Below, piece after piece: positions 1-64,000 of a stretch of DNA of 64,000 nt (position 1 is its first letter; each line of letters opens with the position of its first letter). The position numbers and the translations under genes are program-made. Source of the stretch: Ruminococcus sp. (GTDB lineage Bacteria > Bacillota > Clostridia > Oscillospirales > Ruminococcaceae); contig JAGAJO010000012.1 of the NCBI GenBank assembly GCA_017626015.1, forward strand, positions 109,752 to 173,751, written 5' to 3'. Under the pieces are notes generated by a model that made no database searches, had not been told where the DNA came from, and saw only the letters and a list, made by a program, of their open reading frames with translations.

Positions 1-1642
1 TCTCCTTTTCAAAGAAATCCGTTGTAGGGATCATTTTGAACTTTATACCCATAAGCTCGTCATAGGTGTATGACTTCTGCTCGTCATCAATATTTATCTC
101 CTCGCCGGCGATCGCCTTTTTCATAAGCCCCTTAAGCTCCGAGGTATCCAGAACGCCCAGGGTATACAGATATGCGTCGGCGATCTCATTGTTTTTATTT
201 ACTACAAGTACGACCTCGTTATACTCCTCCGGGAATTTTCCTGCGACCAGATCATACTGGCTCTTGATAAGCTCATCATTGTCTATCATTTCGCTCCATA
301 CGTCAGATGTACTGCCCATTGTGGACATAGCCTGGAGCTGGGTATCCGAATACATTCCCATATCCTGCAAAAGAGTAGACGGATTGACCTGAACAATGCC
401 GTTTTCAGTATCGGCTCTGTAAACGTTCAATGAGGTGGAATAGCTGTACTGAATATCAGACGTCAGCTCCTTAAGCTCCTCGTTGCCGTCAAGGAAGGTT
501 TTGAACTTCTCAAGATTATTTACCTTGGTCTCCTCCATCATGGTATTTATCATGCTGCCCATGTGGTTCATTGAATAGATCCTGTCATCGTCATGCTTGG
601 CGGAGTTTTCCGTTTTTTCCGCCATAGTTGTCATTATCTCACCGAAGCTGGCAGTGGTCTGGGTTATCTGCAAGGGATAGGTGGAAAGAGTATCCGACTG
701 TACCTGATCTATGTAGACCTGCACTCCGTTTGAGATCGAAAGTATAAGTGCGATACCTATGATTCCTATAGAGCCTGCAAAGGACGTCAGGAGCGTTCTC
801 GCCTTTTTGGTAAGCAGATTATTGCGACTGAGGGAAAGCGCAGTCATAAAGCTCATAGATGTCTTAAGCTTTTTGCGTTCCTTCTTGGCACGCTTTTTCT
901 CCTGCCTCAGTTCCTGCTTAGTCAGTTCCTTTTCAGGCTTCTTTATAGGCTCCACCACCGATTTGTCATACGGGTCGGAGTCGTCCACTACCTTTCCGTC
1001 CAGCAGCTTGATTATCCTGGAGGAATAACTCATTGCCAGATCGGGGTTGTGTGTTACCATGATTATCAGCTTATCCTTGGAAATGCTCTTGAGCAGCTCC
1101 ATGATCTGTACGCTCGTCTCTGTATCCAGCGCACCTGTAGGCTCGTCGGCAAGCAGGATATCGGGATCGTTTACCAGCGCCCTGGCGATAGCGACTCTCT
1201 GCATCTGTCCGCCGGACATCTGATTAGGCTTTTTGTTGAGCTGATCTCCCAGACCCACCTGAGTAAGGGCGTTGACTGCACGCTGACGCCTTTCTGATTT
1301 TGAAACTCCCGACAGCGTAAGGGCAAGCTCTACGTTTGAAAGCACCGTCTGATGCGGTATGAGATTATAGCTCTGGAACACGAAACCGATAGAATGATTT
1401 CTGTAAGAATCCCAGTCTGCGTCCTTGAAATCCTTGGTGGACTTTCCTTTGATCCTCAGATCTCCGTCGGTGTACCTGTCAAGACCGCCGATAATATTGA
1501 GCAATGTAGTTTTTCCGCAGCCGGACTGTCCCAGTATCGAGACAAACTCGTTTTCACGGAATTCTATGCTCACTCCCCGGAGGGCTTCGACCTTATTGTC
1601 GCCGACAATATAGTCCTTGGTTATGTTTTTTAAACTAAGCAT
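1..1642 (-). CDS. ABC transporter, ATP-binding domain fused to MacB/FtsX-type permease (partial, C-terminus beyond window)
   Basis: Reads leftward from ATG at 1640-1642, with AAGGAGAG just upstream, and runs off the window start. The N-terminal ~225 residues are an ATPase with Walker A GQSGCGKTT, signature SGGQMQRVAIARAL and Walker B ILLADEPTGALDT. A basic, Lys/Glu-rich linker follows (EKKRAKKERKKLK). Then comes a hydrophobic segment (TLLTSFAGSIGIIGIALILSI) and a long extracytoplasmic region, as in MacB-type permeases. ATPase-permease fusions of this type in Firmicutes export peptides or lipids, or act in cell-envelope defence; the substrate cannot be told here. It diverges from csoR. The remaining transmembrane segments of the permease must lie left of position 1. 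Family assignment is firm, function is not. Confidence 0.9.
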   Translation of the reverse strand, partial: MLSLKNITKDYIVGDNKVEALRGVSIEFRENEFVSILGQSGCGKTTLLNIIGGLDRYTDGDLRIKGKSTKDFKDADWDSYRNHSIGFVFQSYNLIPHQTVLSNVELALTLSGVSKSERRQRAVNALTQVGLGDQLNKKPNQMSGGQMQRVAIARALVNDPDILLADEPTGALDTETSVQIMELLKSISKDKLIIMVTHNPDLAMSYSSRIIKLLDGKVVDDSDPYDKSVVEPIKKPEKELTKQELRQEKKRAKKERKKLKTSMSFMTALSLSRNNLLTKKARTLLTSFAGSIGIIGIALILSISNGVQVYIDQVQSDTLSTYPLQITQTTASFGEIMTTMAEKTENSAKHDDDRIYSMNHMGSMINTMMEETKVNNLEKFKTFLDGNEELKELTSDIQYSYSTSLNVYRADTENGIVQVNPSTLLQDMGMYSDTQLQAMSTMGSTSDVWSEMIDNDELIKSQYDLVAGKFPEEYNEVVLVVNKNNEIADAYLYTLGVLDTSELKGLMKKAIAGEEINIDDEQKSYTYDELMGIKFKMIPTTDFFEKE

Positions 1643-1744
1643 AATACTCTCCTTATACGGTATTTTAATGTATTATAATACGCAAATATAAACTCTCTAT
1701 AAACACGGAGAAAATTTATTTAGCAATTTTTCTGTTGCTCCCCC

Positions 1745-1773
1745 TTGACAAATACCCGTAGGGGGTATATAAT
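1745..1773 (+). promoter_or_regulatory. csoR-copA promoter with embedded CsoR operator
   Basis: A consensus -35 TTGACA (1745-1750) lies 17 bases from -10 TATAAT (1768-1773). Between them is the inverted repeat ATACCCgtaGGGGGTAT (1752-1768), the C/G-tract palindrome typical of CsoR-family operators. A repressor bound there would cover the core promoter. Seen directly in sequence; repression by CsoR is inferred from the family. Confidence 0.88.
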
Positions 1774-1788
1774 ATATTTAGTTATTAA

Positions 1789-1805
1789 ATACCCCGGCGG
1801 GGTAT
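1789..1805 (+). promoter_or_regulatory. Second CsoR-type operator
   Basis: The perfect inverted repeat ATACCCCggcGGGGTAT lies 37 bases (start to start) downstream of the first operator, just past the expected transcription start and before the csoR ribosome site. It has the same arms as the promoter operator, so two repressor tetramers could bind and tighten control. Confidence 0.82.
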
Positions 1806-1828
1806 ATCATCATGAACGGAGGTATAAA

Positions 1829-2146
1829 ATGAGCAACGCTGAAAACAATAATGAGAAATGCTGCTGCCGGCACAAAAACACCCCGAGAAACGAGCAGACC
1901 GTAAGATCCCTGCAAAACAGGCTGAGCCGCATAATCGGACAGCTTAACGGAATAAAGAATATGCTTGACGACAATCGCTACTGCGGCGACATACTTATAC
2001 AGACCGCCGCAGCAGAAAGCGCTCTCCAGAGCTTCGGGTATCTTATTTTAAAGGAGCATATGGAGACCTGTGTGACCGAGGAGATACAGAAGGGAAATAC
2101 AGAAGCGATAGACGAGGCTGTAGAGCTTATAAAAAAGCTTAAATAA
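1829..2146 (+). CDS. csoR: CsoR-family copper-sensing transcriptional repressor
   Basis: A 105-residue all-helical DUF156/CsoR protein. The start is ATG 1829, with GGAGG at 1818-1822; an upstream in-frame extension would run through the promoter and operator and is rejected. The copper-ligand pattern Cys-x(n)-His-x3-Cys is present: Cys in NRYCGD, then His and Cys in KEHMETC. The body RLSRIIGQLNGIKNML matches the family. Cu(I) binding to such proteins releases them from G/C-tract palindromes, and two of these lie directly upstream, so the gene is very likely autoregulated together with copA. The short Cys/His-rich N-terminus (CCCRHK) might bind extra metal. Formate- or persulfide-sensing relatives exist, but the copA neighbour favours copper. 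Confidence 0.93.
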   Translation: MSNAENNNEKCCCRHKNTPRNEQTVRSLQNRLSRIIGQLNGIKNMLDDNRYCGDILIQTAAAESALQSFGYLILKEHMETCVTEEIQKGNTEAIDEAVELIKKLK

Positions 2147-2226
2147 CGGTCGGTATGCGGAATGTATACATATGACCGCCAAAAAACAAACGCTTTAAAA
2201 TGCAAGTCGGAAAGAGGTTTTACAAT

Positions 2227-4785
2227 ATGAACAGTTTAAAATTTTCCGTAAGCGGAATGACCTGCGCAGCCTGTCAGTCCCATGTGGAAAAGGCGGTAGG
2301 ATCGGTAGAGGGCGTTTCAGAGGTAAGCGTAAGTCTGCTGACAAATTCAATGCTGGTAAGCTTTGACTCTCCTGCCGACAGCAAAAAAATATGTGAAGCG
2401 GTCTCCAGGGCAGGATACTCGGCTTCACCGGCAGACAGTTCTGTAAAGGGCAGAAGCTCCCCCCGCAGAGAGCCTGAGGATACGGAAATGCCAAAGCTGA
2501 AAAAAAGGCTTATAGCCTCAATAGCGCTGCTTATCCCGCTTATGTACGTTTCAATGGGCGGGATCATGTGGGGCTGGCATATGCCCTCGTTTTTAAGTGA
2601 GGATCCCATTGCCGCAGGGATATATCAGCTTGTGCTCACCTCGCTGATAATGGTGATAAATCAGAAGTTTTTCATAAGCGGCTTCAAGGGACTTATAAAC
2701 CGTTCGCCGAATATGGATACGCTGGTGGCTATGGGAAGCTCGGCGGCGTTCATATACTCGCTGTGGCAGCTTTTTGAAATGTCCTCGCTTGTCATGGAAA
2801 GTAAATTTGACGCAGCACGGCATTGTCTCCACGGACTTTATTTTGAATCCGCAGCAATGATACTGGCTCTTATCACCGTGGGAAAAACTCTGGAAGCAAG
2901 AAGCAAGGGCAAGACCACAAATGCGATAAAGGCGCTTATGGAGCTTGCACCGAAAACCGCCCATGTTATACGTGACGGCAAAGAGATCACTATTCCTGCG
3001 GAAGAGCTGATCGCAGGAGAAAAATTCGTAGTCAAGCCCGGGGAGAGCATTCCGGCGGACGGAGTCGTTGTAAGCGGAGAGAGCGCAGTAAACGAATCTG
3101 CGCTTACGGGCGAAAGCATACCCGTTGACAAGACTGCGGGAGACAGGGTCAGCGCTGCGACCGTCAACCAGAACGGCGCACTCGTCTGCACAGCCTCCCA
3201 CGTCAGCGGCGACACGGCTCTGGACAGGATAATCGAAATGGTGGAAAACGCTGCGGCAACCAAAGCTCCCATAGCAAAGATCGCAGACAGGGTATCTGGG
3301 ATCTTTGTTCCCGCAGTCATCTGTATTGCTCTGATAACGGGAGCAGTCTGGCTGCTTGCAGGACAAGCCTTCGGCTATGCTCTTGCGAGAGCAATAAGCG
3401 TGCTGGTGATAAGCTGTCCATGCGCCCTGGGACTTGCAACGCCCGTAGCTATCATGGTCGGCAGCGGACAGGGAGCAAAAAACGGCGTACTTTTTAAAAC
3501 AGCGGCAGCTCTAGAATCGGCAGGAAGAACTCAGATAGCCGTCCTTGACAAAACAGGCACCGTCACCGAAGGCAAGCCCCAAGCGACTGATATTATCCCT
3601 GCGGACGGCTGTGATACCGCAACGCTGCTTGAATGCGCTCTTGCTCTGGAGGAAAAATCGGAGCATCCTCTTGCAAAGGCTGTGACCGCAAAGGCTGAGG
3701 AAATGAAGATCACCGCCGTGTCAGCTGAAAGCTTCAAAGCCTTGCCGGGACACGGGGTCTCTGGAACAGTGGGAGGAAAGCAGGCTATCGGCGGCAACGC
3801 TGCTCTCATGGAAGAAAAAGGACTTCTCGGCGTTAAGCTTAAGGCTGAGGGCGAAAGACTGTCGGAGGAGGGAAAAACTCCGCTGTATTTTGCGCTGGAT
3901 AATAAAATGCTGGGCATAATCGCCGTTGCAGACGTGGTCAAATCCGACAGCCTTAAAGCTGTAAACGAGCTTAAAGCTATGGGTATAGAGGTCGTGATGC
4001 TGACCGGAGACAATTCACGCACCGCAAAGGCTATCGGCTCTCAGGTCGGAATAGATCATGTGGTCTCCGACGTTCTTCCCGCCGATAAGGAATCCGTTGT
4101 GAAAAAGCTATCCGCATACGGAAAAACAGCTATGGTAGGCGACGGTATAAACGATGCTCCTGCGCTGACCTCCGCTGACACAGGCATTGCCATAGGAGCG
4201 GGGGCAGAAGTAGCAATAGACGCAGCTGACGTTGTTCTGATGAATTCCCGTCTGTCCGACGTATGCGCAGCGATACGGCTGTCACGGAGGACGCTGAAAA
4301 ACATACATGAAAATCTGTTCTGGGCATTTTTCTACAACTGCATAGGCATTCCCCTTGCGGCGGGTCTGTTTATCCCGATCTTCGGCTGGGAGCTTGATCC
4401 CATGTTCGGAGCCGCTGCAATGAGCCTTTCCAGCTTCTGCGTAGTCACAAACGCTCTCAGACTGAATATGGTCGACCCGACATCTCCAAAAAAGGACAGG
4501 GCAGGACGCAAGGTTATTCTGCCGGAAAACATTTTCGGCGTTAACGATACAAATAATAAAACGGAGGTAAAAATTATGACAAAAACACTTTACGTAGACG
4601 GAATGATGTGTCAGCACTGCGTTTCACACGTCAAGAAGAGCCTTGAGGCAATAGACGGCGTAGAAAATGCCGACGTAGATCTTGAGGGAAAAAAGGCAGT
4701 TATAACCATGACAAAGGATATCAAGGACGATCTTATAAAAGACGTCGTTGCCGAAGCAGGCTATACGCCGCTGAATATCGAATAG
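2227..4785 (+). CDS. copA: P1B-type Cu(+)-exporting ATPase with a C-terminal fused CopZ-like domain
   Basis: 852 residues from ATG 2227 (purine-rich site upstream); a longer in-frame start at 2200 lacks a ribosome site. The N-terminal heavy-metal domain has GMTCAAC (Cys13, Cys16). The membrane Cu site is CPC at residues 397-399, the phosphorylated Asp is in DKTGT at 441, and GDGINDAP starts at 638. These define a Cu(I) efflux ATPase of the cytoplasmic membrane. CopA proteins normally end soon after the last helix pair. Here a ~30-residue polar linker leads without a stop into a second metal domain with GMMCQHC near the C-terminus. An internal ribosome site and ATG precede that domain, so a free chaperone may also be made. 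Likely cotranscribed with csoR and induced by copper. Confidence 0.94.
4576..4785 (+). CDS. Putative internal-start CopZ-like copper chaperone inside copA
   Basis: Within the copA frame, GGAGG (4563-4567) stands 8 bases before ATG 4576 and opens a 69-residue product. It has exactly the size and layout of a CopZ chaperone: [15 protein letters not shown], then a betaalphabeta-betaalphabeta metal-binding fold. The sequence just before the ATG reads like an intergenic junction. Either a stop codon was lost and copA and copZ fused, or the cell makes both the fusion and the free chaperone from one message. E. coli copA also yields a free metal-binding product, though by frameshifting. Whether the internal start is used cannot be decided from sequence alone. 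Confidence 0.6.
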
Positions 4786-4807
4786 AACAGATCACACAGC
4801 GCAAACA

Positions 4808-4844
4808 AGGGGCAGCCCTCTATCGCAGGGCATGCCCCTCTTTT
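4808..4844 (+). terminator. Rho-independent terminator after copA
   Basis: The inverted repeat AGGGGCA-GCCCT...AGGGC-ATGCCCCT (4808-4839) is followed by CTTTT, starting 23 bases after the copA stop. Confidence 0.75.
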
Positions 4845-5010
4845 CAAACAGTCCACCGGACTGTTTGAAAATTCACCCTATGCGGAGCTCCTGCGTATGG
4901 GGAGTTTCGCTCCTGCGGGAGCGACAAGGGGCGCTGCCCCCTTGACCCCCGCAAGCGCTCTAGCGCCGCGCTTGAGCCTGCGCTTTAATTTCCCAAAGGG
5001 CTTTTCTACA
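4841..5010. repeat. Hairpin-rich intergenic block between copA and dnaJ
   Basis: A perfect 14-bp stem with loop ACC occupies 4841-4871 (TTTTCAAACAGTCC and its complement). After it come several short G/C-rich inverted repeats (for example GCTCCTGCGGGAGC, and GGGGCGCTGCCCCC near 4930). No reading frame is evident. It may be an intergenic repeat element or a second, bidirectional terminator; only one copy is in the window. Confidence 0.5.
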
Positions 5011-5014
5011 AGCT

Positions 5015-5050
5015 GAAGCGGGGACGGTAAACAATTACCGTCCCCGCTTC
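5015..5050 (-). terminator. Perfect 16-bp hairpin immediately after dnaJ
   Basis: Arms 5015-5030 and 5035-5050 are exact complements around the loop ACAA, starting one base beyond the dnaJ stop. The expected U-run is poor. It may therefore be a terminator of unusual type or a 3'-end-stabilising stem for the heat-shock message. Confidence 0.65.
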
Positions 5051-5051
5051 G

Positions 5052-6194
5052 TTATTTGAATTTATCCTTAAGCTTGTCAAAGAATGTTTTTCTCTTGGCA
5101 TAATTTTTATCACCGAGAGACTTTTCAAATTCTCTGAGCTTTTCCTTCTGCTCCTTGGTCAGGTTTTTAGGTACCTCTACGTTAACACGGACATAATGAT
5201 CTCCTCTGTCGCTTCTGTTGACCTTTTTGATACCCTTGCCCCTTAGACGGAAAACCGTGCTTGTCTGGGTTCCCTCGGGAACGGTGTACTTTACCTTGCC
5301 GTCAACGGTAGGCACAGTGATCTCATCGCCGAGAGTCGCCTGAGCGTAAGTAAGAGGGATCTCGGTCCACACATCGTAGCCGTCTCTCTCAAAAATAGGA
5401 TCGGGCCGTACAGTGACGTTGATATGAAGATCTCCGTTAGGACCGCCGTTTATACCGCTGTTTCCTTCACCGCCTACACGGAGAGTCTGTCCGTCGTCGA
5501 TTCCGGCAGGGATCTCGATCTCCTTTTCCACCGTCTTTTTGGCTCTGCCCTGACCCCCGCAGGTACGGCAGGGATTATCAACTACCTTACCCTTTCCTCC
5601 GCAGCGTGAGCAAACCGAGGACTGTGAAATATTTCCGAAGGGCGTCCTCTGAGTGACTCTTACCTGTCCTGTTCCGTGACAGTCCGGACAGGTCTTGGGG
5701 CTGGAGCCTGCCGCCGCACCGGTACCGTGACAATCGGGACACTGCTCTGAGCGGTTGAGCCTTACCTTGACCTTCTTTCCCTTGCACGCCTCCATAAAAT
5801 CTATAACTATGTTTGCACGGATATCCTCGCCCCGTCTGGGAGCGTTAGGATTAGCCGAACGTCCTCCGCCGAAGCCTCCGAATCCTCCGAAAAACGTATC
5901 GAAAATATCGCTCATATCGCTGAAGCCGCCAAAACCCGATCCTCCGGCTCCCCCGCCGTAATTCGGGTCTACACCGGCATGACCGAACTGATCGTATCTG
6001 GCTCGCTTATCCTTATCCGAAAGTATCTCGTAGGCTTCGTTAACTTCCTTGAATTTTTCCTCACATTCCTTATCACCTGGGTGCAGATCGGGGTGATACT
6101 GCTTTGCAAGCTTTCGGAAAGCCTTTTTTAGCTCGTCGTCCGACGCACCCTTCTGCACGCCGAGGACTTCGTAGTAATCTCTTTTTTCAGCCAT
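5052..6194 (-). CDS. dnaJ: Chaperone protein DnaJ (Hsp40)
   Basis: 380 residues, the normal length for type I DnaJ. The J domain has HPD at residues 34-36 and stimulates DnaK ATP hydrolysis. A Gly/Phe-rich stretch lies at about 75-110. Four zinc-binding repeats follow ([32 protein letters not shown]), and then the two C-terminal substrate-binding domains. It is the last gene of hrcA-grpE-dnaK-dnaJ on the minus strand, about 70 bases after dnaK, and delivers unfolded clients to DnaK in the cytoplasm. Control is expected from CIRCE upstream of hrcA. No irregularity was seen. Confidence 0.98.
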
Positions 6195-6264
6195 AAAATA
6201 TCACTCCTGACAAGGCTGTACCTCTGCCTTGAAAACAAAGCAGAGGCTGCCTGAATTTATTTGA

Positions 6265-8142
6265 TTAATCAGCGTCAGTGAACTCGGCGTCGATAACGTC
6301 GTCTCCGCCGTTGCTGCCCGGATCGTTTCCGGGATTTCCTCCCATTCCGCCCATATTCATATTATTGGGGTCGAAGCCCTGGGCGCCGCCCTGAGCCTGC
6401 GCAGCCTGCTGATATACCTTGGTCGCAACCGCCTGGAAGGTCTCCTCAAGCTCCTTGTGCTTAGCCTTGATAGCCTCTATATCGGTACCCTTGAGAGCTT
6501 CCTTAAGAGCGTCGATCTTAGCCTGACAATTTGCCTTGTCGTTTGCGTCTACCTTATCACCGAAATCCTTAAGGGATTTTTCAGCCTGGAATGCAAGCTG
6601 ATCCGCCTGATTTCTTGCGTCTACCTCTTCCTTCTTCTTGGAGTCCTCAGCCGCAAAAGCCTCAGCCTCCTTGACAGCCTTGTCTATATCCTCCTTGGAC
6701 ATATTTGTAGAGGATGTTATAGTAATGTTCTGCTCCTTGCCGGTACCGAGATCCTTTGCGGAAACGTGTACTATTCCGTTGGCGTCGATATCGAAGGTTA
6801 CCTCGATCTGGGGTACTCCTCTGGGAGCGGGAGCGATTCCGTCAAGTCTGAACATACCCAGCTGCTTGTTATCCTTTGCGAACTCACGCTCACCCTGAAG
6901 GACGTTTATATCAACGGCAGACTGATTATCCGCAGCTGTCGAGAATATCTGCGACTTCTTTGTAGGAATAGTCGTGTTTCTCTCGATGATCTTTGTGCAG
7001 ATACCGCCCATGGTCTCAAGACCCAGAGACAGAGGAGTTACGTCAAGCAGCAGCAGACCGTCCTTTACGTCGCCGCCCAAGACTCCGCCCTGATATGCAG
7101 CTCCGAGAGCTACGCACTCGTCGGGGTTGATGCCCTTGAAAGGCTCCTTTCCAAGATATTTCTTAACTGCGTTCTGAACTGCGGGAATTCTTGAAGATCC
7201 GCCGACCATAAGCACCTTCTGGAGGTCGCCTGCGGAAAGTCCCGAGTCTGACAGAGCCTGTCTTACAGGTCCCATTGTAGCCTCTACCAGATCTGCGGTC
7301 ATTTCGTTGAATTTAGCCTGCGTAAGAGTCATTTCCAGATTCTTGGGAGTCGTTGTGGCAGCATCTACTGCAATAAACGGCAGGCTGATCGTAGATGAAG
7401 GAGTTGAGGAAAGCTCTATCTTGGCTTTCTCGGCTGCTTCCTTGAGTCTCTGCATAGCCATGCTGTCCTTGGAGAGATCGATGCCCTCCTGGTTCTTGAA
7501 TTCCTTGACCATCCAGTCAATGATCCTCTGGTCGAAATCGTCTCCGCCGAGACGGTTGTTACCTGCCGTAGCAAGCACCTCCGTAACTCCGTCACCCATC
7601 TCAATGATAGAAACGTCGAAGGTTCCGCCGCCCAGATCGTAAACCATGATCTTCTGATCGTCTTCCTTATCGATACCGTAGGAAAGCGCCGCAGCGGTAG
7701 GCTCATTGATGATCCTCTTTACGGTAAGACCTGCTATCTGACCTGCGTCCTTGGTAGCCTGTCTCTGTGCGTCGGTAAAGTATGCGGGAACGGTTATAAC
7801 AGCCTCGGTAACAGTCTCGCCCAGATAAGCCTCAGCGTCAGACTTAAGCTTCTGGAGTATCATAGCAGAGATCTCCTGAGGGGTGTACTCCTTGCCGCCC
7901 ATTTTAGCCTTATAGTCCGAACCCATATGTCTCTTTATCGAGATGATCGTATTGTCGTGATTGATAACAGCCTGTCTCTTGGCGACCTGACCTACAAGTC
8001 TGTCGCCGTTTTTTGAAACGCCCACAACGGACGGGGTCGTTCTTGCGCCCTCGCTGTTGGGGATAACGACTGCCTCGCCGCCCTCCATAACAGCTACGCA
8101 CGAATTAGTTGTACCTAGATCTATACCTATAATTTTGCTCAT
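6265..8142 (-). CDS. dnaK: Chaperone protein DnaK (Hsp70)
   Basis: 625 residues starting [16 protein letters not shown] at 8142, with AAAGGA about 10 bases upstream. The 46-residue longer frame has no family similarity. The ATPase domain carries [23 protein letters not shown] and the [12 protein letters not shown] phosphate-2 motif. The substrate domain follows, and the C-terminus is a Gly/Asn-rich tail with a terminal acidic motif ([12 protein letters not shown]) typical of bacterial DnaK. With DnaJ and GrpE it folds and protects proteins in the cytoplasm. It is the third gene of the operon; the 230-base gap to grpE is long enough to hold a processing or partial termination site. Confidence 0.98.
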
Positions 8143-8372
8143 AAAATCAAGTCCTTTCTTAATTTCATTGGACCTCCTCGGGAACTTACAAAGCACCGTC
8201 TTTCTTGTCTGTTTTGCCCTGTGCTTTGAGCCGCTCCCTTGAAATACATACAGTATTCCTGCGGTCGAGCCGCTTTGCACAGAACAAAATATCCTTCGGA
8301 ATCCGGCACTTCTCCAGTTTCCGGGAAGATCTATTATTTAAGATGAAAAATCATCTTTGTGCCTTTTTTGAT
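8143..8372 (-). other. Leader gap between grpE and dnaK
   Basis: 230 bases without a convincing gene. A short inverted repeat AAGATGA-N4-TCATCTT sits at 8340-8357, just after the grpE stop, and the dnaK ribosome site is at the other end. There is no second CIRCE here, so dnaK is expected to rely on the hrcA promoter; the small stem may mark a processing site. Confidence 0.4.
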
Positions 8373-8975
8373 TTACGGATTTGCGACAACGACCATTGCA
8401 TACCTTATGACCTTATCGCCTATTTTATAGCCCTTCTGGAAAACCTTGGCTACCTCGTTTTCTCCAAGCTCCGGATCGTCTATCTGGCTTACTGCGTTTG
8501 CGACATTTGCGTCAAAGGTCTCTCCCAGAGGATCTATGATCTCCACGCCAAGCTTTGCAAGCATATCGCCGAACTGCTTGAATATCATTTCAACACCCTG
8601 CTTGTATGCGGTGTCCTGAGTTTCCGCCGCCAACGCCCTTTCAAAGTTATCAAATACCGGCAGGATCTCTTTCAGCGTATTGCCCTTTACGGTGTCTGTA
8701 AGCTCCAGCCTTTCCTTTGCGGAACGCTTTCTGAAATTATCGTATTCTGCCATAAGCCTGAGATACTTATCCTTGCTCTGTGCAAGCTCATCCTCCAGCC
8801 TTGCCTTTTCATCCGGCTCATCTTCGGCTGTGTTCTCAGTCTCCTCAGCTGCGGGAGCTTCCTGCTCATCCTGTGCCGCAGTATCTTCCTCCGCTGCCTT
8901 CTCAGTAGCGCTTTCCTCCTGCTTTTCATTTTCAAGCTCTATATCCTTAGCCATTTTAAATCGCCTGCCTTTCAT
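8373..8975 (-). CDS. grpE: Nucleotide exchange factor GrpE
   Basis: Up to 200 residues. The first ~60 are very acidic and low in complexity (Glu/Ala-rich, common in GrpE). A coiled coil follows (EDELAQSKDKYLRLMAEYDNFRKRSAKE) and then the beta domain ending GYKIGDKVIRYAMVVVANP, the GrpE signature. It releases ADP from DnaK. ATG 8975 overlaps the hrcA stop (TAATG), suggesting coupled translation. A second ATG at 8954 has an AGGCAGGCG-like site and is an equally plausible start, which would shorten the protein by seven residues. Confidence 0.95.
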   Translation of the reverse strand: MKGRRFKMAKDIELENEKQEESATEKAAEEDTAAQDEQEAPAAEETENTAEDEPDEKARLEDELAQSKDKYLRLMAEYDNFRKRSAKERLELTDTVKGNTLKEILPVFDNFERALAAETQDTAYKQGVEMIFKQFGDMLAKLGVEIIDPLGETFDANVANAVSQIDDPELGENEVAKVFQKGYKIGDKVIRYAMVVVANP

Positions 8976-9991
8976 TATTCACTGATGTCTTCGTCATCCT
9001 TTTGCGAAAGCATATCCGTTATTCTCTGGGTGAAATACTCAAGATAAGGTATGAATTTCGCATAATCCAGACGCATAGGACCTATCAGTCCCAGCGCACC
9101 CGCCTTATGTCCGTCCTTTGAGAAAGGGGCGGTTATCATTGAGGAGTTGTGGATAACAAAATCGTCCTTTTCGGGGGAAAACATAACATTCAGCCCGGTA
9201 AATGTTTCATCGATAAAATTCCGCAGCTCCTTCTGATTATCCAGGAAGGATATTATTTCATTCTGATTGAAATCCTTGCAGGTAAGCAGATTTTTCTGTC
9301 CCTTTACGGTGATGTCAGCGCCCATTTCCTTTGTCATCTTGAAAAGCTCCGATACCAGAGGAGAAAGACTCATCATATACGTTCCCATAGCTTCGGAAAG
9401 TCTTTCGATGTAAGAATCCGAAAGCTCTCCCAAAGGTATTCCGCTGAGGTTTTCCCGGACAAAGTTGTCAAAGAAATCAAGCTGTTCTTCGGTCAGATCA
9501 AACTCCAGTCTGCACACCTTATTGCGTATCGCACCGTTTGAGGTTATCATCAGTATAACGTACATCCTCTTGCCGGTCGGAATGACCTCAACCTTGGAAA
9601 TAATGGAAAACTTCGGGGTGGAATTAGCCACCACCGTTGCGCAGTTGGTCAGCTCAGCCAATGCAAGGGATGCGCTTTCCACCAGATCCTCCTCGGTAAC
9701 AAAATCCCTGGGGAGCATTGAATCCAGTCTGGATTTTTCCTCCTCCGTCAGCGGATCCTGCTCCATAAGGCTGTCCACATACAGGCGGTAGCCGTTATAC
9801 GTGGGGACCCTTCCCGCAGATGTATGAGGCTGCTCGAGGTAGCCCTGCTTTTCAAGCTCTGCCATTTCGTTGCGTATAGTTGCCGATGAAGCCTTGACAT
9901 GAGACATGATAGCCTTTGAGCCTACCGGTTCCCCCGTGATGATGTACTCGTCTACCACGGCTGTCAGGATCTTAAGTTTTCTGTCGTCCAT
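8975..9991 (-). CDS. hrcA: Heat-inducible transcription repressor HrcA
   Basis: 338 residues from ATG 9991, preceded by AGGTGAG; a start 27 bases earlier would lie in the CIRCE half-site and lacks a ribosome site. It has a winged-helix N-terminus (MDDRKLKILTAVVDEYI, then SSATIRNEMAELEKQGYLEQPHTSAGRVPT) and the long GAF-like/dimerisation region of HrcA. It represses the operon by binding CIRCE and depends on chaperonins for activity, so chaperone shortage relieves repression. First gene of the operon, overlapping grpE by one base. Confidence 0.97.
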   Translation of the reverse strand: MDDRKLKILTAVVDEYIITGEPVGSKAIMSHVKASSATIRNEMAELEKQGYLEQPHTSAGRVPTYNGYRLYVDSLMEQDPLTEEEKSRLDSMLPRDFVTEEDLVESASLALAELTNCATVVANSTPKFSIISKVEVIPTGKRMYVILMITSNGAIRNKVCRLEFDLTEEQLDFFDNFVRENLSGIPLGELSDSYIERLSEAMGTYMMSLSPLVSELFKMTKEMGADITVKGQKNLLTCKDFNQNEIISFLDNQKELRNFIDETFTGLNVMFSPEKDDFVIHNSSMITAPFSKDGHKAGALGLIGPMRLDYAKFIPYLEYFTQRITDMLSQKDDEDISE

Positions 9992-10011
9992 ATTCTCACC
10001 TGCCTTAACGT

Positions 10012-10061
10012 TTAGCACTCATAAAGCCTAAGCGTTAGCACTCATTCTCTTTGAGTGCTAA
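10012..10061 (-). promoter_or_regulatory. CIRCE operator plus an extra half-site
   Basis: TTAGCACTC-N9-GAGTGCTAA at 10035-10061 is a perfect CIRCE element. A further TTAGCACTC half-site stands alone at 10012-10020, between it and the hrcA start, as a direct repeat of the left arm. Confidence 0.97.
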
Positions 10062-10065
10062 ATAT

Positions 10066-10094
10066 AGTTTATACCTTTTTTTCATTTTTGTCAA
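10066..10094 (-). promoter_or_regulatory. hrcA operon promoter
   Basis: On the minus strand, TTGACA (10094-10089) is followed 15-17 bases later by TATAAACT. CIRCE begins just downstream, so it lies over the expected start of transcription. Confidence 0.8.
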
Positions 10095-10168
10095 GGGCTT
10101 TTACATTATTTTTTCACCAAACTTGAAAATTATTTTACAGTAAAACTGGCAATATTGCACAACTGCAC

Positions 10169-10197
10169 AAAAAAGCGGGCGAACAGCGTTCGCCCGC
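10169..10197 (-). terminator. Rho-independent terminator after the zinc-ribbon gene
   Basis: The perfect 10-bp stem GCGGGCGAAC/GTTCGCCCGC with loop AGC (10175-10197) is followed on the minus strand by six U residues. Confidence 0.9.
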
Positions 10198-10220
10198 AGG
10201 GAATGCGGAATCATTTATCT

Positions 10221-10712
10221 TTACAGCTTCTCACAGAGATATTTTTCCGGAACATTATACCCAAGCTCTTTGAGCTGATTTGCATACTCATAATTTTCAA
10301 GCCGCTCCTCCGACTCCTGCATGAGCTTTCTGAAACGCTTTTCCTTTGAGCCGGTTTTGATCTGTACTGCGTCAATGACCGCTATAAGCATGATAGCCCC
10401 GGATAATATCATTATCATATACCATGAGGTATGATAATACTGCTGATAGTGCTTTTCAAAGTAAAGCAGCGTATACGCCAGAACAAAAAACGTAAGTCCC
10501 AGCAGTCCCATTTTTTTATCCCTGCCGTAGGAGAATTCCGAGGAGGGCATTCCTTCAGCCGCTATTTCGTGAAAACAGCGGTCGACATACTTTTCTCCGC
10601 ATTTTTTACAGATCTTTATGGGACTTCCGTAATATCTCCTGTTAGGATTATAGGAAGCTATCCTGGCTCCGCAGTGAGGACAAAACCCGCTTGTTGACGG
10701 TATATATTCCAT
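10221..10712 (-). CDS. Zinc-ribbon membrane protein of unknown function
   Basis: 163 residues from ATG 10712, with a strong AAGGGGGGG site. The N-terminus has two CxxC pairs (FCPHCGA and ICKKCGE) that should form a zinc ribbon. Two hydrophobic segments follow (around LLGLTFFVLAYTLLYF and MIMILSGAIMLIAVI), and then a charged C-terminal helix. It probably sits in the cytoplasmic membrane with the ribbon inside. It has its own terminator and lies just downstream of valS on the same strand. I recognise no named family; a housekeeping role cannot be inferred. Confidence 0.75.
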   Translation of the reverse strand: MEYIPSTSGFCPHCGARIASYNPNRRYYGSPIKICKKCGEKYVDRCFHEIAAEGMPSSEFSYGRDKKMGLLGLTFFVLAYTLLYFEKHYQQYYHTSWYMIMILSGAIMLIAVIDAVQIKTGSKEKRFRKLMQESEERLENYEYANQLKELGYNVPEKYLCEKL

Positions 10713-10769
10713 ACAACCCCCCCTTGACAAATTCAGACGTAAATTATTACGTTCCTTTATCGCAGTCCT

Positions 10770-13391
10770 TTACTTTTTCAGAGCCGCAAGAGACTGCTCG
10801 ATCTTTGACATTTTCTCCTGTGCCCTGGCAAGCTTTGCCTTTTCAGCCTCAATAAGCTGGGCGGGAGCCTTTGCCAGGAATCCCTGATTGGAAAGCTTTT
10901 TACTGAGAAAATCTATATCCTTAAGAACATTTTTCTTATCCTTTGTAAGCCTTGCGGTCTCCTTTTCCACGTCTATGATCTCAGAAAGAGGGATAAAGAA
11001 CCTTGCGCTGTCGGTTACTGCTGCGGCGCAGTCCTTTTCATTGCAGCTTCCGGTAATAACGACCTCCGACGCAGAAGCCAGTCTTTCGAAGAACATTATT
11101 CCCTTTTCAAAGACCTCCGGCTCTTCGGTTTCGATATAGAGCTTTGCTTTGACCGACGGAGGAACGTTCATTTCTCCACGGCAGTTTCTTATCGCTCTGA
11201 TACCGTTCATTATCTTTTCAAACACCGCTTCGTCTTCCGCATAGCTGAGCTTCTCATCATAAACCGGATAATCCTGTACCATGATAGCAGTTCCGTCGTT
11301 CACCAGAGCCTGCCAGATCTCCTCGGTGATAAACGGCATAAAGGGGTGCAGCAGCTTGAGCATACCCTTCATTACCCACACAAGAACTGCCTGCGCCGTC
11401 GCCCCGGTCTCGCCTCCGGCCGCTATTCTCGGCTTTGTAAGCTCGATGTACCAGTCGCAGTAGATATCCCAGATAAAATCATAGAGCTTTGCAACTGCAA
11501 CGCCCAGCTCGAACTTGTCAAGATTGTCATTGACTTCCTTTGCCAGGGTATTGAACTTTGAAACAACCCACTTATCCTCAACTGCAAGGTTTTCGGGCAG
11601 CGAGTCCGCCTTGAAGTCAGCCGGAAGATTCATCATGATAAATCTTGCCGCATTCCATATCTTATTTGCAAAATTCCTGGAGGACTTTACCTTATCCTCG
11701 ATAAACCTCATATCGTTTCCGGGTGCGTTTCCTGTGGCGAGCATGAAACGCAGTGCGTCGGCGCCGTACTGATCGATAATTACCAGCGGATCTATGCCGT
11801 TACCCAGTGATTTGGACATCTTTCTTCCCTGGGCGTCTCTGACAAGACCGTGGATAAGAACGGTATCGAAAGGCTTTTCGTTCATGTTTTCCATACCCGC
11901 AACTATCATTCTCGATACCCAGAAGGTAATTATATCGTAGCCTGTTACAAGGGTATTGGTAGGATAGAAATACTTGAGCTCATCCGTATTTTCAGACCAG
12001 CCCAGCGTAACAAAAGGCCAGAGAGCGGACGAGAACCAGGTATCCAGCGTATCGGGATCCTGTCTCATCTTTTTGCCGCACTTGGGGCAGCATACCTCGT
12101 TTTCCTTTGATACGACCATTTCGCCGCAGTCGTCGCAGTAGAATGCCGGTATCTGATGTCCCCACCAGAGCTGTCTGGATATACACCAGTCCCGGATATC
12201 GTTCATCCAGTTAAAATAATTCTTTTCAAAACGCTTTGGAACAAACTTGATGCCGCCGTCCTTTACGACCTTGATAGCAGGTTTTGCAAGATCAGCCATT
12301 TTTACGAACCACTGAAGCGAAACTCTCGGCTCTACGGTAGTTCCGCAGCGGTAGCAGGTGCCGACGTTATGCTCATGCTCCTCCGTCTTTACAAGAAATC
12401 CGCCCTTTTCCAGATCCTCAACTATCTTCTTACGTGCCTCATATCTGTCCATACCTGCATATGCGGGATAATCCTCCGTAATTTTAGCGTCCTCGGTAAG
12501 AACGTTGATCACAGGAAGATCATGTCTCTGACCTACCTCAAAGTCGTTGGGGTCGTGAGCAGGAGTTATCTTTACCACACCGGTACCGAATTCCATATCA
12601 ACATAGCTGTCCGCAACAACGGGTATTTCCCTTCCTACCAGCGGGAGCGTAAGGGTCTTGCCGATAATATCCTTGTATCTCTCGTCCTTGGGATTTACTG
12701 CAACTGCGGTATCTCCCAGCAGTGTTTCAGGACGTGTTGTGGCAAGCTCCACATAGCCTGAACCGTCTGTAAACGGGTATCTCAGATGCCAGAAATGTCC
12801 CGCCTGATCCTCATATTCGACCTCTGCATTGGAAATAGAGGTCCTGCAGTGGGGACACCAGTTGATTATCCTCTCTCCTCTGTAAATAAGACCTTTTTCA
12901 TAATACTTTACAAAAACCTCTTTTACCGCCTTTGAGCAGCCCTCGTCCATAGTGAAGCGCTCTCTGTCCCAGTCGCAGGAGGAACCCAGCTTTTTAAGCT
13001 GCTCGACGATCCTTCCGCCGTATTTGGCTTTCCACGCCCATGCTCTTTCCATAAAGCCGTCTCTGCCGACGTCGTCCTTTGTAAGGCCCTCTTTTCTCAT
13101 TGCCTCAACTATTTTCGCTTCTGTCGCTATGGAAGCGTGATCTGTACCGGGGATCCACTCTGCGCAGTAACCGCTCATTCTCTTCCAGCGGATAAGGATA
13201 TCCTGAAGAGTCTCGTCCAGTGCGTGTCCCATATGAAGCTGACCGGTGATATTCGGGGGCGGGATAACGATACAGTAAGGCTCCTTTTCCGGATCGGGTT
13301 CAGCCTTGAAAAATCCTCCGTCCATCCAGTATTTATAAATTTTATCCTCTACCTTATTAGGCTCATAAAGCTTTGAAAGCTCTTTTTTCAT
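10770..13391 (-). CDS. valS: Valyl-tRNA synthetase
   Basis: 873 residues, standard length. The start is ATG 13391 with AAAGGATT upstream; the 31-residue longer frame runs into a tRNA-like leader and is rejected. Class I motifs are HMGH (in ITGQLHMGHALD) and KMSKS (in GRKMSKSLGNG). The editing domain sits between them, with zinc-type CxxC pairs (CPHC, CDDC, CPKC), and the C-terminal coiled coil (about the last 70 residues) is characteristic of ValRS. It charges tRNA-Val and clears mischarged Thr. A consensus promoter lies at 13549-13577, with a ~150-base leader. I could not find a canonical T-box in that leader. Confidence 0.97.
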   Translation of the reverse strand: MKKELSKLYEPNKVEDKIYKYWMDGGFFKAEPDPEKEPYCIVIPPPNITGQLHMGHALDETLQDILIRWKRMSGYCAEWIPGTDHASIATEAKIVEAMRKEGLTKDDVGRDGFMERAWAWKAKYGGRIVEQLKKLGSSCDWDRERFTMDEGCSKAVKEVFVKYYEKGLIYRGERIINWCPHCRTSISNAEVEYEDQAGHFWHLRYPFTDGSGYVELATTRPETLLGDTAVAVNPKDERYKDIIGKTLTLPLVGREIPVVADSYVDMEFGTGVVKITPAHDPNDFEVGQRHDLPVINVLTEDAKITEDYPAYAGMDRYEARKKIVEDLEKGGFLVKTEEHEHNVGTCYRCGTTVEPRVSLQWFVKMADLAKPAIKVVKDGGIKFVPKRFEKNYFNWMNDIRDWCISRQLWWGHQIPAFYCDDCGEMVVSKENEVCCPKCGKKMRQDPDTLDTWFSSALWPFVTLGWSENTDELKYFYPTNTLVTGYDIITFWVSRMIVAGMENMNEKPFDTVLIHGLVRDAQGRKMSKSLGNGIDPLVIIDQYGADALRFMLATGNAPGNDMRFIEDKVKSSRNFANKIWNAARFIMMNLPADFKADSLPENLAVEDKWVVSKFNTLAKEVNDNLDKFELGVAVAKLYDFIWDIYCDWYIELTKPRIAAGGETGATAQAVLVWVMKGMLKLLHPFMPFITEEIWQALVNDGTAIMVQDYPVYDEKLSYAEDEAVFEKIMNGIRAIRNCRGEMNVPPSVKAKLYIETEEPEVFEKGIMFFERLASASEVVITGSCNEKDCAAAVTDSARFFIPLSEIIDVEKETARLTKDKKNVLKDIDFLSKKLSNQGFLAKAPAQLIEAEKAKLARAQEKMSKIEQSLAALKK

Positions 13392-13422
13392 TGTATAACA
13401 ATCCTTTCGTAATTTATTTTCA

Positions 13423-13471
13423 GCGGCACGGCGGGCGTCAGACTCGAACCCCCGGCTGCTTACGAAAGGCG
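13423..13471 (-). pseudogene. tRNA-like remnant in the valS leader
   Basis: On the minus strand this reads like the 3' half of a tRNA: anticodon-loop-like TTTCGTAAGCAG followed by GGGGGTTCGAGTCTGAC, with the invariant GTTCGA of a T arm. The T stem no longer pairs, and no D arm or intact acceptor is seen. It could be a decayed tRNA-Thr(CGU) fragment or a leader structure that mimics one. Tentative. Confidence 0.35.
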
Positions 13472-13548
13472 GGCTTGTATACAATATTATAAATATTCAT
13501 AACTCCATTCCTTTCCTCAGCCGTAATTTTACGGTATACTTAAAGTAT

Positions 13549-13577
13549 ATTATGACACTTTTTTTGCATATTGTCAA
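13549..13577 (-). promoter_or_regulatory. valS promoter
   Basis: Minus strand: TTGACA (13577-13572), a 17-base spacer, CATAAT (13554-13549). Confidence 0.75.
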
Positions 13578-13596
13578 GAGCCGCCCGCACAAAATC

Positions 13597-13725
13597 ACGG
13601 AAATCAATTGTAACGATCGAGCATTTTAATTATAACAAAACATCGTACCTTTATCCGGCATATAGAAGTCTGAGTTGTTCTTTCCCCGCCGTACGGCGGG
13701 GAAAGAACAACAAATATGCGGAACA
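13597..13725 (+). repeat. MITE-like hairpin repeat, copy A (right end lost)
   Basis: It begins with CACGGAAATCAATTG and shares the block TTTTAATTATAACAAAA with copies B and C. It contains a perfect 38-bp palindrome (13674-13711) centred on GCCGTACGGC. The right-hand terminal repeat seen in B and C is missing. It lies between valS and the transglutaminase gene terminator. Confidence 0.85.
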
Positions 13726-13735
13726 AAATTGCCGC

Positions 13736-13770
13736 AAAAAAGCAGGAACGCCTTTAACGCTCCCGCTTTA
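13736..13770 (-). terminator. Terminator of the transglutaminase gene
   Basis: The minus-strand stem AAGCGGGAGCG...GCGTTCCTGCTT (one mismatch) is followed by TTTT. It sits directly after the stop at 13779. Confidence 0.8.
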
Positions 13771-13778
13771 AGGTTTAT

Positions 13779-15086
13779 TTACTTGAGCTTTTCCGCAGCC
13801 TTTCCGTTCATTATATATGAAGCGCCGCCCCACGGATTTGACTCGGAATACTTAACGCAGAGAAAATTCCAGTCGCCGTCCTCGCCGTAGTTGCCCGTTT
13901 CCATAAGATAGGCTGTTCCGTTTATCTTTACCTCACCCCAGAAATGCTGCCACTGGTTTCCGTCCTCGTATCCCCGCCAGCCCTGTACAAGACTGGCATC
14001 ATAGCCCAGATAGCACATCATTGCCACAAGTGCGCCGTTGTACTGTACACATTGACCGGATCTGTAATTGAAAATTGCGTCAACATATGATTTTCCGGCA
14101 ATGTTCCAGTAATCGTCGCCGCTTGCATATTTTACCTTCCTGTTTATCCATTGGAGGGTGTAATCGATCTTCTGTCCTCTGGTCATTGAAGATGTAAAAT
14201 GCTTTTGGGCAAAATTTTTAAGCGTGTTTATATCCGCAGCCGAAAGGTATGCCGTGGAGGTCACGGTGGTCTTTCCCTGCCTGTTATAGACCTTATACGA
14301 CTTCAACGCATTTTTCTTGGGAGCCGCATCGAGCCTTGCAATATATACGGAGCTGCTGGGGATATATTTGAATGTATCGCCGTCAGTCGTTGCGGAACGT
14401 ACAGTGCTGTAATCTCCGTAGCTTTTTTTACCGTTTGCGTCAGACGCAACGGCGCGCATTCTGAAATAATATTTCGTACCCTCGGACAGTCCCGTGATCG
14501 TATAGGAAAGCTTGTTTTTATCGTTAACGGTCTTTACCTGCCTCCAGGCAGAGGAACCTTCCTCACGGGTATAGATAACATATCCGCAGCCGTTGAGCTT
14601 GTTCCATTTAAGATTTACTGAATTGTTATTTTTTGAGATAGCAACAATAACCGACTGAGCAGGCTTCGACACTGTGCGGCATATATTGCTGTCGCTGCTG
14701 AATACCTTTTTTCCGTTTACTATTTTATACGCTTTGACCTTGAAGCTGTATCTCAGTCCGGGAAGAACGCCCTTGCTTGTAAAGCTTGTCGCAGAGGCGG
14801 AAGCTTTTCCCACGTTTATCCACCTGGGACAATTCTCGCTGTAGCGGTAAATGTAATATCCGTCCGCACCTGACACCTTTCCCCAGCGGATCGTTACATA
14901 GCTCTGTCCGCTCGTATAATTTGAATTTATATACGGCTTGCCAACACTGACCGCCTTAGTCTCGGCAGCCTGCGCAGTTATCGGAGAAATAACCGACAGC
15001 GCCTTATCTGAGGGAACTGCGGCAAGACCGGCGGAAAAAGCGATACATGACGCTGCAGCCGCTGCGATTTTCCTTTTAATGTTCAT
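13779..15086 (-). CDS. Secreted fibronectin-type-III / transglutaminase-like protein
   Basis: 435 residues from ATG 15086; GGAAGTG lies 12 bases upstream. A Lys/Arg N-terminus and a hydrophobic core ending in AQAAE form a signal peptide. Two fibronectin-III-like domains follow (about 45-130 and 135-230, with NLKWN and EGTKYYFRMRAV strands). A C-terminal transglutaminase-like core carries a Cys-His-Asp type triad: Cys in SGQCVQYNG, His in WQHFWGEV, then LMETGNYGE. Such proteins are secreted proteases or crosslinkers acting on peptides at the cell surface; the substrate is unknown. The gene stands alone between two MITE copies, with its own terminator. Confidence 0.85.
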   Translation of the reverse strand: MNIKRKIAAAAASCIAFSAGLAAVPSDKALSVISPITAQAAETKAVSVGKPYINSNYTSGQSYVTIRWGKVSGADGYYIYRYSENCPRWINVGKASASATSFTSKGVLPGLRYSFKVKAYKIVNGKKVFSSDSNICRTVSKPAQSVIVAISKNNNSVNLKWNKLNGCGYVIYTREEGSSAWRQVKTVNDKNKLSYTITGLSEGTKYYFRMRAVASDANGKKSYGDYSTVRSATTDGDTFKYIPSSSVYIARLDAAPKKNALKSYKVYNRQGKTTVTSTAYLSAADINTLKNFAQKHFTSSMTRGQKIDYTLQWINRKVKYASGDDYWNIAGKSYVDAIFNYRSGQCVQYNGALVAMMCYLGYDASLVQGWRGYEDGNQWQHFWGEVKINGTAYLMETGNYGEDGDWNFLCVKYSESNPWGGASYIMNGKAAEKLK

Positions 15087-15167
15087 TTTTATCACTTCCA
15101 ATTAGTATTATTTGTTTTATTTTAGCATCTCTCGCCGCAAAAGTCAATAGTTCAAGTAGAATATACG

Positions 15168-15325
15168 AGAAATCAATTTTAACGATCAAACATTTTAATT
15201 ATAACAAAATATCGTACTTTTGCTCTGAGTATCGAAGCCTGAGTTGTCCTTTCCCCGCCGTACGTCAGGGAAAGGACAACAAATATATACAAAATTTTTG
15301 TTCGGTATTCTGAAAATTGATCTGC
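15168..15325 (+). repeat. MITE-like hairpin repeat, copy B (158 bp)
   Basis: Full-length copy. The left end is GAAATCAATTTTAACGATC and the right end AAAATTGATCTGC, an imperfect terminal inverted repeat. The internal palindrome at 15243-15280 has arms GTTGTCCTTT and AAAGGACAAC and a slightly damaged centre. It lies in the transglutaminase-ilvE intergenic region. Confidence 0.88.
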
Positions 15326-15451
15326 GTATAGAATATATCTAAAAAAAAACACCTGAATACGTTATCTTCAGCATCGCTTGGTATAAATATGCCGTTTCGT
15401 TCCGACATTTAATTGTCAAAATCGATTTCTGTGATTTTTTTCAAAAAGCAC

Positions 15452-15480
15452 TTGAAAAATCTGAGGAATTGTATTATAAT
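15452..15480 (+). promoter_or_regulatory. ilvE promoter
   Basis: TTGAAA (15452-15457), a 17-base spacer, TATAAT (15475-15480), 38 bases before the start codon. Confidence 0.85.
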
Positions 15481-15517
15481 AATATGTGGAATAAAAAACG
15501 AAAGAAGGATTTTTGTT

Positions 15518-16582
15518 ATGGAAATCAAAATTGAACTTACTAAAAATCCGAAGGAGAAGCCTCAGGACGAGACTAAACTTGGATTTGGTCACATCTTTAC
15601 GGATCATATGTTTGTAATGAACTATGATACGGGCATGGGCTGGCACGACGCAAGGATAGTACCTTACGGAGAAATTTCTCTTTCACCCGCCGCTATGTGT
15701 CTGCACTACGGTCAGGAGATCTTCGAGGGACTTAAGGCTTACAGAACTGCCGACGGAAGCGTTCAGCTTTTCAGACCGGACGAGAACTTCAAGAGAATGA
15801 ACGTATCGAATGAAAGAATGGTCATTCCCGCTATCGACGAGGAATTTGTTCTGGAGGCTCTCAAGAAGCTTGTTAAGCTTGAAGAGGACTGGGTTCCTCA
15901 CACAGAGGGCGCATCACTTTACATCAGACCCTTTATAATCTCAACGGATCCCTATGTCGGTGTAAAGCCCGCAGATCATTATCTGTTCATGATAATACTT
16001 TCACCCTCCGGCGCTTACTATTCAACCGGACTCAATCCTGTTAAGATCTACGTTGAGCAGAAGTATGTCAGAGCGGTAAGAGGCGGTACCGGATTTGCAA
16101 AGACAGCCGCTAACTATGCTATCTCCCTGAAGGGACAGGACGAGGCTCACAAGCAGGATTACGAGCAGGTTCTCTGGCTTGACGGCGTTGAGCAGAAATA
16201 CATAGAAGAGGTAGGATCAATGAACATCTTCTTCGTGATCGACGGAGAGGTCATCACTCCTAAGCTTACCGGCTCGGTCCTCCCCGGCATTACGAGAAAA
16301 TCCGCAATTGAGATATGCAAGAACAAGGGCTACAAGGTATCCGAAAGAAGAATTTCCATTGAAGAGGTTGCCAAAGCATATGACGATGGCAAGCTTGACG
16401 AGGTATTCGGAACGGGTACTGCGGCAGTAATTTCTCCTGTTGGTCACCTTAAATGGGGCGACAAGGTCATGACTATCAACGATAACAAGATCGGCGAGAT
16501 CTCACAGATGCTGTATGATACTCTTACGGGTATTCAGTGGGGCAAGCTTCCCGACGATTACAACTGGATAGTAAAGATCTGA
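15518..16582 (+). CDS. ilvE: Branched-chain-amino-acid aminotransferase
   Basis: 354 residues from ATG 15518, with AAGGA upstream; a longer frame would begin before the promoter. It is a class IV PLP aminotransferase of the BCAT group. The lysine forming the Schiff base is expected at Lys195 in [12 protein letters not shown]. The motifs [10 protein letters not shown] and [10 protein letters not shown] line the cofactor and substrate pockets. It interconverts Leu, Ile and Val with their 2-oxoacids using glutamate. The gene is monocistronic: its own promoter precedes it and a strong hairpin follows. No attenuator was seen in the short leader. Confidence 0.96.
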
Positions 16583-16631
16583 ATATAAAAATAAAGGGAC
16601 GGCAAAAGACAGCCGCACATGAAGAAGTTTT

Positions 16632-16680
16632 CGCCATAACACTTTTGATTTTCGGTCAAAAGTGTTATGGCGTTTATATT
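16632..16680 (+). terminator. Terminator after ilvE
   Basis: A perfect 17-bp stem (16632-16648 with 16656-16672) is followed by TTTATATT. Confidence 0.88.
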
Positions 16681-16707
16681 GACAATGTAATGGCTTTGAT
16701 GTATAAT
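16679..16707 (+). promoter_or_regulatory. Promoter of the HAD hydrolase gene
   Basis: TTGACA (16679-16684), a 17-base spacer, TATAAT (16702-16707), directly after the ilvE terminator. Confidence 0.9.
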
Positions 16708-16744
16708 TATCACTAAGATAAATCGGAATTTGTGAGGTGTTAAT

Positions 16745-17482
16745 ATGACAAAACCCGAAATGATAATTTTTGACTATGGGTACACAATTCTTCACGAGCC
16801 AAACCATAGCGTCGAAAACGGAAACAAGGCAATCTTCAAATACATAAAAGATAATCCCGGCAATGTCGGTTTTGAAACCTTTAACAAAACCTGCATTGAA
16901 ATGTTTGCGAAGATCAAAGCTGCCCGCGGCACGCTTGAAATTCACGAGCATCATTTTTTGAGGCTTGTATTTGATTATCTTAACATAACGTTTTCTGTTT
17001 CTGTAGCCGAAGCGGAACGCATTATATGGAACGGAATTTCCGAAGGCGCGGTTATGCCTTATGTTTCGGAAATGCTTGATTATCTCAATGAAAACGGCAT
17101 ACGCACCGCCGTGATAAGCAACAATTGCTTTTCGGGCGCCGCACTTGCCGAAAGAATAAACAGACTTTTGCCGAATAACAATTTTGAATTTGTACTTGTT
17201 TCAAGCGAGTATGTATTCAAAAAGCCGCACCCGCTTATGTTTGAGATCGCACTTAAAAAGGCAGGTCTGCCGGCGGATAAGGTATGGTTCTGCGGCGACA
17301 GCATCTATTGTGATATAAACGGCGCGCACGGGGTCGGAATGTTCCCTGTTTTGTACGAAGGCTCGACCGCTGAAGAAAATCCTTCCGTTCGTGATAATAT
17401 AGATATGGAAATAACCTTTGACCATTTACATATTCATCATTGGAGTGAATTGGTTAAGGCTTTGGAGCAAATTAATAAGTAA
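16745..17482 (+). CDS. HAD-superfamily hydrolase
   Basis: 245 residues. Motif I is IIFDYGYTI, with the nucleophile Asp at residue 10. The usual second Asp (D+2) is Gly, a variant seen in a clostridial FDYGxTL subgroup. Motif II is AVISNN, motif III the Lys in FKKPHPLMF, and motif IV FCGDSIYCDINGA. The helical cap between motifs I and II places it in subfamily I. It probably dephosphorylates a small metabolite, but loss of the D+2 acid/base leaves catalysis and substrate open. It has its own promoter and a hairpin at 17525, so it is a single-gene unit. Confidence 0.88.
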   Translation: MTKPEMIIFDYGYTILHEPNHSVENGNKAIFKYIKDNPGNVGFETFNKTCIEMFAKIKAARGTLEIHEHHFLRLVFDYLNITFSVSVAEAERIIWNGISEGAVMPYVSEMLDYLNENGIRTAVISNNCFSGAALAERINRLLPNNNFEFVLVSSEYVFKKPHPLMFEIALKKAGLPADKVWFCGDSIYCDINGAHGVGMFPVLYEGSTAEENPSVRDNIDMEITFDHLHIHHWSELVKALEQINK

Positions 17483-17524
17483 GTATAAATTCTGATTTAT
17501 GCGAGTAATCAAGTATTAACAAAT

Positions 17525-17562
17525 AAGCTCCGAAGCAGTTAGCAATAATTACTTCGGAGCTT
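17525..17562 (+). terminator. Hairpin after the HAD gene
   Basis: Arms AAGCTCCGAAG and CTTCGGAGCTT are exact complements with a 16-base loop. A weak T-rich tail follows. Confidence 0.7.
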
Positions 17563-17655
17563 AAACTTCTTTATTAGTATCGAACTAAAACCGTCCTTTT
17601 ACTTTTTAAAGTAAAATCATACGCTGATCGTACAGGCAATATAAATTGTGCCGAC

Positions 17656-18942
17656 CTATTTAAGCATATCTCCGAACTGCTCCATAAATGCGTCGGCAAC
17701 GATCTTTCCCGCCTCGCCGTTGGGATGTCCTCCGTATTTTGCCTCAGCAGGAGTTTCGGGATCGCACAGATACGATGCAAAATCGAAATAATAAGCGCCG
17801 TATTCCTCCGCTGTCTGGCGGAGCATTTCGTTATACTCGGTACGCACCGCCTCGTGTTCCTCGTCGTAATTCTGCGGCGGAGCGTTAAAGAGAATGATAT
17901 TTTTTACCCCGGCAGCTTTAAACTGGTCAAGTACGACCGTCAGATAATCCACTATCTCCTGCGCTGAATTTCCGCCGTCACCGTTATACTCGCCTGAAAT
18001 AATATCGTTTGTACCGAACGCCACAATAGCCGTGTCGCAGTTCAGCGATCTGCCAAGCCAGTTGTTGCAGGACGAAAGATCGCTGGTCCTTGCCCAGCCG
18101 AGTCCGCAGTTCCAGAAGGACGAGCTGTCTCCAAGCTGCTTTGCGATCTGAGCCGCCCAGTATTCGTATTTCATAAATTCAGTCTGGCAGCCCTGAGTAA
18201 TGGAATCTCCAACAGCCATGACCCTGTTTGAAACATTTTCACGCTTTGCGCCGATAAATACCGGCAAAGGAATGTCGCTGCAATATATAAATTCCCCTGT
18301 ACCGCCCTTATCCGAAACAGACGAAGACAGGTCGGACATACTTATACATGGGATATCTCTTCCCGTAAGCGTCCACTCCCAAACCAGATAGTGACCCTCG
18401 GGAATGTTTAAAGCTACCGGGTCGCTCCAGAAGGTCTCGCAGGGGGAAACCTCTTTCTTAGTCTCTCCGCCGAAGGTTATCTCCGTTTTTCCGGTCACCT
18501 CGTCCTCTGGTGATTCTCCTCCGTCGTAAACAGCGGCAGAGGAAATAGTATATTCGCCGCCCTCCTTGCCGACATACGCCGGATTGCCTTTATTATATGT
18601 GGAATCCACAGAATTTGAAAAATAAAAACAATATTCAAGCTCGCCGTACTCCTCCACAGGGATATACGCACGGTAGGTTATTTCGTCGGCGATCCGTACA
18701 ATTCCGTTATTTCCTGTGGAAAGATATGTATTTGACGTGTAGATCTCAAAATTCTGATCCTCTGCCTTACAGCTTATCACAGGCGGATCCTGATCTTCAT
18801 CCGGAATGCTTTCCGCAGCGGACTCTCCTGCCGCAGACTGCTTTACATCCTCAGCCGATGACGTATCGCCCGATTCATTCCCGCAGGAACACATCATAAT
18901 AACTGCGGTCAGCGCAGTCAGCAGTGCCGTAGCTCTTTTCAT
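17656..18942 (-). CDS. Secreted SGNH/GDSL-type esterase, probable carbohydrate esterase
   Basis: 428 residues; ATG 18942 with GGGAGG upstream. The N-terminus MKRATALLTALTAVIMMCSC looks like a lipoprotein signal with Cys at 18 or 20. An acidic, Ser-rich linker follows and then a beta-rich domain (about 55-240). The SGNH domain has block I VGDSITQG, block III GTNDI and block V GGHPNGEAG, giving Ser, Gly, Asn and His of the catalytic machinery. Two-domain enzymes of this layout deacetylate plant polysaccharides, which would fit the glycan locus elsewhere in the window. Convergent with the HAD gene. Substrate not determined. Confidence 0.87.
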   Translation of the reverse strand: MKRATALLTALTAVIMMCSCGNESGDTSSAEDVKQSAAGESAAESIPDEDQDPPVISCKAEDQNFEIYTSNTYLSTGNNGIVRIADEITYRAYIPVEEYGELEYCFYFSNSVDSTYNKGNPAYVGKEGGEYTISSAAVYDGGESPEDEVTGKTEITFGGETKKEVSPCETFWSDPVALNIPEGHYLVWEWTLTGRDIPCISMSDLSSSVSDKGGTGEFIYCSDIPLPVFIGAKRENVSNRVMAVGDSITQGCQTEFMKYEYWAAQIAKQLGDSSSFWNCGLGWARTSDLSSCNNWLGRSLNCDTAIVAFGTNDIISGEYNGDGGNSAQEIVDYLTVVLDQFKAAGVKNIILFNAPPQNYDEEHEAVRTEYNEMLRQTAEEYGAYYFDFASYLCDPETPAEAKYGGHPNGEAGKIVADAFMEQFGDMLK

Positions 18943-18963
18943 TTTAATTACCTCCCATATTAT

Positions 18964-19485
18964 TTACAGATCTTCAAGAACGATCTTCCCCTCAGCCAGA
19001 GTTTCAGGCAAATTGATCACCCGCTGATTTTCCGAACCTCTGAATGAAAGGCTTATATTTTTCTTTTCCAGAATAAATTCTCCGTCCACAAGCACGTCTA
19101 TCAGCGACAGAAATTCGTCAGTGACCTCGCACCTTGCCCTGCTGGCGGAAAGCAGATCGGTCTCCAGAGTATAGCCCGTATAGCACCAGATGTTTTTATT
19201 CGGATAACGCTCCCTTACCTTTTTCAAAAACGGAAGCAGGGCACGCTGATTGTCCGCCTCCATAGGCTCACCCCCCAGCAGGGTAAGTCCGTCGATATGA
19301 TCGGGAGCAAGCATTTCAAGTAGCTGTTTTTCAGTATCCTCCGTAAAGGGCTTACCGTAGCCGAAGTCCCACGTCATAGGGTTAAAGCACCCCTTGCAGT
19401 GATGAGTACACCCGGAAACGAACAAGCTTACACGCACTCCCAGTCCGTTGGCGATGTCGCAGTTTTTTATTTCTCCGTAGTTCAT
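18964..19485 (-). CDS. nrdG: Anaerobic ribonucleotide reductase activating enzyme
   Basis: 173 residues from ATG 19485, preceded by GAGGTGC. It is a radical-SAM protein with CTHHCKGC supplying the 4Fe-4S ligands. FNPMTWDFGYG and LLGGEPM are typical of NrdG. It uses S-adenosylmethionine to install the glycyl radical on NrdD. It lies on the same strand as nrdD but is separated from it by an acetyltransferase gene and a small hairpin (19511-19540). Expected to work only under anaerobiosis. Confidence 0.96.
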   Translation of the reverse strand: MNYGEIKNCDIANGLGVRVSLFVSGCTHHCKGCFNPMTWDFGYGKPFTEDTEKQLLEMLAPDHIDGLTLLGGEPMEADNQRALLPFLKKVRERYPNKNIWCYTGYTLETDLLSASRARCEVTDEFLSLIDVLVDGEFILEKKNISLSFRGSENQRVINLPETLAEGKIVLEDL

Positions 19486-19510
19486 TTTACGCACCTCATA
19501 TTCTATGATA

Positions 19511-19540
19511 AAAGGTACAAAATCAGCGTTTTGTACCTTT
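19511..19540 (-). terminator. Hairpin between the GNAT gene and nrdG
   Basis: Arms AAAGGTACAAAA and TTTTGTACCTTT pair perfectly around a 6-base loop; the U-tail is short. It may only partly terminate, lowering nrdG relative to nrdD. Confidence 0.6.
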
Positions 19541-19590
19541 TGATGTTTTTGTTTCTTTTGCAAAGTGTTTCTGTAATTGCCCTTAAAATA

Positions 19591-20025
19591 CTATAAGATC
19601 TTACGGAAATAAAACGACGTTTTATTATAGCCCAGATGCTCATAAAATTCGTGTGCATTTGTTCGCTGAAAACCGGATGCAAGTCCGATATATGAAGAGC
19701 CGCATTCGGCTGTCAGTTTCTCAACACGCTTCATCAGTAATTTACCGATCCCGCAGCGTTGAAACTCCGGTAAAACCGCAAGTCCGTTTAATTTAATGTA
19801 GCCATTGGGGTGGTCTACTGCCAAAGTCAGAACGGTCGTAGCGAAACCAACGACTTTGCCGTCAACATCGGCGACAAATATGTGGTAGCGGTTATCGCCT
19901 TTCATCTTTTCGTATGTTTCGGCAACTGTTTCAGTGGATACCGATGAATAGCCGAGAACATCACGCCAGATCGCCGCTACGGATACATAATCCTTACTTT
20001 CAATTTCCCTTACAACAACGTTCAT
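19591..20025 (-). CDS. GNAT-family N-acetyltransferase
   Basis: 144 residues from ATG 20025. The nearest strong ribosome site (GAGGAG) is 13 bases upstream, so a TTG nine bases earlier is a possible alternative. The acetyl-CoA loop is visible as VLPEFQRCGIGKLLMKRVE (Q/R-x-x-G-x-G/A), and the C-terminus has NAHEFYEHLGYNKTSFYF, the usual last strands of small-molecule GNATs. The acceptor is unknown. It is inserted between nrdD and nrdG, 54 bases after nrdD, so it is probably cotranscribed with them, although no nucleotide-metabolism role is established for such a protein. Confidence 0.9.
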   Translation of the reverse strand: MNVVVREIESKDYVSVAAIWRDVLGYSSVSTETVAETYEKMKGDNRYHIFVADVDGKVVGFATTVLTLAVDHPNGYIKLNGLAVLPEFQRCGIGKLLMKRVEKLTAECGSSYIGLASGFQRTNAHEFYEHLGYNKTSFYFRKIL

Positions 20026-20078
20026 AACGATCAACACACTCCTCAGACTTGTATTTATCCTGCTGTCGGCACATATCA

Positions 20079-22250
20079 TCACAAATGAAGTACCCTGTCC
20101 CTGATCTCCTGAGTTCTGCCCTGATTCCAGAACTGCGTGCCGATGTAGCCGCAGGTCCTTCTTGCGACATTCATCTTGTCCTGATCCCTGTTGCCGCAGT
20201 TGGGGCATTCCCATACCAGCTTGCCGTCGTCCTCAACTATTTGTATCTCTCCGTCAAAGCCGCATACCTGACAGTAATCGCTCTTTGTATTAAGCTCAGC
20301 ATACATAATGTTATCGTATATGAATTTTATAACGTTAAGCACCGCAGGAATGTTTTTCTGCATATCGGGGACCTCCACATAGCTGATAGCTCCTCCGGGA
20401 GAAAGATGCTGGAACTGCGCCTCGAATTTCAGCTTGGTAAAGGCGTCTATCTGTTCGGAAACGTGAACATGATAGCTGTTGGTGATGTAACTCCTGTCGG
20501 TGATGCCCTCTATGATGCCGAAGCGCTTCTGAAGGCATTTTGCAAACTTGTAAGTAGTGCTTTCCAGAGGAGTACCGTAAATTGAGAAATCAATGTTTTC
20601 CTTAGCCTTCCATGCAGCGCAGGCGTCGTTCATATGCTGCATAACAGCCAGCGCAAAGGGAGTCGCCTCCTCGTCGGTGTGGCTCTTGCCCGTCATATAC
20701 TTTACGCACTCGTAAAGTCCGGCATAGCCAAGTGAAATAGTGGAATATCCGCCGTAAAGCAGCTTGTCGATGGGTTCTCCCTTTTTCAGACGTGCCAACG
20801 CTCCGTACTGCCAGAGGATAGGCGCAGCGTCTGACAGCGTACCCTTAAGGCGCTCATGCCTGCACATCAGCGCACGGTAGCAGAGGTCAAGTCTCTCATC
20901 GAAGATCCTCCAGAACTTGTCCATGTCTCCGCCGGAGGACAGCGCAACGTCCACAAGGTTTATCGTAACAACGCCCTGATTGAATCTGCCGTAGTATTTC
21001 GGCTTTCCGTTTTCGTCAACATAAGGAGTAAGGAAGCTGCGGCAGCCCATGCAGGTATAGCAGTGACCCTCTCCGTTCCTGTCCTTTTTAAGATCCAGCA
21101 TTACCTTTTCGGAAATGTAATCGGGTACCATTCTCTTTGCCGTACATTTTGCAGCAAGCTCTGTAAGATAAAAATACTTGCTTCCCTCAGAAATGTTATC
21201 CTCCTCAAGAACATAAATGAGCTTTGGGAAAGCAGGTGTCACCCATACTCCCGATTCGTTCTTTACGCCCTGAGTCCTCTGCTTCAGAGTTTCCTCGATT
21301 ATCATTGCAAGATCACGCTTTTCGTCCTCGTTCCTTGCCTCGTTAAGATACATGAACACCGTTACAAAGGGAGCCTGACCGTTGGTGGTGAGCAGCGTAA
21401 CGACCTGATACTGTATCGTCTGTACTCCCCTGGTGATCTCCTTTTTCAGCCTCTCCTCGGTAATAAGCGACATTTTTTCCTCGCTGGGGGAACAGCCCAG
21501 ATCCTTTACCTCTTCCTCCAGCTCACGCCTGATCTTCTCTCTGGAGATCTGAACAAAAGGAGCAAGGTGCGCAAGGCTTATGCTCTGCCCGCCGTACTGA
21601 TTTGAAGCTACCTGCGCAATTATCTGCGTTGCGATATTGCAGGCGGTGGAAAAGCTGTGCGGCTTCTCGATAAGCGTCTCGCTGATGACAGTACCGTTTT
21701 GCAGCATATCCTCAAGGTTTACCAGATCGCAGTTGTGCATATGCTGGGCAAAGTAATCGCTGTCGTGAAAATGTATGATACCCTGATCGTGAGCCTCTAC
21801 TATATCCTGGGGGAGCAGCAGTCTCTTGGTTATGTCCCTACTGACCTCGCCCGCCATATAGTCACGCTGGACGCTGTTCACGGTAGGATTTTTGTTGGAG
21901 TTTTCCTGCTTGACCTCCTCGTTCACACATTCGATAAGGCTGAGTATTTTATTATCCGTAGTGTTGGACTTTCTTATAAGGGAACGTGTATAGCGGTATC
22001 TCACATAACGTCTTGCCAGCTCAAAGGCGCCCTTTGCCATCAGCTGATTCTCCACCATATCCTGGATCTCCTCAACGGATACCGCCCGGTTCATCTTATT
22101 GCATTTGTACTCTACATAGTCTGCAATATCGTTTATCTCCTCGTCTGAGATCCTGCCCTTATCGCACGCCTTGTTAGCTTTTTTTACTGCATTGAAGATC
22201 TTTTCAATATTAAATGTCTCCTCTGCTCCGTTTCTCTTGATGATTTTCAT
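20079..22250 (-). CDS. nrdD: Anaerobic ribonucleoside-triphosphate reductase
   Basis: 723 residues; ATG 22250 with GGAGG upstream. The N-terminal ATP-cone (MKIIKRNGAEETFNIEKIF, about 1-90) senses ATP/dATP. The glycyl-radical barrel includes the active-site cysteine region TCMGCRSFL. The C-terminal zinc site is CQVC...CPNC, and the radical Gly is Gly701 in RRTCGYIG. It makes dNTPs from NTPs with formate as reductant and needs NrdG. An NrdR-type box lies in the divergent region upstream, so regulation by ATP/dATP through NrdR is likely. Confidence 0.97.
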   Translation of the reverse strand: MKIIKRNGAEETFNIEKIFNAVKKANKACDKGRISDEEINDIADYVEYKCNKMNRAVSVEEIQDMVENQLMAKGAFELARRYVRYRYTRSLIRKSNTTDNKILSLIECVNEEVKQENSNKNPTVNSVQRDYMAGEVSRDITKRLLLPQDIVEAHDQGIIHFHDSDYFAQHMHNCDLVNLEDMLQNGTVISETLIEKPHSFSTACNIATQIIAQVASNQYGGQSISLAHLAPFVQISREKIRRELEEEVKDLGCSPSEEKMSLITEERLKKEITRGVQTIQYQVVTLLTTNGQAPFVTVFMYLNEARNEDEKRDLAMIIEETLKQRTQGVKNESGVWVTPAFPKLIYVLEEDNISEGSKYFYLTELAAKCTAKRMVPDYISEKVMLDLKKDRNGEGHCYTCMGCRSFLTPYVDENGKPKYYGRFNQGVVTINLVDVALSSGGDMDKFWRIFDERLDLCYRALMCRHERLKGTLSDAAPILWQYGALARLKKGEPIDKLLYGGYSTISLGYAGLYECVKYMTGKSHTDEEATPFALAVMQHMNDACAAWKAKENIDFSIYGTPLESTTYKFAKCLQKRFGIIEGITDRSYITNSYHVHVSEQIDAFTKLKFEAQFQHLSPGGAISYVEVPDMQKNIPAVLNVIKFIYDNIMYAELNTKSDYCQVCGFDGEIQIVEDDGKLVWECPNCGNRDQDKMNVARRTCGYIGTQFWNQGRTQEIRDRVLHL

Positions 22251-22400
22251 TTACATGTCCTCCGTATAGCATATTCATTCCCGTCATACCTGCCGGATCG
22301 TTTCAGGATACAGCCACGCTGCAGCAGTACCGTCAGGATAACTCCGATGATTGATTTACTGTGTGTTTATACATTTTACAATAAAAAAGCATATATGTCT

Positions 22401-22444
22401 GTTGCAATTGCAACAATTATATGATATAATACAATATATAGTGT
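22401..22444 (+). promoter_or_regulatory. Crp/Fnr gene promoter with TTGCAA palindrome and NrdR box
   Basis: -35 TTGCAA (22402-22407), a 17-base spacer, -10 TATAAT (22425-22430). The -35 lies in the palindrome GTTGCAATTGCAAC (22401-22414), a plausible Crp/Fnr-type site. ATACAATATATAGTGT (22429-22444) matches the published NrdR-box consensus at 15 of 16 positions and overlaps the -10. Both sites sit between divergent nrdD and the regulator gene. NrdR boxes usually come in pairs; I see only one convincing copy. Confidence 0.72.
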
Positions 22445-22481
22445 TATTTTTAAAATTTAAGCACATTATGAGGATAATCAT

Positions 22482-23117
22482 ATGAACAAATTATTAATCG
22501 AATATGGATTTACGGAAAATACGGCAAACGCATTCATCGAATTAATCCGTCCAGCAGTCAGAGAGTACCGAAGCGGAGACGTAATAATGAGAAGCTCATT
22601 CACAAGGAACGAATGTGCAATAATTACACATGGCACTGCTCTGTCGGTAAGTATCAACAGCGATGGGGAAAAAAACATTATCGACTGCTGCGTCAGAGGA
22701 GATCTTTTCGGAAAGCCTTTTCTGCCTTCGCAAAACGCAAACGTATGCTATGTCTATGCAAAGACCCGCTGCACAGCTGCCCATGTGAACTACACCAGAT
22801 TTCTGGAAGGCTGCTTACATTGCGGCGATCAGGGCGGACTTCTGATAGACTTTTTTATCACCTCGGCAGTGCGCCGCTGCCGCAGACATATAGACGTTCT
22901 GGGCGGACGTACCATCAGCGAAAGGCTGACTGTTTATTTCAGATATCTTGCGGAGGAAACGGGCAGCAGCAGTATCAGACTGCCTATGTCCCTTTCCGAT
23001 CTGGCTGACTATCTGTATGCAGACCGCAGCGCAATGATGAGGGAGATCAAAAAGCTTAACGATTCCGGCATAATAAGCTCCAAGGGCAGAGATATCGTGC
23101 TTCTGCGGCTCCGATAA
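22482..23117 (+). CDS. Crp/Fnr-family transcriptional regulator
   Basis: 211 residues; ATG 22482, with GAGG 9 bases before. It has an N-terminal cyclic-nucleotide-binding-like barrel (about 20-120) and a C-terminal helix-turn-helix (LSDLADYLYADRSAMMREIKKL, about 168-190). It lacks the N-terminal Cys cluster of E. coli FNR, but has Cys pairs at IIDCC and CLHCG that might sense redox state or bind a cluster. Divergent from nrdDG with a shared regulatory region, so it may control anaerobic dNTP synthesis, itself, or both. The ligand is unknown. Confidence 0.9.
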   Translation: MNKLLIEYGFTENTANAFIELIRPAVREYRSGDVIMRSSFTRNECAIITHGTALSVSINSDGEKNIIDCCVRGDLFGKPFLPSQNANVCYVYAKTRCTAAHVNYTRFLEGCLHCGDQGGLLIDFFITSAVRRCRRHIDVLGGRTISERLTVYFRYLAEETGSSSIRLPMSLSDLADYLYADRSAMMREIKKLNDSGIISSKGRDIVLLRLR

Positions 23118-23169
23118 ACACTGGCTGAAATTTCTTTTGTTTATTTTCAGATAAAAGCAGTGTAACGTA

Positions 23170-23199
23170 TTGAAAAAGGTCCATATGGTATGGTATAAT
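23170..23199 (+). promoter_or_regulatory. Promoter of the BceRS-type operon
   Basis: TTGAAA (23170-23175), an 18-base spacer, TATAAT (23194-23199). Confidence 0.7.
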
Positions 23200-23239
23200 A
23201 TTAATTATAATTATAAAAAACATAAGAAGGGATAACAAG

Positions 23240-23914
23240 ATGTACAGGATTTTAATTGTGGAAGACGACAGTGCACTTGCCTCCGCTATGAAAAAGCATA
23301 TAGGATCATGGAATTACGATGTCAGGTGCGTCCGCAGATTTGAAAATATCATACCGGAATTCAGCGAATACGATCCGCATATCGTTCTTATGGACATAAT
23401 GCTGCCGTTTTATAACGGTTACCATTGGTGTACTCAGCTGAGGAAAATTTCCGACGTTCCTATAGTATTTCTGTCCTCGGCTTCGGACGATATGAACATC
23501 GTTATGGCAATGAATATGGGCGGAGACGATTTTATTGCAAAACCGGTAGACCCGAATGTAATGGTCGCCAAGATCGGGGCGATACTCAGACGGGCTTATG
23601 AAAGACAGGATAAGATACCCGTGCTGGAGCACAAAGGCGCAGTGCTGAATTTAAACGACGCCACCCTCAGCTATAACGGTATCAGGGTGGAGCTTACAAA
23701 GAATGAGTTCCGCATTTTGCAGACGCTTATGGAAAACAAAGGCAGGATAGTGAGCCGTGACACTCTTATGAATAAGCTCTGGCAGATGGACTGCTATGTG
23801 GAGGAAAACACGCTTACCGTCAACGTTACACGACTGCGCAGAAAGCTTGAAGGAGCGGGACTTTTCGATCTGATAAAAACAAAGGTGGGAAGCGGGTATA
23901 TTATCGAGCTATGA
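23240..23914 (+). CDS. OmpR-family response regulator, BceR-like
   Basis: 224 residues. The receiver domain has acidic EDD near the N-terminus, the phospho-acceptor in LMDIMLP, Ser in FLSSASD and Lys in IAKPVD. The C-terminal winged helix (about 125-224) has KNEFRILQTLMENKGRIVSRDTLM and VNVTRLRRKLEGAG. It overlaps the kinase gene by 4 bases (ATGA), so the pair is translationally coupled. With the ABC transporter that follows it forms the typical peptide-antibiotic sensing module of Firmicutes. It likely binds the direct repeats before the transporter gene. Confidence 0.94.
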   Translation: MYRILIVEDDSALASAMKKHIGSWNYDVRCVRRFENIIPEFSEYDPHIVLMDIMLPFYNGYHWCTQLRKISDVPIVFLSSASDDMNIVMAMNMGGDDFIAKPVDPNVMVAKIGAILRRAYERQDKIPVLEHKGAVLNLNDATLSYNGIRVELTKNEFRILQTLMENKGRIVSRDTLMNKLWQMDCYVEENTLTVNVTRLRRKLEGAGLFDLIKTKVGSGYIIEL

Positions 23915-24900
23915 AGAATTTATTTTTCAGATACGTTTACCAGTACAGGTATACCGCATTGATATTTGCGGCTTTTATTGCCATTTTCGCATCGGTATTT
24001 TTGCTGTACGATCTCAAAGCCGATGCGGTGCTTTATGCGGGAGGACTTTGCGCTGCGCTGGGGATCGCTGTTATTGCGATACATTTTCTTAGGTTCCGCA
24101 GCCGCAGCAAGGAACGTGAGATACTTTTAAAAAACATACTTATCATGACGGAGGAGCTTCCCGAGCCGCAGACAGTTGCAGAGGAGGATTACCTGCGTAT
24201 CATAGAGAAGCTGAGAGCCGCCAACAATGCCGCATTGACAAAATACAGCCTTGAACGCACGGAAAGCGTTGATTTTTACACGACCTGGGTACATCAGATA
24301 AAAACCCCCATTTCCGTGATGCGCATGATACTGAAAAGCGAGGACACCGAACAGAACCGGGAGCTGCTCTCAGAGCTGTTCAGGATAGAGCAGTATACGG
24401 AAATGGTGCTGTGCTATTTCCGCCTTGACGAAAACGCTTCCGACTTCGTTTTTGGCAGATATGAGCTTGACGGTATCATTAAAACAGCCATAAGAAAATT
24501 TGCTCCGCAGTTTATACAGAAAAGGATAAGACTCGATTTCAGACCGACCGGTATGACAGTACTTACCGATGAAAAGTGGCTGGGATTTATTATCGAACAG
24601 CTGATATCAAACGCCGTAAAGTACACCGACAGCGGCAGCGTTACCATAACCGCCGAAAACGGTATACTGAGGATATCCGACACAGGCATCGGCATAGCGG
24701 AGGAGGATCTGCCCAGAATATTTGAAAAGGGATTTACCGGATATAACGGCAGAGCCGACAAAAAATCCACCGGTCTGGGACTGTATCTCTGCAAAAAGGC
24801 AGCGGATAAGCTTTCACACAGGATAGCAGCCGAATCGTCTGCGGGGAACGGAAGCACGTTTTCCTTAGATCTGAGGACAAAAGAGCTTGAAGTTGAGTAA
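23911..24900 (+). CDS. Intramembrane-sensing histidine kinase, BceS-like
   Basis: 329 residues. Two closely spaced N-terminal helices (about 12-33 and 38-60) leave almost no external loop, the hallmark of intramembrane-sensing kinases that depend on a BceAB transporter for stimulus perception. The H-box is TTWVHQIKTPISVMRM. N-box EQLISNAVKYTDSG, G1 ISDTGIGIAEEDL, F and G2 STGLGLYLCKKA complete the ATPase core. Phosphorylates the upstream regulator. Confidence 0.95.
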   Translation: MKNLFFRYVYQYRYTALIFAAFIAIFASVFLLYDLKADAVLYAGGLCAALGIAVIAIHFLRFRSRSKEREILLKNILIMTEELPEPQTVAEEDYLRIIEKLRAANNAALTKYSLERTESVDFYTTWVHQIKTPISVMRMILKSEDTEQNRELLSELFRIEQYTEMVLCYFRLDENASDFVFGRYELDGIIKTAIRKFAPQFIQKRIRLDFRPTGMTVLTDEKWLGFIIEQLISNAVKYTDSGSVTITAENGILRISDTGIGIAEEDLPRIFEKGFTGYNGRADKKSTGLGLYLCKKAADKLSHRIAAESSAGNGSTFSLDLRTKELEVE

Positions 24901-24908
24901 CCTTACAA

Positions 24909-24976
24909 AAATGTCACACATCAAAGCCGAAATGTCACACGATTCGATGTCGGGCATTCGGCTTTTGTGATATACT
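24909..24976 (+). promoter_or_regulatory. Putative BceR binding repeats and transporter promoter
   Basis: AAATGTCACAC occurs twice as a direct repeat (24909-24919 and 24930-24940), 21 bases apart, i.e. two helical turns. A -10 TATACT lies at 24971-24976 with no good -35. This is the layout of an activator-dependent OmpR-type promoter, with the repeats ending just upstream of the -35 position. Confidence 0.7.
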
Positions 24977-25008
24977 CGTAACAGAAAAAAGCTCAGGAGG
25001 TTTTCAAA

Positions 25009-25776
25009 ATGACGATTTTAGAAGTTCAGAACCTTGAAAAGATCTACACAACAAGGTTCGGAGGAAATCAGGTAAGGGCGCTTTCAAACGTGTCCTTTTC
25101 CGTGGAGCAGGGCGAGTATGTGGCAATTATGGGCGAATCCGGTTCGGGAAAAACAACTCTGCTGAATATCCTAGCCGCTCTTGACAAGCCCACCAAGGGA
25201 GACGTTATTTTAGAGGGCAGACCGCTTTCCGGCATCAGGGATAAGGAAATGTCCGCATTCAGGCGTGATAATCTCGGTTTTGTCTTTCAGGATTTCAATT
25301 TGCTCGATACCTTTACTCTGGAGGACAACATCTATCTTCCGCTGGTACTTTCGGGTGCAAAATACGAAGAAATGGAAAAACGGCTGAAACCGATAGCCGC
25401 CTCTCTGGGGATAAGATCGCTGATGTCGAAATACCCCTATGAGGTCTCGGGAGGACAAAAGCAGAGAGCGGCTGTGGCAAGGGCGCTGATAACTGATCCT
25501 AAGATCATTCTTGCCGATGAGCCTACAGGCGCACTGGATTCAAGATCCTCAGACGAGCTGCTGGCTCAGTTCGCTAAAATAAACCGCAGCGGTCAGACCA
25601 TACTTATGGTAACGCATTCCACCAAGGCGGCAAGCCATGCAGGCAGAGTGCTGTTTATCAAGGACGGCGAGGTATTCCACCAGATCTACAGGGGCGGACG
25701 CTCAAACGAGGAAATGTATCAGAAAATTTCCGATACGCTTACCCTGCTTGCGACAGGCGGTGAACGCAATGAGTAG
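25009..25776 (+). CDS. ABC transporter ATP-binding protein, BceA-like
   Basis: 255 residues; ATG 25009 with CAGGAGG upstream. Walker A GESGSGKTT, signature SGGQKQRAAVARAL and Walker B IILADEPTGALDSRS. Belongs to the MacB/LolD-type ATPases that pair with ten-helix BceB permeases. Overlaps the permease gene by 8 bases. Probably drives removal of peptide antibiotics such as bacitracin-like compounds from their lipid target and signals to the upstream kinase. Confidence 0.95.
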   Translation: MTILEVQNLEKIYTTRFGGNQVRALSNVSFSVEQGEYVAIMGESGSGKTTLLNILAALDKPTKGDVILEGRPLSGIRDKEMSAFRRDNLGFVFQDFNLLDTFTLEDNIYLPLVLSGAKYEEMEKRLKPIAASLGIRSLMSKYPYEVSGGQKQRAAVARALITDPKIILADEPTGALDSRSSDELLAQFAKINRSGQTILMVTHSTKAASHAGRVLFIKDGEVFHQIYRGGRSNEEMYQKISDTLTLLATGGERNE

Positions 25777-27778
25777 TCTGTATCTGAAGCTTGCCGTTAC
25801 GGGCATACGCAAAAACGGCAAAATATATGTACCCTACATTCTCACCTGCGTGGGAATGATAACGATGTACTATATCGTCTCATATCTTACATATTCCAAG
25901 TCGGTCTACAATATGAGGGGCGGCGATGATATGCAGATGATCCTGTCGTGGGGTACGGGAGTTATAGCTTTATTTGCGGCAATATTCCTGTTTTATACAA
26001 ATTCCTTTGTTATACGCCGCCGCAAAAAGGAATTCGGTCTTTACAACATTCTCGGCATGGGAAAGAAAAATATTGCAGTTATCCTGATCTGGGAGACCAT
26101 CATCACCTTTGCGGTATCCGCCGTATCGGGTCTGGGGATAGGAATACTGCTGTCAAAGCTTTCCGAGCTTGTCACCGCAAGGATCCTGGGAGACAGTGCA
26201 GCTCTGGGATTTACCGTAGAGGTCAATGCAGTAAAAAACACACTGATGATCTTCGGCTCTGTTTTTGTACTGATACTTTTAAACGCTCTCAGACAGATAC
26301 ACCTGTCAAAGCCTATCGAGCTGCTGCACAGCGAACACGCAGGAGAAAAGCCTCCCAAGGCAAAGTGGATACTGGCGGTGCTGGGAGTTATGATACTCGG
26401 TGCTGCATATTACATTTCCTGCACCATAGAAGAGCCTATGGAGGCTATCGCTATGTTTTTCGTGGCGGTGGTCATGGTTATCGCTGCGACCTATATGCTT
26501 TTTACCGCAGGCTCAGTTGCTTTGTGCAAGGCCCTTCAGAAAAACAAAAGGTACTATTATAAAACGGAGCATTTCGTTTCCGTATCGTCAATGGCATACC
26601 GTATGAAAAGAAACGGCGCGAGTCTTGCCTCAATATGTGTTCTTTCCACAATGGTTCTGGTAATGATATCCTCCACGCTGTGCCTTTACGTCGGCAAGGA
26701 GGAATCGCTGAGAACAAGATATCCCCGTGATATAGTCATAGAAACATATTCCGTTGCAGAGGAAGCGACTGATGCTGTACACCGCACAGCCTGTTCGGTA
26801 CTGAAAAAAAACGGGATCCCCGCAAAAGACCTGCTTTACTATAAGTATCTCCCGGCAGCAGGCATGATCGACGGCAGCACCGTAAGCTTCAACATAGACA
26901 AATACGGAGACTCGGTGGATTTCGCTAAAATATATCAGCTTTTTATTCTTACCATAGACGACTACAACAGATTAATGGACAAAAACGAGACAATAACGGA
27001 TGACGAGATCATTATATACACAAGCAAGTCAGACTACGAATACGACGAGCTGACGATCGAAGACTTTAAAACAATGAAAATAAAGAAACAAGCCGACGAT
27101 TTTATCACAAACGGAGTAGATACCTCCCAGGTTTTTTCTTCGATTTTCATATTTGTTCCCGACCTTGAAGCGCTTGAGGAGATAACCGACTTCCAGAAAA
27201 GTATGTACGGTGAAAACTCCTCTGATCTGGAGGACTATTACAGCTTTGACCTTGACTGCGACGAGGAAACGGTCATGGCGGTATATAAAGATATAGAGAA
27301 CGAGATCTTTGCTCTCCATCAAAAGGACGAAGGATTTCCGGATACCAAGATCGAATGTCTGGCCAAGGGGAAGCAGAGCTTCTATTCAATGTTCGGCGCT
27401 CTTTTCTTTCTGGCAATACTTTTAAGCATTGTTTTCATATGTGCAGCCGTGCTGATAATGTACTACAAGCAGATAACCGAGGGCTACGAGGATGCGGGAC
27501 GTTTTGAAATAATGCAGAAGGTCGGCATGACAAAAAGGGAGATACGCAAAAGCATCAATTCGCAGATACTTACCGTGTTCTTCGCTCCGCTCCTTATGGC
27601 GGGGCTTCATACGGGCTTTGCATTCCCGATCATTTCAAGACTGCTGAAACTGTTCGGACTGTTCAATACCACTCTGCTTATCGGAGTTACAGCCGGAGCC
27701 TTTGCGGTATTTGCGGTTTTCTACGCTCTGGTATACAAGATCACTTCACGGAGCTACTACCGTATCGTGAGCAAATAA
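25769..27778 (+). CDS. FtsX-domain ABC permease, BceB-like
   Basis: 669 residues from ATG 25769, inside the end of the ATPase gene; a longer frame starts within that gene and is rejected. It has about ten hydrophobic helices with two FtsX domains (around residues 55-235 and 530-660). A large extracytoplasmic domain (about 300-510, rich in Asp, Glu and Tyr) lies before the last helices, as expected for peptide-sensing BceB permeases. Together with the preceding genes it forms a complete RSAB module. The drug specificity cannot be read from sequence. Confidence 0.94.
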   Translation: MSSLYLKLAVTGIRKNGKIYVPYILTCVGMITMYYIVSYLTYSKSVYNMRGGDDMQMILSWGTGVIALFAAIFLFYTNSFVIRRRKKEFGLYNILGMGKKNIAVILIWETIITFAVSAVSGLGIGILLSKLSELVTARILGDSAALGFTVEVNAVKNTLMIFGSVFVLILLNALRQIHLSKPIELLHSEHAGEKPPKAKWILAVLGVMILGAAYYISCTIEEPMEAIAMFFVAVVMVIAATYMLFTAGSVALCKALQKNKRYYYKTEHFVSVSSMAYRMKRNGASLASICVLSTMVLVMISSTLCLYVGKEESLRTRYPRDIVIETYSVAEEATDAVHRTACSVLKKNGIPAKDLLYYKYLPAAGMIDGSTVSFNIDKYGDSVDFAKIYQLFILTIDDYNRLMDKNETITDDEIIIYTSKSDYEYDELTIEDFKTMKIKKQADDFITNGVDTSQVFSSIFIFVPDLEALEEITDFQKSMYGENSSDLEDYYSFDLDCDEETVMAVYKDIENEIFALHQKDEGFPDTKIECLAKGKQSFYSMFGALFFLAILLSIVFICAAVLIMYYKQITEGYEDAGRFEIMQKVGMTKREIRKSINSQILTVFFAPLLMAGLHTGFAFPIISRLLKLFGLFNTTLLIGVTAGAFAVFAVFYALVYKITSRSYYRIVSK

Positions 27779-27831
27779 GAACCTGTCTTCACAAGATATT
27801 GCACACAAATCTTATGAATACAGGTCCTGAC

Positions 27832-27869
27832 AAAAATACCTGCCGGGATAATGCCCGTCAGGTATTTTT
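27832..27869. terminator. Bidirectional terminator between the permease and kinase genes
   Basis: The stem CAAAAATACCTG...CAGGTATTTTT, with an inner CGGG/CCCG stem, is A-rich on one side and T-rich on the other. It can therefore serve both convergent genes. Confidence 0.85.
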
Positions 27870-27885
27870 CATGCGGTCTTAAATA

Positions 27886-28950
27886 TTATGTTGCCGGAAG
27901 AGAAACAATAAAGGCAGTTCCCGCACCGTACTGCGATTCGACCCTTATGCTGCCGTCGTTAAGCTCAATTATTCTTTTTACCAGCGGAAGCCCAAGTCCG
28001 TTGCCCTCTGAGGAATGTGCGCTGTCTCCCTGATAGAAGCGCTCGAATATGTGCCTTATAGTTTCCTCCTTCATTCCTATTCCCCTGTCTGATATTTTTA
28101 CGAGTATATTTTTTCCGTCTCTTTTCAGCCGTACCTTTATAATGCTGCCGTCAGGAGAAAATTTTATTGCATTGCCGATGATATTCACCCATGCCTGAGA
28201 AAGCATTTCGGCATTGGTCTCAAAGCGCACCTCCTCCATGTCTATGTCAAATCCGATATTCTTTGCCGTCCACTGCTTTTCAAGCAGAAGTATGCAGCTG
28301 CGTATCTGCTCGTCCAGAGAGATCTCCGTTTTGTCGGTAATTATCTGCTGGTTTTCCAGCTTTGTAAGCATGAGAATGTTTGAAGATAGATTTGTAAGCC
28401 GATTGGATTCGGAGATGATGATATCTATATATTCGCTTTTTTTCTCCTCGCTGATATTTTCCTTTTTAAGCTGCTTTGCAAAGCCCTGTATGGAAACTAT
28501 GGGAGTTTTGAATTCGTGAGAGAAGCTGTTGATGAAATTTTCCCTGAACATTTCTATGCCGCCAAGCTCCTCTGCCATTTTATTGTAGCTGTTTACAAGC
28601 TCCGCAACCTCTCCGGCGGTATCGGCGCTTTCGACTCTTATGGAATAATCCCCCTTTTCGACCTGCTTCATCGCCTTTATTACGTTTTCAAGCGGCTCGA
28701 AAAAAGCCTTTCCTATCAATGCGGAAAGGAACGTTCCGATCACGCAGCTGACGATAAGAGATACTGCCGTAATGGCAAGCGGTGTGCTGAACCGTGCCGT
28801 AAACCTGAATAAAATATGCAGAACGATCATCATAGAACCGGTAAGTATACCGGACCACAGCATAAGGGTGAAAACAAAGGTCACCAGCGAAGCTCTCAGG
28901 GTGCTTTGACGGCTTTTGCGGCGAAAAAATTTTCTTACAGGATCTTTCAT
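27886..28950 (-). CDS. Sensor histidine kinase (HAMP type)
   Basis: 354 residues; ATG 28950 with GGGGGAGAG. Two transmembrane segments (about 20-45 and 55-80) have little external sequence between them. A HAMP-like region (EPLENVIKAMKQVEKGDYSIRV) comes next, then H-box FSHEFKTPIVSIQGF. N-box WVNIIGNAIKFSPDG, G1 ISDRGIGM and G2 GNGLGLPLVKRI follow. It lies 15 bases downstream of its response regulator gene. The short sensor loop suggests an envelope stimulus. A VanY-like gene 2 kb away makes a VanS-type role possible but unproven. Confidence 0.93.
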   Translation of the reverse strand: MKDPVRKFFRRKSRQSTLRASLVTFVFTLMLWSGILTGSMMIVLHILFRFTARFSTPLAITAVSLIVSCVIGTFLSALIGKAFFEPLENVIKAMKQVEKGDYSIRVESADTAGEVAELVNSYNKMAEELGGIEMFRENFINSFSHEFKTPIVSIQGFAKQLKKENISEEKKSEYIDIIISESNRLTNLSSNILMLTKLENQQIITDKTEISLDEQIRSCILLLEKQWTAKNIGFDIDMEEVRFETNAEMLSQAWVNIIGNAIKFSPDGSIIKVRLKRDGKNILVKISDRGIGMKEETIRHIFERFYQGDSAHSSEGNGLGLPLVKRIIELNDGSIRVESQYGAGTAFIVSLPAT

Positions 28951-28965
28951 AAAAACTCTCCCCCG

Positions 28966-29637
28966 CTAAAGCTTTACCGCTTTGTAGCCAAGCCCGCGGA
29001 CGGTGGCTATCTCAAAATCCTTATTGCCCTTAAGACGTTCCCGTATCCTGTTTATGTGTACGTCCACCGTCCTTTCATCGGTGTCGGAGGTCATATCCCA
29101 GATCTCGTCCATAAGCTGTCTGCGGGTAAAAATTCTCCCGGGATAGGACAGCAGCTTATAGACAAGCATAAATTCCTTCGGCGGCATAACTGTACAGCCG
29201 TCCGGGTCGGTAACGGTCATGGCGTCGTAATCGACGGTCGTCTCCCCTACGGTTATTTTATGCTCGCTTACTATCCTGGAACGTCTCAGAAGGGCCTGTA
29301 TACGCAGTATCATCTCTTCCTCGTCAACCGGCTTGACCATGTAATCGTCAGTCCCCGTGCGGAAGCCCCGCTTTTTGTCCACGGGAGTCTCTTTCGCCGT
29401 GACCATAAGCACGGGCGTACTTATTCCGGACTTTCTCAGTGTTTCGCAAAGCTCGTAGCCGTCCATTCGGGGCATCATTATATCCATTATTATAAGATCA
29501 ACGTGTTTTTCGTCAAGCAGCTCCAGCGCCTCAACGCCGTCCTTAGCCTGAATGGGGATATACCCGTTTTCCTCCAGTACATCGCAGGTGAGTCTGCGGG
29601 TGTTTGCGTCATCCTCCACTACCATTATGTTAAACAT
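28966..29637 (-). CDS. OmpR-family response regulator
   Basis: 223 residues; ATG 29637 with GGGAGGAACGG. The receiver has EDD, the phospho-acceptor in IIMDIMMPRMDGYELC, Thr/Ala in MVTAKE and Lys in MVKPVDEEEM. The C-terminal winged helix carries PPKEFMLVYKLLSYPGRIFTRRQLMDEIWD and HINRIRERLKGN. First gene of a two-gene operon with the kinase. Target genes are unknown; the divergent LacI regulator and the nearby carboxypeptidase are candidates. Confidence 0.94.
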   Translation of the reverse strand: MFNIMVVEDDANTRRLTCDVLEENGYIPIQAKDGVEALELLDEKHVDLIIMDIMMPRMDGYELCETLRKSGISTPVLMVTAKETPVDKKRGFRTGTDDYMVKPVDEEEMILRIQALLRRSRIVSEHKITVGETTVDYDAMTVTDPDGCTVMPPKEFMLVYKLLSYPGRIFTRRQLMDEIWDMTSDTDERTVDVHINRIRERLKGNKDFEIATVRGLGYKAVKL

Positions 29638-29822
29638 CTGCCGTTCCTCCCGTTTCGGATCATGAGAAGCTTGCTCCTCCGCATTTTTATACTTTAATAA
29701 TTATAAACGATAAATATTAACGCCGTATTAACGACAAAGAGCCTGTTTTGTTTTTTCGCTTAAATTCCAGATTCATTTATTGGTTAATATGTCGAAATTC
29801 TAATTCATAGCTTTGTAATCTA

Positions 29823-29851
29823 TTGACACTTACGCTTTTAAGTAGTATAAT
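29823..29851 (+). promoter_or_regulatory. lacI-type gene promoter
   Basis: TTGACA (29823-29828), a 17-base spacer, TATAAT (29846-29851). An A/T-only palindromic stretch (TTAAATATTAATTAA) follows before the ribosome site and may be an operator. Confidence 0.88.
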
Positions 29852-29889
29852 TAACTTAAATATTAATTAACTTTAATCGGAGGCGCGGT

Positions 29890-30894
29890 ATGAAAAAGCC
29901 AGTGACATTAATTGACATTGCCAGGGTCTGCAATACCAGCAATGTTACCGTTTCAAAGGCTCTGTCGGATAAAAGCGGCGTAAGCGACGAGCTTCGGGAT
30001 AAAATAAAACAGGTTGCGGAGGAAATGGGATATGTTGCGGTCAAATCCGGCTCGGCAAAAAAGAAAAGCAACGTCGGCGTTCTTATCCCTGCAAAATTCA
30101 TCAATCCAAACGGTTCGTTTTACTGGGCGCTGTACAATTATCTCGTACAGCGGCTAAAAAGGGAGAACCTATACTGCATAATCGAAAACCTCGAGCAGAG
30201 CGACGAGGACAATATGGTCATGCCGAATTTTATAACCGACAAAAAGATCGGGGCACTGATCTCCCTCGGACAGCTTTCGGACAGCTATGCGCAGATGCTT
30301 GCGGAGAACGTTGATAACCTTATCCTTCTCGACTACTACATTCCAGGGCTTAAAGTGGACTCCATTGTAACAAACGGCTATAACGGAGGATACAAGCTCA
30401 CATCATATCTTATAAGCATGGGTCACAGGCGTATAGGCTTTATAGGCTCACGTTTTGCGACGTCCAGTATTTTTGACAGATATATGGGTTATCTCAAGGC
30501 GCTTATTGAAAACGGTCTGGAGATCAGAGAGGACTGGCTGATAGACGACAGAGACAAGCGTGACTTCATTCAGATGAGCTTCCCCGAGAATATGCCGACG
30601 GCATTTGTCTGCAACTGCGACGAAGCGGCTTTCCATGCAATAAAACAGCTCAGGGCAAGAGGATATTCCGTGCCGGAGGATATTTCCATAGTCGGCTACG
30701 ACAACTATCTGATCTCCGAGGTATCCGATCCTACTATAACTACCATAAACGTTGACGCCGAGTACATGGCTGATCTGGCTGTGCAGACGCTGCTTTTAAG
30801 GATATCCGATCCCAATGCGGCTTACAGAATGAGGACCATAGAGGGTGATCTTGTAATAAAAGATTCCGTGCTTCCCATAAAAGGCGATATTTGA
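29890..30894 (+). CDS. LacI-family transcriptional regulator
   Basis: 334 residues; ATG 29890 with GGAGGCG. N-terminal helix-turn-helix and hinge (VTLIDIARVCNTSNVTVSKALSDKSGVSDELR, about 5-50). The periplasmic-binding-protein-like sensor domain contains GHRRIGFIG and VPEDISIVGYDNYLISE. It belongs to the sugar-responsive repressors. No transporter or glycosidase gene is adjacent, so its regulon lies elsewhere. It sits between the two-component operon and a convergent vanY-like gene, sharing a terminator with the latter. Confidence 0.94.
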   Translation: MKKPVTLIDIARVCNTSNVTVSKALSDKSGVSDELRDKIKQVAEEMGYVAVKSGSAKKKSNVGVLIPAKFINPNGSFYWALYNYLVQRLKRENLYCIIENLEQSDEDNMVMPNFITDKKIGALISLGQLSDSYAQMLAENVDNLILLDYYIPGLKVDSIVTNGYNGGYKLTSYLISMGHRRIGFIGSRFATSSIFDRYMGYLKALIENGLEIREDWLIDDRDKRDFIQMSFPENMPTAFVCNCDEAAFHAIKQLRARGYSVPEDISIVGYDNYLISEVSDPTITTINVDAEYMADLAVQTLLLRISDPNAAYRMRTIEGDLVIKDSVLPIKGDI

Positions 30895-30911
30895 AGAAAC
30901 AAAATAAACAT

Positions 30912-30952
30912 AAAAATGCAGGGACTGCCAACAAGCTGATCCCTGCATTTTT
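30912..30952. terminator. Bidirectional terminator between lacI-type and vanY-like genes
   Basis: Arms AAAAATGCAGGGA and TCCCTGCATTTTT pair perfectly, with T-runs on both strands. It touches the stop codon of the minus-strand gene. Confidence 0.88.
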
Positions 30953-31989
30953 TATCCGTTTACATATCCGTAACCGTAACCGTCATTGCCGCCGTTTTCA
31001 TCGCCGTAATCTGAGCTGTAAGCGCTGTTATCAGGATCCTGCCCTTCTGCGCCGGTAGTATCTCCATCATAGCTGTATGTGTTTTCCGCATCGGCATAAT
31101 CGGAGGTTATACCGAGATATTCCTCAAGACAAAGGCCGCTTTCCTCAACTGCCTTTGCATTTTCTACCCCAAGATACCTTATGTGCCACGGCTCGTAGGC
31201 ATAGCCTGTTATATCCTCCTTGCCCTTTGGATAGCGTATTATAAAGCCGTAATCCGAGCAGTGTGCCGCAAGCCACTTTGCCTCTGCGGTATCCTCAAAG
31301 GAAAACTCCGTACTGTTCACATCAAAGGTAAGCCCTGTCTGGTGCTCTGAATGTCCCGGACGGGAGGAGACCTTGTCTGCCTCATCAACTCCCCGTTCAT
31401 AGGCGTATCCGTCGTACAGCTCTACCTGTTCGGCATAGCTCCGGTAGCCGGAATTTACAAACAGATAGATCCCGTCGTTCATAGCGTCCGACGACATTTC
31501 GTCAAAAGCATTCTGAGCCGCTGCGCTTACTCCCGGATCATAATCCGCCGGAAGGGAGTAGGTCTTGTTTACTATAAGTATGCCGTCCACAAAGGTCATT
31601 CCGTTCGACTGCTCTATCTTATGCTCTTCGGCAGACCTTACCGAACCGCCGTTTTTGTCTTTTCCGGCTGAACTGTCCCTGACATCGTTGTGCTTATCCG
31701 GTTCAGACTGAGAAACCGACGAGGTCTGATCCTTTTCTTTATCATTTTCTCCGCTGCCCTTGGTGCAGCTCCTTACAATAACAAAAATAATGATAAGAAG
31801 AAGTATGAGAGCAATGGTACGGTTGCGGTTGACCCTTCTGCGTTCCGCAGCACGCCTTCTTGCCTTCATACGTCTGCGGATATTTTCCTCGTATTCAAGC
31901 TGTACCGAGCTGGGCACATAATCCGTACAATCCTCGTAATCGATGATCGGTTCAAGCTCCTTCGGAGGCTTCTGATCTTTTAATTCCAT
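30952..31989 (-). CDS. Membrane-anchored D-alanyl-D-alanine carboxypeptidase, VanY/M15B type
   Basis: 345 residues; ATG 31989 with GAGGAAAT. A ~57-residue cytoplasmic head rich in Arg precedes one transmembrane helix (TIALILLLIIIFVIV). A Ser/Lys-rich spacer leads to the M15B peptidase domain (about 135-290). Zinc ligands appear as SEHQTGLTFD (SxHxxG..xD) and EPWHIRY (EPWH). It trims the terminal D-Ala of peptidoglycan stems outside the cell. The C-terminal ~40 residues are Gly/Asp/Tyr-rich and unusual. VanY in resistance clusters lies near VanRS; here a two-component pair is close, but no vanH/A/X genes are seen, so a plain wall-maturation role is more likely. Confidence 0.9.
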   Translation of the reverse strand: MELKDQKPPKELEPIIDYEDCTDYVPSSVQLEYEENIRRRMKARRRAAERRRVNRNRTIALILLLIIIFVIVRSCTKGSGENDKEKDQTSSVSQSEPDKHNDVRDSSAGKDKNGGSVRSAEEHKIEQSNGMTFVDGILIVNKTYSLPADYDPGVSAAAQNAFDEMSSDAMNDGIYLFVNSGYRSYAEQVELYDGYAYERGVDEADKVSSRPGHSEHQTGLTFDVNSTEFSFEDTAEAKWLAAHCSDYGFIIRYPKGKEDITGYAYEPWHIRYLGVENAKAVEESGLCLEEYLGITSDYADAENTYSYDGDTTGAEGQDPDNSAYSSDYGDENGGNDGYGYGYVNG

Positions 31990-32078
31990 AATTTCCTCAC
32001 AAATCCGTTGGTTTTAATCAATACTTACACTTGGTCGTGCGGTATTGCCTTAAATATTCCGATAGTCTGTATTTTTGT

Positions 32079-32107
32079 ATTATAACATCTTTTAAACGAA
32101 AAATCAA
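32079..32107 (-). promoter_or_regulatory. vanY-like gene promoter
   Basis: Minus strand: TTGATT (32107-32102), a 17-base spacer, TATAAT (32084-32079). About 90 bases of leader precede the start codon. Confidence 0.85.
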
Positions 32108-32367
32108 GTCGAAAGTAATTATGCTGCAATTTTACGCTGTAGACAAATATCTGCTTACGGCAATTTGTGAAAACTGCACATAAATTTAGAAGAAAAATTG
32201 TATAAAAATTCGCATGAAAAATGTGGCTAAAAGTATAGTAATTTTTTTCGAAATCTGTTATAATATTATTGTTACCGTATGTTCGGTCACAAAGGCTCCC
32301 ATTGTCGGTCTGATGACGTTTAAGAATGTGCGGAATTCTAAAAATTTATATTTGGAGGTATATCTAA
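32108..32367 (+). promoter_or_regulatory. ppdK upstream region
   Basis: A -10 TATAAT at 32259-32264 has only a weak -35 (17 bases up reads TAGTAA). About 95 bases of leader then lead to GGAGG at 32355-32359. The region is A/T-rich and no gene is seen. For a gene with such biased codons a stronger or activated promoter would be expected. Confidence 0.5.
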
Positions 32368-35004
32368 ATGGCAAACAAATGGGTTTATATGTTTGACGAG
32401 GGCGACATGACCATGCGTAATCTGCTTGGCGGTAAGGGCGCTAACCTTGCTGAAATGACAAGCATCGGTCTCCCCGTACCCCAGGGCTTCACTATTACTA
32501 CAGAAGCCTGCACACAGTATTACGAGGACGGTCGTAAAATCAACGACGAAATAATGGCTCAGGCTATGGAAGGCGTAGCCAAGATGGAGGAGATCAACGG
32601 AAAGAAATTCGGCGATCTTAAGAATCCTCTTCTGGTTTCCGTTCGTTCCGGCGCAAGAGCTTCAATGCCCGGCATGATGGATACTATCCTTAACCTCGGT
32701 CTTAACGATGACGTTGTTGCCGCTATGATCGCAGGAAACCCCGATCCTAAGTTCGAGCGTTTCGTTTACGACTCTTACAGACGTTTCATCCAGATGTTCT
32801 CCGACGTTGTTATGGAAGTCGGCAAGAAGTACTTTGAGCAGCTCATCGACAAGATGAAGGAAGAAAAGGGCGTTAAGTATGACGTTGACCTTACCGCTGC
32901 TGACCTCAAGACTCTTGCAGAGCAGTTCAAGGCTGAGTACAAGAATCAGCTGGGCGAAGACTTCCCGTCTGATCCTGTTGTACAGCTCAAGCTCGCTATC
33001 GAGGCTGTATTCAGATCTTGGGACAACCCGAGAGCTAACGTATACCGCCGTGACAACGATATTCCTTATTCATGGGGTACTGCCGTTAACGTAATGCCTA
33101 TGGTATTCGGTAACCTTAATGAAGAGTCCGGTACAGGCGTTGCATTTACCCGTGACCCTGCTACAGGCGAAAAGAAGCTCATGGGTGAGTTCCTTAAGAA
33201 CGCTCAGGGCGAGGACGTAGTTGCCGGAGTTCGTACTCCTATGCCTATCGCTCAGATGGAGCAGGAGTTCCCCGAGGCTTATGAGGAGTTCGTAAAGGTT
33301 TGCGATATTCTTGAAAATCACTATCACGATATGCAGGATATGGAGTTCACCGTTGAGAACAAGAAGCTTTATATGCTCCAGTGCCGTAACGGTAAGAGAA
33401 CGGCTCAGGCTGCTCTCCAGATCGCCTGCGACCTGGTTGACGAGGGTCACAAGACAGAGGAAGAGGCTGTTGCAATGATCGATCCCCGTAACCTTGATAC
33501 ACTTCTTCACCCTCAGTTCGACGCTGCTGAGCTTAAGGCTGCTACACCTATCGGAAAGGGTCTTGGCGCTTCTCCCGGAGCTGCTTGCGGAAAGATCGTA
33601 TTTACAGCCGATGACGCTGAAGCATGGGCTGCAAAGGGCGAGAAGGTAGTACTTGTAAGACTTGAGACATCTCCTGAGGATATTACAGGAATGAAGGCTT
33701 CACAGGGTATCCTTACCGTTCGTGGAGGCATGACCTCTCACGCTGCCGTTGTTGCACGTGGAATGGGTACCTGCTGCGTATCCGGCTGCGGAGACATCAA
33801 CATGGACGAGGAGAACAAGAAGTTCACCCTTGCAGGCAAGACATTTGTTGAGGGCGACTACATCTCTATAGACGGTTCTACAGGTAACATCTATGACGGC
33901 GTTATCAAGACCGTTGACGCAACTATCGCAGGTACTTTCGGCAGAGTTATGGCTTGGGCTGACAAGTACAGAACTCTTAAGGTAAGAACAAACGCTGATA
34001 CTCCTGCCGACGCTAAGAAGGCAAGAGAGCTTGGCGCTGAGGGTATCGGACTTTGCCGTACAGAGCATATGTTCTTCGATCCCGACAGGATCGCTGCTTT
34101 CAGAGAGATGATCTGCTCTGATACAGTTGAAGAGAGAGAGGCTGCTCTCGCTAAGATCGAGCCTATGCAGCAGGGCGACTTTGAGGCTCTGTACGAGGCT
34201 CTTGAAGGAAATCCTGTAACTATCAGATTCCTCGATCCCCCGCTTCACGAATTCGTTCCTACTGAGGAAGCTGACATTGCAGCTCTGGCTAAGGCACAGG
34301 GCAAGAGCGTTGAGGACATCAAGGCTATCATCGCTTCCCTCCACGAGTTCAATCCTATGATGGGTCACCGTGGATGCCGTCTTGCAGTAACATATCCTGA
34401 GATCGCAAAGATGCAGACAAAGGCTGTTATCAAGGCTGCTATCAACGTTAAAGCTGCTCATCCGGACTGGACAGTTGAGCCTGAGATCATGATCCCTCTG
34501 GTTGGCGACGTTAAGGAGCTTAAGTACGTTAAGAAGGTAGTTGTTGAGACTGCTGACGCTGTAATCGCAGAGGCAGGTTCTGACCTTAAGTATGAGGTAG
34601 GTACAATGATCGAGATCCCGAGAGCTGCTCTTACAGCTGATGAGATCGCTAAGGAAGCTGACTTCTTCTGCTTCGGTACAAACGACCTTACACAGATGAC
34701 ATTCGGTTTCTCCAGAGACGACGCAGGTAAGTTCCTGAACGCTTACTACGATGCAAAGATCTATGAAAACGATCCGTTTGCAAAGCTTGACCAGACTGGC
34801 GTAGGTAAGCTTATGGAAATGGCTATCAAGCTTGGCAAGCCCGTAAATCCGAAGCTTCATGTAGGTATTTGCGGCGAGCACGGCGGAGATCCTACATCTG
34901 TAGAGTTCTGCCACAAGATCGGTCTCGACTATGTATCTTGCTCACCGTTCAGAGTTCCGATCGCAAGACTTGCTGCTGCACAGGCTGCGATCAACTCAAA
35001 GTAA
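32368..35004 (+). CDS. ppdK: Pyruvate, phosphate dikinase
   Basis: 878 residues, standard PPDK length; ATG 32368 with GGAGG. The N-terminal ATP-grasp domain begins with FDEGDMTMRNLLGGKGANLAEM and contains VRSGARASMPGMMDT. The phosphohistidine is His458 in GGMTSHAAVVARG. The C-terminal PEP/pyruvate barrel ends with FFCFGTNDLTQMTFGFSRDD and ICGEHGGDP. It interconverts PEP and pyruvate using AMP and PPi and is a main glycolytic route in many Ruminococcaceae. Codon use is visibly biased toward a few codons (GCT, CTT, AAG, GAG), unlike its neighbours, pointing to very high expression. Confidence 0.98.
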   Translation: MANKWVYMFDEGDMTMRNLLGGKGANLAEMTSIGLPVPQGFTITTEACTQYYEDGRKINDEIMAQAMEGVAKMEEINGKKFGDLKNPLLVSVRSGARASMPGMMDTILNLGLNDDVVAAMIAGNPDPKFERFVYDSYRRFIQMFSDVVMEVGKKYFEQLIDKMKEEKGVKYDVDLTAADLKTLAEQFKAEYKNQLGEDFPSDPVVQLKLAIEAVFRSWDNPRANVYRRDNDIPYSWGTAVNVMPMVFGNLNEESGTGVAFTRDPATGEKKLMGEFLKNAQGEDVVAGVRTPMPIAQMEQEFPEAYEEFVKVCDILENHYHDMQDMEFTVENKKLYMLQCRNGKRTAQAALQIACDLVDEGHKTEEEAVAMIDPRNLDTLLHPQFDAAELKAATPIGKGLGASPGAACGKIVFTADDAEAWAAKGEKVVLVRLETSPEDITGMKASQGILTVRGGMTSHAAVVARGMGTCCVSGCGDINMDEENKKFTLAGKTFVEGDYISIDGSTGNIYDGVIKTVDATIAGTFGRVMAWADKYRTLKVRTNADTPADAKKARELGAEGIGLCRTEHMFFDPDRIAAFREMICSDTVEEREAALAKIEPMQQGDFEALYEALEGNPVTIRFLDPPLHEFVPTEEADIAALAKAQGKSVEDIKAIIASLHEFNPMMGHRGCRLAVTYPEIAKMQTKAVIKAAINVKAAHPDWTVEPEIMIPLVGDVKELKYVKKVVVETADAVIAEAGSDLKYEVGTMIEIPRAALTADEIAKEADFFCFGTNDLTQMTFGFSRDDAGKFLNAYYDAKIYENDPFAKLDQTGVGKLMEMAIKLGKPVNPKLHVGICGEHGGDPTSVEFCHKIGLDYVSCSPFRVPIARLAAAQAAINSK

Positions 35005-35235
35005 GCGAAAACTGACAATACCCTTATGCGAGTGCGAAATCGGGTTTGGGGAGGCAAAAGCCTACCGGAAATCACTGGTATCGTACTTACAGAAGAACCA
35101 ATGAAGTGATTTAAAGCTTCAGGTCTGGGTTAATGTGTAAATTATGCTTATAAAACCTCCGTAGTTTATTAATGCGGAGGTTTTTGTTTGTGTGAATTGT
35201 AATTTAATAAATTCACTTATTAAACAGGCGACGGT
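35005..35235 (+). terminator. ppdK 3' region with terminator at 35152-35185
   Basis: Arms AAAACCTCCG and CGGAGGTTTT pair around a 14-base loop and end in a T-run. The ~145 bases between the stop codon and the hairpin contain small inverted repeats but no recognisable gene. Confidence 0.82.
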
Positions 35236-35513
35236 TCAAGTAGAGACTGGTTTCTAGGTACGAACAACAGAGACGTTGGTTCTATCCATTCAGATTTTGT
35301 GAAACTACTGCTGCAGATTTGGCAGAGGCAAATTATATTTCAGTATTCCCTGTAATCGGCTGGTGGAAAGAACGTAAATATCTAGGGAAAAGCAATTAAA
35401 AAATACGTTATTCGCTTATTGTTTCAATAGAAACACCGGAAATCAATACCGATATTTATACCCCGATAATAAATCAGATAGAACAAACAATCCCGATTAA
35501 AATAAATATTTAA
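35236..35513 (+). pseudogene. C-terminal remnant of a peptidase-like protein (subtilase/S8 suspected)
   Basis: One frame reads through 92 codons with a single internal stop (TAA at 35397-35399) and ends at 35513. The visible peptide includes WFYPFRFCETTAADLAEANY and VFPVIGWWKERKYLGKSN, then after the stop KIRYSLIVSIETPE and DIYTPIINQIEQ. This resembles the C-terminal domain of large S8-type peptidases found in defence or accessory loci, an identification from memory that needs a search. No start, ribosome site or catalytic domain remains. It indicates an accessory gene decayed between ppdK and tldD. Confidence 0.6.
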
Positions 35514-35681
35514 TTTCAAAAAAGAACGAAGTTTAACCGCCCCGTTCTTGTACTTTATTAGCATTTTCTTATGTTTAAATCATCTTTTTGGAGATTATTT
35601 ATGGAATTTTATTAAAATATGTTTAGGATACAAAACCGCCGGTAAAAGCAACTTTATTGTCGGTTTTTGTTCTTTTTATGG

Positions 35682-35710
35682 TTGCACTTGTTATGCTTTT
35701 ATGGTATAAT
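35682..35710 (+). promoter_or_regulatory. tldD-pmbA promoter
   Basis: TTGCAC (35682-35687), a 17-base spacer, TATAAT (35705-35710). Confidence 0.85.
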
Positions 35711-35755
35711 AAAAGAAACCTTCAAAAAAACAAATCAATAAGGGGGAGAATAAAA

Positions 35756-37093
35756 ATGTACAGATTTCCAAAGGATCTCTATGCCGATGTACGTATCAAT
35801 GAAAATGTACAATCGAACATTTATATCAAAAACGGCGAGGTCGAGAACAATACGAGTGTTTCGGTCACGGGTGCGATCGTGCGAGTTTACGACGGCGAGA
35901 TGTGGTATTCGAGCGTGACAAACGACCTTTCGGCAATCCAGCAGGAGCTTGACGATCTGGCAGGACTTGCAAAGCCGAATCCCGATATTCTGAATGACCC
36001 TATGGTGAAAAATTTCGAGGTCAACCGTGCGGAAGTGCTTATCTACGACGGAGAAAACGACCTGCGAAAGGTCGGCAGAGAGCAGAAAATGCAGCTGCTC
36101 GAGGGACTGATCGCCGACTGCGTTGACGACAGCATTCCCGAGATCAACAGCTGGGACGCATTTTATAACGATACTCACACGGTCAAACGGTTTTATTCGA
36201 GCAAGGGTGCGGCTATTACGCAGGACAAACAGGCTTGCGCGGCCGGTATATACTTTCAGATCACGGTAAACGGTGTGACAACGAGCGGCGGAAAGAGTCA
36301 GCGCAAAATGGATCTTGGCAGTATCAAGAACCTTTCGCAGGAGATCATTGCGGAGCGTGACAGGACGCTCGACTTTGCGAGAAATGCCGTTGACGTTACG
36401 CCGGGCGACTACACCTGTGTGCTTGCGCCTGTGGTTACGGCGATGTTTACTCACGAGAGCTTCGGTCACAAAAGCGAAGCGGATTTTATGCTGAATGACA
36501 AAACTCTGCGTGACGAATGGATCATGGGCAAGACTGTCGGCAATGAAAAGGTTTCGATCTGCGACAGCGGAGATATGCCAAATCACGGTTACACACCGTA
36601 TGATGACGAGGGCAGCAAAGCCCGTGAAACGTGGCTGATCAAAAACGGAGTGCTTACAGGCAGACTTCACGACGCACATTCGGCGGCGGTGCTGGGCGAG
36701 GAGATCACAGGCAACTGCCGTGCGCAGAGCTATCAATGTATGCCGATGGTGCGAATGACTAACACATATATGCAGGGCGGCAGCGACAATGTCGAGCAGA
36801 TGATCTCCGAAGTGGAGGACGGAATTTATGTTTACTGCGTAAACTACGGTACGGGGCAGTCAACATTTACAATGCAGCCGAGCATCTGTTACCGTATCCG
36901 TGACGGCAAGCTTGCAGAGCCGATAAGGGCGAATGTAGTGACGGGCAGCGTGTTCAAAACGCTGTTTGACATTGATGCTGTTGGCGACGATTTTGAGCTT
37001 TTCGACAGCTATTTCTGCGGCAAGAACGGTCAGACTGTGTCAGTTTCGGCAGGCGGTCCCACCATTCGGGTCAAATCGCTGACGGTAAATTAA
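35756..37093 (+). CDS. tldD: TldD-family metallopeptidase subunit
   Basis: 445 residues from ATG 35756 after AGGGGGAGA; the 33-residue longer frame overlaps the promoter. The catalytic motif HExxxH appears as FTHESFGHKSEAD, followed by the conserved glycine-rich region typical of TldD. With PmbA it forms a heterodimeric zinc protease that degrades unfolded peptides and, in known cases, removes leader peptides from modified natural products (microcin B17). No precursor or modification enzyme is seen nearby. The adjacent pmbA is 12 bases downstream, so the two genes form an operon. Confidence 0.92.
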   Translation: MYRFPKDLYADVRINENVQSNIYIKNGEVENNTSVSVTGAIVRVYDGEMWYSSVTNDLSAIQQELDDLAGLAKPNPDILNDPMVKNFEVNRAEVLIYDGENDLRKVGREQKMQLLEGLIADCVDDSIPEINSWDAFYNDTHTVKRFYSSKGAAITQDKQACAAGIYFQITVNGVTTSGGKSQRKMDLGSIKNLSQEIIAERDRTLDFARNAVDVTPGDYTCVLAPVVTAMFTHESFGHKSEADFMLNDKTLRDEWIMGKTVGNEKVSICDSGDMPNHGYTPYDDEGSKARETWLIKNGVLTGRLHDAHSAAVLGEEITGNCRAQSYQCMPMVRMTNTYMQGGSDNVEQMISEVEDGIYVYCVNYGTGQSTFTMQPSICYRIRDGKLAEPIRANVVTGSVFKTLFDIDAVGDDFELFDSYFCGKNGQTVSVSAGGPTIRVKSLTVN

Positions 37094-37105
37094 GGAGGAG
37101 ACAGC

Positions 37106-38320
37106 ATGAAAGAAAAATATACATACCATAGTGTTCAATCGGAAATTAAATTTGAGGAAAATACCGTCAAATCGTTTAACAAGATTGATTCTCTCGATCA
37201 ATCATTCCGGGTTTACGAAAACGGCTTTCTGGGTGTGCATTATCAAAAGGGCGAGATGAGCGATGATGAGGGCTTTTCAAGGGCGCGTGAAAATCTTTCT
37301 CTGAAAAGACCTTATCCGTATCAGCCCGAATCGGGTGTTCGCAGCCGTAACAAGTGCGAGCGCGTTCTGACAGACAAGGAGCTTATGGACTTGGCACGCA
37401 CCTGCCTTTCGCACCTTAGTGAAAAATACCCGAATTTTATCCTCTCGGGAGGCTTTTATCAGTATCATAACGACGAGCATTGGGTGAACGAAAACGGACT
37501 GGACTATCAGAACATTGACTGCAACGTTGACGCAAATATTTGTTTTAAGCATATTGACAGCAAGGACATTTCCGACGGCTGGTTCAGCTTGGGCGACCGT
37601 GATTTCAAGCCCGAGAAGCTGTATAAAATGGCGGCGCATTATCTTGGAAGCTTTGAAAAAGAGGTCGAGCTGCCCGAAGAAATAATCGTGCAAAAGCAGT
37701 ATTACGATTACACAGAGAAGCTTATCGAGTCGCTCAATGCGGAGAAAATTGCGCTCGGCACATCTCTGCTGTCGGGCAAGGTAGGACAAAAGGTGTTTGC
37801 AGACAGTTTTACATTACTGCACGACGTTTCGGACGAGGAATGCTGGCACAACACCTTCTGGGACGGCGAGGGATGTGTTATTCCTGACGATAAGCGAGTG
37901 TTTATCGAAAACGGCGTAGTGCTTTCAGGCTATTCGGACAAGCGTACGGCGAAGAAATACGGCGTACCCCACACGGCAAACGCAGGCGGCAACTACACCG
38001 ATATTCCGTCTATCGGCTGGCTCAATGCAAGGATCCGGCGGAGCGAAAAAACCGTGAAAGAGCTGCTTGACGGCAGGCTTTCAATAATCCCCGTGCAGTA
38101 CAGCGGAGGAGGATTCAACGACAAGGGTGAGTACGTTATGCCCGTCCATCTCGCACTGCTTTCGGACGGTGAAAATATTCTCGGAAAACTGCCGCCATTC
38201 ACGCTATCAGGCAATATGTTTGATATGTTCGGCAAGGATTTCATCGGAGTGGGTTCGGATAATCCTATCTTCAATGACAAGCAGATACTGGTCAGGATGA
38301 ATGTAATAAAGCAGGATTAA
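37106..38320 (+). CDS. pmbA: PmbA/TldE-family protein
   Basis: 404 residues; ATG 37106 with AGGAGGAGA. It is related to TldD but lacks HExxxH, as expected for the non-catalytic partner subunit. The C-terminal half has NAGGNYTDIPSIGW and the PVQYSGGGFNDKGEYVMPVHLALLSDG strand pattern of the family. Presumed to shape the proteolytic chamber of the TldD/PmbA dimer in the cytoplasm. The operon ends at the hairpin after the gene. Confidence 0.88.
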   Translation: MKEKYTYHSVQSEIKFEENTVKSFNKIDSLDQSFRVYENGFLGVHYQKGEMSDDEGFSRARENLSLKRPYPYQPESGVRSRNKCERVLTDKELMDLARTCLSHLSEKYPNFILSGGFYQYHNDEHWVNENGLDYQNIDCNVDANICFKHIDSKDISDGWFSLGDRDFKPEKLYKMAAHYLGSFEKEVELPEEIIVQKQYYDYTEKLIESLNAEKIALGTSLLSGKVGQKVFADSFTLLHDVSDEECWHNTFWDGEGCVIPDDKRVFIENGVVLSGYSDKRTAKKYGVPHTANAGGNYTDIPSIGWLNARIRRSEKTVKELLDGRLSIIPVQYSGGGFNDKGEYVMPVHLALLSDGENILGKLPPFTLSGNMFDMFGKDFIGVGSDNPIFNDKQILVRMNVIKQD

Positions 38321-38343
38321 TTGTCGTTCTAAGTGAAAATTAG

Positions 38344-38380
38344 GGCAATACCGCACAACAATTGTGTGCGGTATTGCCTT
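38344..38380. terminator. Terminator between pmbA and the AraC gene
   Basis: A long stem GGCAATACCGCACA...TGTGCGGTATTGCC is followed by TTT. It is placed to serve both convergent genes. Confidence 0.82.
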
Positions 38381-38393
38381 TGACATTTAAAGA

Positions 38394-39230
38394 TCAATTA
38401 CCTCCCCTGCTGTGCTTCTTCCTGTACTCAACCGGAGAAACGCCCTCTTTCTTCTTGAAAACCGTACTGAAATAGCTTGCGTCACGGAACCCGGAAAGCA
38501 CAGCGATCTCCGCCAGAGATTTTTTGCTCTCACAAATGAGCCGCTTTGCCTCGTCAAGCCGTCTTTCCGTGAGGAAATCATTCGGACGCATATTAAGCGT
38601 TTCACGGAATATACGGCAGAAATGCTGCGGCGTTACGCCTAACAGCCCTGCAAGTAATGCAAGTGAAAAATCTTCTCTGAAATTATCGTGCATATATTGC
38701 AAAGCAGGCAGCAGCATGGTTAGTCTCCTGCTTCTTGTGCTGTCAACCTCTGCGTTCATAAGGCGGTGAAATTCGATGATATAATCGTATACCAGTCCCG
38801 AACAGATATATCCGCAGTAAAGCACATCGTTTATCTGGGAGAATAACATCCTGTCGAAAATATCCTCCATTACCATATCTTCTCCCATACCGACTATTGT
38901 AGGCTTAGTCATTCCGAAATGGGTAAAAACATCAACGCATCCATTGCCGTCAAAGGCTATCCAGCGAACGTCCCACCGATTATTCTTTGGATAATACTCA
39001 TGGGACTGACCTTTCGGCAAAAAGAAGTAATTGCCCTTGGTTATTTCTGCTGTTTCATCGCCGTATTTCAATACTCCCTTTCCCTCCGCACAGAAAAGTA
39101 TCTGGTGCCATTCATAGCCCTCGGGTCTGACAATATGTCCCTGATACTCGCTTCCTCCAATGCCTGTAAGATAAAACGGAAGATCCTTCACCTCAGGATT
39201 GTACGGATAAATGCTCTGCTCAAGTTTCAT
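38394..39230 (-). CDS. AraC-family transcriptional regulator
   Basis: 278 residues; ATG 39230 with GGAGGCG. The N-terminal cupin sugar-binding domain (about 1-150) includes PKGQSHEYYP. The C-terminal double helix-turn-helix (about 175-275) has LALLAGLLGVTPQHFCRIFRE and LAEIAVLSGFRDASYFSTVFKKKEGVSPVEYRKK. Divergent from the lipoprotein esterase gene with ~220 bases between, so it likely activates that gene and possibly the wider glycan locus in response to a plant oligosaccharide. Confidence 0.94.
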   Translation of the reverse strand: MKLEQSIYPYNPEVKDLPFYLTGIGGSEYQGHIVRPEGYEWHQILFCAEGKGVLKYGDETAEITKGNYFFLPKGQSHEYYPKNNRWDVRWIAFDGNGCVDVFTHFGMTKPTIVGMGEDMVMEDIFDRMLFSQINDVLYCGYICSGLVYDYIIEFHRLMNAEVDSTRSRRLTMLLPALQYMHDNFREDFSLALLAGLLGVTPQHFCRIFRETLNMRPNDFLTERRLDEAKRLICESKKSLAEIAVLSGFRDASYFSTVFKKKEGVSPVEYRKKHSRGGN

Positions 39231-39392
39231 ATTATCGCCTCCTATACAAGTATACAGTTTTGAAAAGTAAATGTCAATGATTTTGTGAATTTAACATTAT
39301 TTCTGGGAATATCACGCAAAACACTGCAAATTATCATAACTTACTTTTATTTTTTGAATATTTTTCATTTGTCAAAACTGAAAAATTTACGA

Positions 39393-39421
39393 TTGAAAAA
39401 GTCAGCCGGAAATGATATCAT
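39393..39421 (+). promoter_or_regulatory. Esterase gene promoter
   Basis: TTGAAA (39393-39398), a 17-base spacer, TATCAT (39416-39421). The A/T-rich region upstream could hold AraC sites. Confidence 0.75.
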
Positions 39422-39448
39422 ATATGTATGATCCATGGAGGTGTCAGC

Positions 39449-40420
39449 ATGAAAGCATATAGGAGTTTGGCATTTATTACATCACTGATAGTAACAGCCG
39501 CACTTGCAGGCTGCGGAAATTCCACGGACAGCAGCAGTAAGGCGGCAATCTCGTCAACCGACACCGTTGCCGAAAAACCTGTCGAGACGGTATCGTACAT
39601 GGAAAAATGCAGCGACATGATAGAGGAAGCTCCGCCCGACGAAATACTTGAAGAACGTGACGGTGCAGAATACCCGTACTTTGACAAGTATTATTACTAC
39701 TCGAATACAGCGGAGCGTGACACGCCTGTAAATGTCCTGCTGCCTCCGGACTATTCCAAGGATAAGAAGTACCCGGTACTGTACATTCTTCACGGATATT
39801 ATGACAGCGAGGACTGGATGGCAAGGGACAATGTGCATATAAGCGTCATGTTGAACAACCTTGCTGCCGACGGAAAGGCAGAGGAGATGATCGTTGTCTG
39901 CCCATACATTTTTTGCAGCAAGGATATTCCTAAATGTACGGGAATGGATACCGAAAACACTCTGGCTTATGACAATTTTATCAACGACCTGACAACCGAC
40001 CTTATGCCTTTTATTGAGGAGAATTTCTCTGTTGCCAAGGGACGTGAAAACACGGCGATAACGGGATTTTCAATGGGAGCAAGAGAGGCTCTGTATATTG
40101 GATTTACATACCCCGATAAGTTCGGATATATCGGTTCGGTATGTACTGCTCCGGGAGTTGTAAACGGTACGGGCTATCCGTATAATCTGGAAGAGGACGA
40201 GTTCTGTTTTAAAGAAAATGCGCCTTATCTGCTGCTTCTTAGCGCTGCCGATAATGACGGAGTAGTAGGAAGCTTTCCCTCTGCATATCACAGTATGCTT
40301 ACCAATAACGGCACTGAGCATTTGTGGCATACAATGTCCAAAACAGGTCACGACGCAAGCAGCGTAACGCCGCATTTGTATAATTTTATGCGAATGATCT
40401 TTAAAGGAAACGAGAGCTGA
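39449..40420 (+). CDS. Lipoprotein esterase, CE1/esterase-D type
   Basis: 323 residues from ATG 39449 with GGAGGTG. Signal peptide with lipobox LAGC (Cys at about 21), then a Ser-rich linker, so it should be anchored on the outer face of the membrane. The alpha/beta hydrolase core carries YILHGYYDSEDW (oxyanion region), nucleophile Ser in ITGFSMGAREA and His in SKTGHDASS. Close in pattern to acetyl-xylan and feruloyl esterases of family CE1. Its place beside AraC, GH26 and GH9 suggests removal of acetyl or feruloyl groups from hemicellulose. Confidence 0.9.
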   Translation: MKAYRSLAFITSLIVTAALAGCGNSTDSSSKAAISSTDTVAEKPVETVSYMEKCSDMIEEAPPDEILEERDGAEYPYFDKYYYYSNTAERDTPVNVLLPPDYSKDKKYPVLYILHGYYDSEDWMARDNVHISVMLNNLAADGKAEEMIVVCPYIFCSKDIPKCTGMDTENTLAYDNFINDLTTDLMPFIEENFSVAKGRENTAITGFSMGAREALYIGFTYPDKFGYIGSVCTAPGVVNGTGYPYNLEEDEFCFKENAPYLLLLSAADNDGVVGSFPSAYHSMLTNNGTEHLWHTMSKTGHDASSVTPHLYNFMRMIFKGNES

Positions 40421-40447
40421 CTGTAAGGAAAACCAAAAATATTTCAC

Positions 40448-40605
40448 GGAAATCAATTTTCAAAATACCGAGCAAAAACTTTGTATATATGTGTTATCCT
40501 TTCCCCGCCGTACGGCGGGGAAAGGATAACACAGGCTTATGCACTCTTGGCAAAAGTACGATGTTTTGTTATAATTAAAATGTTTGATCGTTAAAATTGA
40601 TTTCC
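40448..40605 (-). repeat. MITE-like hairpin repeat, copy C (158 bp, best preserved)
   Basis: The ends are GGAAATCAATTTT and AAAATTGATTTCC, a perfect 13-bp terminal inverted repeat. The inner 38-bp palindrome lies at 40493-40530. Inverted relative to copies A and B and exactly the same length as B. It lies between the esterase and mannanase genes and does not touch the mannanase promoter. Confidence 0.92.
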
Positions 40606-40626
40606 CTGAAAATATTAGCTTGTTTC

Positions 40627-40655
40627 TTGCATTTTATCTTCAAACATGATATAAT
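40627..40655 (+). promoter_or_regulatory. GH26 gene promoter
   Basis: TTGCAT (40627-40632), a 17-base spacer, TATAAT (40650-40655), beginning 22 bases after MITE copy C. Confidence 0.88.
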
Positions 40656-40707
40656 GTATACGATAACGAGAACAAAAATTATTAATAATATAAAGGGTGA
40701 GATTTAC

Positions 40708-42006
40708 ATGAAAAGATCAAAAACACTTGCAGCAGTGTGCGCTGCAGCAATAACGGTTACTGCAATGGGAGCAACCACTGTATTTGCACAGAACGATAAT
40801 ACCGTGCAGACGGCGTCATCTGACAGCGGATATCAGAGCAAGTATCAGCTGTCAAATCCCAATGCGGATGAAAACACTCGTAGGATATACGACTATATAT
40901 GCGAGAATTTCGGCAAGACCATGCTTTCCTGCCAGCAGGAATCCACTTGGATGGGTTCCCCCGATTACGAAATGGACTACATTGAGGATACTACCGGCAA
41001 GCTTCCCGCAATGCGTGGTCTTGACTTTATGAACGATGACTTTGACGGAGTTGTGGAGCGTGCAAAGGCATGGGACGAAAAGGGCGGACTTGTAACGATC
41101 TGCTGGCATACGGGCGTAAACGGAAAGGGCTATACCGAGTCGCTGGGAGACAATCCCGATTACAGCAAGCTGCTTACCGAGGGCACAGACGAGTATAACT
41201 CAATGATGGCAAGCTGGGACAATGCTGCAAAGGCTTTGCAGGAGCTTGAAGACGCAGGTGTTACCGTACTTTGGCGACCCTTCCACGAGTTTGACGGGCA
41301 GTGGTTCTGGTGGGGCAAGGGCGGCTCTGAGAATTTTATCAAGCTGTGGCAGCTGATGTACGATAAGTTTACCAATGAGTACGGTCTTGACAATCTTATC
41401 TGGGTGCTGGGCTACTCGGGAGAAGTCAAGAACGGCTGGTACCCGGGCGACGAATACTGCGATGTTGTCGGTTCAGACACCTACGACAATTCCACCAATA
41501 AAAATGCCTGGAACAAGCTGATAAAGATCACAGACAAGCCCCTTGCTTTCCATGAGTGCGGAAACGTTCCTGTCGTTTCACAGTTTGAAAAGGACGGCGA
41601 CATCTGGTCGTGGTTCATGGTATGGCACACCCAGCATATTACAGGCAATAACAAGCATAATCTGAAAAACGTTTACAACAGCGAGCTTGTCATTACTCTG
41701 GACGAGCTGCCTGATTTTTCCGACTATACCGTTCCCGATGAGAGCCAGAGCTCTTCAGAGCAGGAAAGCTCCGACGTAAGTGATGTAAGCGACGTAAGTT
41801 CAGAGACGGAAAGCTCAGCTGCCGAGACTTCCTCTGAAAGCATAGCTGACACGGAAAGCAGCAGGAACACCTCCTCTGCATCGAGCAGCAAAGCTTCTTC
41901 CGCAAACAATTCCTCGACAGACAATCCCAACACGGGAGCAACGGCAGGTTTTTCCGCATTGGCAGTATTGACAGCTGCGATCATTGCCATTAAAAAGCGC
42001 AGATAA
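40708..42006 (+). CDS. Cell-wall-anchored GH26 beta-mannanase
   Basis: 432 residues from ATG 40708; a 37-residue longer frame would run over the promoter. Signal peptide ends near TTVFAQ. The GH26 catalytic domain (about 50-335) has acid/base Glu194 in RPFHEFDG and nucleophile Glu283 in AFHECGNVP. A ~60-residue Ser/Glu-rich linker follows, then a C-terminal sorting signal: NPNTG, a hydrophobic helix and a KKRR tail. It hydrolyses beta-1,4-mannan outside the cell while attached to the wall by a sortase. The NPNTG motif differs from the LPxTG-like motifs of the pilus operon, so a different sortase may be used. No dockerin or carbohydrate-binding module is seen. Confidence 0.94.
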   Translation: MKRSKTLAAVCAAAITVTAMGATTVFAQNDNTVQTASSDSGYQSKYQLSNPNADENTRRIYDYICENFGKTMLSCQQESTWMGSPDYEMDYIEDTTGKLPAMRGLDFMNDDFDGVVERAKAWDEKGGLVTICWHTGVNGKGYTESLGDNPDYSKLLTEGTDEYNSMMASWDNAAKALQELEDAGVTVLWRPFHEFDGQWFWWGKGGSENFIKLWQLMYDKFTNEYGLDNLIWVLGYSGEVKNGWYPGDEYCDVVGSDTYDNSTNKNAWNKLIKITDKPLAFHECGNVPVVSQFEKDGDIWSWFMVWHTQHITGNNKHNLKNVYNSELVITLDELPDFSDYTVPDESQSSSEQESSDVSDVSDVSSETESSAAETSSESIADTESSRNTSSASSSKASSANNSSTDNPNTGATAGFSALAVLTAAIIAIKKRR

Positions 42007-42054
42007 GATCCGGCTGTTATTCTCAAATACGAGATCTGACACATACAAATAATT

Positions 42055-42089
42055 AATGAGCTGCTGCGATGTGCAACAGCTCATTTTTC
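42055..42089. terminator. Terminator between GH26 and GH9 genes
   Basis: Arms AATGAGCTG and CAGCTCATT pair around a 13-base loop, followed by TTTTT. Confidence 0.85.
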
Positions 42090-42109
42090 ATTAAATATCC
42101 ACAATTATT

Positions 42110-44320
42110 TTAACCGTTCATAGCAGTATTGAACACCATTACCGCATTCCAGTATATTGCGTTCTCATTGGTAAACCAGTCGGCAGGCTCGTCTGCATAG
42201 CTTTTTATGGGAAAACGTGAAATAATATTCCCATTCTGATTATTTATTCCTCCCGGCATATAGCCTTTCGGCAGCTTGCCCCAGAAATTTGAGAAGGTGC
42301 AGCTTATACTGTCCTCACCCATGCCTGTGATGTAGCATTTACGCATTGCGTTTACACCGAGAATGAAGTCCGACGCATCACGGGATATTTTCTCGCTGTC
42401 ATCTGTAGACAGTCCGAAAACCTTATCTCCGATGTACATATCCTGTGCATTTCCGAGAATTATGTTAAAGCTTCCCCACCAGAAGCTGTTGCTGTCAATG
42501 GAAATGTTCCAGGGATTGTCGTCATACTTTTTAAGAATGCCGGTTTTCCAGCTATCGTATTTTTCGGCAATCTCGGCTGCCAGAGCATCGTCCTTATTGT
42601 CGCAGAGCATATAGGTGAAATATCCGTATATCGCCATACTGCTGACGCTGTGACAGTAGGAACCGTTTTTCATGTAGCCGTGATTTTCCTCTGCGTGTTC
42701 CTTGAAATAATCATTGTACCGGCTTTCGCCCGTTGCGTAATACATACAAGCGCAAGCCCAGAACAGCGAGCTGTTGTTGTCGCTTCCCGAATAGTTTGTG
42801 ACCGTATAAACATCAGGATTTTTATCTATGTAATCCCACCCTTTTTTTGCGGCGGAAATCAGAGTATCGGCATAAGTCTTGTCAAAATCTCTGAATATCG
42901 TCGAACCGAAAGCAAGTACCGCAGTACAGTCGGCTGTGGCATTGGTAAGGCATTTATCACCGTCACCCTGCCATACAGTCCTGTCGCCGTCCTCATCACG
43001 TTCGCTCTGAGATTTGACCTTGAGATAAAATCCGCCGCTGTCCTTGTCCTGCATTTTTAAGATAAAATCAAGCTCATACTTTATTTCGTCCAGAATGTCG
43101 GGAATGCCGTTGCCACTTTCGGGAATGTTATTCTGACCGTCGCTGAACCTGTCAGGGAACATTTTATACGCCCACATAAGCGTGTTGACCGCCGTTGCTC
43201 CGGGAGCAACATATTTTCCCACATCTCCGGCATCGTACCAGCCGCCCGATACGTCTATAGAAACATTTCTGTCCGAAGAAAGCGGTGCATCAAAATCCTT
43301 GGGAGTTTCATCACCTCGTGTAAATTCTCCGCCGAATTCTTCGGTTATATCGCAGTTTGCACGCTGATAGTAGAAATATCTCATGGTGTTTTTCAGAAGC
43401 TCCTCATAAACATTGTCCGAAATGTCAAAGGACGGCGAAGCCTCTATGTCCACATTGTCTTTAAGTCTGATAAAATATCTTCCCTCGGAGTTAAATTCGC
43501 TGAAATCCGCACTCAGCATTTTTTCCCCTGAGTAGATCATATCGTATTCCTCAACAAGATCAAGCTTGCCCTCGTAAACCGTTTCTCCGCTGTTTTTATC
43601 AACGACCTCGAAAGCATCGCCCTCGTTTGCTTTCAGTTCATCGGGAAAGCCTGTTACAAGGGCACGTTTGCTTCCGTCTGTCTTATATCCGATCTGATTG
43701 ACCTTTATTTCGGGAAAGCTTTGCTCCTTGTCGGGAGATTCAAGCGTGATGTTCCGCACACTGACCTCGCCCTGTGCCGAACCTATAAGGAATTTTCTTG
43801 CGTGCAAAAGGCTGTTCCCACTTTCCTCCATAATAGCTTTTACGGGTATCTCAACGCTTGTCCACTCCCCGGTAACGGAAATTATCCCGTCACTGCTGAT
43901 CTTAGAAATAACGCTCATTCCGTTTGTAAACTCTTCAAATCCTATATCGAATATGCTGTCAGGATCGCCCTTGACTTCAAATCTGACAATTCCGTTAGGC
44001 ACATAAGCCGACAGATCTGTCGCTGCCCAGCCACGCAGATTTATCATAGAATTTGCCGAGGTCAGGGTAATATACCTGAAAGGCGATATATCCTCCGATT
44101 CGTGGGTCTCCCCGATATTTTCGCCATCGGGTCTGTCCATACCCAGTATCGTTATTGTTTGCAATACGTTATAATTATCTTCCATAACAATTTCAGATCC
44201 TTTCTCTGTACTGTTTTTCGTCATCTGTGATGATGAGGTTCCGGCGGACTGCGTTCCGCAGGCTGACAGCATTCCGGCTGTCAGGACAATAGCGGTCATT
44301 GCAGCAAGTATTCTTTTCAT
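42110..44320 (-). CDS. Lipoprotein GH9 cellulase
   Basis: 736 residues; ATG 44320 with AGGAG. Lipobox LSAC (Cys21) predicts membrane attachment. A beta-sandwich domain (about 50-215, possible carbohydrate binding) precedes the Ig-like CelD N-terminal module (KVNQIGYKTDGSKRALVTG). The GH9 (alpha/alpha)6 barrel contains WYDAGDVGKY (Asp363 and Asp366) and the general acid Glu719 in TNENAIYWNA. It cleaves cellulose or related beta-glucans. There is no dockerin, so it is not cellulosome-bound. Divergent from an AraC gene only ~20 bases from that gene's promoter, so it is probably under AraC control. Confidence 0.94.
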   Translation of the reverse strand: MKRILAAMTAIVLTAGMLSACGTQSAGTSSSQMTKNSTEKGSEIVMEDNYNVLQTITILGMDRPDGENIGETHESEDISPFRYITLTSANSMINLRGWAATDLSAYVPNGIVRFEVKGDPDSIFDIGFEEFTNGMSVISKISSDGIISVTGEWTSVEIPVKAIMEESGNSLLHARKFLIGSAQGEVSVRNITLESPDKEQSFPEIKVNQIGYKTDGSKRALVTGFPDELKANEGDAFEVVDKNSGETVYEGKLDLVEEYDMIYSGEKMLSADFSEFNSEGRYFIRLKDNVDIEASPSFDISDNVYEELLKNTMRYFYYQRANCDITEEFGGEFTRGDETPKDFDAPLSSDRNVSIDVSGGWYDAGDVGKYVAPGATAVNTLMWAYKMFPDRFSDGQNNIPESGNGIPDILDEIKYELDFILKMQDKDSGGFYLKVKSQSERDEDGDRTVWQGDGDKCLTNATADCTAVLAFGSTIFRDFDKTYADTLISAAKKGWDYIDKNPDVYTVTNYSGSDNNSSLFWACACMYYATGESRYNDYFKEHAEENHGYMKNGSYCHSVSSMAIYGYFTYMLCDNKDDALAAEIAEKYDSWKTGILKKYDDNPWNISIDSNSFWWGSFNIILGNAQDMYIGDKVFGLSTDDSEKISRDASDFILGVNAMRKCYITGMGEDSISCTFSNFWGKLPKGYMPGGINNQNGNIISRFPIKSYADEPADWFTNENAIYWNAVMVFNTAMNG

Positions 44321-44335
44321 AACTTATCAGCTCCT

Positions 44336-45238
44336 TTGCTTGAAAAAGACCGGTTTTTATGTTATAATATTTTTACCATAGAACGGAACGAGGCGGTAAA
44401 AACGGACGTTATAAAACTAAGTCTTCCCGACAGGGACAGAACGGCAGGCGTGGGATTTCTCAGACAATTCAGCGTTGCCGAAACATATCCTATGCACGGT
44501 CATCTGGATTTTTTTGAGATATTTTTTGTCCTTAACGGAAAAGCTATCCATTGCATAAACGGCGAAAATCAGTTACTTCAAAAAGGCTCGCTGGTTCTTA
44601 TCCGTCCTGATGATATTCACAGCTATAAAGCCTTTAACCGACATGATTTTGAACTTGTATCTATTGGTTTTCTTGTGCCGATATTCAATTCCGTATGCGA
44701 ATACATGGGACTTCCGCCAAAGGTATTTACAGATGAAAAGCTTCCTCCCCACATCGTACTTGATGGCTATGACTTTTCGGACATAAGCCGCAAGCTGCTC
44801 CGTATGGAAAAGCGCACCGCTCCCGAGGAACGCAGACTTTATTTCAAAGGTATCCTGCCCTTTATACTTCACAGGCTATTATCGTATGGAAACGATATTC
44901 AGATGAAGTCTATCCCAAACCGTATACGTGAGCTTATCGACGCTATGAGCGAAAAGGAAAATTTCATCGAAGGTCTGCCAAGGCTTACAGAGCTTTCCGG
45001 CACAACGCAGGAACATCTCACAAGGGAATTCAGAAAATATCTGGATATGACCCCTACCGAGTTCATTAATCTCCGCCGTCTGAACTATGCGGCAGAACTG
45101 CTGCTGGAATGCAAATACGATATAATCGACATCTGCTTTATGTGTGGATTTGGCAACCTCAGTCACTTTTATCATATTTTCAAAAAGACTTACGGCTGTT
45201 CGCCTAAGCAGTTTGTCAAAAATCATACGGACAATTAA
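44336..45238 (+). CDS. AraC-family transcriptional regulator, start uncertain
   Basis: Up to 300 residues. A cupin sensor domain (PMHGHLDFFEIFFVLNGKAIHCING) precedes two helix-turn-helices (LPRLTELSGTTQEHLTREFRKYL and IIDICFMCGFGNLSHFYHIFKK). The only early start in frame is TTG 44336. However, TTGAAA-N17-TATAAT at 44340-44368 would start transcription inside the frame. Downstream of it no in-frame ATG, GTG or TTG occurs until GTG 44450, although GAGGCGG near 44390 looks like a ribosome site. A non-standard start codon or start at GTG 44450 are options. Likely regulates the divergent GH9 gene. Confidence 0.88.
   Translation: MLEKDRFLCYNIFTIERNEAVKTDVIKLSLPDRDRTAGVGFLRQFSVAETYPMHGHLDFFEIFFVLNGKAIHCINGENQLLQKGSLVLIRPDDIHSYKAFNRHDFELVSIGFLVPIFNSVCEYMGLPPKVFTDEKLPPHIVLDGYDFSDISRKLLRMEKRTAPEERRLYFKGILPFILHRLLSYGNDIQMKSIPNRIRELIDAMSEKENFIEGLPRLTELSGTTQEHLTREFRKYLDMTPTEFINLRRLNYAAELLLECKYDIIDICFMCGFGNLSHFYHIFKKTYGCSPKQFVKNHTDN
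44340..44368 (+). promoter_or_regulatory. AraC gene promoter in the GH9-AraC divergent region
   Basis: TTGAAA (44340-44345), a 17-base spacer, TATAAT (44363-44368). The GH9 start codon is only 20 bases away on the other strand, so the two genes must share control DNA. Confidence 0.78.
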
Positions 45239-45241
45239 GTC

Positions 45242-46537
45242 CTAAAATTCCGAAATAACGCCCTGTCCGCCATCTGCTCCATAGCCGTATACGTTTGAAA
45301 GAGTGAGCTTTTCAACATTCCGTGAAACCAGAATATAGCTTTTTCCGTCGTTCGGTATTATGTCCACAGGCTCTGAGGGAGCAACGTCAAATATCCTGCC
45401 CTTGAGCATTATATTGTCGCTTTCCTTGAGATGAACGATAACATCTCTGAAAATAATATCGGTTATATTTTTGTCCACGCCAATAAGTCCCACAGCGTTT
45501 TCCGAATGGCAGACAATCCCGCTGAAAATAATATTTCTCACACTGTATTTTACATCAGTCCTCGGGACAGCGTCAACATAATTATGGTGGTAGGTCGTCA
45601 TAATGAATATCGGTTCGCCGTTGCCCCACCAGTTCCCCGCACGGACTCTTGTATCGATAACCATATTTGATACGGTGATGTTTTCGACTATGCCCGAGCC
45701 TTTGCTTGCCATGATACAAATGCCTCTGTTGCTGTCCCGAATGGTACAGTTTGTTATAGTCACATTTCTGACGATACTATGCATATAACCGATACTGAGC
45801 GCTTTGGAAAAGCTTCTCATCATACAATCGGATATAACTACATTTTCACAGGGCTTGTTCCAGTCTGTTATTGCGGAAAGAGCAATACAGTCGTCCGCCG
45901 TATCTATATTGCAGCCCCGAATTAACACTCCGTTGCAGCTGCAAAAATGCATTCCGTCATTGTTGGGGACATTTGGGTGACCCTTTACCGTAACGTCGGT
46001 CACACGGACATTTTCCGATTCGATAAAGCTCATTGTCCAGCAAGGAGCATTTAGGATCGTTATCCCGCTTACGGTAATATTTTTTGCACGATAAAAGAAG
46101 ATAGGTTGATTTGGTCTTCCCGTGCAGGTGTAGGGACATTCTGCTATCTGTTCCTCCGTCAGTGCAGCTTCGGGAAGCGCAGGTTTGTTCTTATCATAAA
46201 AGCTGTCTCCCCGCAGGTCTATGGTACCCTCGCCGTAAAGCCTTATGCCGTCAGCGTTCATACTGTACAGCAGCGAAAGAGTATCTCCCATTTCGTTGTG
46301 AAAATATCCGTTTGAGCGATAGTCCGACAGATCTTCACTTGCTCTGAGTACGGCATTCCTCTCTAGCCTTACAGATACGGAATGAAGATCAAGCGTTCCC
46401 GTAACATACACTCCCGCAGGAAAGCATACCTCTGCGCCTGATTTTTCCGCAAGGTCAATAACCGACTGGAGCTTCTCAGTCTGCACGGAATTACTGTCGG
46501 GGATAACTCCGTGATCCGTGACATAAATGGTTTTCAT
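45242..46537 (-). CDS. GH28-family polygalacturonase-like glycosidase
   Basis: 431 residues; ATG 46537 with AAGGCGG. No signal peptide is visible, so it should act inside the cell on imported oligosaccharides. It has a right-handed beta-helix with many Asn/Ile/Val turns. GH28 signatures are NNDGMHF, TADDCIAL and ALSIGYMHS, with NRGICI in place of the usual RIK region. It cleaves galacturonan or rhamnogalacturonan pieces from pectin. It is convergent with the AraC gene (4 bases between), which links it physically to the glycan locus. Confidence 0.92.
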   Translation of the reverse strand: MKTIYVTDHGVIPDSNSVQTEKLQSVIDLAEKSGAEVCFPAGVYVTGTLDLHSVSVRLERNAVLRASEDLSDYRSNGYFHNEMGDTLSLLYSMNADGIRLYGEGTIDLRGDSFYDKNKPALPEAALTEEQIAECPYTCTGRPNQPIFFYRAKNITVSGITILNAPCWTMSFIESENVRVTDVTVKGHPNVPNNDGMHFCSCNGVLIRGCNIDTADDCIALSAITDWNKPCENVVISDCMMRSFSKALSIGYMHSIVRNVTITNCTIRDSNRGICIMASKGSGIVENITVSNMVIDTRVRAGNWWGNGEPIFIMTTYHHNYVDAVPRTDVKYSVRNIIFSGIVCHSENAVGLIGVDKNITDIIFRDVIVHLKESDNIMLKGRIFDVAPSEPVDIIPNDGKSYILVSRNVEKLTLSNVYGYGADGGQGVISEF

Positions 46538-46639
46538 ATAGATACCGCCTTTTGTTTTGTATTGTTGTGCGTTTATTATAGCATACTGATACGCCGGACG
46601 TCTTGCGGTATCTTGATCGGTTTATGTGCTATTTTGATG

Positions 46640-46812
46640 TATCATTCTGCTTGCCTATCACGACAAGGAAATTCTTCACGGGATAAATATGGTATGTCCC
46701 CCATTAAATTCAGGCTTTTAGCTGCACGACAAAAGCGACCAAGATCTCTCTTAGTCGCTTTGCATAAGTTTTCTTCTTAAACTTTGTCTAACTTTTGGGG
46801 GGCAATTCAAAC
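46640..46812 (+). mobile_element. Remnant of an IS3-family insertion sequence (right end)
   Basis: The plus strand reads YGMSPIKFRLLAARQK, which matches the usual C-terminus of IS3 OrfB transposases (GLSPxxYR/FR). About 90 bases later comes GTCTAACTTTTGGGGGGCA, the typical IS3-group terminal sequence. No intact transposase or left end is present. An inverted repeat at 46732-46761 (AAAGCGAC/GTCGCTTT) lies within it. The surrounding ~300 bases between the GH28 and sortase genes hold nothing else that I recognise. Confidence 0.65.
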
Positions 46813-46846
46813 AAGCAGGCTGTTATCTAAATATAGACCTCAATCC

Positions 46847-47461
46847 TCACTTCAAAATCCTGCATCTCAGCACATACCTGTAATAGCCGCTGTAATTGCA
46901 GGTGAATAAAGACAGATCCCAGTCCGAACCGCCCTCAAGGAGCTTACGGTGTTCGTAACCGCCGATAAGCTGTATCTCATTGACGGCAAACTCATAGCTT
47001 ACTCCCCTGTGATCTGTGAAGAAAATACTGTCACCCTCGTTTACCTGGTCAAGATCCTGAAGAAAGGATCTGTAATTGTGTCCGCAGATTATCATATCAT
47101 CAGTCTCTAGGCTGCCGCTGTATCGGCATAGGCTTTCAGACATCTGATCGTAGGAATACCCATATGATACTGGCAGCTCAACTCCGATCTCAGGTATTGT
47201 AAGTATACCGCAGTATCTCTCATCATCAACAATGATAAAATCTTCACTTGTTTCTTCATCAGCACTGTTATTACCGGATATATCGGGAAATGAGCTATCA
47301 GCAGGGATTTCAGTCATACGATCTCTGAGTTCGCTGACAATATGTTCTGACTTCTCTTTCGCCCTGCGGTCGATACTCATATTTACCGTTTCAAGAACTG
47401 CGCTTGATAAAAGAAATACTATCCCCAGTGCGATCAGAACTCCGCTGCGGCTAATCTTCAT
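46847..47461 (-). CDS. Sortase (non-class-C type)
   Basis: 204 residues from ATG 47461, overlapping the preceding gene by 11 bases. One N-terminal membrane helix (GVLIALGIVFLLSSAVLE) precedes the sortase barrel. Catalytic residues: His in MIICGHNYRSF, Cys in LSLFTCNYSG and Arg in YYRYVLRCRI. It lacks the lid and C-terminal helix of pilus-polymerising sortases. It is the last gene of the operon and could attach finished pili to the wall or process a separate substrate such as the NPNTG-bearing mannanase. Class assignment is uncertain. Confidence 0.9.
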   Translation of the reverse strand: MKISRSGVLIALGIVFLLSSAVLETVNMSIDRRAKEKSEHIVSELRDRMTEIPADSSFPDISGNNSADEETSEDFIIVDDERYCGILTIPEIGVELPVSYGYSYDQMSESLCRYSGSLETDDMIICGHNYRSFLQDLDQVNEGDSIFFTDHRGVSYEFAVNEIQLIGGYEHRKLLEGGSDWDLSLFTCNYSGYYRYVLRCRILK

Positions 47462-48185
47462 TGCGTTTTCTGAAGCAACGGTCAGCATACCCTATGACTA
47501 TCAGTGTAATACCGGCGATCGCAAGTACGGGAACAGGCCATTTGAGCTGACCCGTCTGAGGAATTTTTTCTCCTTGATCGGGCGGATTACTGCTGTCATC
47601 AGGCTTTGACGAATCACTTACAGAGGAATCAGGCGTACTGTCCGGCTCGCTTGAATCGTCGTTCACGGTCAGAAACTTCGGAGACGCCTTTACTTTATTG
47701 TAATACTGTCCGTCCTCATAAAGCGGAGCCTCCACCAGAAAGGGTCTTATCATATATTTTTCGCTGCCTGACGCATCAATAAGGTATATACCCTTTTCAA
47801 CTTCTCCGAAATCCGCAATGCCGTTTTCGTCGGACACCAAAACCGAAGCCGCAGGAATATTGTTCTCCTGTATAAAGCTAAGTACAGCCTCTGCGTTTTC
47901 CATAGTAAAGCCCTTTTCGGAAGTGGAAAAATCAAGCTGTGATATTATAGGCTCAAACTCCTCTGCCGGAGTAAATTCGCGTTTCATATAGTCGGTGAAG
48001 TCTGCTAACTTGTACATTGATACCTCAACGCCGCCTGCCGTTATATCCTTCTGAGGGTCGGTCAGCAGAATTGTTATATAAACGCTGTCGTCCTCCGCCG
48101 ACGCAGGTAACGATGAAAAAAATAAGCATAACGTTACAAACGCCGTTATTATTGCATTTAACTTTAAAGAGGCGTTTTTCTTCAT
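47451..48185 (-). CDS. Minor pilin / SpaA-type surface protein with IPQTG anchor
   Basis: 244 residues from ATG 48185 with AAGGAGGGG. Signal peptide ends near PASAED. A single beta-sandwich domain (about 35-175, GIYLIDASGSEKYMIRPFLVEAPL) resembles minor pilins. A Ser/Pro/Asp-rich linker follows, then the sorting signal IPQTG, a hydrophobic helix and a basic tail. Located between the two sortase genes, it is a candidate base pilin that links the shaft to peptidoglycan. Confidence 0.88.
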   Translation of the reverse strand: MKKNASLKLNAIITAFVTLCLFFSSLPASAEDDSVYITILLTDPQKDITAGGVEVSMYKLADFTDYMKREFTPAEEFEPIISQLDFSTSEKGFTMENAEAVLSFIQENNIPAASVLVSDENGIADFGEVEKGIYLIDASGSEKYMIRPFLVEAPLYEDGQYYNKVKASPKFLTVNDDSSEPDSTPDSSVSDSSKPDDSSNPPDQGEKIPQTGQLKWPVPVLAIAGITLIVIGYADRCFRKRNED

Positions 48186-48198
48186 TGCTATCCCCTCC

Positions 48199-49086
48199 TT
48201 ACTTCTGATATTTATCCAGTATTGCACGGCGTCTTAAATACTCCTCACGGCTCAGCCTGCGGGTCTTGTATTTCGACGATACGTAAAGCAGTACTACCAT
48301 CGACAATGTCCACAGTACGATACCCACAGCTATGGCTACATACGCTTTGTTTATTCTGCGTGCCTCGGAGTAGATCAGCAGATCGACCTCGGTGGTCTCG
48401 ACCCTTTTCCCATTGACAAGCAACCTGTGCGTATTTATTCCGTAGGGTGTACAGGTCACCAGCGTTATGATGTCCTCGCCGCCAATTATTCTCAGCTGGG
48501 CAAGCTCTTTGGGTTCGACTATCTTAATATCATTGACCTCATAGCACAGCATGTCGTTCAGTATATGTATCTCAAAATAATCCCCTTTTTCAAGCTGGTC
48601 AAGATCGTTGAAAAGTCTTGCGGACGGAAGTCCTCTGTGACCCAATATCACTGCGTGGGTATTTACTCCGCCCACAGGCACGGATGAAGCCGGCGAATGC
48701 CCTGAGGCAACACGAAGGATACTCTCCTCCGTACCGTGGTATATCGGAAGCTCAACATCAATAGTAGGGATAACCAGATATCCCATGATACCGTCTTTGT
48801 TGATATTGAGCACGTCCTCATAATCGGCTGTGCCGTCGGGTACAGGCTTTCCGCTCTGCTGACTGCTGTACAGAGCCTGATTGTAAAGCGTTGCCGCTGT
48901 TTTCATTCGTTCAAGCTCTGAATTATCTGTACTGTCCACTGTATTCCTGTAATCGGTGATCGCTCTGGACTGCACCTTGGAGTTCCAGTAATCACTAACG
49001 GTAGGATATGCGACAATGGCGATACCTAAGAGAAATATTATCATCATTATTATGTTAAAACAATGCTTTTTAAGAAATCTTTTCAT
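48199..49086 (-). CDS. srtC: Class C (pilus-polymerising) sortase
   Basis: 295 residues; ATG 49086 with GGCGG upstream. N-terminal membrane anchor (about 8-28) and C-terminal helix (KAYVAIAVGIVLWTLSMVVLLYV) bracket the barrel. A ~60-residue helical stretch precedes the barrel. Catalytic residues: His in VILGHRGLPS, Cys in IITLVTCTPYG and Arg in NTHRLLVNGKRV. Two-membrane-helix sortases of this kind crosslink pilin subunits through a Lys of the next subunit. It directly follows the major pilin gene (24 bases). Confidence 0.94.
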   Translation of the reverse strand: MKRFLKKHCFNIIMMIIFLLGIAIVAYPTVSDYWNSKVQSRAITDYRNTVDSTDNSELERMKTAATLYNQALYSSQQSGKPVPDGTADYEDVLNINKDGIMGYLVIPTIDVELPIYHGTEESILRVASGHSPASSVPVGGVNTHAVILGHRGLPSARLFNDLDQLEKGDYFEIHILNDMLCYEVNDIKIVEPKELAQLRIIGGEDIITLVTCTPYGINTHRLLVNGKRVETTEVDLLIYSEARRINKAYVAIAVGIVLWTLSMVVLLYVSSKYKTRRLSREEYLRRRAILDKYQK

Positions 49087-49110
49087 ACTACCGCCATTGT
49101 CCAATTAAAA

Positions 49111-50784
49111 TTACTGCTTTTTCCTTGCAACTTGTCTTGCTGTAACGCTTATAACAGCTATTGCGATAAGAAGTCCGCCGACAACATAGATAAGAACCGT
49201 ACCCATTCCGCCTGTGCTTGGCAGCAGTGTACCCGTGGTATTTTCTATCTCAGTTCTGATACCTGCATTATCAGCAAGAAGAGCATACGATGCGCCCGTT
49301 GCAGGAGCTGTCAGTTTATCCAAAGCACCGTTTACAAACTCAGGCTCTATCTTTACATTAATATCCGCCTCGAGCAGATCGTAGCCCTTTGGAGCAGTTG
49401 TTTCCTTAAGAGCATAGTCTCCTGCGCCGAGACCGATGATGCTGATGTTTCCGTTTGCGTCCGAAACTACCTTTGTGACAGTACCTGTCGTTTCAGTAAC
49501 GTCCGCAACACGGTAAGCTGTTCCGTCCTTGACAAATTTGATAGGGTCTGTTGCGCCGTTCTTTCTTACTTCAAACTCCGCTCCCTCGAGAGGTTTCTTA
49601 GGATCGGTGTCTTTTGCAAATTTAAAAATATCAAGCTCGAAAGTGTAAACATTTACAGTATCGTCCGCAGAGTCGTTAGTCGTATCGGTATGAGGATCGT
49701 TGCTGTATGTGATCTTTGCAGTATTGGGATTTGCATCAGGCGAGATCACAGCGTCCTTATTAAGGTTTGCGGAATAATCGAAAGTTATCGCCGTTCCCTG
49801 AGCGTACGGCTTTTCGGTTATCAGATTATAGAAATCGGTGAACGTAACTGTTATGGTCGTTATGCCTGTGTCTGCGTTTGTGTCGGAAACAACTGTGTAG
49901 AGCGTGTCACCTGTTGCAGGATTCTCGATCTTGTCCGTACCGATCTTTACTTCCATATCGTTATTGTATGTAAGTCCCTCGCTCATTGTATCGGTCATTT
50001 TAAAGGTGTATTCCGTATATCCAGTAAGATCCGGTACCTCTGAGGTCACACGGAAATCGACCTTATCGCCGATATTTGCGGAGTCTGCGTCAACAAGATT
50101 TTCCGTTGCAGTTCCCTTATTCTGAACGATCTTCTTTTCAACTGTGGGAACGCCTACCTTGACGTCGATAGTGATCTCATATGCGCCTGTGGTCGGGTCG
50201 TTCTTGTTAGGAGTCCATGTGGTCGTATCGAGAGCGCAGGCTGTAACTACAGTCTTTGTGCTGTTGTCCAGTGGAGAGCCCTCACCGTAGATAAGATAGT
50301 AGCCAAGCTCAAGATCGTCAAATACGGCAGTTTCGATATCTGAATCTGCTGTTGCTGCTGCTGTCTTAGTTATCGGAGATATGGTACTGCCCGTTTTCGT
50401 TGCAAAACTGTATACATAGTTTGCAAACGTTTCAATATCCTTTGCTGTGTCAAGATTGCTTACGAAATTGTAAATCGTCGATGTTTTGGTTTCGTCTACC
50501 TCTGCGTCAGGGAAAACCGCCGCAAAGCCGCTGTCGCTGAACAATCCTGTAAACGCTGCATTCAGAGTATATGCGTAAGTTTCATGAGCATCGTCCTGCA
50601 CAAGATCAAAAACCTTATACGCTTTATACGCTTTGTCTCTGATAGAAACGTGGGTCTCACTCTTTTTGTTCTGTATGGTGATCTTTCCTTTGGGTGTTTC
50701 TGCTGCAAATGCGCTTATACTAAGGCACATTGCAAGGGTCATAGCGGCGAGTATCACGCCAACTATTCGTTTTAACTTTTTCAT
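49111..50784 (-). CDS. Major (backbone) pilin with LPSTG anchor
   Basis: 557 residues; ATG 50784 with AGGAGG. Signal peptide MKKLKRIVGVILAAMTLA...AFAAE. An N-terminal domain, a middle fimbrial isopeptide-forming domain (about 215-420) and a CnaB-like domain follow. The CnaB-like domain has the E-box YALKETTAPKGYD, whose Glu catalyses an internal isopeptide bond. The C-terminus is LPSTGG, a hydrophobic helix and RKKQ. This is the standard layout of a Gram-positive pilus shaft subunit polymerised by the adjacent class C sortase. The Lys that joins subunits could not be fixed with certainty. Confidence 0.93.
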   Translation of the reverse strand: MKKLKRIVGVILAAMTLAMCLSISAFAAETPKGKITIQNKKSETHVSIRDKAYKAYKVFDLVQDDAHETYAYTLNAAFTGLFSDSGFAAVFPDAEVDETKTSTIYNFVSNLDTAKDIETFANYVYSFATKTGSTISPITKTAAATADSDIETAVFDDLELGYYLIYGEGSPLDNSTKTVVTACALDTTTWTPNKNDPTTGAYEITIDVKVGVPTVEKKIVQNKGTATENLVDADSANIGDKVDFRVTSEVPDLTGYTEYTFKMTDTMSEGLTYNNDMEVKIGTDKIENPATGDTLYTVVSDTNADTGITTITVTFTDFYNLITEKPYAQGTAITFDYSANLNKDAVISPDANPNTAKITYSNDPHTDTTNDSADDTVNVYTFELDIFKFAKDTDPKKPLEGAEFEVRKNGATDPIKFVKDGTAYRVADVTETTGTVTKVVSDANGNISIIGLGAGDYALKETTAPKGYDLLEADINVKIEPEFVNGALDKLTAPATGASYALLADNAGIRTEIENTTGTLLPSTGGMGTVLIYVVGGLLIAIAVISVTARQVARKKQ

Positions 50785-50840
50785 ATAACGTCCTCCTGTT
50801 TTTTAGACAACACTTCACAAAGAGCTGCCTTAGATTTCTA

Positions 50841-53800
50841 TTATCGGCCCTGCTCAGGCAGGATTGCCTTCCTTTTTATGCGGACTATTACCGCCGCTGT
50901 TGATAACAGCATTACTGCTGCTCCTGCAAGAATAATGTAAAGCATTCCGCTGCCGCCTGTCATTGGCAGCTCCTCTGCGATCGGATCGGATATATCTACA
51001 TACAGCGTTTCCCCGCTGTTTACTTTACCTCTTTGCGCAATATGCAGCTTGTTTGTCAGCGTAAAGCCCTCAGGCGCTGCTGTTTCCACGAATGCGAAGG
51101 TATTTTCTACCTCACTGGGATAGGTTATACGTCCGTTCTCATTCGTCATGCTCAGATCTATAAAGTAGTAGACCGTAGCTGTTCCGTTGCTGTCAACGAT
51201 CCTGTAAAGCTGACTGAAATCCTGTCCTATGCTGTTTACGTCCGTAAGTTCCGTGACCATTCCGGGGATAGCGGTAAAGTCCGCATAGCTGTCCTTTGCA
51301 GCCGTAAGTCTTGACGTATCCACCGTTGTCAGGACGTGCAGCTTTTTATTGCCTGTTTCAAGAGTCCGAACGTTCTGCACTGCGCCTATGTACCCGTCAA
51401 CGTGCTCGCTCCACTTCTGCTGAACAAGAGCCTCAAATTCGGGACTTCCCGAAGTACCTGTTATCACTCCGTATCTTGCAATGCCTGCGCCCTCCAGAGG
51501 AGTGCTGTCCTTTGCGCTGGACTTTCTTACTCTTATTGAATAATCATCGTAAATATTCGCACAGCTTATCTTGTATCTGCCGTTTCTGACGTAGGTTATG
51601 GTGCATGAATTTGTCTTAATTCCCTGCATTGTGGAGAATACGACGTTTTCAGGGAGATTTATTTCCGTAAACGTATATTTCTCACCCTCAGTCCATGAGA
51701 ATTTCTCCGCTGTAACGGCATAAGAGTAATTTCCATCGCCGTCCTGCGAAAGAGAATATTTCATCGGCTTGTCGAGGCTTACATACTCGCCACTGTCTAT
51801 CTGCTCGGGAGTGAGCTTTACGATCGTGAAGTCAATATTTCCGTCTGCAAGGGCTTTGAAAAGCTCCTGCTCGTTTGTGTAGTCTATCGGATCGCCCTTG
51901 TAGACCGCAAATTCAGCGGATGCGTTAAGCTCTGCAGCGGTTATATCCCTGCCGGTGCCGGCTTTAAGTGTCTTTTGTATTTTCGGTGTAGTAGCCGTCA
52001 TTATTCCTACATTGAGGGACGAAGCCGAAAGCTCCTGATAAACATCCGAGCCATCTGCTATGGGGACTGAATACCTGTAACCGAAATTGTTCCAAGCTAT
52101 CTGACCGGGCTTTACGTTGCCGTATATCCTTGCGTTTGCCTCTATGGTAAGGGTATGCTCCTCAGCAATTCCATTGCCGCCTTTGACAACAACTCTGAAC
52201 GAACGTATATCCTCTATATTGAGAGTATTGTCCGCTATCTGCTGAGCCGCATCTTCAAGAGACAGCCATTTTGCGTCCGCCGCACCGTCCCAGTCCTCGG
52301 GAGTAAATTCTGTTGCGGTAGAAAATTCTATGGTGTATCCAAGCTCTGTATCGCTGAATGCACTACTGTCTGCAACACGCCTGATCTCTGTTATCTCGTT
52401 CTCAGCGCCCTCGTCCAGAACCCTGAATTTATTCTCCGCTATCTCTGTGAGCGCCACCAGGAATTCGCTGTGTCTCTGGGCGGTCTCGTCGCCGTAGGAC
52501 ATATGGTCGCCTATCTCGGGGAGATCGTCGATTATGACCATTCTGTTTATGGGCTGAATGCATTGATTGTTAACGCTCAGCGCATAAGTGAACGGAGAGC
52601 ATGGCGGGTATTCCGATGTCTCGTCCCATTCCTGTTCGTCGTCCCATTTGAGAACGATGTAGTTATGGGTCGAGCGTGACGCCGCATTATTGGTGTGGTC
52701 AGAATCGTCAGTTATGGTCTTCCATGAAGTCGTACTGAAAGCGCCCGATATTGTTACCATTGACGATGTCTCGATACCCTCGGGGTTGCCGCTTCCGTCT
52801 CTTACAACTGCACCTTGAATAACATTATCGGCATCGTAGGCTCTGTTGGGTGATAACTCAACTTTGTTTATGTAGCTGCCCAACGCCATTTCGCTATGCG
52901 GCAGTTTGGTCTGAACTGTCATTGTTGCGTAGCCGCCTGCAGGGATAGACACTACCTTTCTGGAATTCTCGTCAAATGTGATCTGAAGAATACAGTTGTA
53001 TTTTTCATCTATGTCAAATTTGATCTTGGCTTTGACGTGTTGGAAATCAAGGTCAGGTCCATATTTCCCTTTTGTGCCTGTATAAAAACTGCATTCCTTT
53101 TCCTCACCTAGCTTTACCGAATAAGAATTATAATAATAGGTTTTATCATAATAATCTGAACATGTTTTAAATTGTACCGTAATATCTTCCTTGGTATATT
53201 TATCAAGAGCTTTAGTTATTTCATTGCCGTCAGCGTCTTTAAATATAATGTCGCTAAGAAAAGTACACTTTGAATTAACCACGGTCAACGGGAAATCAGA
53301 AGATCTTCCGTATTTATCATAAAGCGTATAATACGCATCCCCAGTAAAATAGAACGGATACTGCATAGTGTCTGTGATAGTGTATTTATCTAATGAATTT
53401 GTTCCGTTGTTGGAATAAGTCATAGTCCATTCCGCCGTATCGGTCGATTCCATCAGACCTGTCACACAGTCCACTTTATCGCCCTGCGGAGTTATCTTTG
53501 AGGTTATCTGCTTTGTAACTCCTGGTACGATATTTCCCCTTACAAGGTCAACGTCTGAGGTCAGCCAGTCTGAGGTATACTTGCCCTCCAGCCCCGCAGT
53601 GGAGGCATCAAAATCGCTCCAAATATCACAATCGCCGTCGTTTTTGGATTCAGGATATTTATTATAATTGCCTGTGACAGTAACTCCCTCTGACTTTGTA
53701 AAGCCCGCATCGTTATAGTCGTAATACTGCATTGAAACTCTGTTATTTGCAATATCCTCGGTGTACCGATACTCGGGAACATAACATCTGTAACCGAACG

Positions 53801-56800
53801 AGACAGCCTGTCCTTTTTCAAGGTAACACATTTTCCTTTCGCTGTCGTAACCAATATTACTTTGAGTATATGTTGTGTTGCCTTCAGTACACTTATTGGA
53901 AAAGCTGAACTTCATTTTTTCCTGATAATCGCCGTTTACGTCATTTGTATCAACGGTAGTGTGTTCTACAAAGACAGACATATACTCAACGCTGTCATTA
54001 TTAACGTCTGTTACAGGCGAAAGAATGTTATTGATATTTCTTCCCGAATCGCCTTCTTTGTATCTGTATGTCAACAAATACTGATTGCGATATGTACCTG
54101 AATTATTTGCCTTTATATAATTGCTCTCGCTAATAGCAGAAGCCGAATATACCGAACCGTAATCGCTTACTGCACACATACCACGATAGGTAAAGCCCTT
54201 TGGCAGTGTGTCGATCATATCGTTAAGATACAGCCGTGCATTTCCCGAATTATATATTGTAACATAATATGTCACGATAGGGAAATTCATGGTGGCGTTA
54301 GAATATTCGGTTCTTGTACCCTTATTGGGTGCATTGTTGCCGGAGACATCAGCACTTTTTGCATCATACACCCCATAAACTCCTTTCTGCAAATAAGCCT
54401 GACCGGAGGCTTTGAGGTCGTGGGAGACCGTTGCCTCTTTGTTGCTTACACAGAAATGGTTGACTATGTGGTTGCCTGTGTCGAATGCCGACTGCTCGTA
54501 TTCAGTCCAGACCTTTCCCTCCGGATATTTCAGCGTTACGTAAATATCCAGCGTTTCGTGCGGTCTGAGGGTCAGTCCGCTGCGGACGTAGTTTTCAGCC
54601 GTTGTAACATCCGCAGGGTCAGGCAGTTCGGTCACGTCATTGAAATAAAGGTAGTACCGTTCTCCGTTGCTGCTCTCACCGTTGGGCTGGATATCGCTTA
54701 CCTTCCACTTGTCCGCAGAGGTGTTTGGCGTATCCATACTGCTGACTGTTGTCAAGGTCACGTCGTCATTTTTCCATACAAACTTGCCGTAGTTCTCTGG
54801 GAGCATATCGTATGCGTTTGTAAAATACTGATCGTAGTCACTGTGATTGTTCAGTGTAAGCTTATACGTAACAGAATTTCCCATGCCGATCTCGGTATGC
54901 TTTGAAAGCTTTTCGTTCTCGCCTGCGGGATCCTCAGTCACGATATTCTTGTTAAAGCTTGCGGACACAAACACGATCCTTGTATCGGAAATATATGCAT
55001 AGATCCTGTGTTTCTCACGTTCGCCCACGTATGCCCTGTTGTCCACGAACATATCGCCCGTGTTTACGGTAGAACCTGCCTTGTCATCTACAATGGTCTT
55101 GTAGTTTACATAATTTTCGACTGCACCCTTTACCTCGTCAAAATACCAGTACATTCTGGTAGTGAGGTCCTTGAGGTTCTTCGTGACCTCTATCCTGTCC
55201 GCTTTGAGAAGCTTTCCTTTGCTATCATAGCCGAACCAGATATCCCGGTAAGTTCCGCCCTCGGACAGCAGATAGTAGTCTGCGCCGTCGACCGTAGCTG
55301 TTCTGAGTCCAGCCTCGGACAGCTTGACCGTGGTCTTGTTGCCGTCCTTGTCGGTAGTTATAAGCACTGCGTTCTCGTTGCCCGCAACAGGTGCGAGGGC
55401 TGACTGCGAGCCTGTCATATAGTCGTTGACAGGTACGCCGGTGAGTTCGCCTGTGCCCTTGTGGCTAACCTTTATCTGGAAATCAATAATGTCGCCGTTT
55501 TTAATGGTTTTGGCGTCTTTAACTCCGTTGACGGAGTAGTATTTGTAAATGTAAAATTCAGGATATTTGTCATATGCTCCAACCCAACCAGAGCTAACTG
55601 TTCTAGTGCTTCCATTTAATATATAAGTACACTGAGCAATATTTTTTCCAATATTACCATAATTCGTTCCCGAACGATGCTGATCATGATTTAAATCTTC
55701 AAAAATAGATTTGACAGTTGCAGGAATAACATATTCCCTTTCTTCAATAGAAGCAAATTCAGGAACTTTCATATTCCACACACAGCTATATGTTGTACCC
55801 GAACTATAACTACTAGAATTACCTGTAAGAACATTAATAAATTCGATAGCGTCAAAATATGCCTTTATTGTTTCATACTCCTGACCGCTGCCTATATTTA
55901 CGGTTTTATCACCGCAGGTCAGTACAAGGCAGCTTTTGTCCTCTGCCCACTTCATGGTAATGTTGTCGAGTTTTTCCATCGACTCGCCCTTTTCTATAGC
56001 GGGCACTTTTACTTCATTGCCGTTAATATCAGTAACAGGCTCTCTCTGCTTTTTATCACTTGTATCCTTATAACCATTTTTTATTGTAATAGTAAGTTCG
56101 TCACCGTATTTGTCGTTGAACATATAATCCATGTCCTCGGGACGTATTACATAATGATAAGGCACATCATCAGAGACCTTAGTTACTGTACCGGGCACAA
56201 TGCCAATATTTTTTACTTTTAAAGCAAATTCAATCTTTGAGTTCTCTGTAACGCCAAAATTTCTGTCTTTTGGATATTTTACGCCGTTATACAAAGCCGT
56301 TTTTTCAAATTGTATATCAGGCTTAGCCGTACCCAAAACAACGCTGGTCTTAGCAGCCTGCTCAAATACGCTGTCACGTGGAACTTCGGCATTATCGGTG
56401 TTTATAGTATGCTTTGTGGTGTTGTTTGGCTTCGCAAAGACATACTCGGGGTTCTGTATCACATTGCTGTAAATCTGCTTTTTCTGAGTAAAGTCGTAGT
56501 CGTCGGCAAGCTTGAAAATATCATCAGCATTGTACGTAATGGTGTGGTTTTGCGTACCCATTTCGTAGTTTGCATCGTTGGTAATAGTCGTACTTGAAAG
56601 ATTTTTGTTTTTTCTCGTATATGTCAGTACGGGAGTATTTTTTTCATCGTCCCAGACTACCTTTACGTCCTCGCATGTCGTATTCATGTACGCAAGCAAT
56701 ACATTTCCATTGGGAGTACGCAGATATATGTATGGCGATGAGCCTACGCAATAATAGTCGCCATTCTTGATAGCATTAACTATTTCAGGTTCCCACTCTA

Positions 56801-59800
56801 AGCCCTCGGGCAGAGTGAGCCACTCAGTATAATTTATCGCCTTTGTGGGGTCAATACCGTAGCTGTCCTTAGTTGAATTGCCTATCTTACTGTTTTTTAC
56901 AGTGAACTGTATATCATTCTTTATCTTCGGAATTATTCCGCCGTTTCCGTCGCTTACAGCCTTAAAGCCGTATTCAGTTGTGGGTACAGAATGATCTACG
57001 CTCCACTTGTCGATCGCCGTGTACCACTGAGCCTCCTGATATTCATCCGGAGTGAGATCAAGTGCGTCCTCGGGTTTCTCCACTATCTGGAGCCACTGCT
57101 TCATTGTAGCATTCTGATCAGTCAAATTCGGAACATATACTCTGGAGTCAAAGGACAGAGTATTTCCGTAAGGCATCGCAAATTCCAGATAGTAAATGTT
57201 GGAATTCTCTACCTGCTTGAAAGTAAGCTCATACTCCATGCCCTGATTGTTTGTGAGCGTAGTCGTCCCGCCTACAATGTAGTTTTCAAAAATAACATTG
57301 TCGGATGAGCACTGGAAAAATACCCTGGCATACTTTGCAAACTCGTGTCCCGACTCGGTGTCCGAGCCTGCGGATTCTGCCGAAACGCTTACGTTCATCG
57401 TAGCTACCTCTCCTGTAAAGAAGTAGTACTTCTTCGGATCAACAGGCTCAACGCTGGGTATGCGGTTCTTACTTGCAGTGGGATTTGTGATAGCCGCATG
57501 GTCAAGCTGACCCAATCTGTCGGCAACCTTGTCTACAAGCGTATCGCTTATACGTCTGTCCACAAACTGGAGAGTTACCAGATATTCTCTTGCCTCGCCG
57601 TTTTTGGTTTCCACCTGAACGGGTTTTTCGGTCAGATTGCTTGTGGAATCTACGTCGGTAAGTCCTGTATGATAGAAAGCGTGAAGTCCTACCGTCGCAT
57701 TAGCAAACAGGGATTTTGCGCTGTCTACGGTAGTCACAGTAGTGCCGTCCGCCGTTATGGAGGACAGAGTTTTACACTCCGCAAAAGCGTTGGACTCAAC
57801 TGTGGTGACCTGTGATATGTCCTCAAAGGTCAGGGACGTCAGGCTGTCCGCAAGCATGCAGCAGTCCTTTTTAATAGTAGTCACGCCTGCGGGAACGGTA
57901 TAGCTTGTCAGACCGTGGGGTATATAATACAACGTGGTTTTATCCTTGGAATAGATAGCTCCGAACTCGTCTACATAGTACTCCGTAGTGCCGTCGCTCA
58001 TAGCCGACAGCGGTCTGCCCATTGATTTCAATGCATTTTCGCCCAGAACAAGGCTGTCGTTTTGCGCAAAATTGATCTCGGAGATCTTAACGTTTTCTGC
58101 AAAAATGTTATCGGGGAGCCTGTCAACAGTCGAGCCTATATTCAAAACAAGATGGTTGGTCTTGCCAACACCGCTGAACGCATTTGCGTTAACATTTGTG
58201 GCGTTTACAGCGTTGTAGTCGATTTTTTCGAGAGTATGACAGTTCTGAAATGCTTTATCACCTATTGTTTCTACGTTTTCGGGAATCGTTATCTCTTGCA
58301 GATTAGTGCAGCCAATAAACGCCTGTGTATCAATAGTTTTCAATGCGACTGCATCCTTAAGGTTTATTTCTTTTATGCCGGTGCAGTTGTAGAATGCATT
58401 AGCGCCGATTGATTGCAGAGATGTACAGCCGTCAAGCTTGACCTCTGTTATGTTAGGTGTATTGCTAAACATACTTTTCGGTAAAGAAGTAAGCGACGAA
58501 CAGCCTGAAAAATCTACACTATGAAGCGTATTATTATTAATCTGGTGTACAGTAGTCAGATTTACGCAGTCTTTAAAAGAAATCTTCTGTAATTTTGAAC
58601 CTTGACCTTGGAATTCCGCATCGCCAATACTTCTCAGAGTTTCCAAACCTGTAAAGTCTATTTCCTTGAAATTTCCAAGATAATGATCCCAGTTATTTCC
58701 TCCGCCCCTTATATACGCAAGCTGTGTATTAGTAAAATCAGCCTTAGCATTATGTAAGCTGCTGCAACCTTTAAACATAAGCGAAGCAAATGAATATATT
58801 TCCGTCAGATGTGTTAGTTTTTCAAAGGGAATATATTCAAGAGATGAACAGCCATTAAAAACATTATCTTCAAGTTTGGTTATCTTGCAGTCATCATAGA
58901 AATTTATAGTCTTTAATGAAGAACAACCACTAAAAGTGTTTTTTAATGTCCCGCTCAGTTCTGTACACTTTGACATATCAGCTTCGGTCAGTGACGTACA
59001 ATTAGAAAATGCGGAAGTCCCTATTTTTTCTAGTTTCGTCAATTTTTCAAACGGAAATGTTTCAAGTGATGAACAGTACATAAACGCAGGAGTCGAATAA
59101 TATGAACTGCCTCCAATCATCGTTATAATATTATTATCCGGTACCTTTACTGTCTTAAGTAATTTACAGCTTTGAAAGCCCGTTAAATTAGTAAGTTTAT
59201 TCCAATTTGACAGATCCGCTTCAATTATAGATGTGTTGTAAAATGCATCATCGCCTAATAGCTCAACATTGGACAACTGTTCAAACGGAAATGTTTCAAG
59301 TGGTTTACAGTTATAAAATGCCTTTTTGCCAATAGTACTGATATTATTGTCAGCGGCAAAGTTTACGTCCGCCAATGATGTACAACCATCGAACAGTGAA
59401 TCAGGTATTGTATTCAGACCTGTCATTGCGCTTAGATCCGCTGATTTCAGAGAAGTACATTCTTTAAATGCGCCGCTTTCGATCGTTGTAATATTTGATA
59501 ATTGTTCAAAAGGAAATCTTTCAAGGGCTTTACACTGCCAAAATGCGTTATCTTTAATTGTCGTCAGACTTGATTCGTTGCCAAAATTTATATACTTTAA
59601 ATTAAAACACTGATAAAAACTTTGACTGCCAACAGATTGAATATCCGAACATTCGCTTAAATCAACAGCTAAAATGTTATTACAATACATAAAAGATTTT
59701 ATTTTTATACTACTAAGTCCGGCAGCCGCTTTAACCGCTGTTACCTCGTTTTTATGATTTGTCCACGAGGAACTGATATTATATGATTTACTCGGGTCGA

Positions 59801-60086
59801 TCGGTTCAAAATAAAGGACGCCGTTTTCATATATCGACCATTTTAAGTTTTCACTAGAAACAGACCCTGTATACTTCGGTTCTTCATCAGCAGGCACAAT
59901 AACCGTGACATCGCCGCTTTCGGAAACGCTAAGGCATTCAGGCAGAGTATCGTCGGTCATAGTCACGCCTGGTCTTTCCAGCACAAAGAAAACCGTAAAT
60001 GCCGCCAACAGCGACATTACAGCTATCACAGAAAGTATTACCCTGCGGGTCTTTGCCTCCTTAAGCATACATTTTACAGTACTCAT
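50841..60086 (-). CDS. Giant pilus-tip adhesin with BspA-type leucine-rich repeats
   Basis: 3081 residues; ATG 60086 with AAGGAGGTG. One membrane/secretion helix lies at about 15-36. Residues ~110-820 are BspA/LRR_5 repeats (CTSLxxIxxxAFxxC), including four FPFE(Q/K)L or IPFEKL modules. About 830-2750 are mostly beta-sandwich repeats (DUF11-like, with patterns such as DMLPENYGKFVW and DTLPKGFTYRG). About 2800-3035 are SpaA-like domains with VETAAPEGFTL. The anchor LPMTG is at 3040-3044, followed by a helix and basic tail. It is a plausible pilus tip protein for binding host or fibre. Base composition is uneven along the gene: the LRR part is far richer in A+T. Same operon as the pilin and sortases. 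Confidence 0.93.
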   Translation of the reverse strand: MSTVKCMLKEAKTRRVILSVIAVMSLLAAFTVFFVLERPGVTMTDDTLPECLSVSESGDVTVIVPADEEPKYTGSVSSENLKWSIYENGVLYFEPIDPSKSYNISSSWTNHKNEVTAVKAAAGLSSIKIKSFMYCNNILAVDLSECSDIQSVGSQSFYQCFNLKYINFGNESSLTTIKDNAFWQCKALERFPFEQLSNITTIESGAFKECTSLKSADLSAMTGLNTIPDSLFDGCTSLADVNFAADNNISTIGKKAFYNCKPLETFPFEQLSNVELLGDDAFYNTSIIEADLSNWNKLTNLTGFQSCKLLKTVKVPDNNIITMIGGSSYYSTPAFMYCSSLETFPFEKLTKLEKIGTSAFSNCTSLTEADMSKCTELSGTLKNTFSGCSSLKTINFYDDCKITKLEDNVFNGCSSLEYIPFEKLTHLTEIYSFASLMFKGCSSLHNAKADFTNTQLAYIRGGGNNWDHYLGNFKEIDFTGLETLRSIGDAEFQGQGSKLQKISFKDCVNLTTVHQINNNTLHSVDFSGCSSLTSLPKSMFSNTPNITEVKLDGCTSLQSIGANAFYNCTGIKEINLKDAVALKTIDTQAFIGCTNLQEITIPENVETIGDKAFQNCHTLEKIDYNAVNATNVNANAFSGVGKTNHLVLNIGSTVDRLPDNIFAENVKISEINFAQNDSLVLGENALKSMGRPLSAMSDGTTEYYVDEFGAIYSKDKTTLYYIPHGLTSYTVPAGVTTIKKDCCMLADSLTSLTFEDISQVTTVESNAFAECKTLSSITADGTTVTTVDSAKSLFANATVGLHAFYHTGLTDVDSTSNLTEKPVQVETKNGEAREYLVTLQFVDRRISDTLVDKVADRLGQLDHAAITNPTASKNRIPSVEPVDPKKYYFFTGEVATMNVSVSAESAGSDTESGHEFAKYARVFFQCSSDNVIFENYIVGGTTTLTNNQGMEYELTFKQVENSNIYYLEFAMPYGNTLSFDSRVYVPNLTDQNATMKQWLQIVEKPEDALDLTPDEYQEAQWYTAIDKWSVDHSVPTTEYGFKAVSDGNGGIIPKIKNDIQFTVKNSKIGNSTKDSYGIDPTKAINYTEWLTLPEGLEWEPEIVNAIKNGDYYCVGSSPYIYLRTPNGNVLLAYMNTTCEDVKVVWDDEKNTPVLTYTRKNKNLSSTTITNDANYEMGTQNHTITYNADDIFKLADDYDFTQKKQIYSNVIQNPEYVFAKPNNTTKHTINTDNAEVPRDSVFEQAAKTSVVLGTAKPDIQFEKTALYNGVKYPKDRNFGVTENSKIEFALKVKNIGIVPGTVTKVSDDVPYHYVIRPEDMDYMFNDKYGDELTITIKNGYKDTSDKKQREPVTDINGNEVKVPAIEKGESMEKLDNITMKWAEDKSCLVLTCGDKTVNIGSGQEYETIKAYFDAIEFINVLTGNSSSYSSGTTYSCVWNMKVPEFASIEEREYVIPATVKSIFEDLNHDQHRSGTNYGNIGKNIAQCTYILNGSTRTVSSGWVGAYDKYPEFYIYKYYSVNGVKDAKTIKNGDIIDFQIKVSHKGTGELTGVPVNDYMTGSQSALAPVAGNENAVLITTDKDGNKTTVKLSEAGLRTATVDGADYYLLSEGGTYRDIWFGYDSKGKLLKADRIEVTKNLKDLTTRMYWYFDEVKGAVENYVNYKTIVDDKAGSTVNTGDMFVDNRAYVGEREKHRIYAYISDTRIVFVSASFNKNIVTEDPAGENEKLSKHTEIGMGNSVTYKLTLNNHSDYDQYFTNAYDMLPENYGKFVWKNDDVTLTTVSSMDTPNTSADKWKVSDIQPNGESSNGERYYLYFNDVTELPDPADVTTAENYVRSGLTLRPHETLDIYVTLKYPEGKVWTEYEQSAFDTGNHIVNHFCVSNKEATVSHDLKASGQAYLQKGVYGVYDAKSADVSGNNAPNKGTRTEYSNATMNFPIVTYYVTIYNSGNARLYLNDMIDTLPKGFTYRGMCAVSDYGSVYSASAISESNYIKANNSGTYRNQYLLTYRYKEGDSGRNINNILSPVTDVNNDSVEYMSVFVEHTTVDTNDVNGDYQEKMKFSFSNKCTEGNTTYTQSNIGYDSERKMCYLEKGQAVSFGYRCYVPEYRYTEDIANNRVSMQYYDYNDAGFTKSEGVTVTGNYNKYPESKNDGDCDIWSDFDASTAGLEGKYTSDWLTSDVDLVRGNIVPGVTKQITSKITPQGDKVDCVTGLMESTDTAEWTMTYSNNGTNSLDKYTITDTMQYPFYFTGDAYYTLYDKYGRSSDFPLTVVNSKCTFLSDIIFKDADGNEITKALDKYTKEDITVQFKTCSDYYDKTYYYNSYSVKLGEEKECSFYTGTKGKYGPDLDFQHVKAKIKFDIDEKYNCILQITFDENSRKVVSIPAGGYATMTVQTKLPHSEMALGSYINKVELSPNRAYDADNVIQGAVVRDGSGNPEGIETSSMVTISGAFSTTSWKTITDDSDHTNNAASRSTHNYIVLKWDDEQEWDETSEYPPCSPFTYALSVNNQCIQPINRMVIIDDLPEIGDHMSYGDETAQRHSEFLVALTEIAENKFRVLDEGAENEITEIRRVADSSAFSDTELGYTIEFSTATEFTPEDWDGAADAKWLSLEDAAQQIADNTLNIEDIRSFRVVVKGGNGIAEEHTLTIEANARIYGNVKPGQIAWNNFGYRYSVPIADGSDVYQELSASSLNVGIMTATTPKIQKTLKAGTGRDITAAELNASAEFAVYKGDPIDYTNEQELFKALADGNIDFTIVKLTPEQIDSGEYVSLDKPMKYSLSQDGDGNYSYAVTAEKFSWTEGEKYTFTEINLPENVVFSTMQGIKTNSCTITYVRNGRYKISCANIYDDYSIRVRKSSAKDSTPLEGAGIARYGVITGTSGSPEFEALVQQKWSEHVDGYIGAVQNVRTLETGNKKLHVLTTVDTSRLTAAKDSYADFTAIPGMVTELTDVNSIGQDFSQLYRIVDSNGTATVYYFIDLSMTNENGRITYPSEVENTFAFVETAAPEGFTLTNKLHIAQRGKVNSGETLYVDISDPIAEELPMTGGSGMLYIILAGAAVMLLSTAAVIVRIKRKAILPEQGR

Positions 60087-60098
60087 CTCTGCACCTCC

Positions 60099-60683
60099 TT
60101 AACTGTTCCGCTTAAAGAACGATATTTTCTTAAATGGATAAATCCTGCAAAAAATTCTTCCCAGCATATCCTCATCTTTCACACACCCTACTTCCGACGA
60201 ACGGCTGTCTATAGACGTACTGCGGTGATCCCCGAGTACAAACCAGCATCCGTCCGGCACCTGATACGGGAACTCTATATCGCAGTTTCCCTCGCCCTTG
60301 TCCACCGCATAAGGCTCGTCCACCATTACATTGTTCACGTAAACGTTTCCATCGTCATCAAAATCTATCCAATCCCCTGCCCCTGCGATAACTCGCTTGA
60401 GCAGGATCTTATTATTATAGTAGAACGCAACTATCTCGCCACATTCAAAGTCCGAAGCTTTGAGCACTACGATTATTTCGTCCTCACTCAGCGAAGGAGT
60501 CATGCTCGTGCCCGATATTTTCAGTACGGGCAGCCACAGCGTTGCTACCAGCACTGCAACTGCAACAACCACGATAAGCGTGACTATCGTGATCCTGAAC
60601 GCCTTTGCATATCGGCTGACGTTCTCGCGTCTTGCAAGCTCACGTTCGATCTGCTCCAGCGTCGGACGCTCCGCTCTCGTCAT
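60099..60683 (-). CDS. lepB: Type I signal peptidase
   Basis: 194 residues from ATG 60683, which has GGAGG nine bases upstream inside the preceding gene; a start at 60704 lacks one. A single N-terminal helix (ITIVTLIVVVAVAVLVATLWL) is followed by the catalytic Ser in SGTSMTPSL and Lys in LLKRVIAGAGD. Box E is VLGDHRSTSIDSR. It removes signal peptides from the pilins and adhesin, and such dedicated copies are common in pilus operons. Only 12 bases separate it from the adhesin gene, and it overlaps the upstream gene by 44 bases. Confidence 0.95.
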   Translation of the reverse strand: MTRAERPTLEQIERELARRENVSRYAKAFRITIVTLIVVVAVAVLVATLWLPVLKISGTSMTPSLSEDEIIVVLKASDFECGEIVAFYYNNKILLKRVIAGAGDWIDFDDDGNVYVNNVMVDEPYAVDKGEGNCDIEFPYQVPDGCWFVLGDHRSTSIDSRSSEVGCVKDEDMLGRIFCRIYPFKKISFFKRNS

Positions 60684-60837
60684 CGACTTCAACCTCCGCC
60701 TCATTTTCGCCGTCGGACTGTTCCCAACCGTATTCCCTTAGCTTATCCTTCAGCTCCAGTATTTCTGCCTCCTGATCACGAATGATCCACAAAAGCTCGG
60801 TCTTACGCAGTCTGCGCAATTTTTTGTCATTCATCAT
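60640..60837 (-). CDS. Small coiled-coil protein, first gene of the pilus operon
   Basis: 65 residues; ATG 60837 with AAGGAAT. An N-terminal basic helix (KKLRRLRKTELLWIIRDQEAEILELKDKLREYG) has heptad-like spacing, followed by a very acidic tail. No membrane segment. Overlap with lepB in another frame and the good ribosome site argue that it is real and cotranslated. Similar short KLRRLRKxELLEI proteins accompany sortase clusters in related Firmicutes, according to my recollection; the function is unknown, perhaps membrane- or complex-linked scaffolding. Confidence 0.75.
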   Translation of the reverse strand: MMNDKKLRRLRKTELLWIIRDQEAEILELKDKLREYGWEQSDGENEAEVEVDDESGASDAGADRT

Positions 60838-60933
60838 ACATTATTCCTTAATTATTTTCCTGTTTCAGACTCAAAATCCGCTTATATTTGCAGTTTGAAT
60901 TAATCAAATATGAAATTTCAATTACCTTCTTTC

Positions 60934-60962
60934 ATTATACCACTATAAGAAAAAAGCCCCGC
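60934..60962 (-). promoter_or_regulatory. Pilus operon -10 region in the left inverted repeat, without -35
   Basis: Minus strand: TATAAT (60939-60934) preceded by GTGG. The hexamer 17 bases upstream reads GCGGGG, unlike TTGACA; TTGCGG exists only at 19 bases. A run of T's just upstream looks like the terminator tail of the recombinase gene. Another weak candidate, TTGATT-N15-TATAAG, lies nearer the first gene. Confidence 0.6.
60936..60950 (+). repeat. Inverted repeat, left copy (recombination core candidate)
   Basis: TATACCACTATAAGA, exact inverse of 62353-62367. With single mismatches the match extends over the adjoining A-run. The pair encloses the recombinase gene. Confidence 0.8.
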
Positions 60963-61000
60963 AATCCCCGATAAATCAAGGCTTTGCAGAGCTTCCCGAC
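60957..61000 (-). terminator. Weak terminator of the recombinase gene
   Basis: On the minus strand AAGCC ... GGCTT forms a short stem followed by six T's, ending at the left inverted repeat. It would stop read-through into the pilus operon. Confidence 0.45.
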
Positions 61001-61007
61001 CACAATT

Positions 61008-61020
61008 CTGACCAGAAATA
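61008..61020 (+). repeat. CTGACCAGAAATA direct repeat, possible arm-type recombinase site
   Basis: Related copies are at 62185-62197 (CTGACAAGAAATT) and 62198-62210 (TGACCAGAAATAG), all in the same orientation and flanking the recombinase gene. Lambda-type integrases bind such arm repeats with their N-terminal domain; that use here is inferred. Confidence 0.55.
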
Positions 61021-61031
61021 AAACAGAAAAG

Positions 61032-62141
61032 CTAAACGCAGGCATACAATTTTTCAAGCTGCTTACGCTTCATGTCCATGTTGGAATGTACATATCTTTC
61101 AAGAGTAATTTTCACACTTGCATGACCTAGCAATTCGCTGACTGTTTTGACATCAATTCCAAGCCGAATGCATTCTGTAGCAAATGTATGCCGAAGGACA
61201 TGAAAATTCTTATATGGTACGCCAATATGTTTCAGAAAAGTTCTGTATCTGTACTGATAAGTCCTTGGCTCGGTATGCTGAACTGATTGTGTCAGAAAAT
61301 AGCAGTCAGGATTGACATTTCGTTTGATTTTAGCAATCTGCGACAGCATAAAAGTCGGAATGGGAATATCACGGATAGACTTTGCACTTTTAGGTTCATC
61401 GATTATCACCACTGTTTTCGGACTTACGGCATTCGGATTTTTTATGCGTTGGAGAGTTTTTCTCACATGTATAACCTGATTTACAAGGTCAATATCTTGC
61501 CACGTCAGGGCGCATATCTCTCCTATTCTAAGACCCGTATAAAGACACAGCAGAACGCCAAGTATCTGACAGTCATCACATAAAGCATTCTTACGGATTT
61601 TCTCCATTTCAATGCTTGTAAAAACCTCAATTTCCTTATGCTCCGATTTTGGCAGCGATACATTTTTAGCAGGGTCATCAAGCTTGTATTCGGTTTCTCC
61701 GTAAGCGAATACAGATTTCATCATGATTAGAATTGCCTGCACGCTCCTTGATGACAGACCTCTATCATCATTTCTGCCGCATTCCAACAGTTCGGACACA
61801 TAGCGATTGATCATAAATGAAGTCACTCTGTCAACACGCATATCTCCGAACGGTGCAGCGATGTAATTCTGATACATAGTGCGATAATTGACATAGGTTG
61901 ATGATTTAACACTATTTTTACGGCTTGCAAGCCATACCGAGAAAAGTTCGGATACCGTTATCGGATTGTTTTTCGGCAATAGATCAACTTTAGCAAGCTG
62001 TAATTTCTGAGAACATTCTACATAACTGTAAGCATAAACGGACGAATATTTTGCTCTGCCGTTATTCAGATAGCTTGAAATGTACCTGCCTTCCCAGCGA
62101 CCATCTTTGCGCTTGAATATGTTTTCTCCTCGTCTTGACAT
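61032..62141 (-). CDS. Tyrosine recombinase / integrase
   Basis: 369 residues; ATG 62141 with AAGGAGG. N-terminal AP2-like arm-binding domain (KRKDGRWEGRYIS), then a core-binding SAM-like domain (TVSELFSVWLASRK...). The catalytic domain has Arg in TGLRIGEICAL, HxxR in FHVLRHTFATECIRLG, and His plus Tyr in LGHASVKITLERYVH, the complete R-H-R-H-Y set. Its 3' end points to the pilus operon and the gene lies inside a pair of exact inverted repeats. It may invert that segment, integrate an element extending to the right, or both. Composition is more A+T-rich than the chromosomal genes to its left. Confidence 0.95.
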   Translation of the reverse strand: MSRRGENIFKRKDGRWEGRYISSYLNNGRAKYSSVYAYSYVECSQKLQLAKVDLLPKNNPITVSELFSVWLASRKNSVKSSTYVNYRTMYQNYIAAPFGDMRVDRVTSFMINRYVSELLECGRNDDRGLSSRSVQAILIMMKSVFAYGETEYKLDDPAKNVSLPKSEHKEIEVFTSIEMEKIRKNALCDDCQILGVLLCLYTGLRIGEICALTWQDIDLVNQVIHVRKTLQRIKNPNAVSPKTVVIIDEPKSAKSIRDIPIPTFMLSQIAKIKRNVNPDCYFLTQSVQHTEPRTYQYRYRTFLKHIGVPYKNFHVLRHTFATECIRLGIDVKTVSELLGHASVKITLERYVHSNMDMKRKQLEKLYACV

Positions 62142-62184
62142 GGCGATACCTCCTTAAAATATGTACTTTAAGTATACACCCGTT

Positions 62185-62210
62185 CTGACAAGAAATTTGA
62201 CCAGAAATAG
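62185..62210 (+). repeat. Tandem GAC(A/C)AGAAAT repeats upstream of the recombinase gene
   Basis: Two adjacent copies, CTGACAAGAAATT and TGACCAGAAATAG, overlap the likely recombinase promoter (TATACT near 62172). The recombinase could repress its own gene by binding here. Confidence 0.5.
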
Positions 62211-62340
62211 AAGAAAAAAGAGTTAAAATCATCTCAAGATCTTTGATATTTTGCAAGCAAATATACAGATTGTGAAATTTTTGTCGTTTAATTTGTACAA
62301 AATATATAATTGGATTTGTAAATTTTAGTCAATCCGTGGA

Positions 62341-62369
62341 TTGATTTTTTTATCTTATAGTGGTATATT
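62341..62369 (+). promoter_or_regulatory. Outward promoter at the right inverted repeat
   Basis: TTGATT (62341-62346), a 17-base spacer, TATATT (62364-62369), reading rightward. The -35 and most of the spacer lie inside the bracketed segment, and the -10 overlaps the repeat, so inversion would move this -35 to the pilus side. Confidence 0.72.
62353..62367 (+). repeat. Inverted repeat, right copy (recombination core candidate)
   Basis: TCTTATAGTGGTATA, reverse complement of 60936-60950. It sits in a larger dyad, ATCTTATA-N9-TATAAGAT (62352-62376), the arm-spacer-arm form of a tyrosine recombinase crossover site. Confidence 0.8.
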
Positions 62370-62524
62370 ATAAGATAATTTCGGCGTATACTTCACATTT
62401 TGTCGTATGTTAACTCTGTTTTAAGGAGAAGTCAAGTCGCTTTGGAAAGTTTGTTGCTTATGCTTTAAGTTGGTTACTGAATTTTGTAGCATGTGTGATA
62501 TACTTATAGTTAAATACAAAGCGT

Positions 62525-62556
62525 GCTCCGAGAGTAAAAATCTTGGAGCGCCAAAA
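62525..62556 (+). terminator. Terminator-like hairpin right of the inverted repeat
   Basis: GCTCCGAGA/TCTTGGAGC (one G-U pair) is followed by CGCCAAAAAGTTTTTTA. It could end a transcript coming from the outward promoter at 62341. The ~150 bases before it contain no gene. Confidence 0.6.
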
Positions 62557-62572
62557 AGTTTTTTATTATCTC

Positions 62573-62601
62573 TTGACAAACGAGCGTTCTAATGCTATAA
62601 T
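62573..62601 (+). promoter_or_regulatory. Consensus promoter of the structured leader / AAA ATPase gene
   Basis: TTGACA (62573-62578), a 17-base spacer, TATAAT (62596-62601): both hexamers perfect. Confidence 0.92.
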
Positions 62602-62607
62602 ATTAAA

Positions 62608-62796
62608 TAGAAACAACAGCATTCAACATAAAATGACAATTAAATAATAAGTGCCTTTTACTTACATAAACATAATGGCAAATACATTTAGAGCTTTAAG
62701 CTCGTACATATTTCAGGCACGATTTTGGTAACAACGGGATAACTGTATCCTCTTGTAAAAATCGTGGAACTGAAATGTGTGCGGGCTTTTTTGTTT
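62608..62796 (+). ncRNA. Structured leader RNA or small RNA ending in a long hairpin
   Basis: From the perfect promoter a ~190-base transcript would run to a hairpin with long arms (about 62697-62726 and 62757-62786) and six T's at 62787-62792. The arms contain CATATTTCAG/CTGAAATGTG and CACGATTTT/AAAATCGTG, with a small inner stem GGATA/TATCC. No reading frame with a ribosome site is evident. It may be an attenuator controlling the downstream ATPase gene, or a separate small RNA of the mobile element. Boundaries are estimates. Confidence 0.6.
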
Positions 62797-62900
62797 TGGT
62801 TACATATTGAGATCGGAAATTAATGTACGTCAAAATTTTGAATGCGATTTTAAAACGAAAAGCAACAGAAACTTGAAAATTGAATAGGAGGCTTGATAAA

Positions 62901-63947
62901 TTGAAAAAGTTCAACTCAAAGTCCTGCGAGGAAATCATGACCACCGTGTACAAACCGATTAAATTTGTAGTTGACAATTTGCTTGCACAAGGTCTGTATA
63001 TCTTAGCGGGTGCGCCGAAGGTCGGGAAATCATGGCTTGCGCTTGATATGTGCTTGTCCATAGCGAAAGGAGCAAAGGTCTTAGATCAGACAACATCACA
63101 GGGAACTACACTCTATCTGTGTCTGGAAGATAGCTTCGCACGAATCCAAAATCGTCTTTATGAAATCACGGACAAGCCTGCGGAGAGATTGCATTTCGTA
63201 ATTATGTCCGAGTCAATTGGAAATGGCTTGGAAGAACAGATTACAGTATTTAAAAATGAGCATTCCGATTTAAAAGTTGTGTTCATTGATACTCTGCAAA
63301 TGGTGCGTAACGAATCAGATTCGAGTTATAGTTCAGATTACAAAGAGTTGTCTGTTTTGAAAAATCTTGCGGATAAACTTGAAATCACAATAGTAGTTGT
63401 ACATCACACACGAAAGTGTTCTGACAGCGATCCATTTAATATGATTTCAGGTTCAACTGGACTGAGTGGTTGTGTAGACGGTAGTATGGTTCTAATTGAA
63501 AGTAAGCGTGGAAGTCGGAAAGCTAAACTGCATTGCTTAGGTCGAGATATTGAAAATGCAGAAATTAATTTGCAGTTCGACAGTAATTTGAAAAAGTGGA
63601 TCGTTACTGATAAACCGCTCGACTGTAAAAACAAGGATAACATTTTTCTGGCTGCACTGTATGTGTATCTTAAAGAGCATATTGATTTCAGCGGTACAGC
63701 TTCGGAATTAGTGAATGCTCTGAAAAGTGTTTCCGATGAAACGTTTTATTCCAACAGATTAACAAGAGATTGGGTGCAGAACGGTTACACTCTCAAAAAG
63801 TTTGGAATTGATTTTCAGTACAAACGTACTCGCACAGGTAGGCTGATAATTCTTCATTACGACCATGAGCGTGACAGTAGTGACAGTAAAAATTCTACTG
63901 TCGTTGCTGTCAACGGAGAGCACAAGCAATACCTTGCAAACCCTTGA
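62901..63947 (+). CDS. RepA-like AAA ATPase / replicative helicase of a mobile element
   Basis: 348 residues from TTG 62901, nine bases after AGGAGG; a TTG at 62880 lies before that site. Walker A is AGAPKVGKSWLALD, Walker B KVVFIDTLQMV, and VVVHHTRK matches the RepA/RecA-like family AAA_25. These are hexameric helicases or loaders used by plasmids, phages and integrative elements. The C-terminal part (about 245-330) resembles a winged-helix DNA-binding region. Composition is A+T-rich and, with the recombinase, suggests the left part of an integrated element that continues beyond the window. Confidence 0.88.
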   Translation: MKKFNSKSCEEIMTTVYKPIKFVVDNLLAQGLYILAGAPKVGKSWLALDMCLSIAKGAKVLDQTTSQGTTLYLCLEDSFARIQNRLYEITDKPAERLHFVIMSESIGNGLEEQITVFKNEHSDLKVVFIDTLQMVRNESDSSYSSDYKELSVLKNLADKLEITIVVVHHTRKCSDSDPFNMISGSTGLSGCVDGSMVLIESKRGSRKAKLHCLGRDIENAEINLQFDSNLKKWIVTDKPLDCKNKDNIFLAALYVYLKEHIDFSGTASELVNALKSVSDETFYSNRLTRDWVQNGYTLKKFGIDFQYKRTRTGRLIILHYDHERDSSDSKNSTVVAVNGEHKQYLANP

Positions 63948-64000
63948 AAATGCTTGATTTGCGGTGATGACAGTAGGTGTGACAGTAACTAATATCGGAT
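63948..64000. other. Window end, no feature resolved
   Basis: Fifty-three bases after the ATPase stop. The next gene of the presumed element starts outside the window. Confidence 0.3.

Follow-up and report, generated by a model that had tools for sequence, protein, structure and literature searches.

Promoter inversion underlies the Hin switch of Salmonella flagella. The recombinase gene of this system is described as lying inside the invertible H-segment (PMC5903667), and the same switch is also treated elsewhere (PMC11868660). The locus analysed here lies in a window, by which we mean the whole analysed stretch of 64,000 nucleotides from Ruminococcus sp., and likewise has its recombinase gene inside a predicted invertible segment. 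Unlike Hin, a serine recombinase acting at hix sites, it has a tyrosine integrase, two-armed cores and TGGTCA repeats, and homologues of its cassette sit before many unrelated operons. The genes fimB and fimE of E. coli lie outside fimS. Their products are tyrosine recombinases acting on this 314-bp invertible promoter element, the target of which is the type 1 fimbrial pilus (PMC9993118). The window locus resembles fimS in its tyrosine recombinase, putative invertible promoter and pilus target, and is unlike it in that the recombinase is inside the segment and the pili are of the sortase rather than the chaperone-usher type.

In the pneumococcal cod locus, the stretch that inverts includes psrA. 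The product of this gene, a tyrosine invertase with Y247 as its catalytic residue, inverts hsdS in the same locus that encodes it (PMC7105139). The window enzyme is similarly encoded in the very locus that it would invert, and unlike the shuffling of hsdS coding sequence the predicted outcome is a promoter switch. In C. difficile, several invertible segments upstream of surface and signalling operons, Cdi1 and Cdi4 among them, share one tyrosine recombinase, RecV (PMC5903667). Our locus is also clostridial, with a segment upstream of a surface operon and a tyrosine recombinase; unlike segments that share RecV, it has its own enzyme and its own spacer. Invertons of group 139, 32/33 of them from Clostridia, are statistically linked to tyrosine recombinase invertase group 35, and two examples span ~255 bp, with the enzyme described as nearby (PMC11892184). 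Unlike these, the window segment measures 1.4 kb and holds the enzyme.

Integrases of the Tn916/Tn1549 type move elements by excision and integration. The window enzyme resembles them in its catalytic domain, its PF14659 core-binding domain and its putative arm-type direct repeats, and differs in that its site overlaps are inverted, an arrangement for inversion. The catalytic domain is homologous to an Int protein (PDB 6emy, 6emz and 6en0), which we take to be the Tn1549 integrase; Xer-type entries score slightly better. Among the titles and abstract openings listed from the openly licensed literature, none describes a clostridial promoter switch whose segment contains a tyrosine integrase. 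We consider it highly likely, from the comparisons below, that the window segment is such a self-carried promoter, inverting between pilus-ON and pilus-OFF states, and that the sequenced orientation is OFF.

Anatomy of the segment

The following features were located in and around the segment:

60927..60951, plus strand: left (integrase-3'-side) recombination site, with a partly degraded outer arm, core TATACCAC and inner arm TATAAGA
60956..61000, minus strand: terminator-like hairpin following the integrase, at the left segment edge (-27.9 kcal/mol when 85 nt are folded as RNA)
60998..61015, minus strand: arm-type-like TGGTC(A) direct-repeat pair on the integrase-3' side (repeat search)
61032..62141, minus strand: tyrosine recombinase/integrase of 369 aa (PF00589, PF14659)
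62187..62204, minus strand: TGGTCA (62198-62203) and a diverged upstream partner, arm-type-like, on the integrase-5' side (repeat search)
62281..62310, plus strand: second putative outward promoter, inside the segment, TTGTCG-N18-TATAAT (consensus match)
62341..62369, plus strand: putative outward promoter spanning the right site, TTGATT-N17-TATATT, its -35 inside the segment and its -10 crossing the edge (consensus, conserved in relatives)
62350..62378, plus strand: right (integrase-5'-side) recombination site, a complete two-armed palindrome, TTATCTTATA-core-TATAAGATAA
62880..63947, plus strand: AAA_25/DnaB_C-like ATPase gene, across the switch from the pilus operon (Pfam)

A reading made beforehand from the sequence alone had started from the 15-mer TATACCACTATAAGA at 60936-60950 (plus strand) and its exact inverted copy at 62353-62367. 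This pair was confirmed, and the 15-mer has no other match in the window at up to 2 mismatches (0.02 expected), nor a third copy at up to 1 mismatch elsewhere in the whole assembly. Within 60000-64000, 15 is the length of the longest exact inverted repeat with copies more than 300 bp apart, compared with a maximum of 14 in 100 dinucleotide shuffles, and the inverted match extends to 28 nt at 86%. The 15-mers are the cores of two-armed recombination sites on either side of an intact tyrosine integrase.

The enclosed recombinase gene, claimed to be complete in the sequence-only reading, is indeed full length and carries PF14659 and the tyrosine recombinase domain PF00589, which places it outside the serine family; its N-terminus had no Pfam hit. 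Residues R205, H314, R317, H340 and Y350, presumably the catalytic ones, are invariant across an alignment of seven rows. Against the tyrosine-type DNA invertase models NF007370 and NF007371 the protein scored 32.9 of 221 and 28.1 of 222 bits, far under the cut-off. The paired TGGTCA repeats suggest arm binding and are probably arm-type sites to which the N-terminus of the enzyme binds, as for integrases of the Tn916/lambda type; they could also regulate the integrase promoter. They are directional across homologous loci, and the exact TGGTCA is absent from one or other interval in about half of these. A known RNA family at the locus was rejected, the single Rfam hit (E 0.79) being below the gathering score.

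Candidate promoters and the pilus operon

The operon proposed as the target, previously given as seven genes, comprises six contiguous ones, the next gene being a GH28 enzyme:

60099..60704, minus strand: signal peptidase I, first gene of the operon (profile search)
50841..60086, minus strand: BspA-type leucine-rich-repeat surface protein of 3081 aa
49111..50784, minus strand: major pilin, SpaH/EbpB family (profile search)
48199..49104, minus strand: class C (pilus) sortase (profile search)
47451..48227, minus strand: small putative surface protein or minor pilin with an IPQTG-like C-terminus (by eye); no Pfam or NCBIfam family above cut-off
46847..47488, minus strand: second sortase (Pfam above cut-off, NCBIfam below cut-offs)

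An LPXTG-type major pilin and a class C sortase are thus both present, with NF033902 and NF033745 above cut-off. Among 29 genomes of the genus we found no close homologue of the first gene, other signal peptidases being at most 54% identical.

At the left site, a minus-strand TATAAT (60934-60939) faces this operon with GCGGGG at the 17-base -35 distance (by eye), that is, without a -35. At the right site, TTGATT (62341-62346) stands 17 bases before TATATT (62364-62369). Both geometries had been proposed from the sequence and hold, as does the prediction that swapping the segment would place TTGATT-N17-TATAAT before the pilus operon. In a simulated flip the best pilus-side promoter score rose from 8.5 (a TTGAAA/TAGCTT match inside the segment; the best match using the left site's own -10 scored 7.2) to 11.5 and 10.3. 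The promoters considered here are consensus matches, not transcripts; they numbered 10 in 60500-62900 compared with 6.8 ± 2.7 in shuffles, without overall excess. The site-spanning promoter taken by itself has a score of 8.5, with shuffles averaging 7.3, so its support comes from its conservation in relatives. The second outward promoter (62281-62310) was absent from the sequence-only reading.

In the proposed mechanism, the integrase, located between two inverted copies of its own two-armed site, would invert the segment so that the outward promoter by its 5' end, in which a -35 from the segment completes a -10 lying across the site, faces the pilus operon in the ON state and the opposite direction in the OFF state. 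A second complete outward promoter may lie further inside. At the opposite end, the integrase's terminator-like hairpin would insulate the pilus operon in the OFF state. Such a stem at the left edge had been noted before, and it is a strong hairpin by folding, but a strict terminator scan listed none.

Homologous cassettes in both orientations

We compared the window locus with 80 fetched homologous loci (81 in total). An inverted site pair surrounds the integrase in 56/81 (55/80 fetched and the window), and mismatched flank pairs gave such a match in 3/300 cases compared with 55/80 for true pairs. The remaining 25/81 fall below the inverted-repeat threshold, most with no pair whatever; seven of them belong to the window's own clade, where the sites have diverged. 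Two loci, L113 and L095, have the inverted pair outside the integrase (gaps of 408 and 267). Among relatives on viral contigs, the pair was found in 0/14 evaluable loci at no more than 34% identity (two more were too short) and in 4/8 at 38-41% (one more too short). Eight loci of the genus were searched for the whole two-armed site in inverted copies on both integrase sides: five have it, each at a different locus (the window's own, G014, G001, G010 and G004), and three gave no such pair (two in G006 and the one in G021). The recombinase inside the segment, singled out earlier as noteworthy, is real but not peculiar to this locus.

Typical sites lie 200-280 bp before and 65-135 bp after the integrase. 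The crossover spacer is the same at both sites in 47/50 loci, a count partly made by construction, since the locus filter favours matching spacers, and 47 different spacers occur among the loci; arms are visibly mis-centred in some (e.g. L070, L079 and L115). An outward promoter scoring at least 10 occurs at the integrase-5' end in 45/56 loci (11/56 have none), at the 3' end in 2/56 and inward in 3/56, with shuffles at 3.9%. In the window's own clade, TTGANN-N17-TATA(A/T)T crosses the 5' site in 14/15 loci and the 3' site in 0/15 (shuffles 1/300).

Homologous loci occur in both orientations in relatives of other species, with breakpoints at the sites. Between L096 and L097, both flanks are inverted relative to the integrase (pieces of 91% and 67-79% identity, breakpoints at the sites), and an inverted flank is seen in seven further locus pairs; these eight pairs were chosen because an earlier comparison showed swapped flanks, and other pairs share same-side flanks. 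Within the window's clade, a Tad-pilus operon is OFF in G091 and ON in G419, a swap that rests on a 53-nt inverted match spanning the site and an 83% match over 5498 bp on the operon side; the segment in G419, the clade's own ON example, is without an integrase. By comparison with these loci, the ~1.4-kb cassette very probably flips in this strain.

Alternative readings and a possible cassette family

The switch might be real and act mainly on the AAA_25 gene or mobile-element functions of its other flank, or on both flanks alternately, the pilus operon being an accidental neighbour. The assembled state does have a promoter pointing at the AAA_25 side, an AAA gene sits at the opposite cassette end in FC2018 C3, and first genes run outward on both flanks in 18/63 loci, the window included. 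We nevertheless regard this as unlikely: the AAA_25 gene is more than 500 bp from the site and is preceded by a perfect promoter of its own (62573-62601), the first gene runs outward on one flank and inward on the other in 34/63 loci, and 13/28 scanned outward first genes belong, in our reading, to adhesin, Tad, prepilin-like, S-layer-homology or FHA secretion-like operons. Two of the 28 are integrases themselves (L102 and L131).

It is improbable that the cassette is a frozen relic that no longer inverts. The outer arm of the left site differs from that of relatives, and frozen copies exist, as both FC2018 integrases have lost the C-terminus just past the conserved Tyr; against this, the window integrase is full length with its conserved residues present, and its two sites share one and the same 8-nt crossover core.

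A further alternative, that an integrative element (the AAA_25 gene and beyond) has these repeats as its attL-like ends and is excised via a direct repeat past the contig end at 64000, is very improbable. An AAA_25/DnaB-like gene does adjoin the right site, and relatives have other recombinase genes close to their AAA_25 homologues (seen by Pfam in G001 and by eye in G014 and FC2018). The crossover cores, however, are inverted, not direct, in the window and in relatives, the assembly has no further site copy at up to 1 mismatch, the first neighbour genes of most homologous cassettes look unlike AAA_25 (by eye), and swapped flanks in relatives would be left unexplained; excision through a distant direct repeat was rejected. 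In G001 (two contigs), the only extra match (one mismatch, C2:725208) is by eye part of a promoter-like TTGACA-N17-TATAAT resembling the site. One two-mismatch match at L046 (12291), ~18 kb from the G001 cassette (~0.06 expected in the 204 kb scanned), was set aside: it has no second arm, its core differs and it looks coding by eye. The inversion reading, as put forward from the sequence, is favoured over excision because inverted two-armed sites occur at different loci, both orientations are found in relatives with breakpoints at the sites, and the 5'-end promoter is conserved.

If the preferred reading of a self-carried promoter switch is correct, a gut anaerobe resembling Ruminococcus uses a compact device to phase-vary a sortase pilus with a giant adhesin. 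It would also provide a sequence-only rule for such switches: inverted two-armed sites around an integrase of this family, with a promoter at its 5' end. With its 1.4 kb and its gene, the segment may escape surveys that consider only short inverted repeats between genes. We found no second copy of the window locus in viral contigs, phage records or plasmid records: the best value was 41% for viral contigs, and the best listed were 43% for phage and 41% for plasmid records, all of which stayed under 60%.

One cassette recurs site-to-site before unrelated operons, and the same design precedes Tad-pilus, BspA-adhesin, S-layer-homology, FHA/FtsK secretion-like, prepilin-like and further operons in other gut Clostridia. 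Tentatively, and with somewhat less than even confidence, we propose that the site-to-site unit (sites, arm sites, integrase, outward promoter and terminator) is a mobile plug-in phase switch of ~1.4 kb that inserts, across gut Clostridia, in front of surface, pilus, secretion or signalling operons unrelated to one another, giving each a private on/off switch, insulated through a crossover spacer of its own. It might derive from a Tn916-like integrase repurposed from excision to inversion, and might decay into small switches that have no integrase and could be served in trans by a related copy. If the preferred reading is correct, the cassettes would also allow a test of how an integrase of the excision type turns into an enzyme for inversion.

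Structure of the window switch

The window locus is a real, self-contained invertible promoter switch, predicted to flip in its own strain; it most likely controls a sortase pilus operon and was sequenced in the OFF orientation, with the segment promoter pointing away from the operon. The sequence-only reading had described the 15-base TATACCACTATAAGA at 60936-60950 as exactly inverted at 62353-62367, and mismatch searches and shuffles confirm this pair. No further match was found with up to two mismatches in the rest of the window (0.02 expected by chance) or with up to one mismatch in the rest of the assembly, and the longest exact inverted repeat in 60000-64000 is 15, compared with a maximum of 14 in 100 dinucleotide shuffles. 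The extended pair covers 28 nt at 86%, and each of the 15-base repeats forms the core of a site with two arms.

Features of the switch locus (window positions)
Pilus operon, minus strand, in order from the switch: signal peptidase I; 3081-aa BspA-type LRR surface protein; SpaH/EbpB-family major pilin; class C sortase; small surface protein; second sortase
60927-60951: left site, facing the pilus operon, one arm perfect and the other degraded
61032-62141, minus strand: tyrosine integrase gene
62281-62310, plus strand: second outward promoter, inside the segment, TTGTCG-N18-TATAAT
62341-62369, plus strand: outward promoter at the right site, TTGATT-N17-TATATT
62350-62378: right site, complete palindrome TTATCTTATA/core/TATAAGATAA

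The single gene between the two sites encodes an intact tyrosine recombinase of 369 aa on the minus strand, as had been proposed. Residues R205, H314, R317, H340 and Y350, which we take to be catalytic, are invariant in an alignment of seven homologues. The solved structures that best match the integrase profile are XerA/XerC-like entries, with the Int protein entries 6en0/6emy/6emz (Tn1549) only slightly behind.

Six consecutive minus-strand genes to the left of the switch are directed away from it. The pilus operon had been counted as seven genes; the seventh was not found, and the next gene encodes a GH28 enzyme. To the right are a gene for an AAA_25/DnaB_C-like ATPase and, just beyond, the contig end. 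A perfect promoter (TTGACA-N17-TATAAT, 62573-62601) precedes the ATPase gene. It lies in the ~430 bp beside the right site (62369-62800) that are conserved in genomes G014 and G001 and, by eye, have a terminator-like end near 62795. This stretch is possibly a small RNA or leader; it has no Rfam match above its cut-off.

The promoter geometry is as originally read: by eye, a TATAAT spans the left site with GCGGGG at the -35 distance, and TTGATT stands 17 bases before the -10 of the right site. Simulated inversion gives the anticipated TTGATT-N17-TATAAT in front of the pilus operon; scored with approximate weight matrices, the best promoter on that side goes from 8.5 to 11.5 and 10.3. The initial 8.5 belongs to TTGAAA/TAGCTT within the segment, and the best score using the left site's own -10 is 7.2. 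Promoter-like matches are not in overall excess in the region (10 found versus 6.8 ± 2.7 in shuffles). At the left edge, where a terminator-like stem had been suggested, the 85-nt stretch 3' of the integrase gene gives a strong hairpin on folding (-27.9 kcal/mol), although a strict terminator scan of the region listed nothing. The recombination site itself is similar to an extended -10 promoter, and a one-mismatch copy of its core in G001 (C2:725208-725222) falls within a perfect promoter, TTGACA-N17-TATAAT.

Relatives and opposite orientations

Integrase homologues in the genus occur in genomes G014 (98%), G001 (93%), G010 (64%), G004 (63%), G021 (58%) and G006 (two copies, 57% and 55%). In the window locus, G014, G001, G004 and G010, the integrase has sites of one type, inverted, on its two sides; a search with exact seeds gave no such sites at G021 or at either G006 locus. 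The adjoining operon varies, with pilus genes in the window, zinc-ribbon genes in G001 (Pfam) and G014 (by eye), and a BspA LRR protein in G010. The window matches G014 at 97.6% over 1894 bp and G001 at 89% over 1877 bp, and this homology ends at the left site and continues ~420-445 bp beyond the right site. A two-mismatch, one-armed core copy (L046 12291-12305, about G001:C2:468291) lies some 18 kb away from the cassette in G001, apparently inside coding sequence.

In the clade of the window locus (its own clade), TTGANN-N17-TATA(A/T)T is present at the 5' site in 14/15 loci and downstream of the integrase in 0/15 (shuffles, 1/300), and TATA(A/T)T occurs within 330 bp downstream in all 15. 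This pattern indicates a split promoter in this clade, its -35 carried along by the segment and its -10 lying across the crossover edge. Of the 56 loci with an inverted pair around the integrase (below), 45 have an outward sigma-70-like promoter with a score of at least 10 at the integrase-5' end and 2 have one at the 3' end; an inward-reading one was found in 3, and 3.9% of shuffles reach this score.

Related loci L096 and L097 have the integrase segment in the same orientation (92%) and both flanks opposite, with breakpoints at the sites. Their inverted flanks match at 91% on one side and in pieces of 67-79% on the other, and an operon starting with an FHA-domain gene, located at the promoter end in L096, is at the opposite end in L097. 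Both flanks are also swapped in L114/L125 (one match just 191 bp), as is one flank in six further pairs (in L087/L124 the integrases have no DNA-level alignment), all eight pairs having been selected for already visible swapped-flank matches while other pairs share same-orientation flanks.

In the own clade, genome G091 has a Tad operon that lies 3' of the integrase and lacks a good -35. In G419, TTGATT-N17-TATAAT stands, by eye, before the homologous operon (83% over 5498 bp), and the G419 segment end beside this operon matches the opposite G091 segment end over 53 nt. This G419 segment (G419:C1:14216-14547; L171 10217-10548), ON before the Tad operon, has 317 bp between inverted sites and no integrase. 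Since a 93% identical integrase occurs elsewhere in G419, at an L061-like locus whose core differs by one base, action in trans is possible. The 317-bp segment also retains two TGACCA repeats. First-gene directions in 63 loci are OFF-like (outward on the 3' flank, inward on the 5' flank) in 25 and the reverse, ON-like, in 9 (p 0.009, uncorrected for kinship).

The wider cassette family

The best 80 of 219 integrase matches (36-98% identical) and the window made a set of 81 loci. An inverted repeat scoring at least 15 pairs the regions before and after the integrase in 56 of them, window counted, with sites usually 200-280 bp upstream and 65-135 bp downstream. An inverted pair was found in 55/80 true flank pairs versus 3/300 mismatched ones. 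In 25 viral-contig loci, some near copies of one another and 3 too short to evaluate, it occurs in 0/14 evaluable relatives at up to 34% identity and in 4/8 at 38-41%. Seven of the 25 failing loci of the main set belong to the own clade, with diverged sites, and in two others, L113 (gap 408) and L095 (gap 267), there is an inverted pair, located outside the integrase. On the integrase tree, the inverted-pair label (63 rows, the 56 loci plus the seven of the own clade) needs 14 changes, little below the shuffled mean of 16.5 (as low in 32/500 shuffles), and is therefore scattered rather than confined to one clade.

Palindromic arms were recognisable in 50 of 54 loci processed for spacers. The spacer is identical between the two sites in 47/50, an agreement to which the locus filter contributes and which includes visibly mis-centred arms in some loci (e.g. 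L070, L079, L115), and 47 different spacers occur. That the window locus counts among the three exceptions is due solely to the calling of a 9-nt spacer; its 8-nt core is identical. Such matching fits a recombinase that would need matched overlaps, with sites kept matched through recombination. On the integrase-coding strand, TGGTCA, a putative arm-type site, is present within the segment in 33/60 5' intervals (reversed 2; ~2 by chance) and 30/60 3' intervals (reversed 2; 1.5 by chance), and is missing from about half of intervals. GGTC-N8-12-GGTC pairs occur in 18/60 and 21/60, respectively, and never reversed. We infer that the window-type enzyme could be a heterobivalent integrase repurposed for inversion.

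Loci L060 and L062 have 1443 bp in common at 88.6%, reaching from one site to the other (-248 to +104, counted from the integrase match); neither flank shows a further match of at least 60 nt at E 1e-8. A BspA LRR protein is faced by one of the two cassettes and a TadZ-like gene by the other. The family scan covered 28 of the 78 outward first genes, and 13 encode LRR (2), TadZ-like (2), prepilin-like (2), S-layer homology (2) or FHA (5) proteins. Others include helicase-associated, VWA, TIR, zinc-ribbon, F5/8-type and DUF4910 proteins and two integrases; four have no family and two have below-cut-off matches only. Homology limited to the cassette before different genes, and the varied first genes, make it plausible from sequence comparison that the cassette moves as a unit. 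The switch family is broad and apparently portable.

The window switch is known in kind, as an invertible promoter switch, and its cassette is a new variant. According to a 2018 survey, most switch recombinases are encoded beside their switch and a few inside it, Hin being the example named (PMC5903667). In a 2025 survey, inverton group 139 of the Clostridia is linked to a group of tyrosine recombinases, and two of its examples with coordinates are about 255 bp (PMC11892184). Among the literature matches listed, none showed a Clostridial promoter switch that contains a tyrosine integrase.

In Ruminococcus sp. FC2018, the integrases of L067 and L068 have lost the C-terminus just past the conserved Tyr and carry the same new tail; the promoter end faces, in one, a series of genes that by eye includes an LRR-like protein and, in the other, a series starting with a TIR protein, and both cassettes are possibly locked ON. 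L065, with a 58% identical integrase, is in a MAG labelled Alistipes (Bacteroidota), reflecting either cross-phylum transfer or mis-binning. In L117 (Selenomonadaceae MAG) the inverted repeat around the integrase is ~177 nt, far longer than at other loci. The window's own genome has a second cassette (L167, G000:C5:146840-148280), in which an integrase of 41% identity lies between the copies of a perfect 25-bp inverted repeat whose spacer is different; beside it is an operon with, by eye, an HSP70-like gene.
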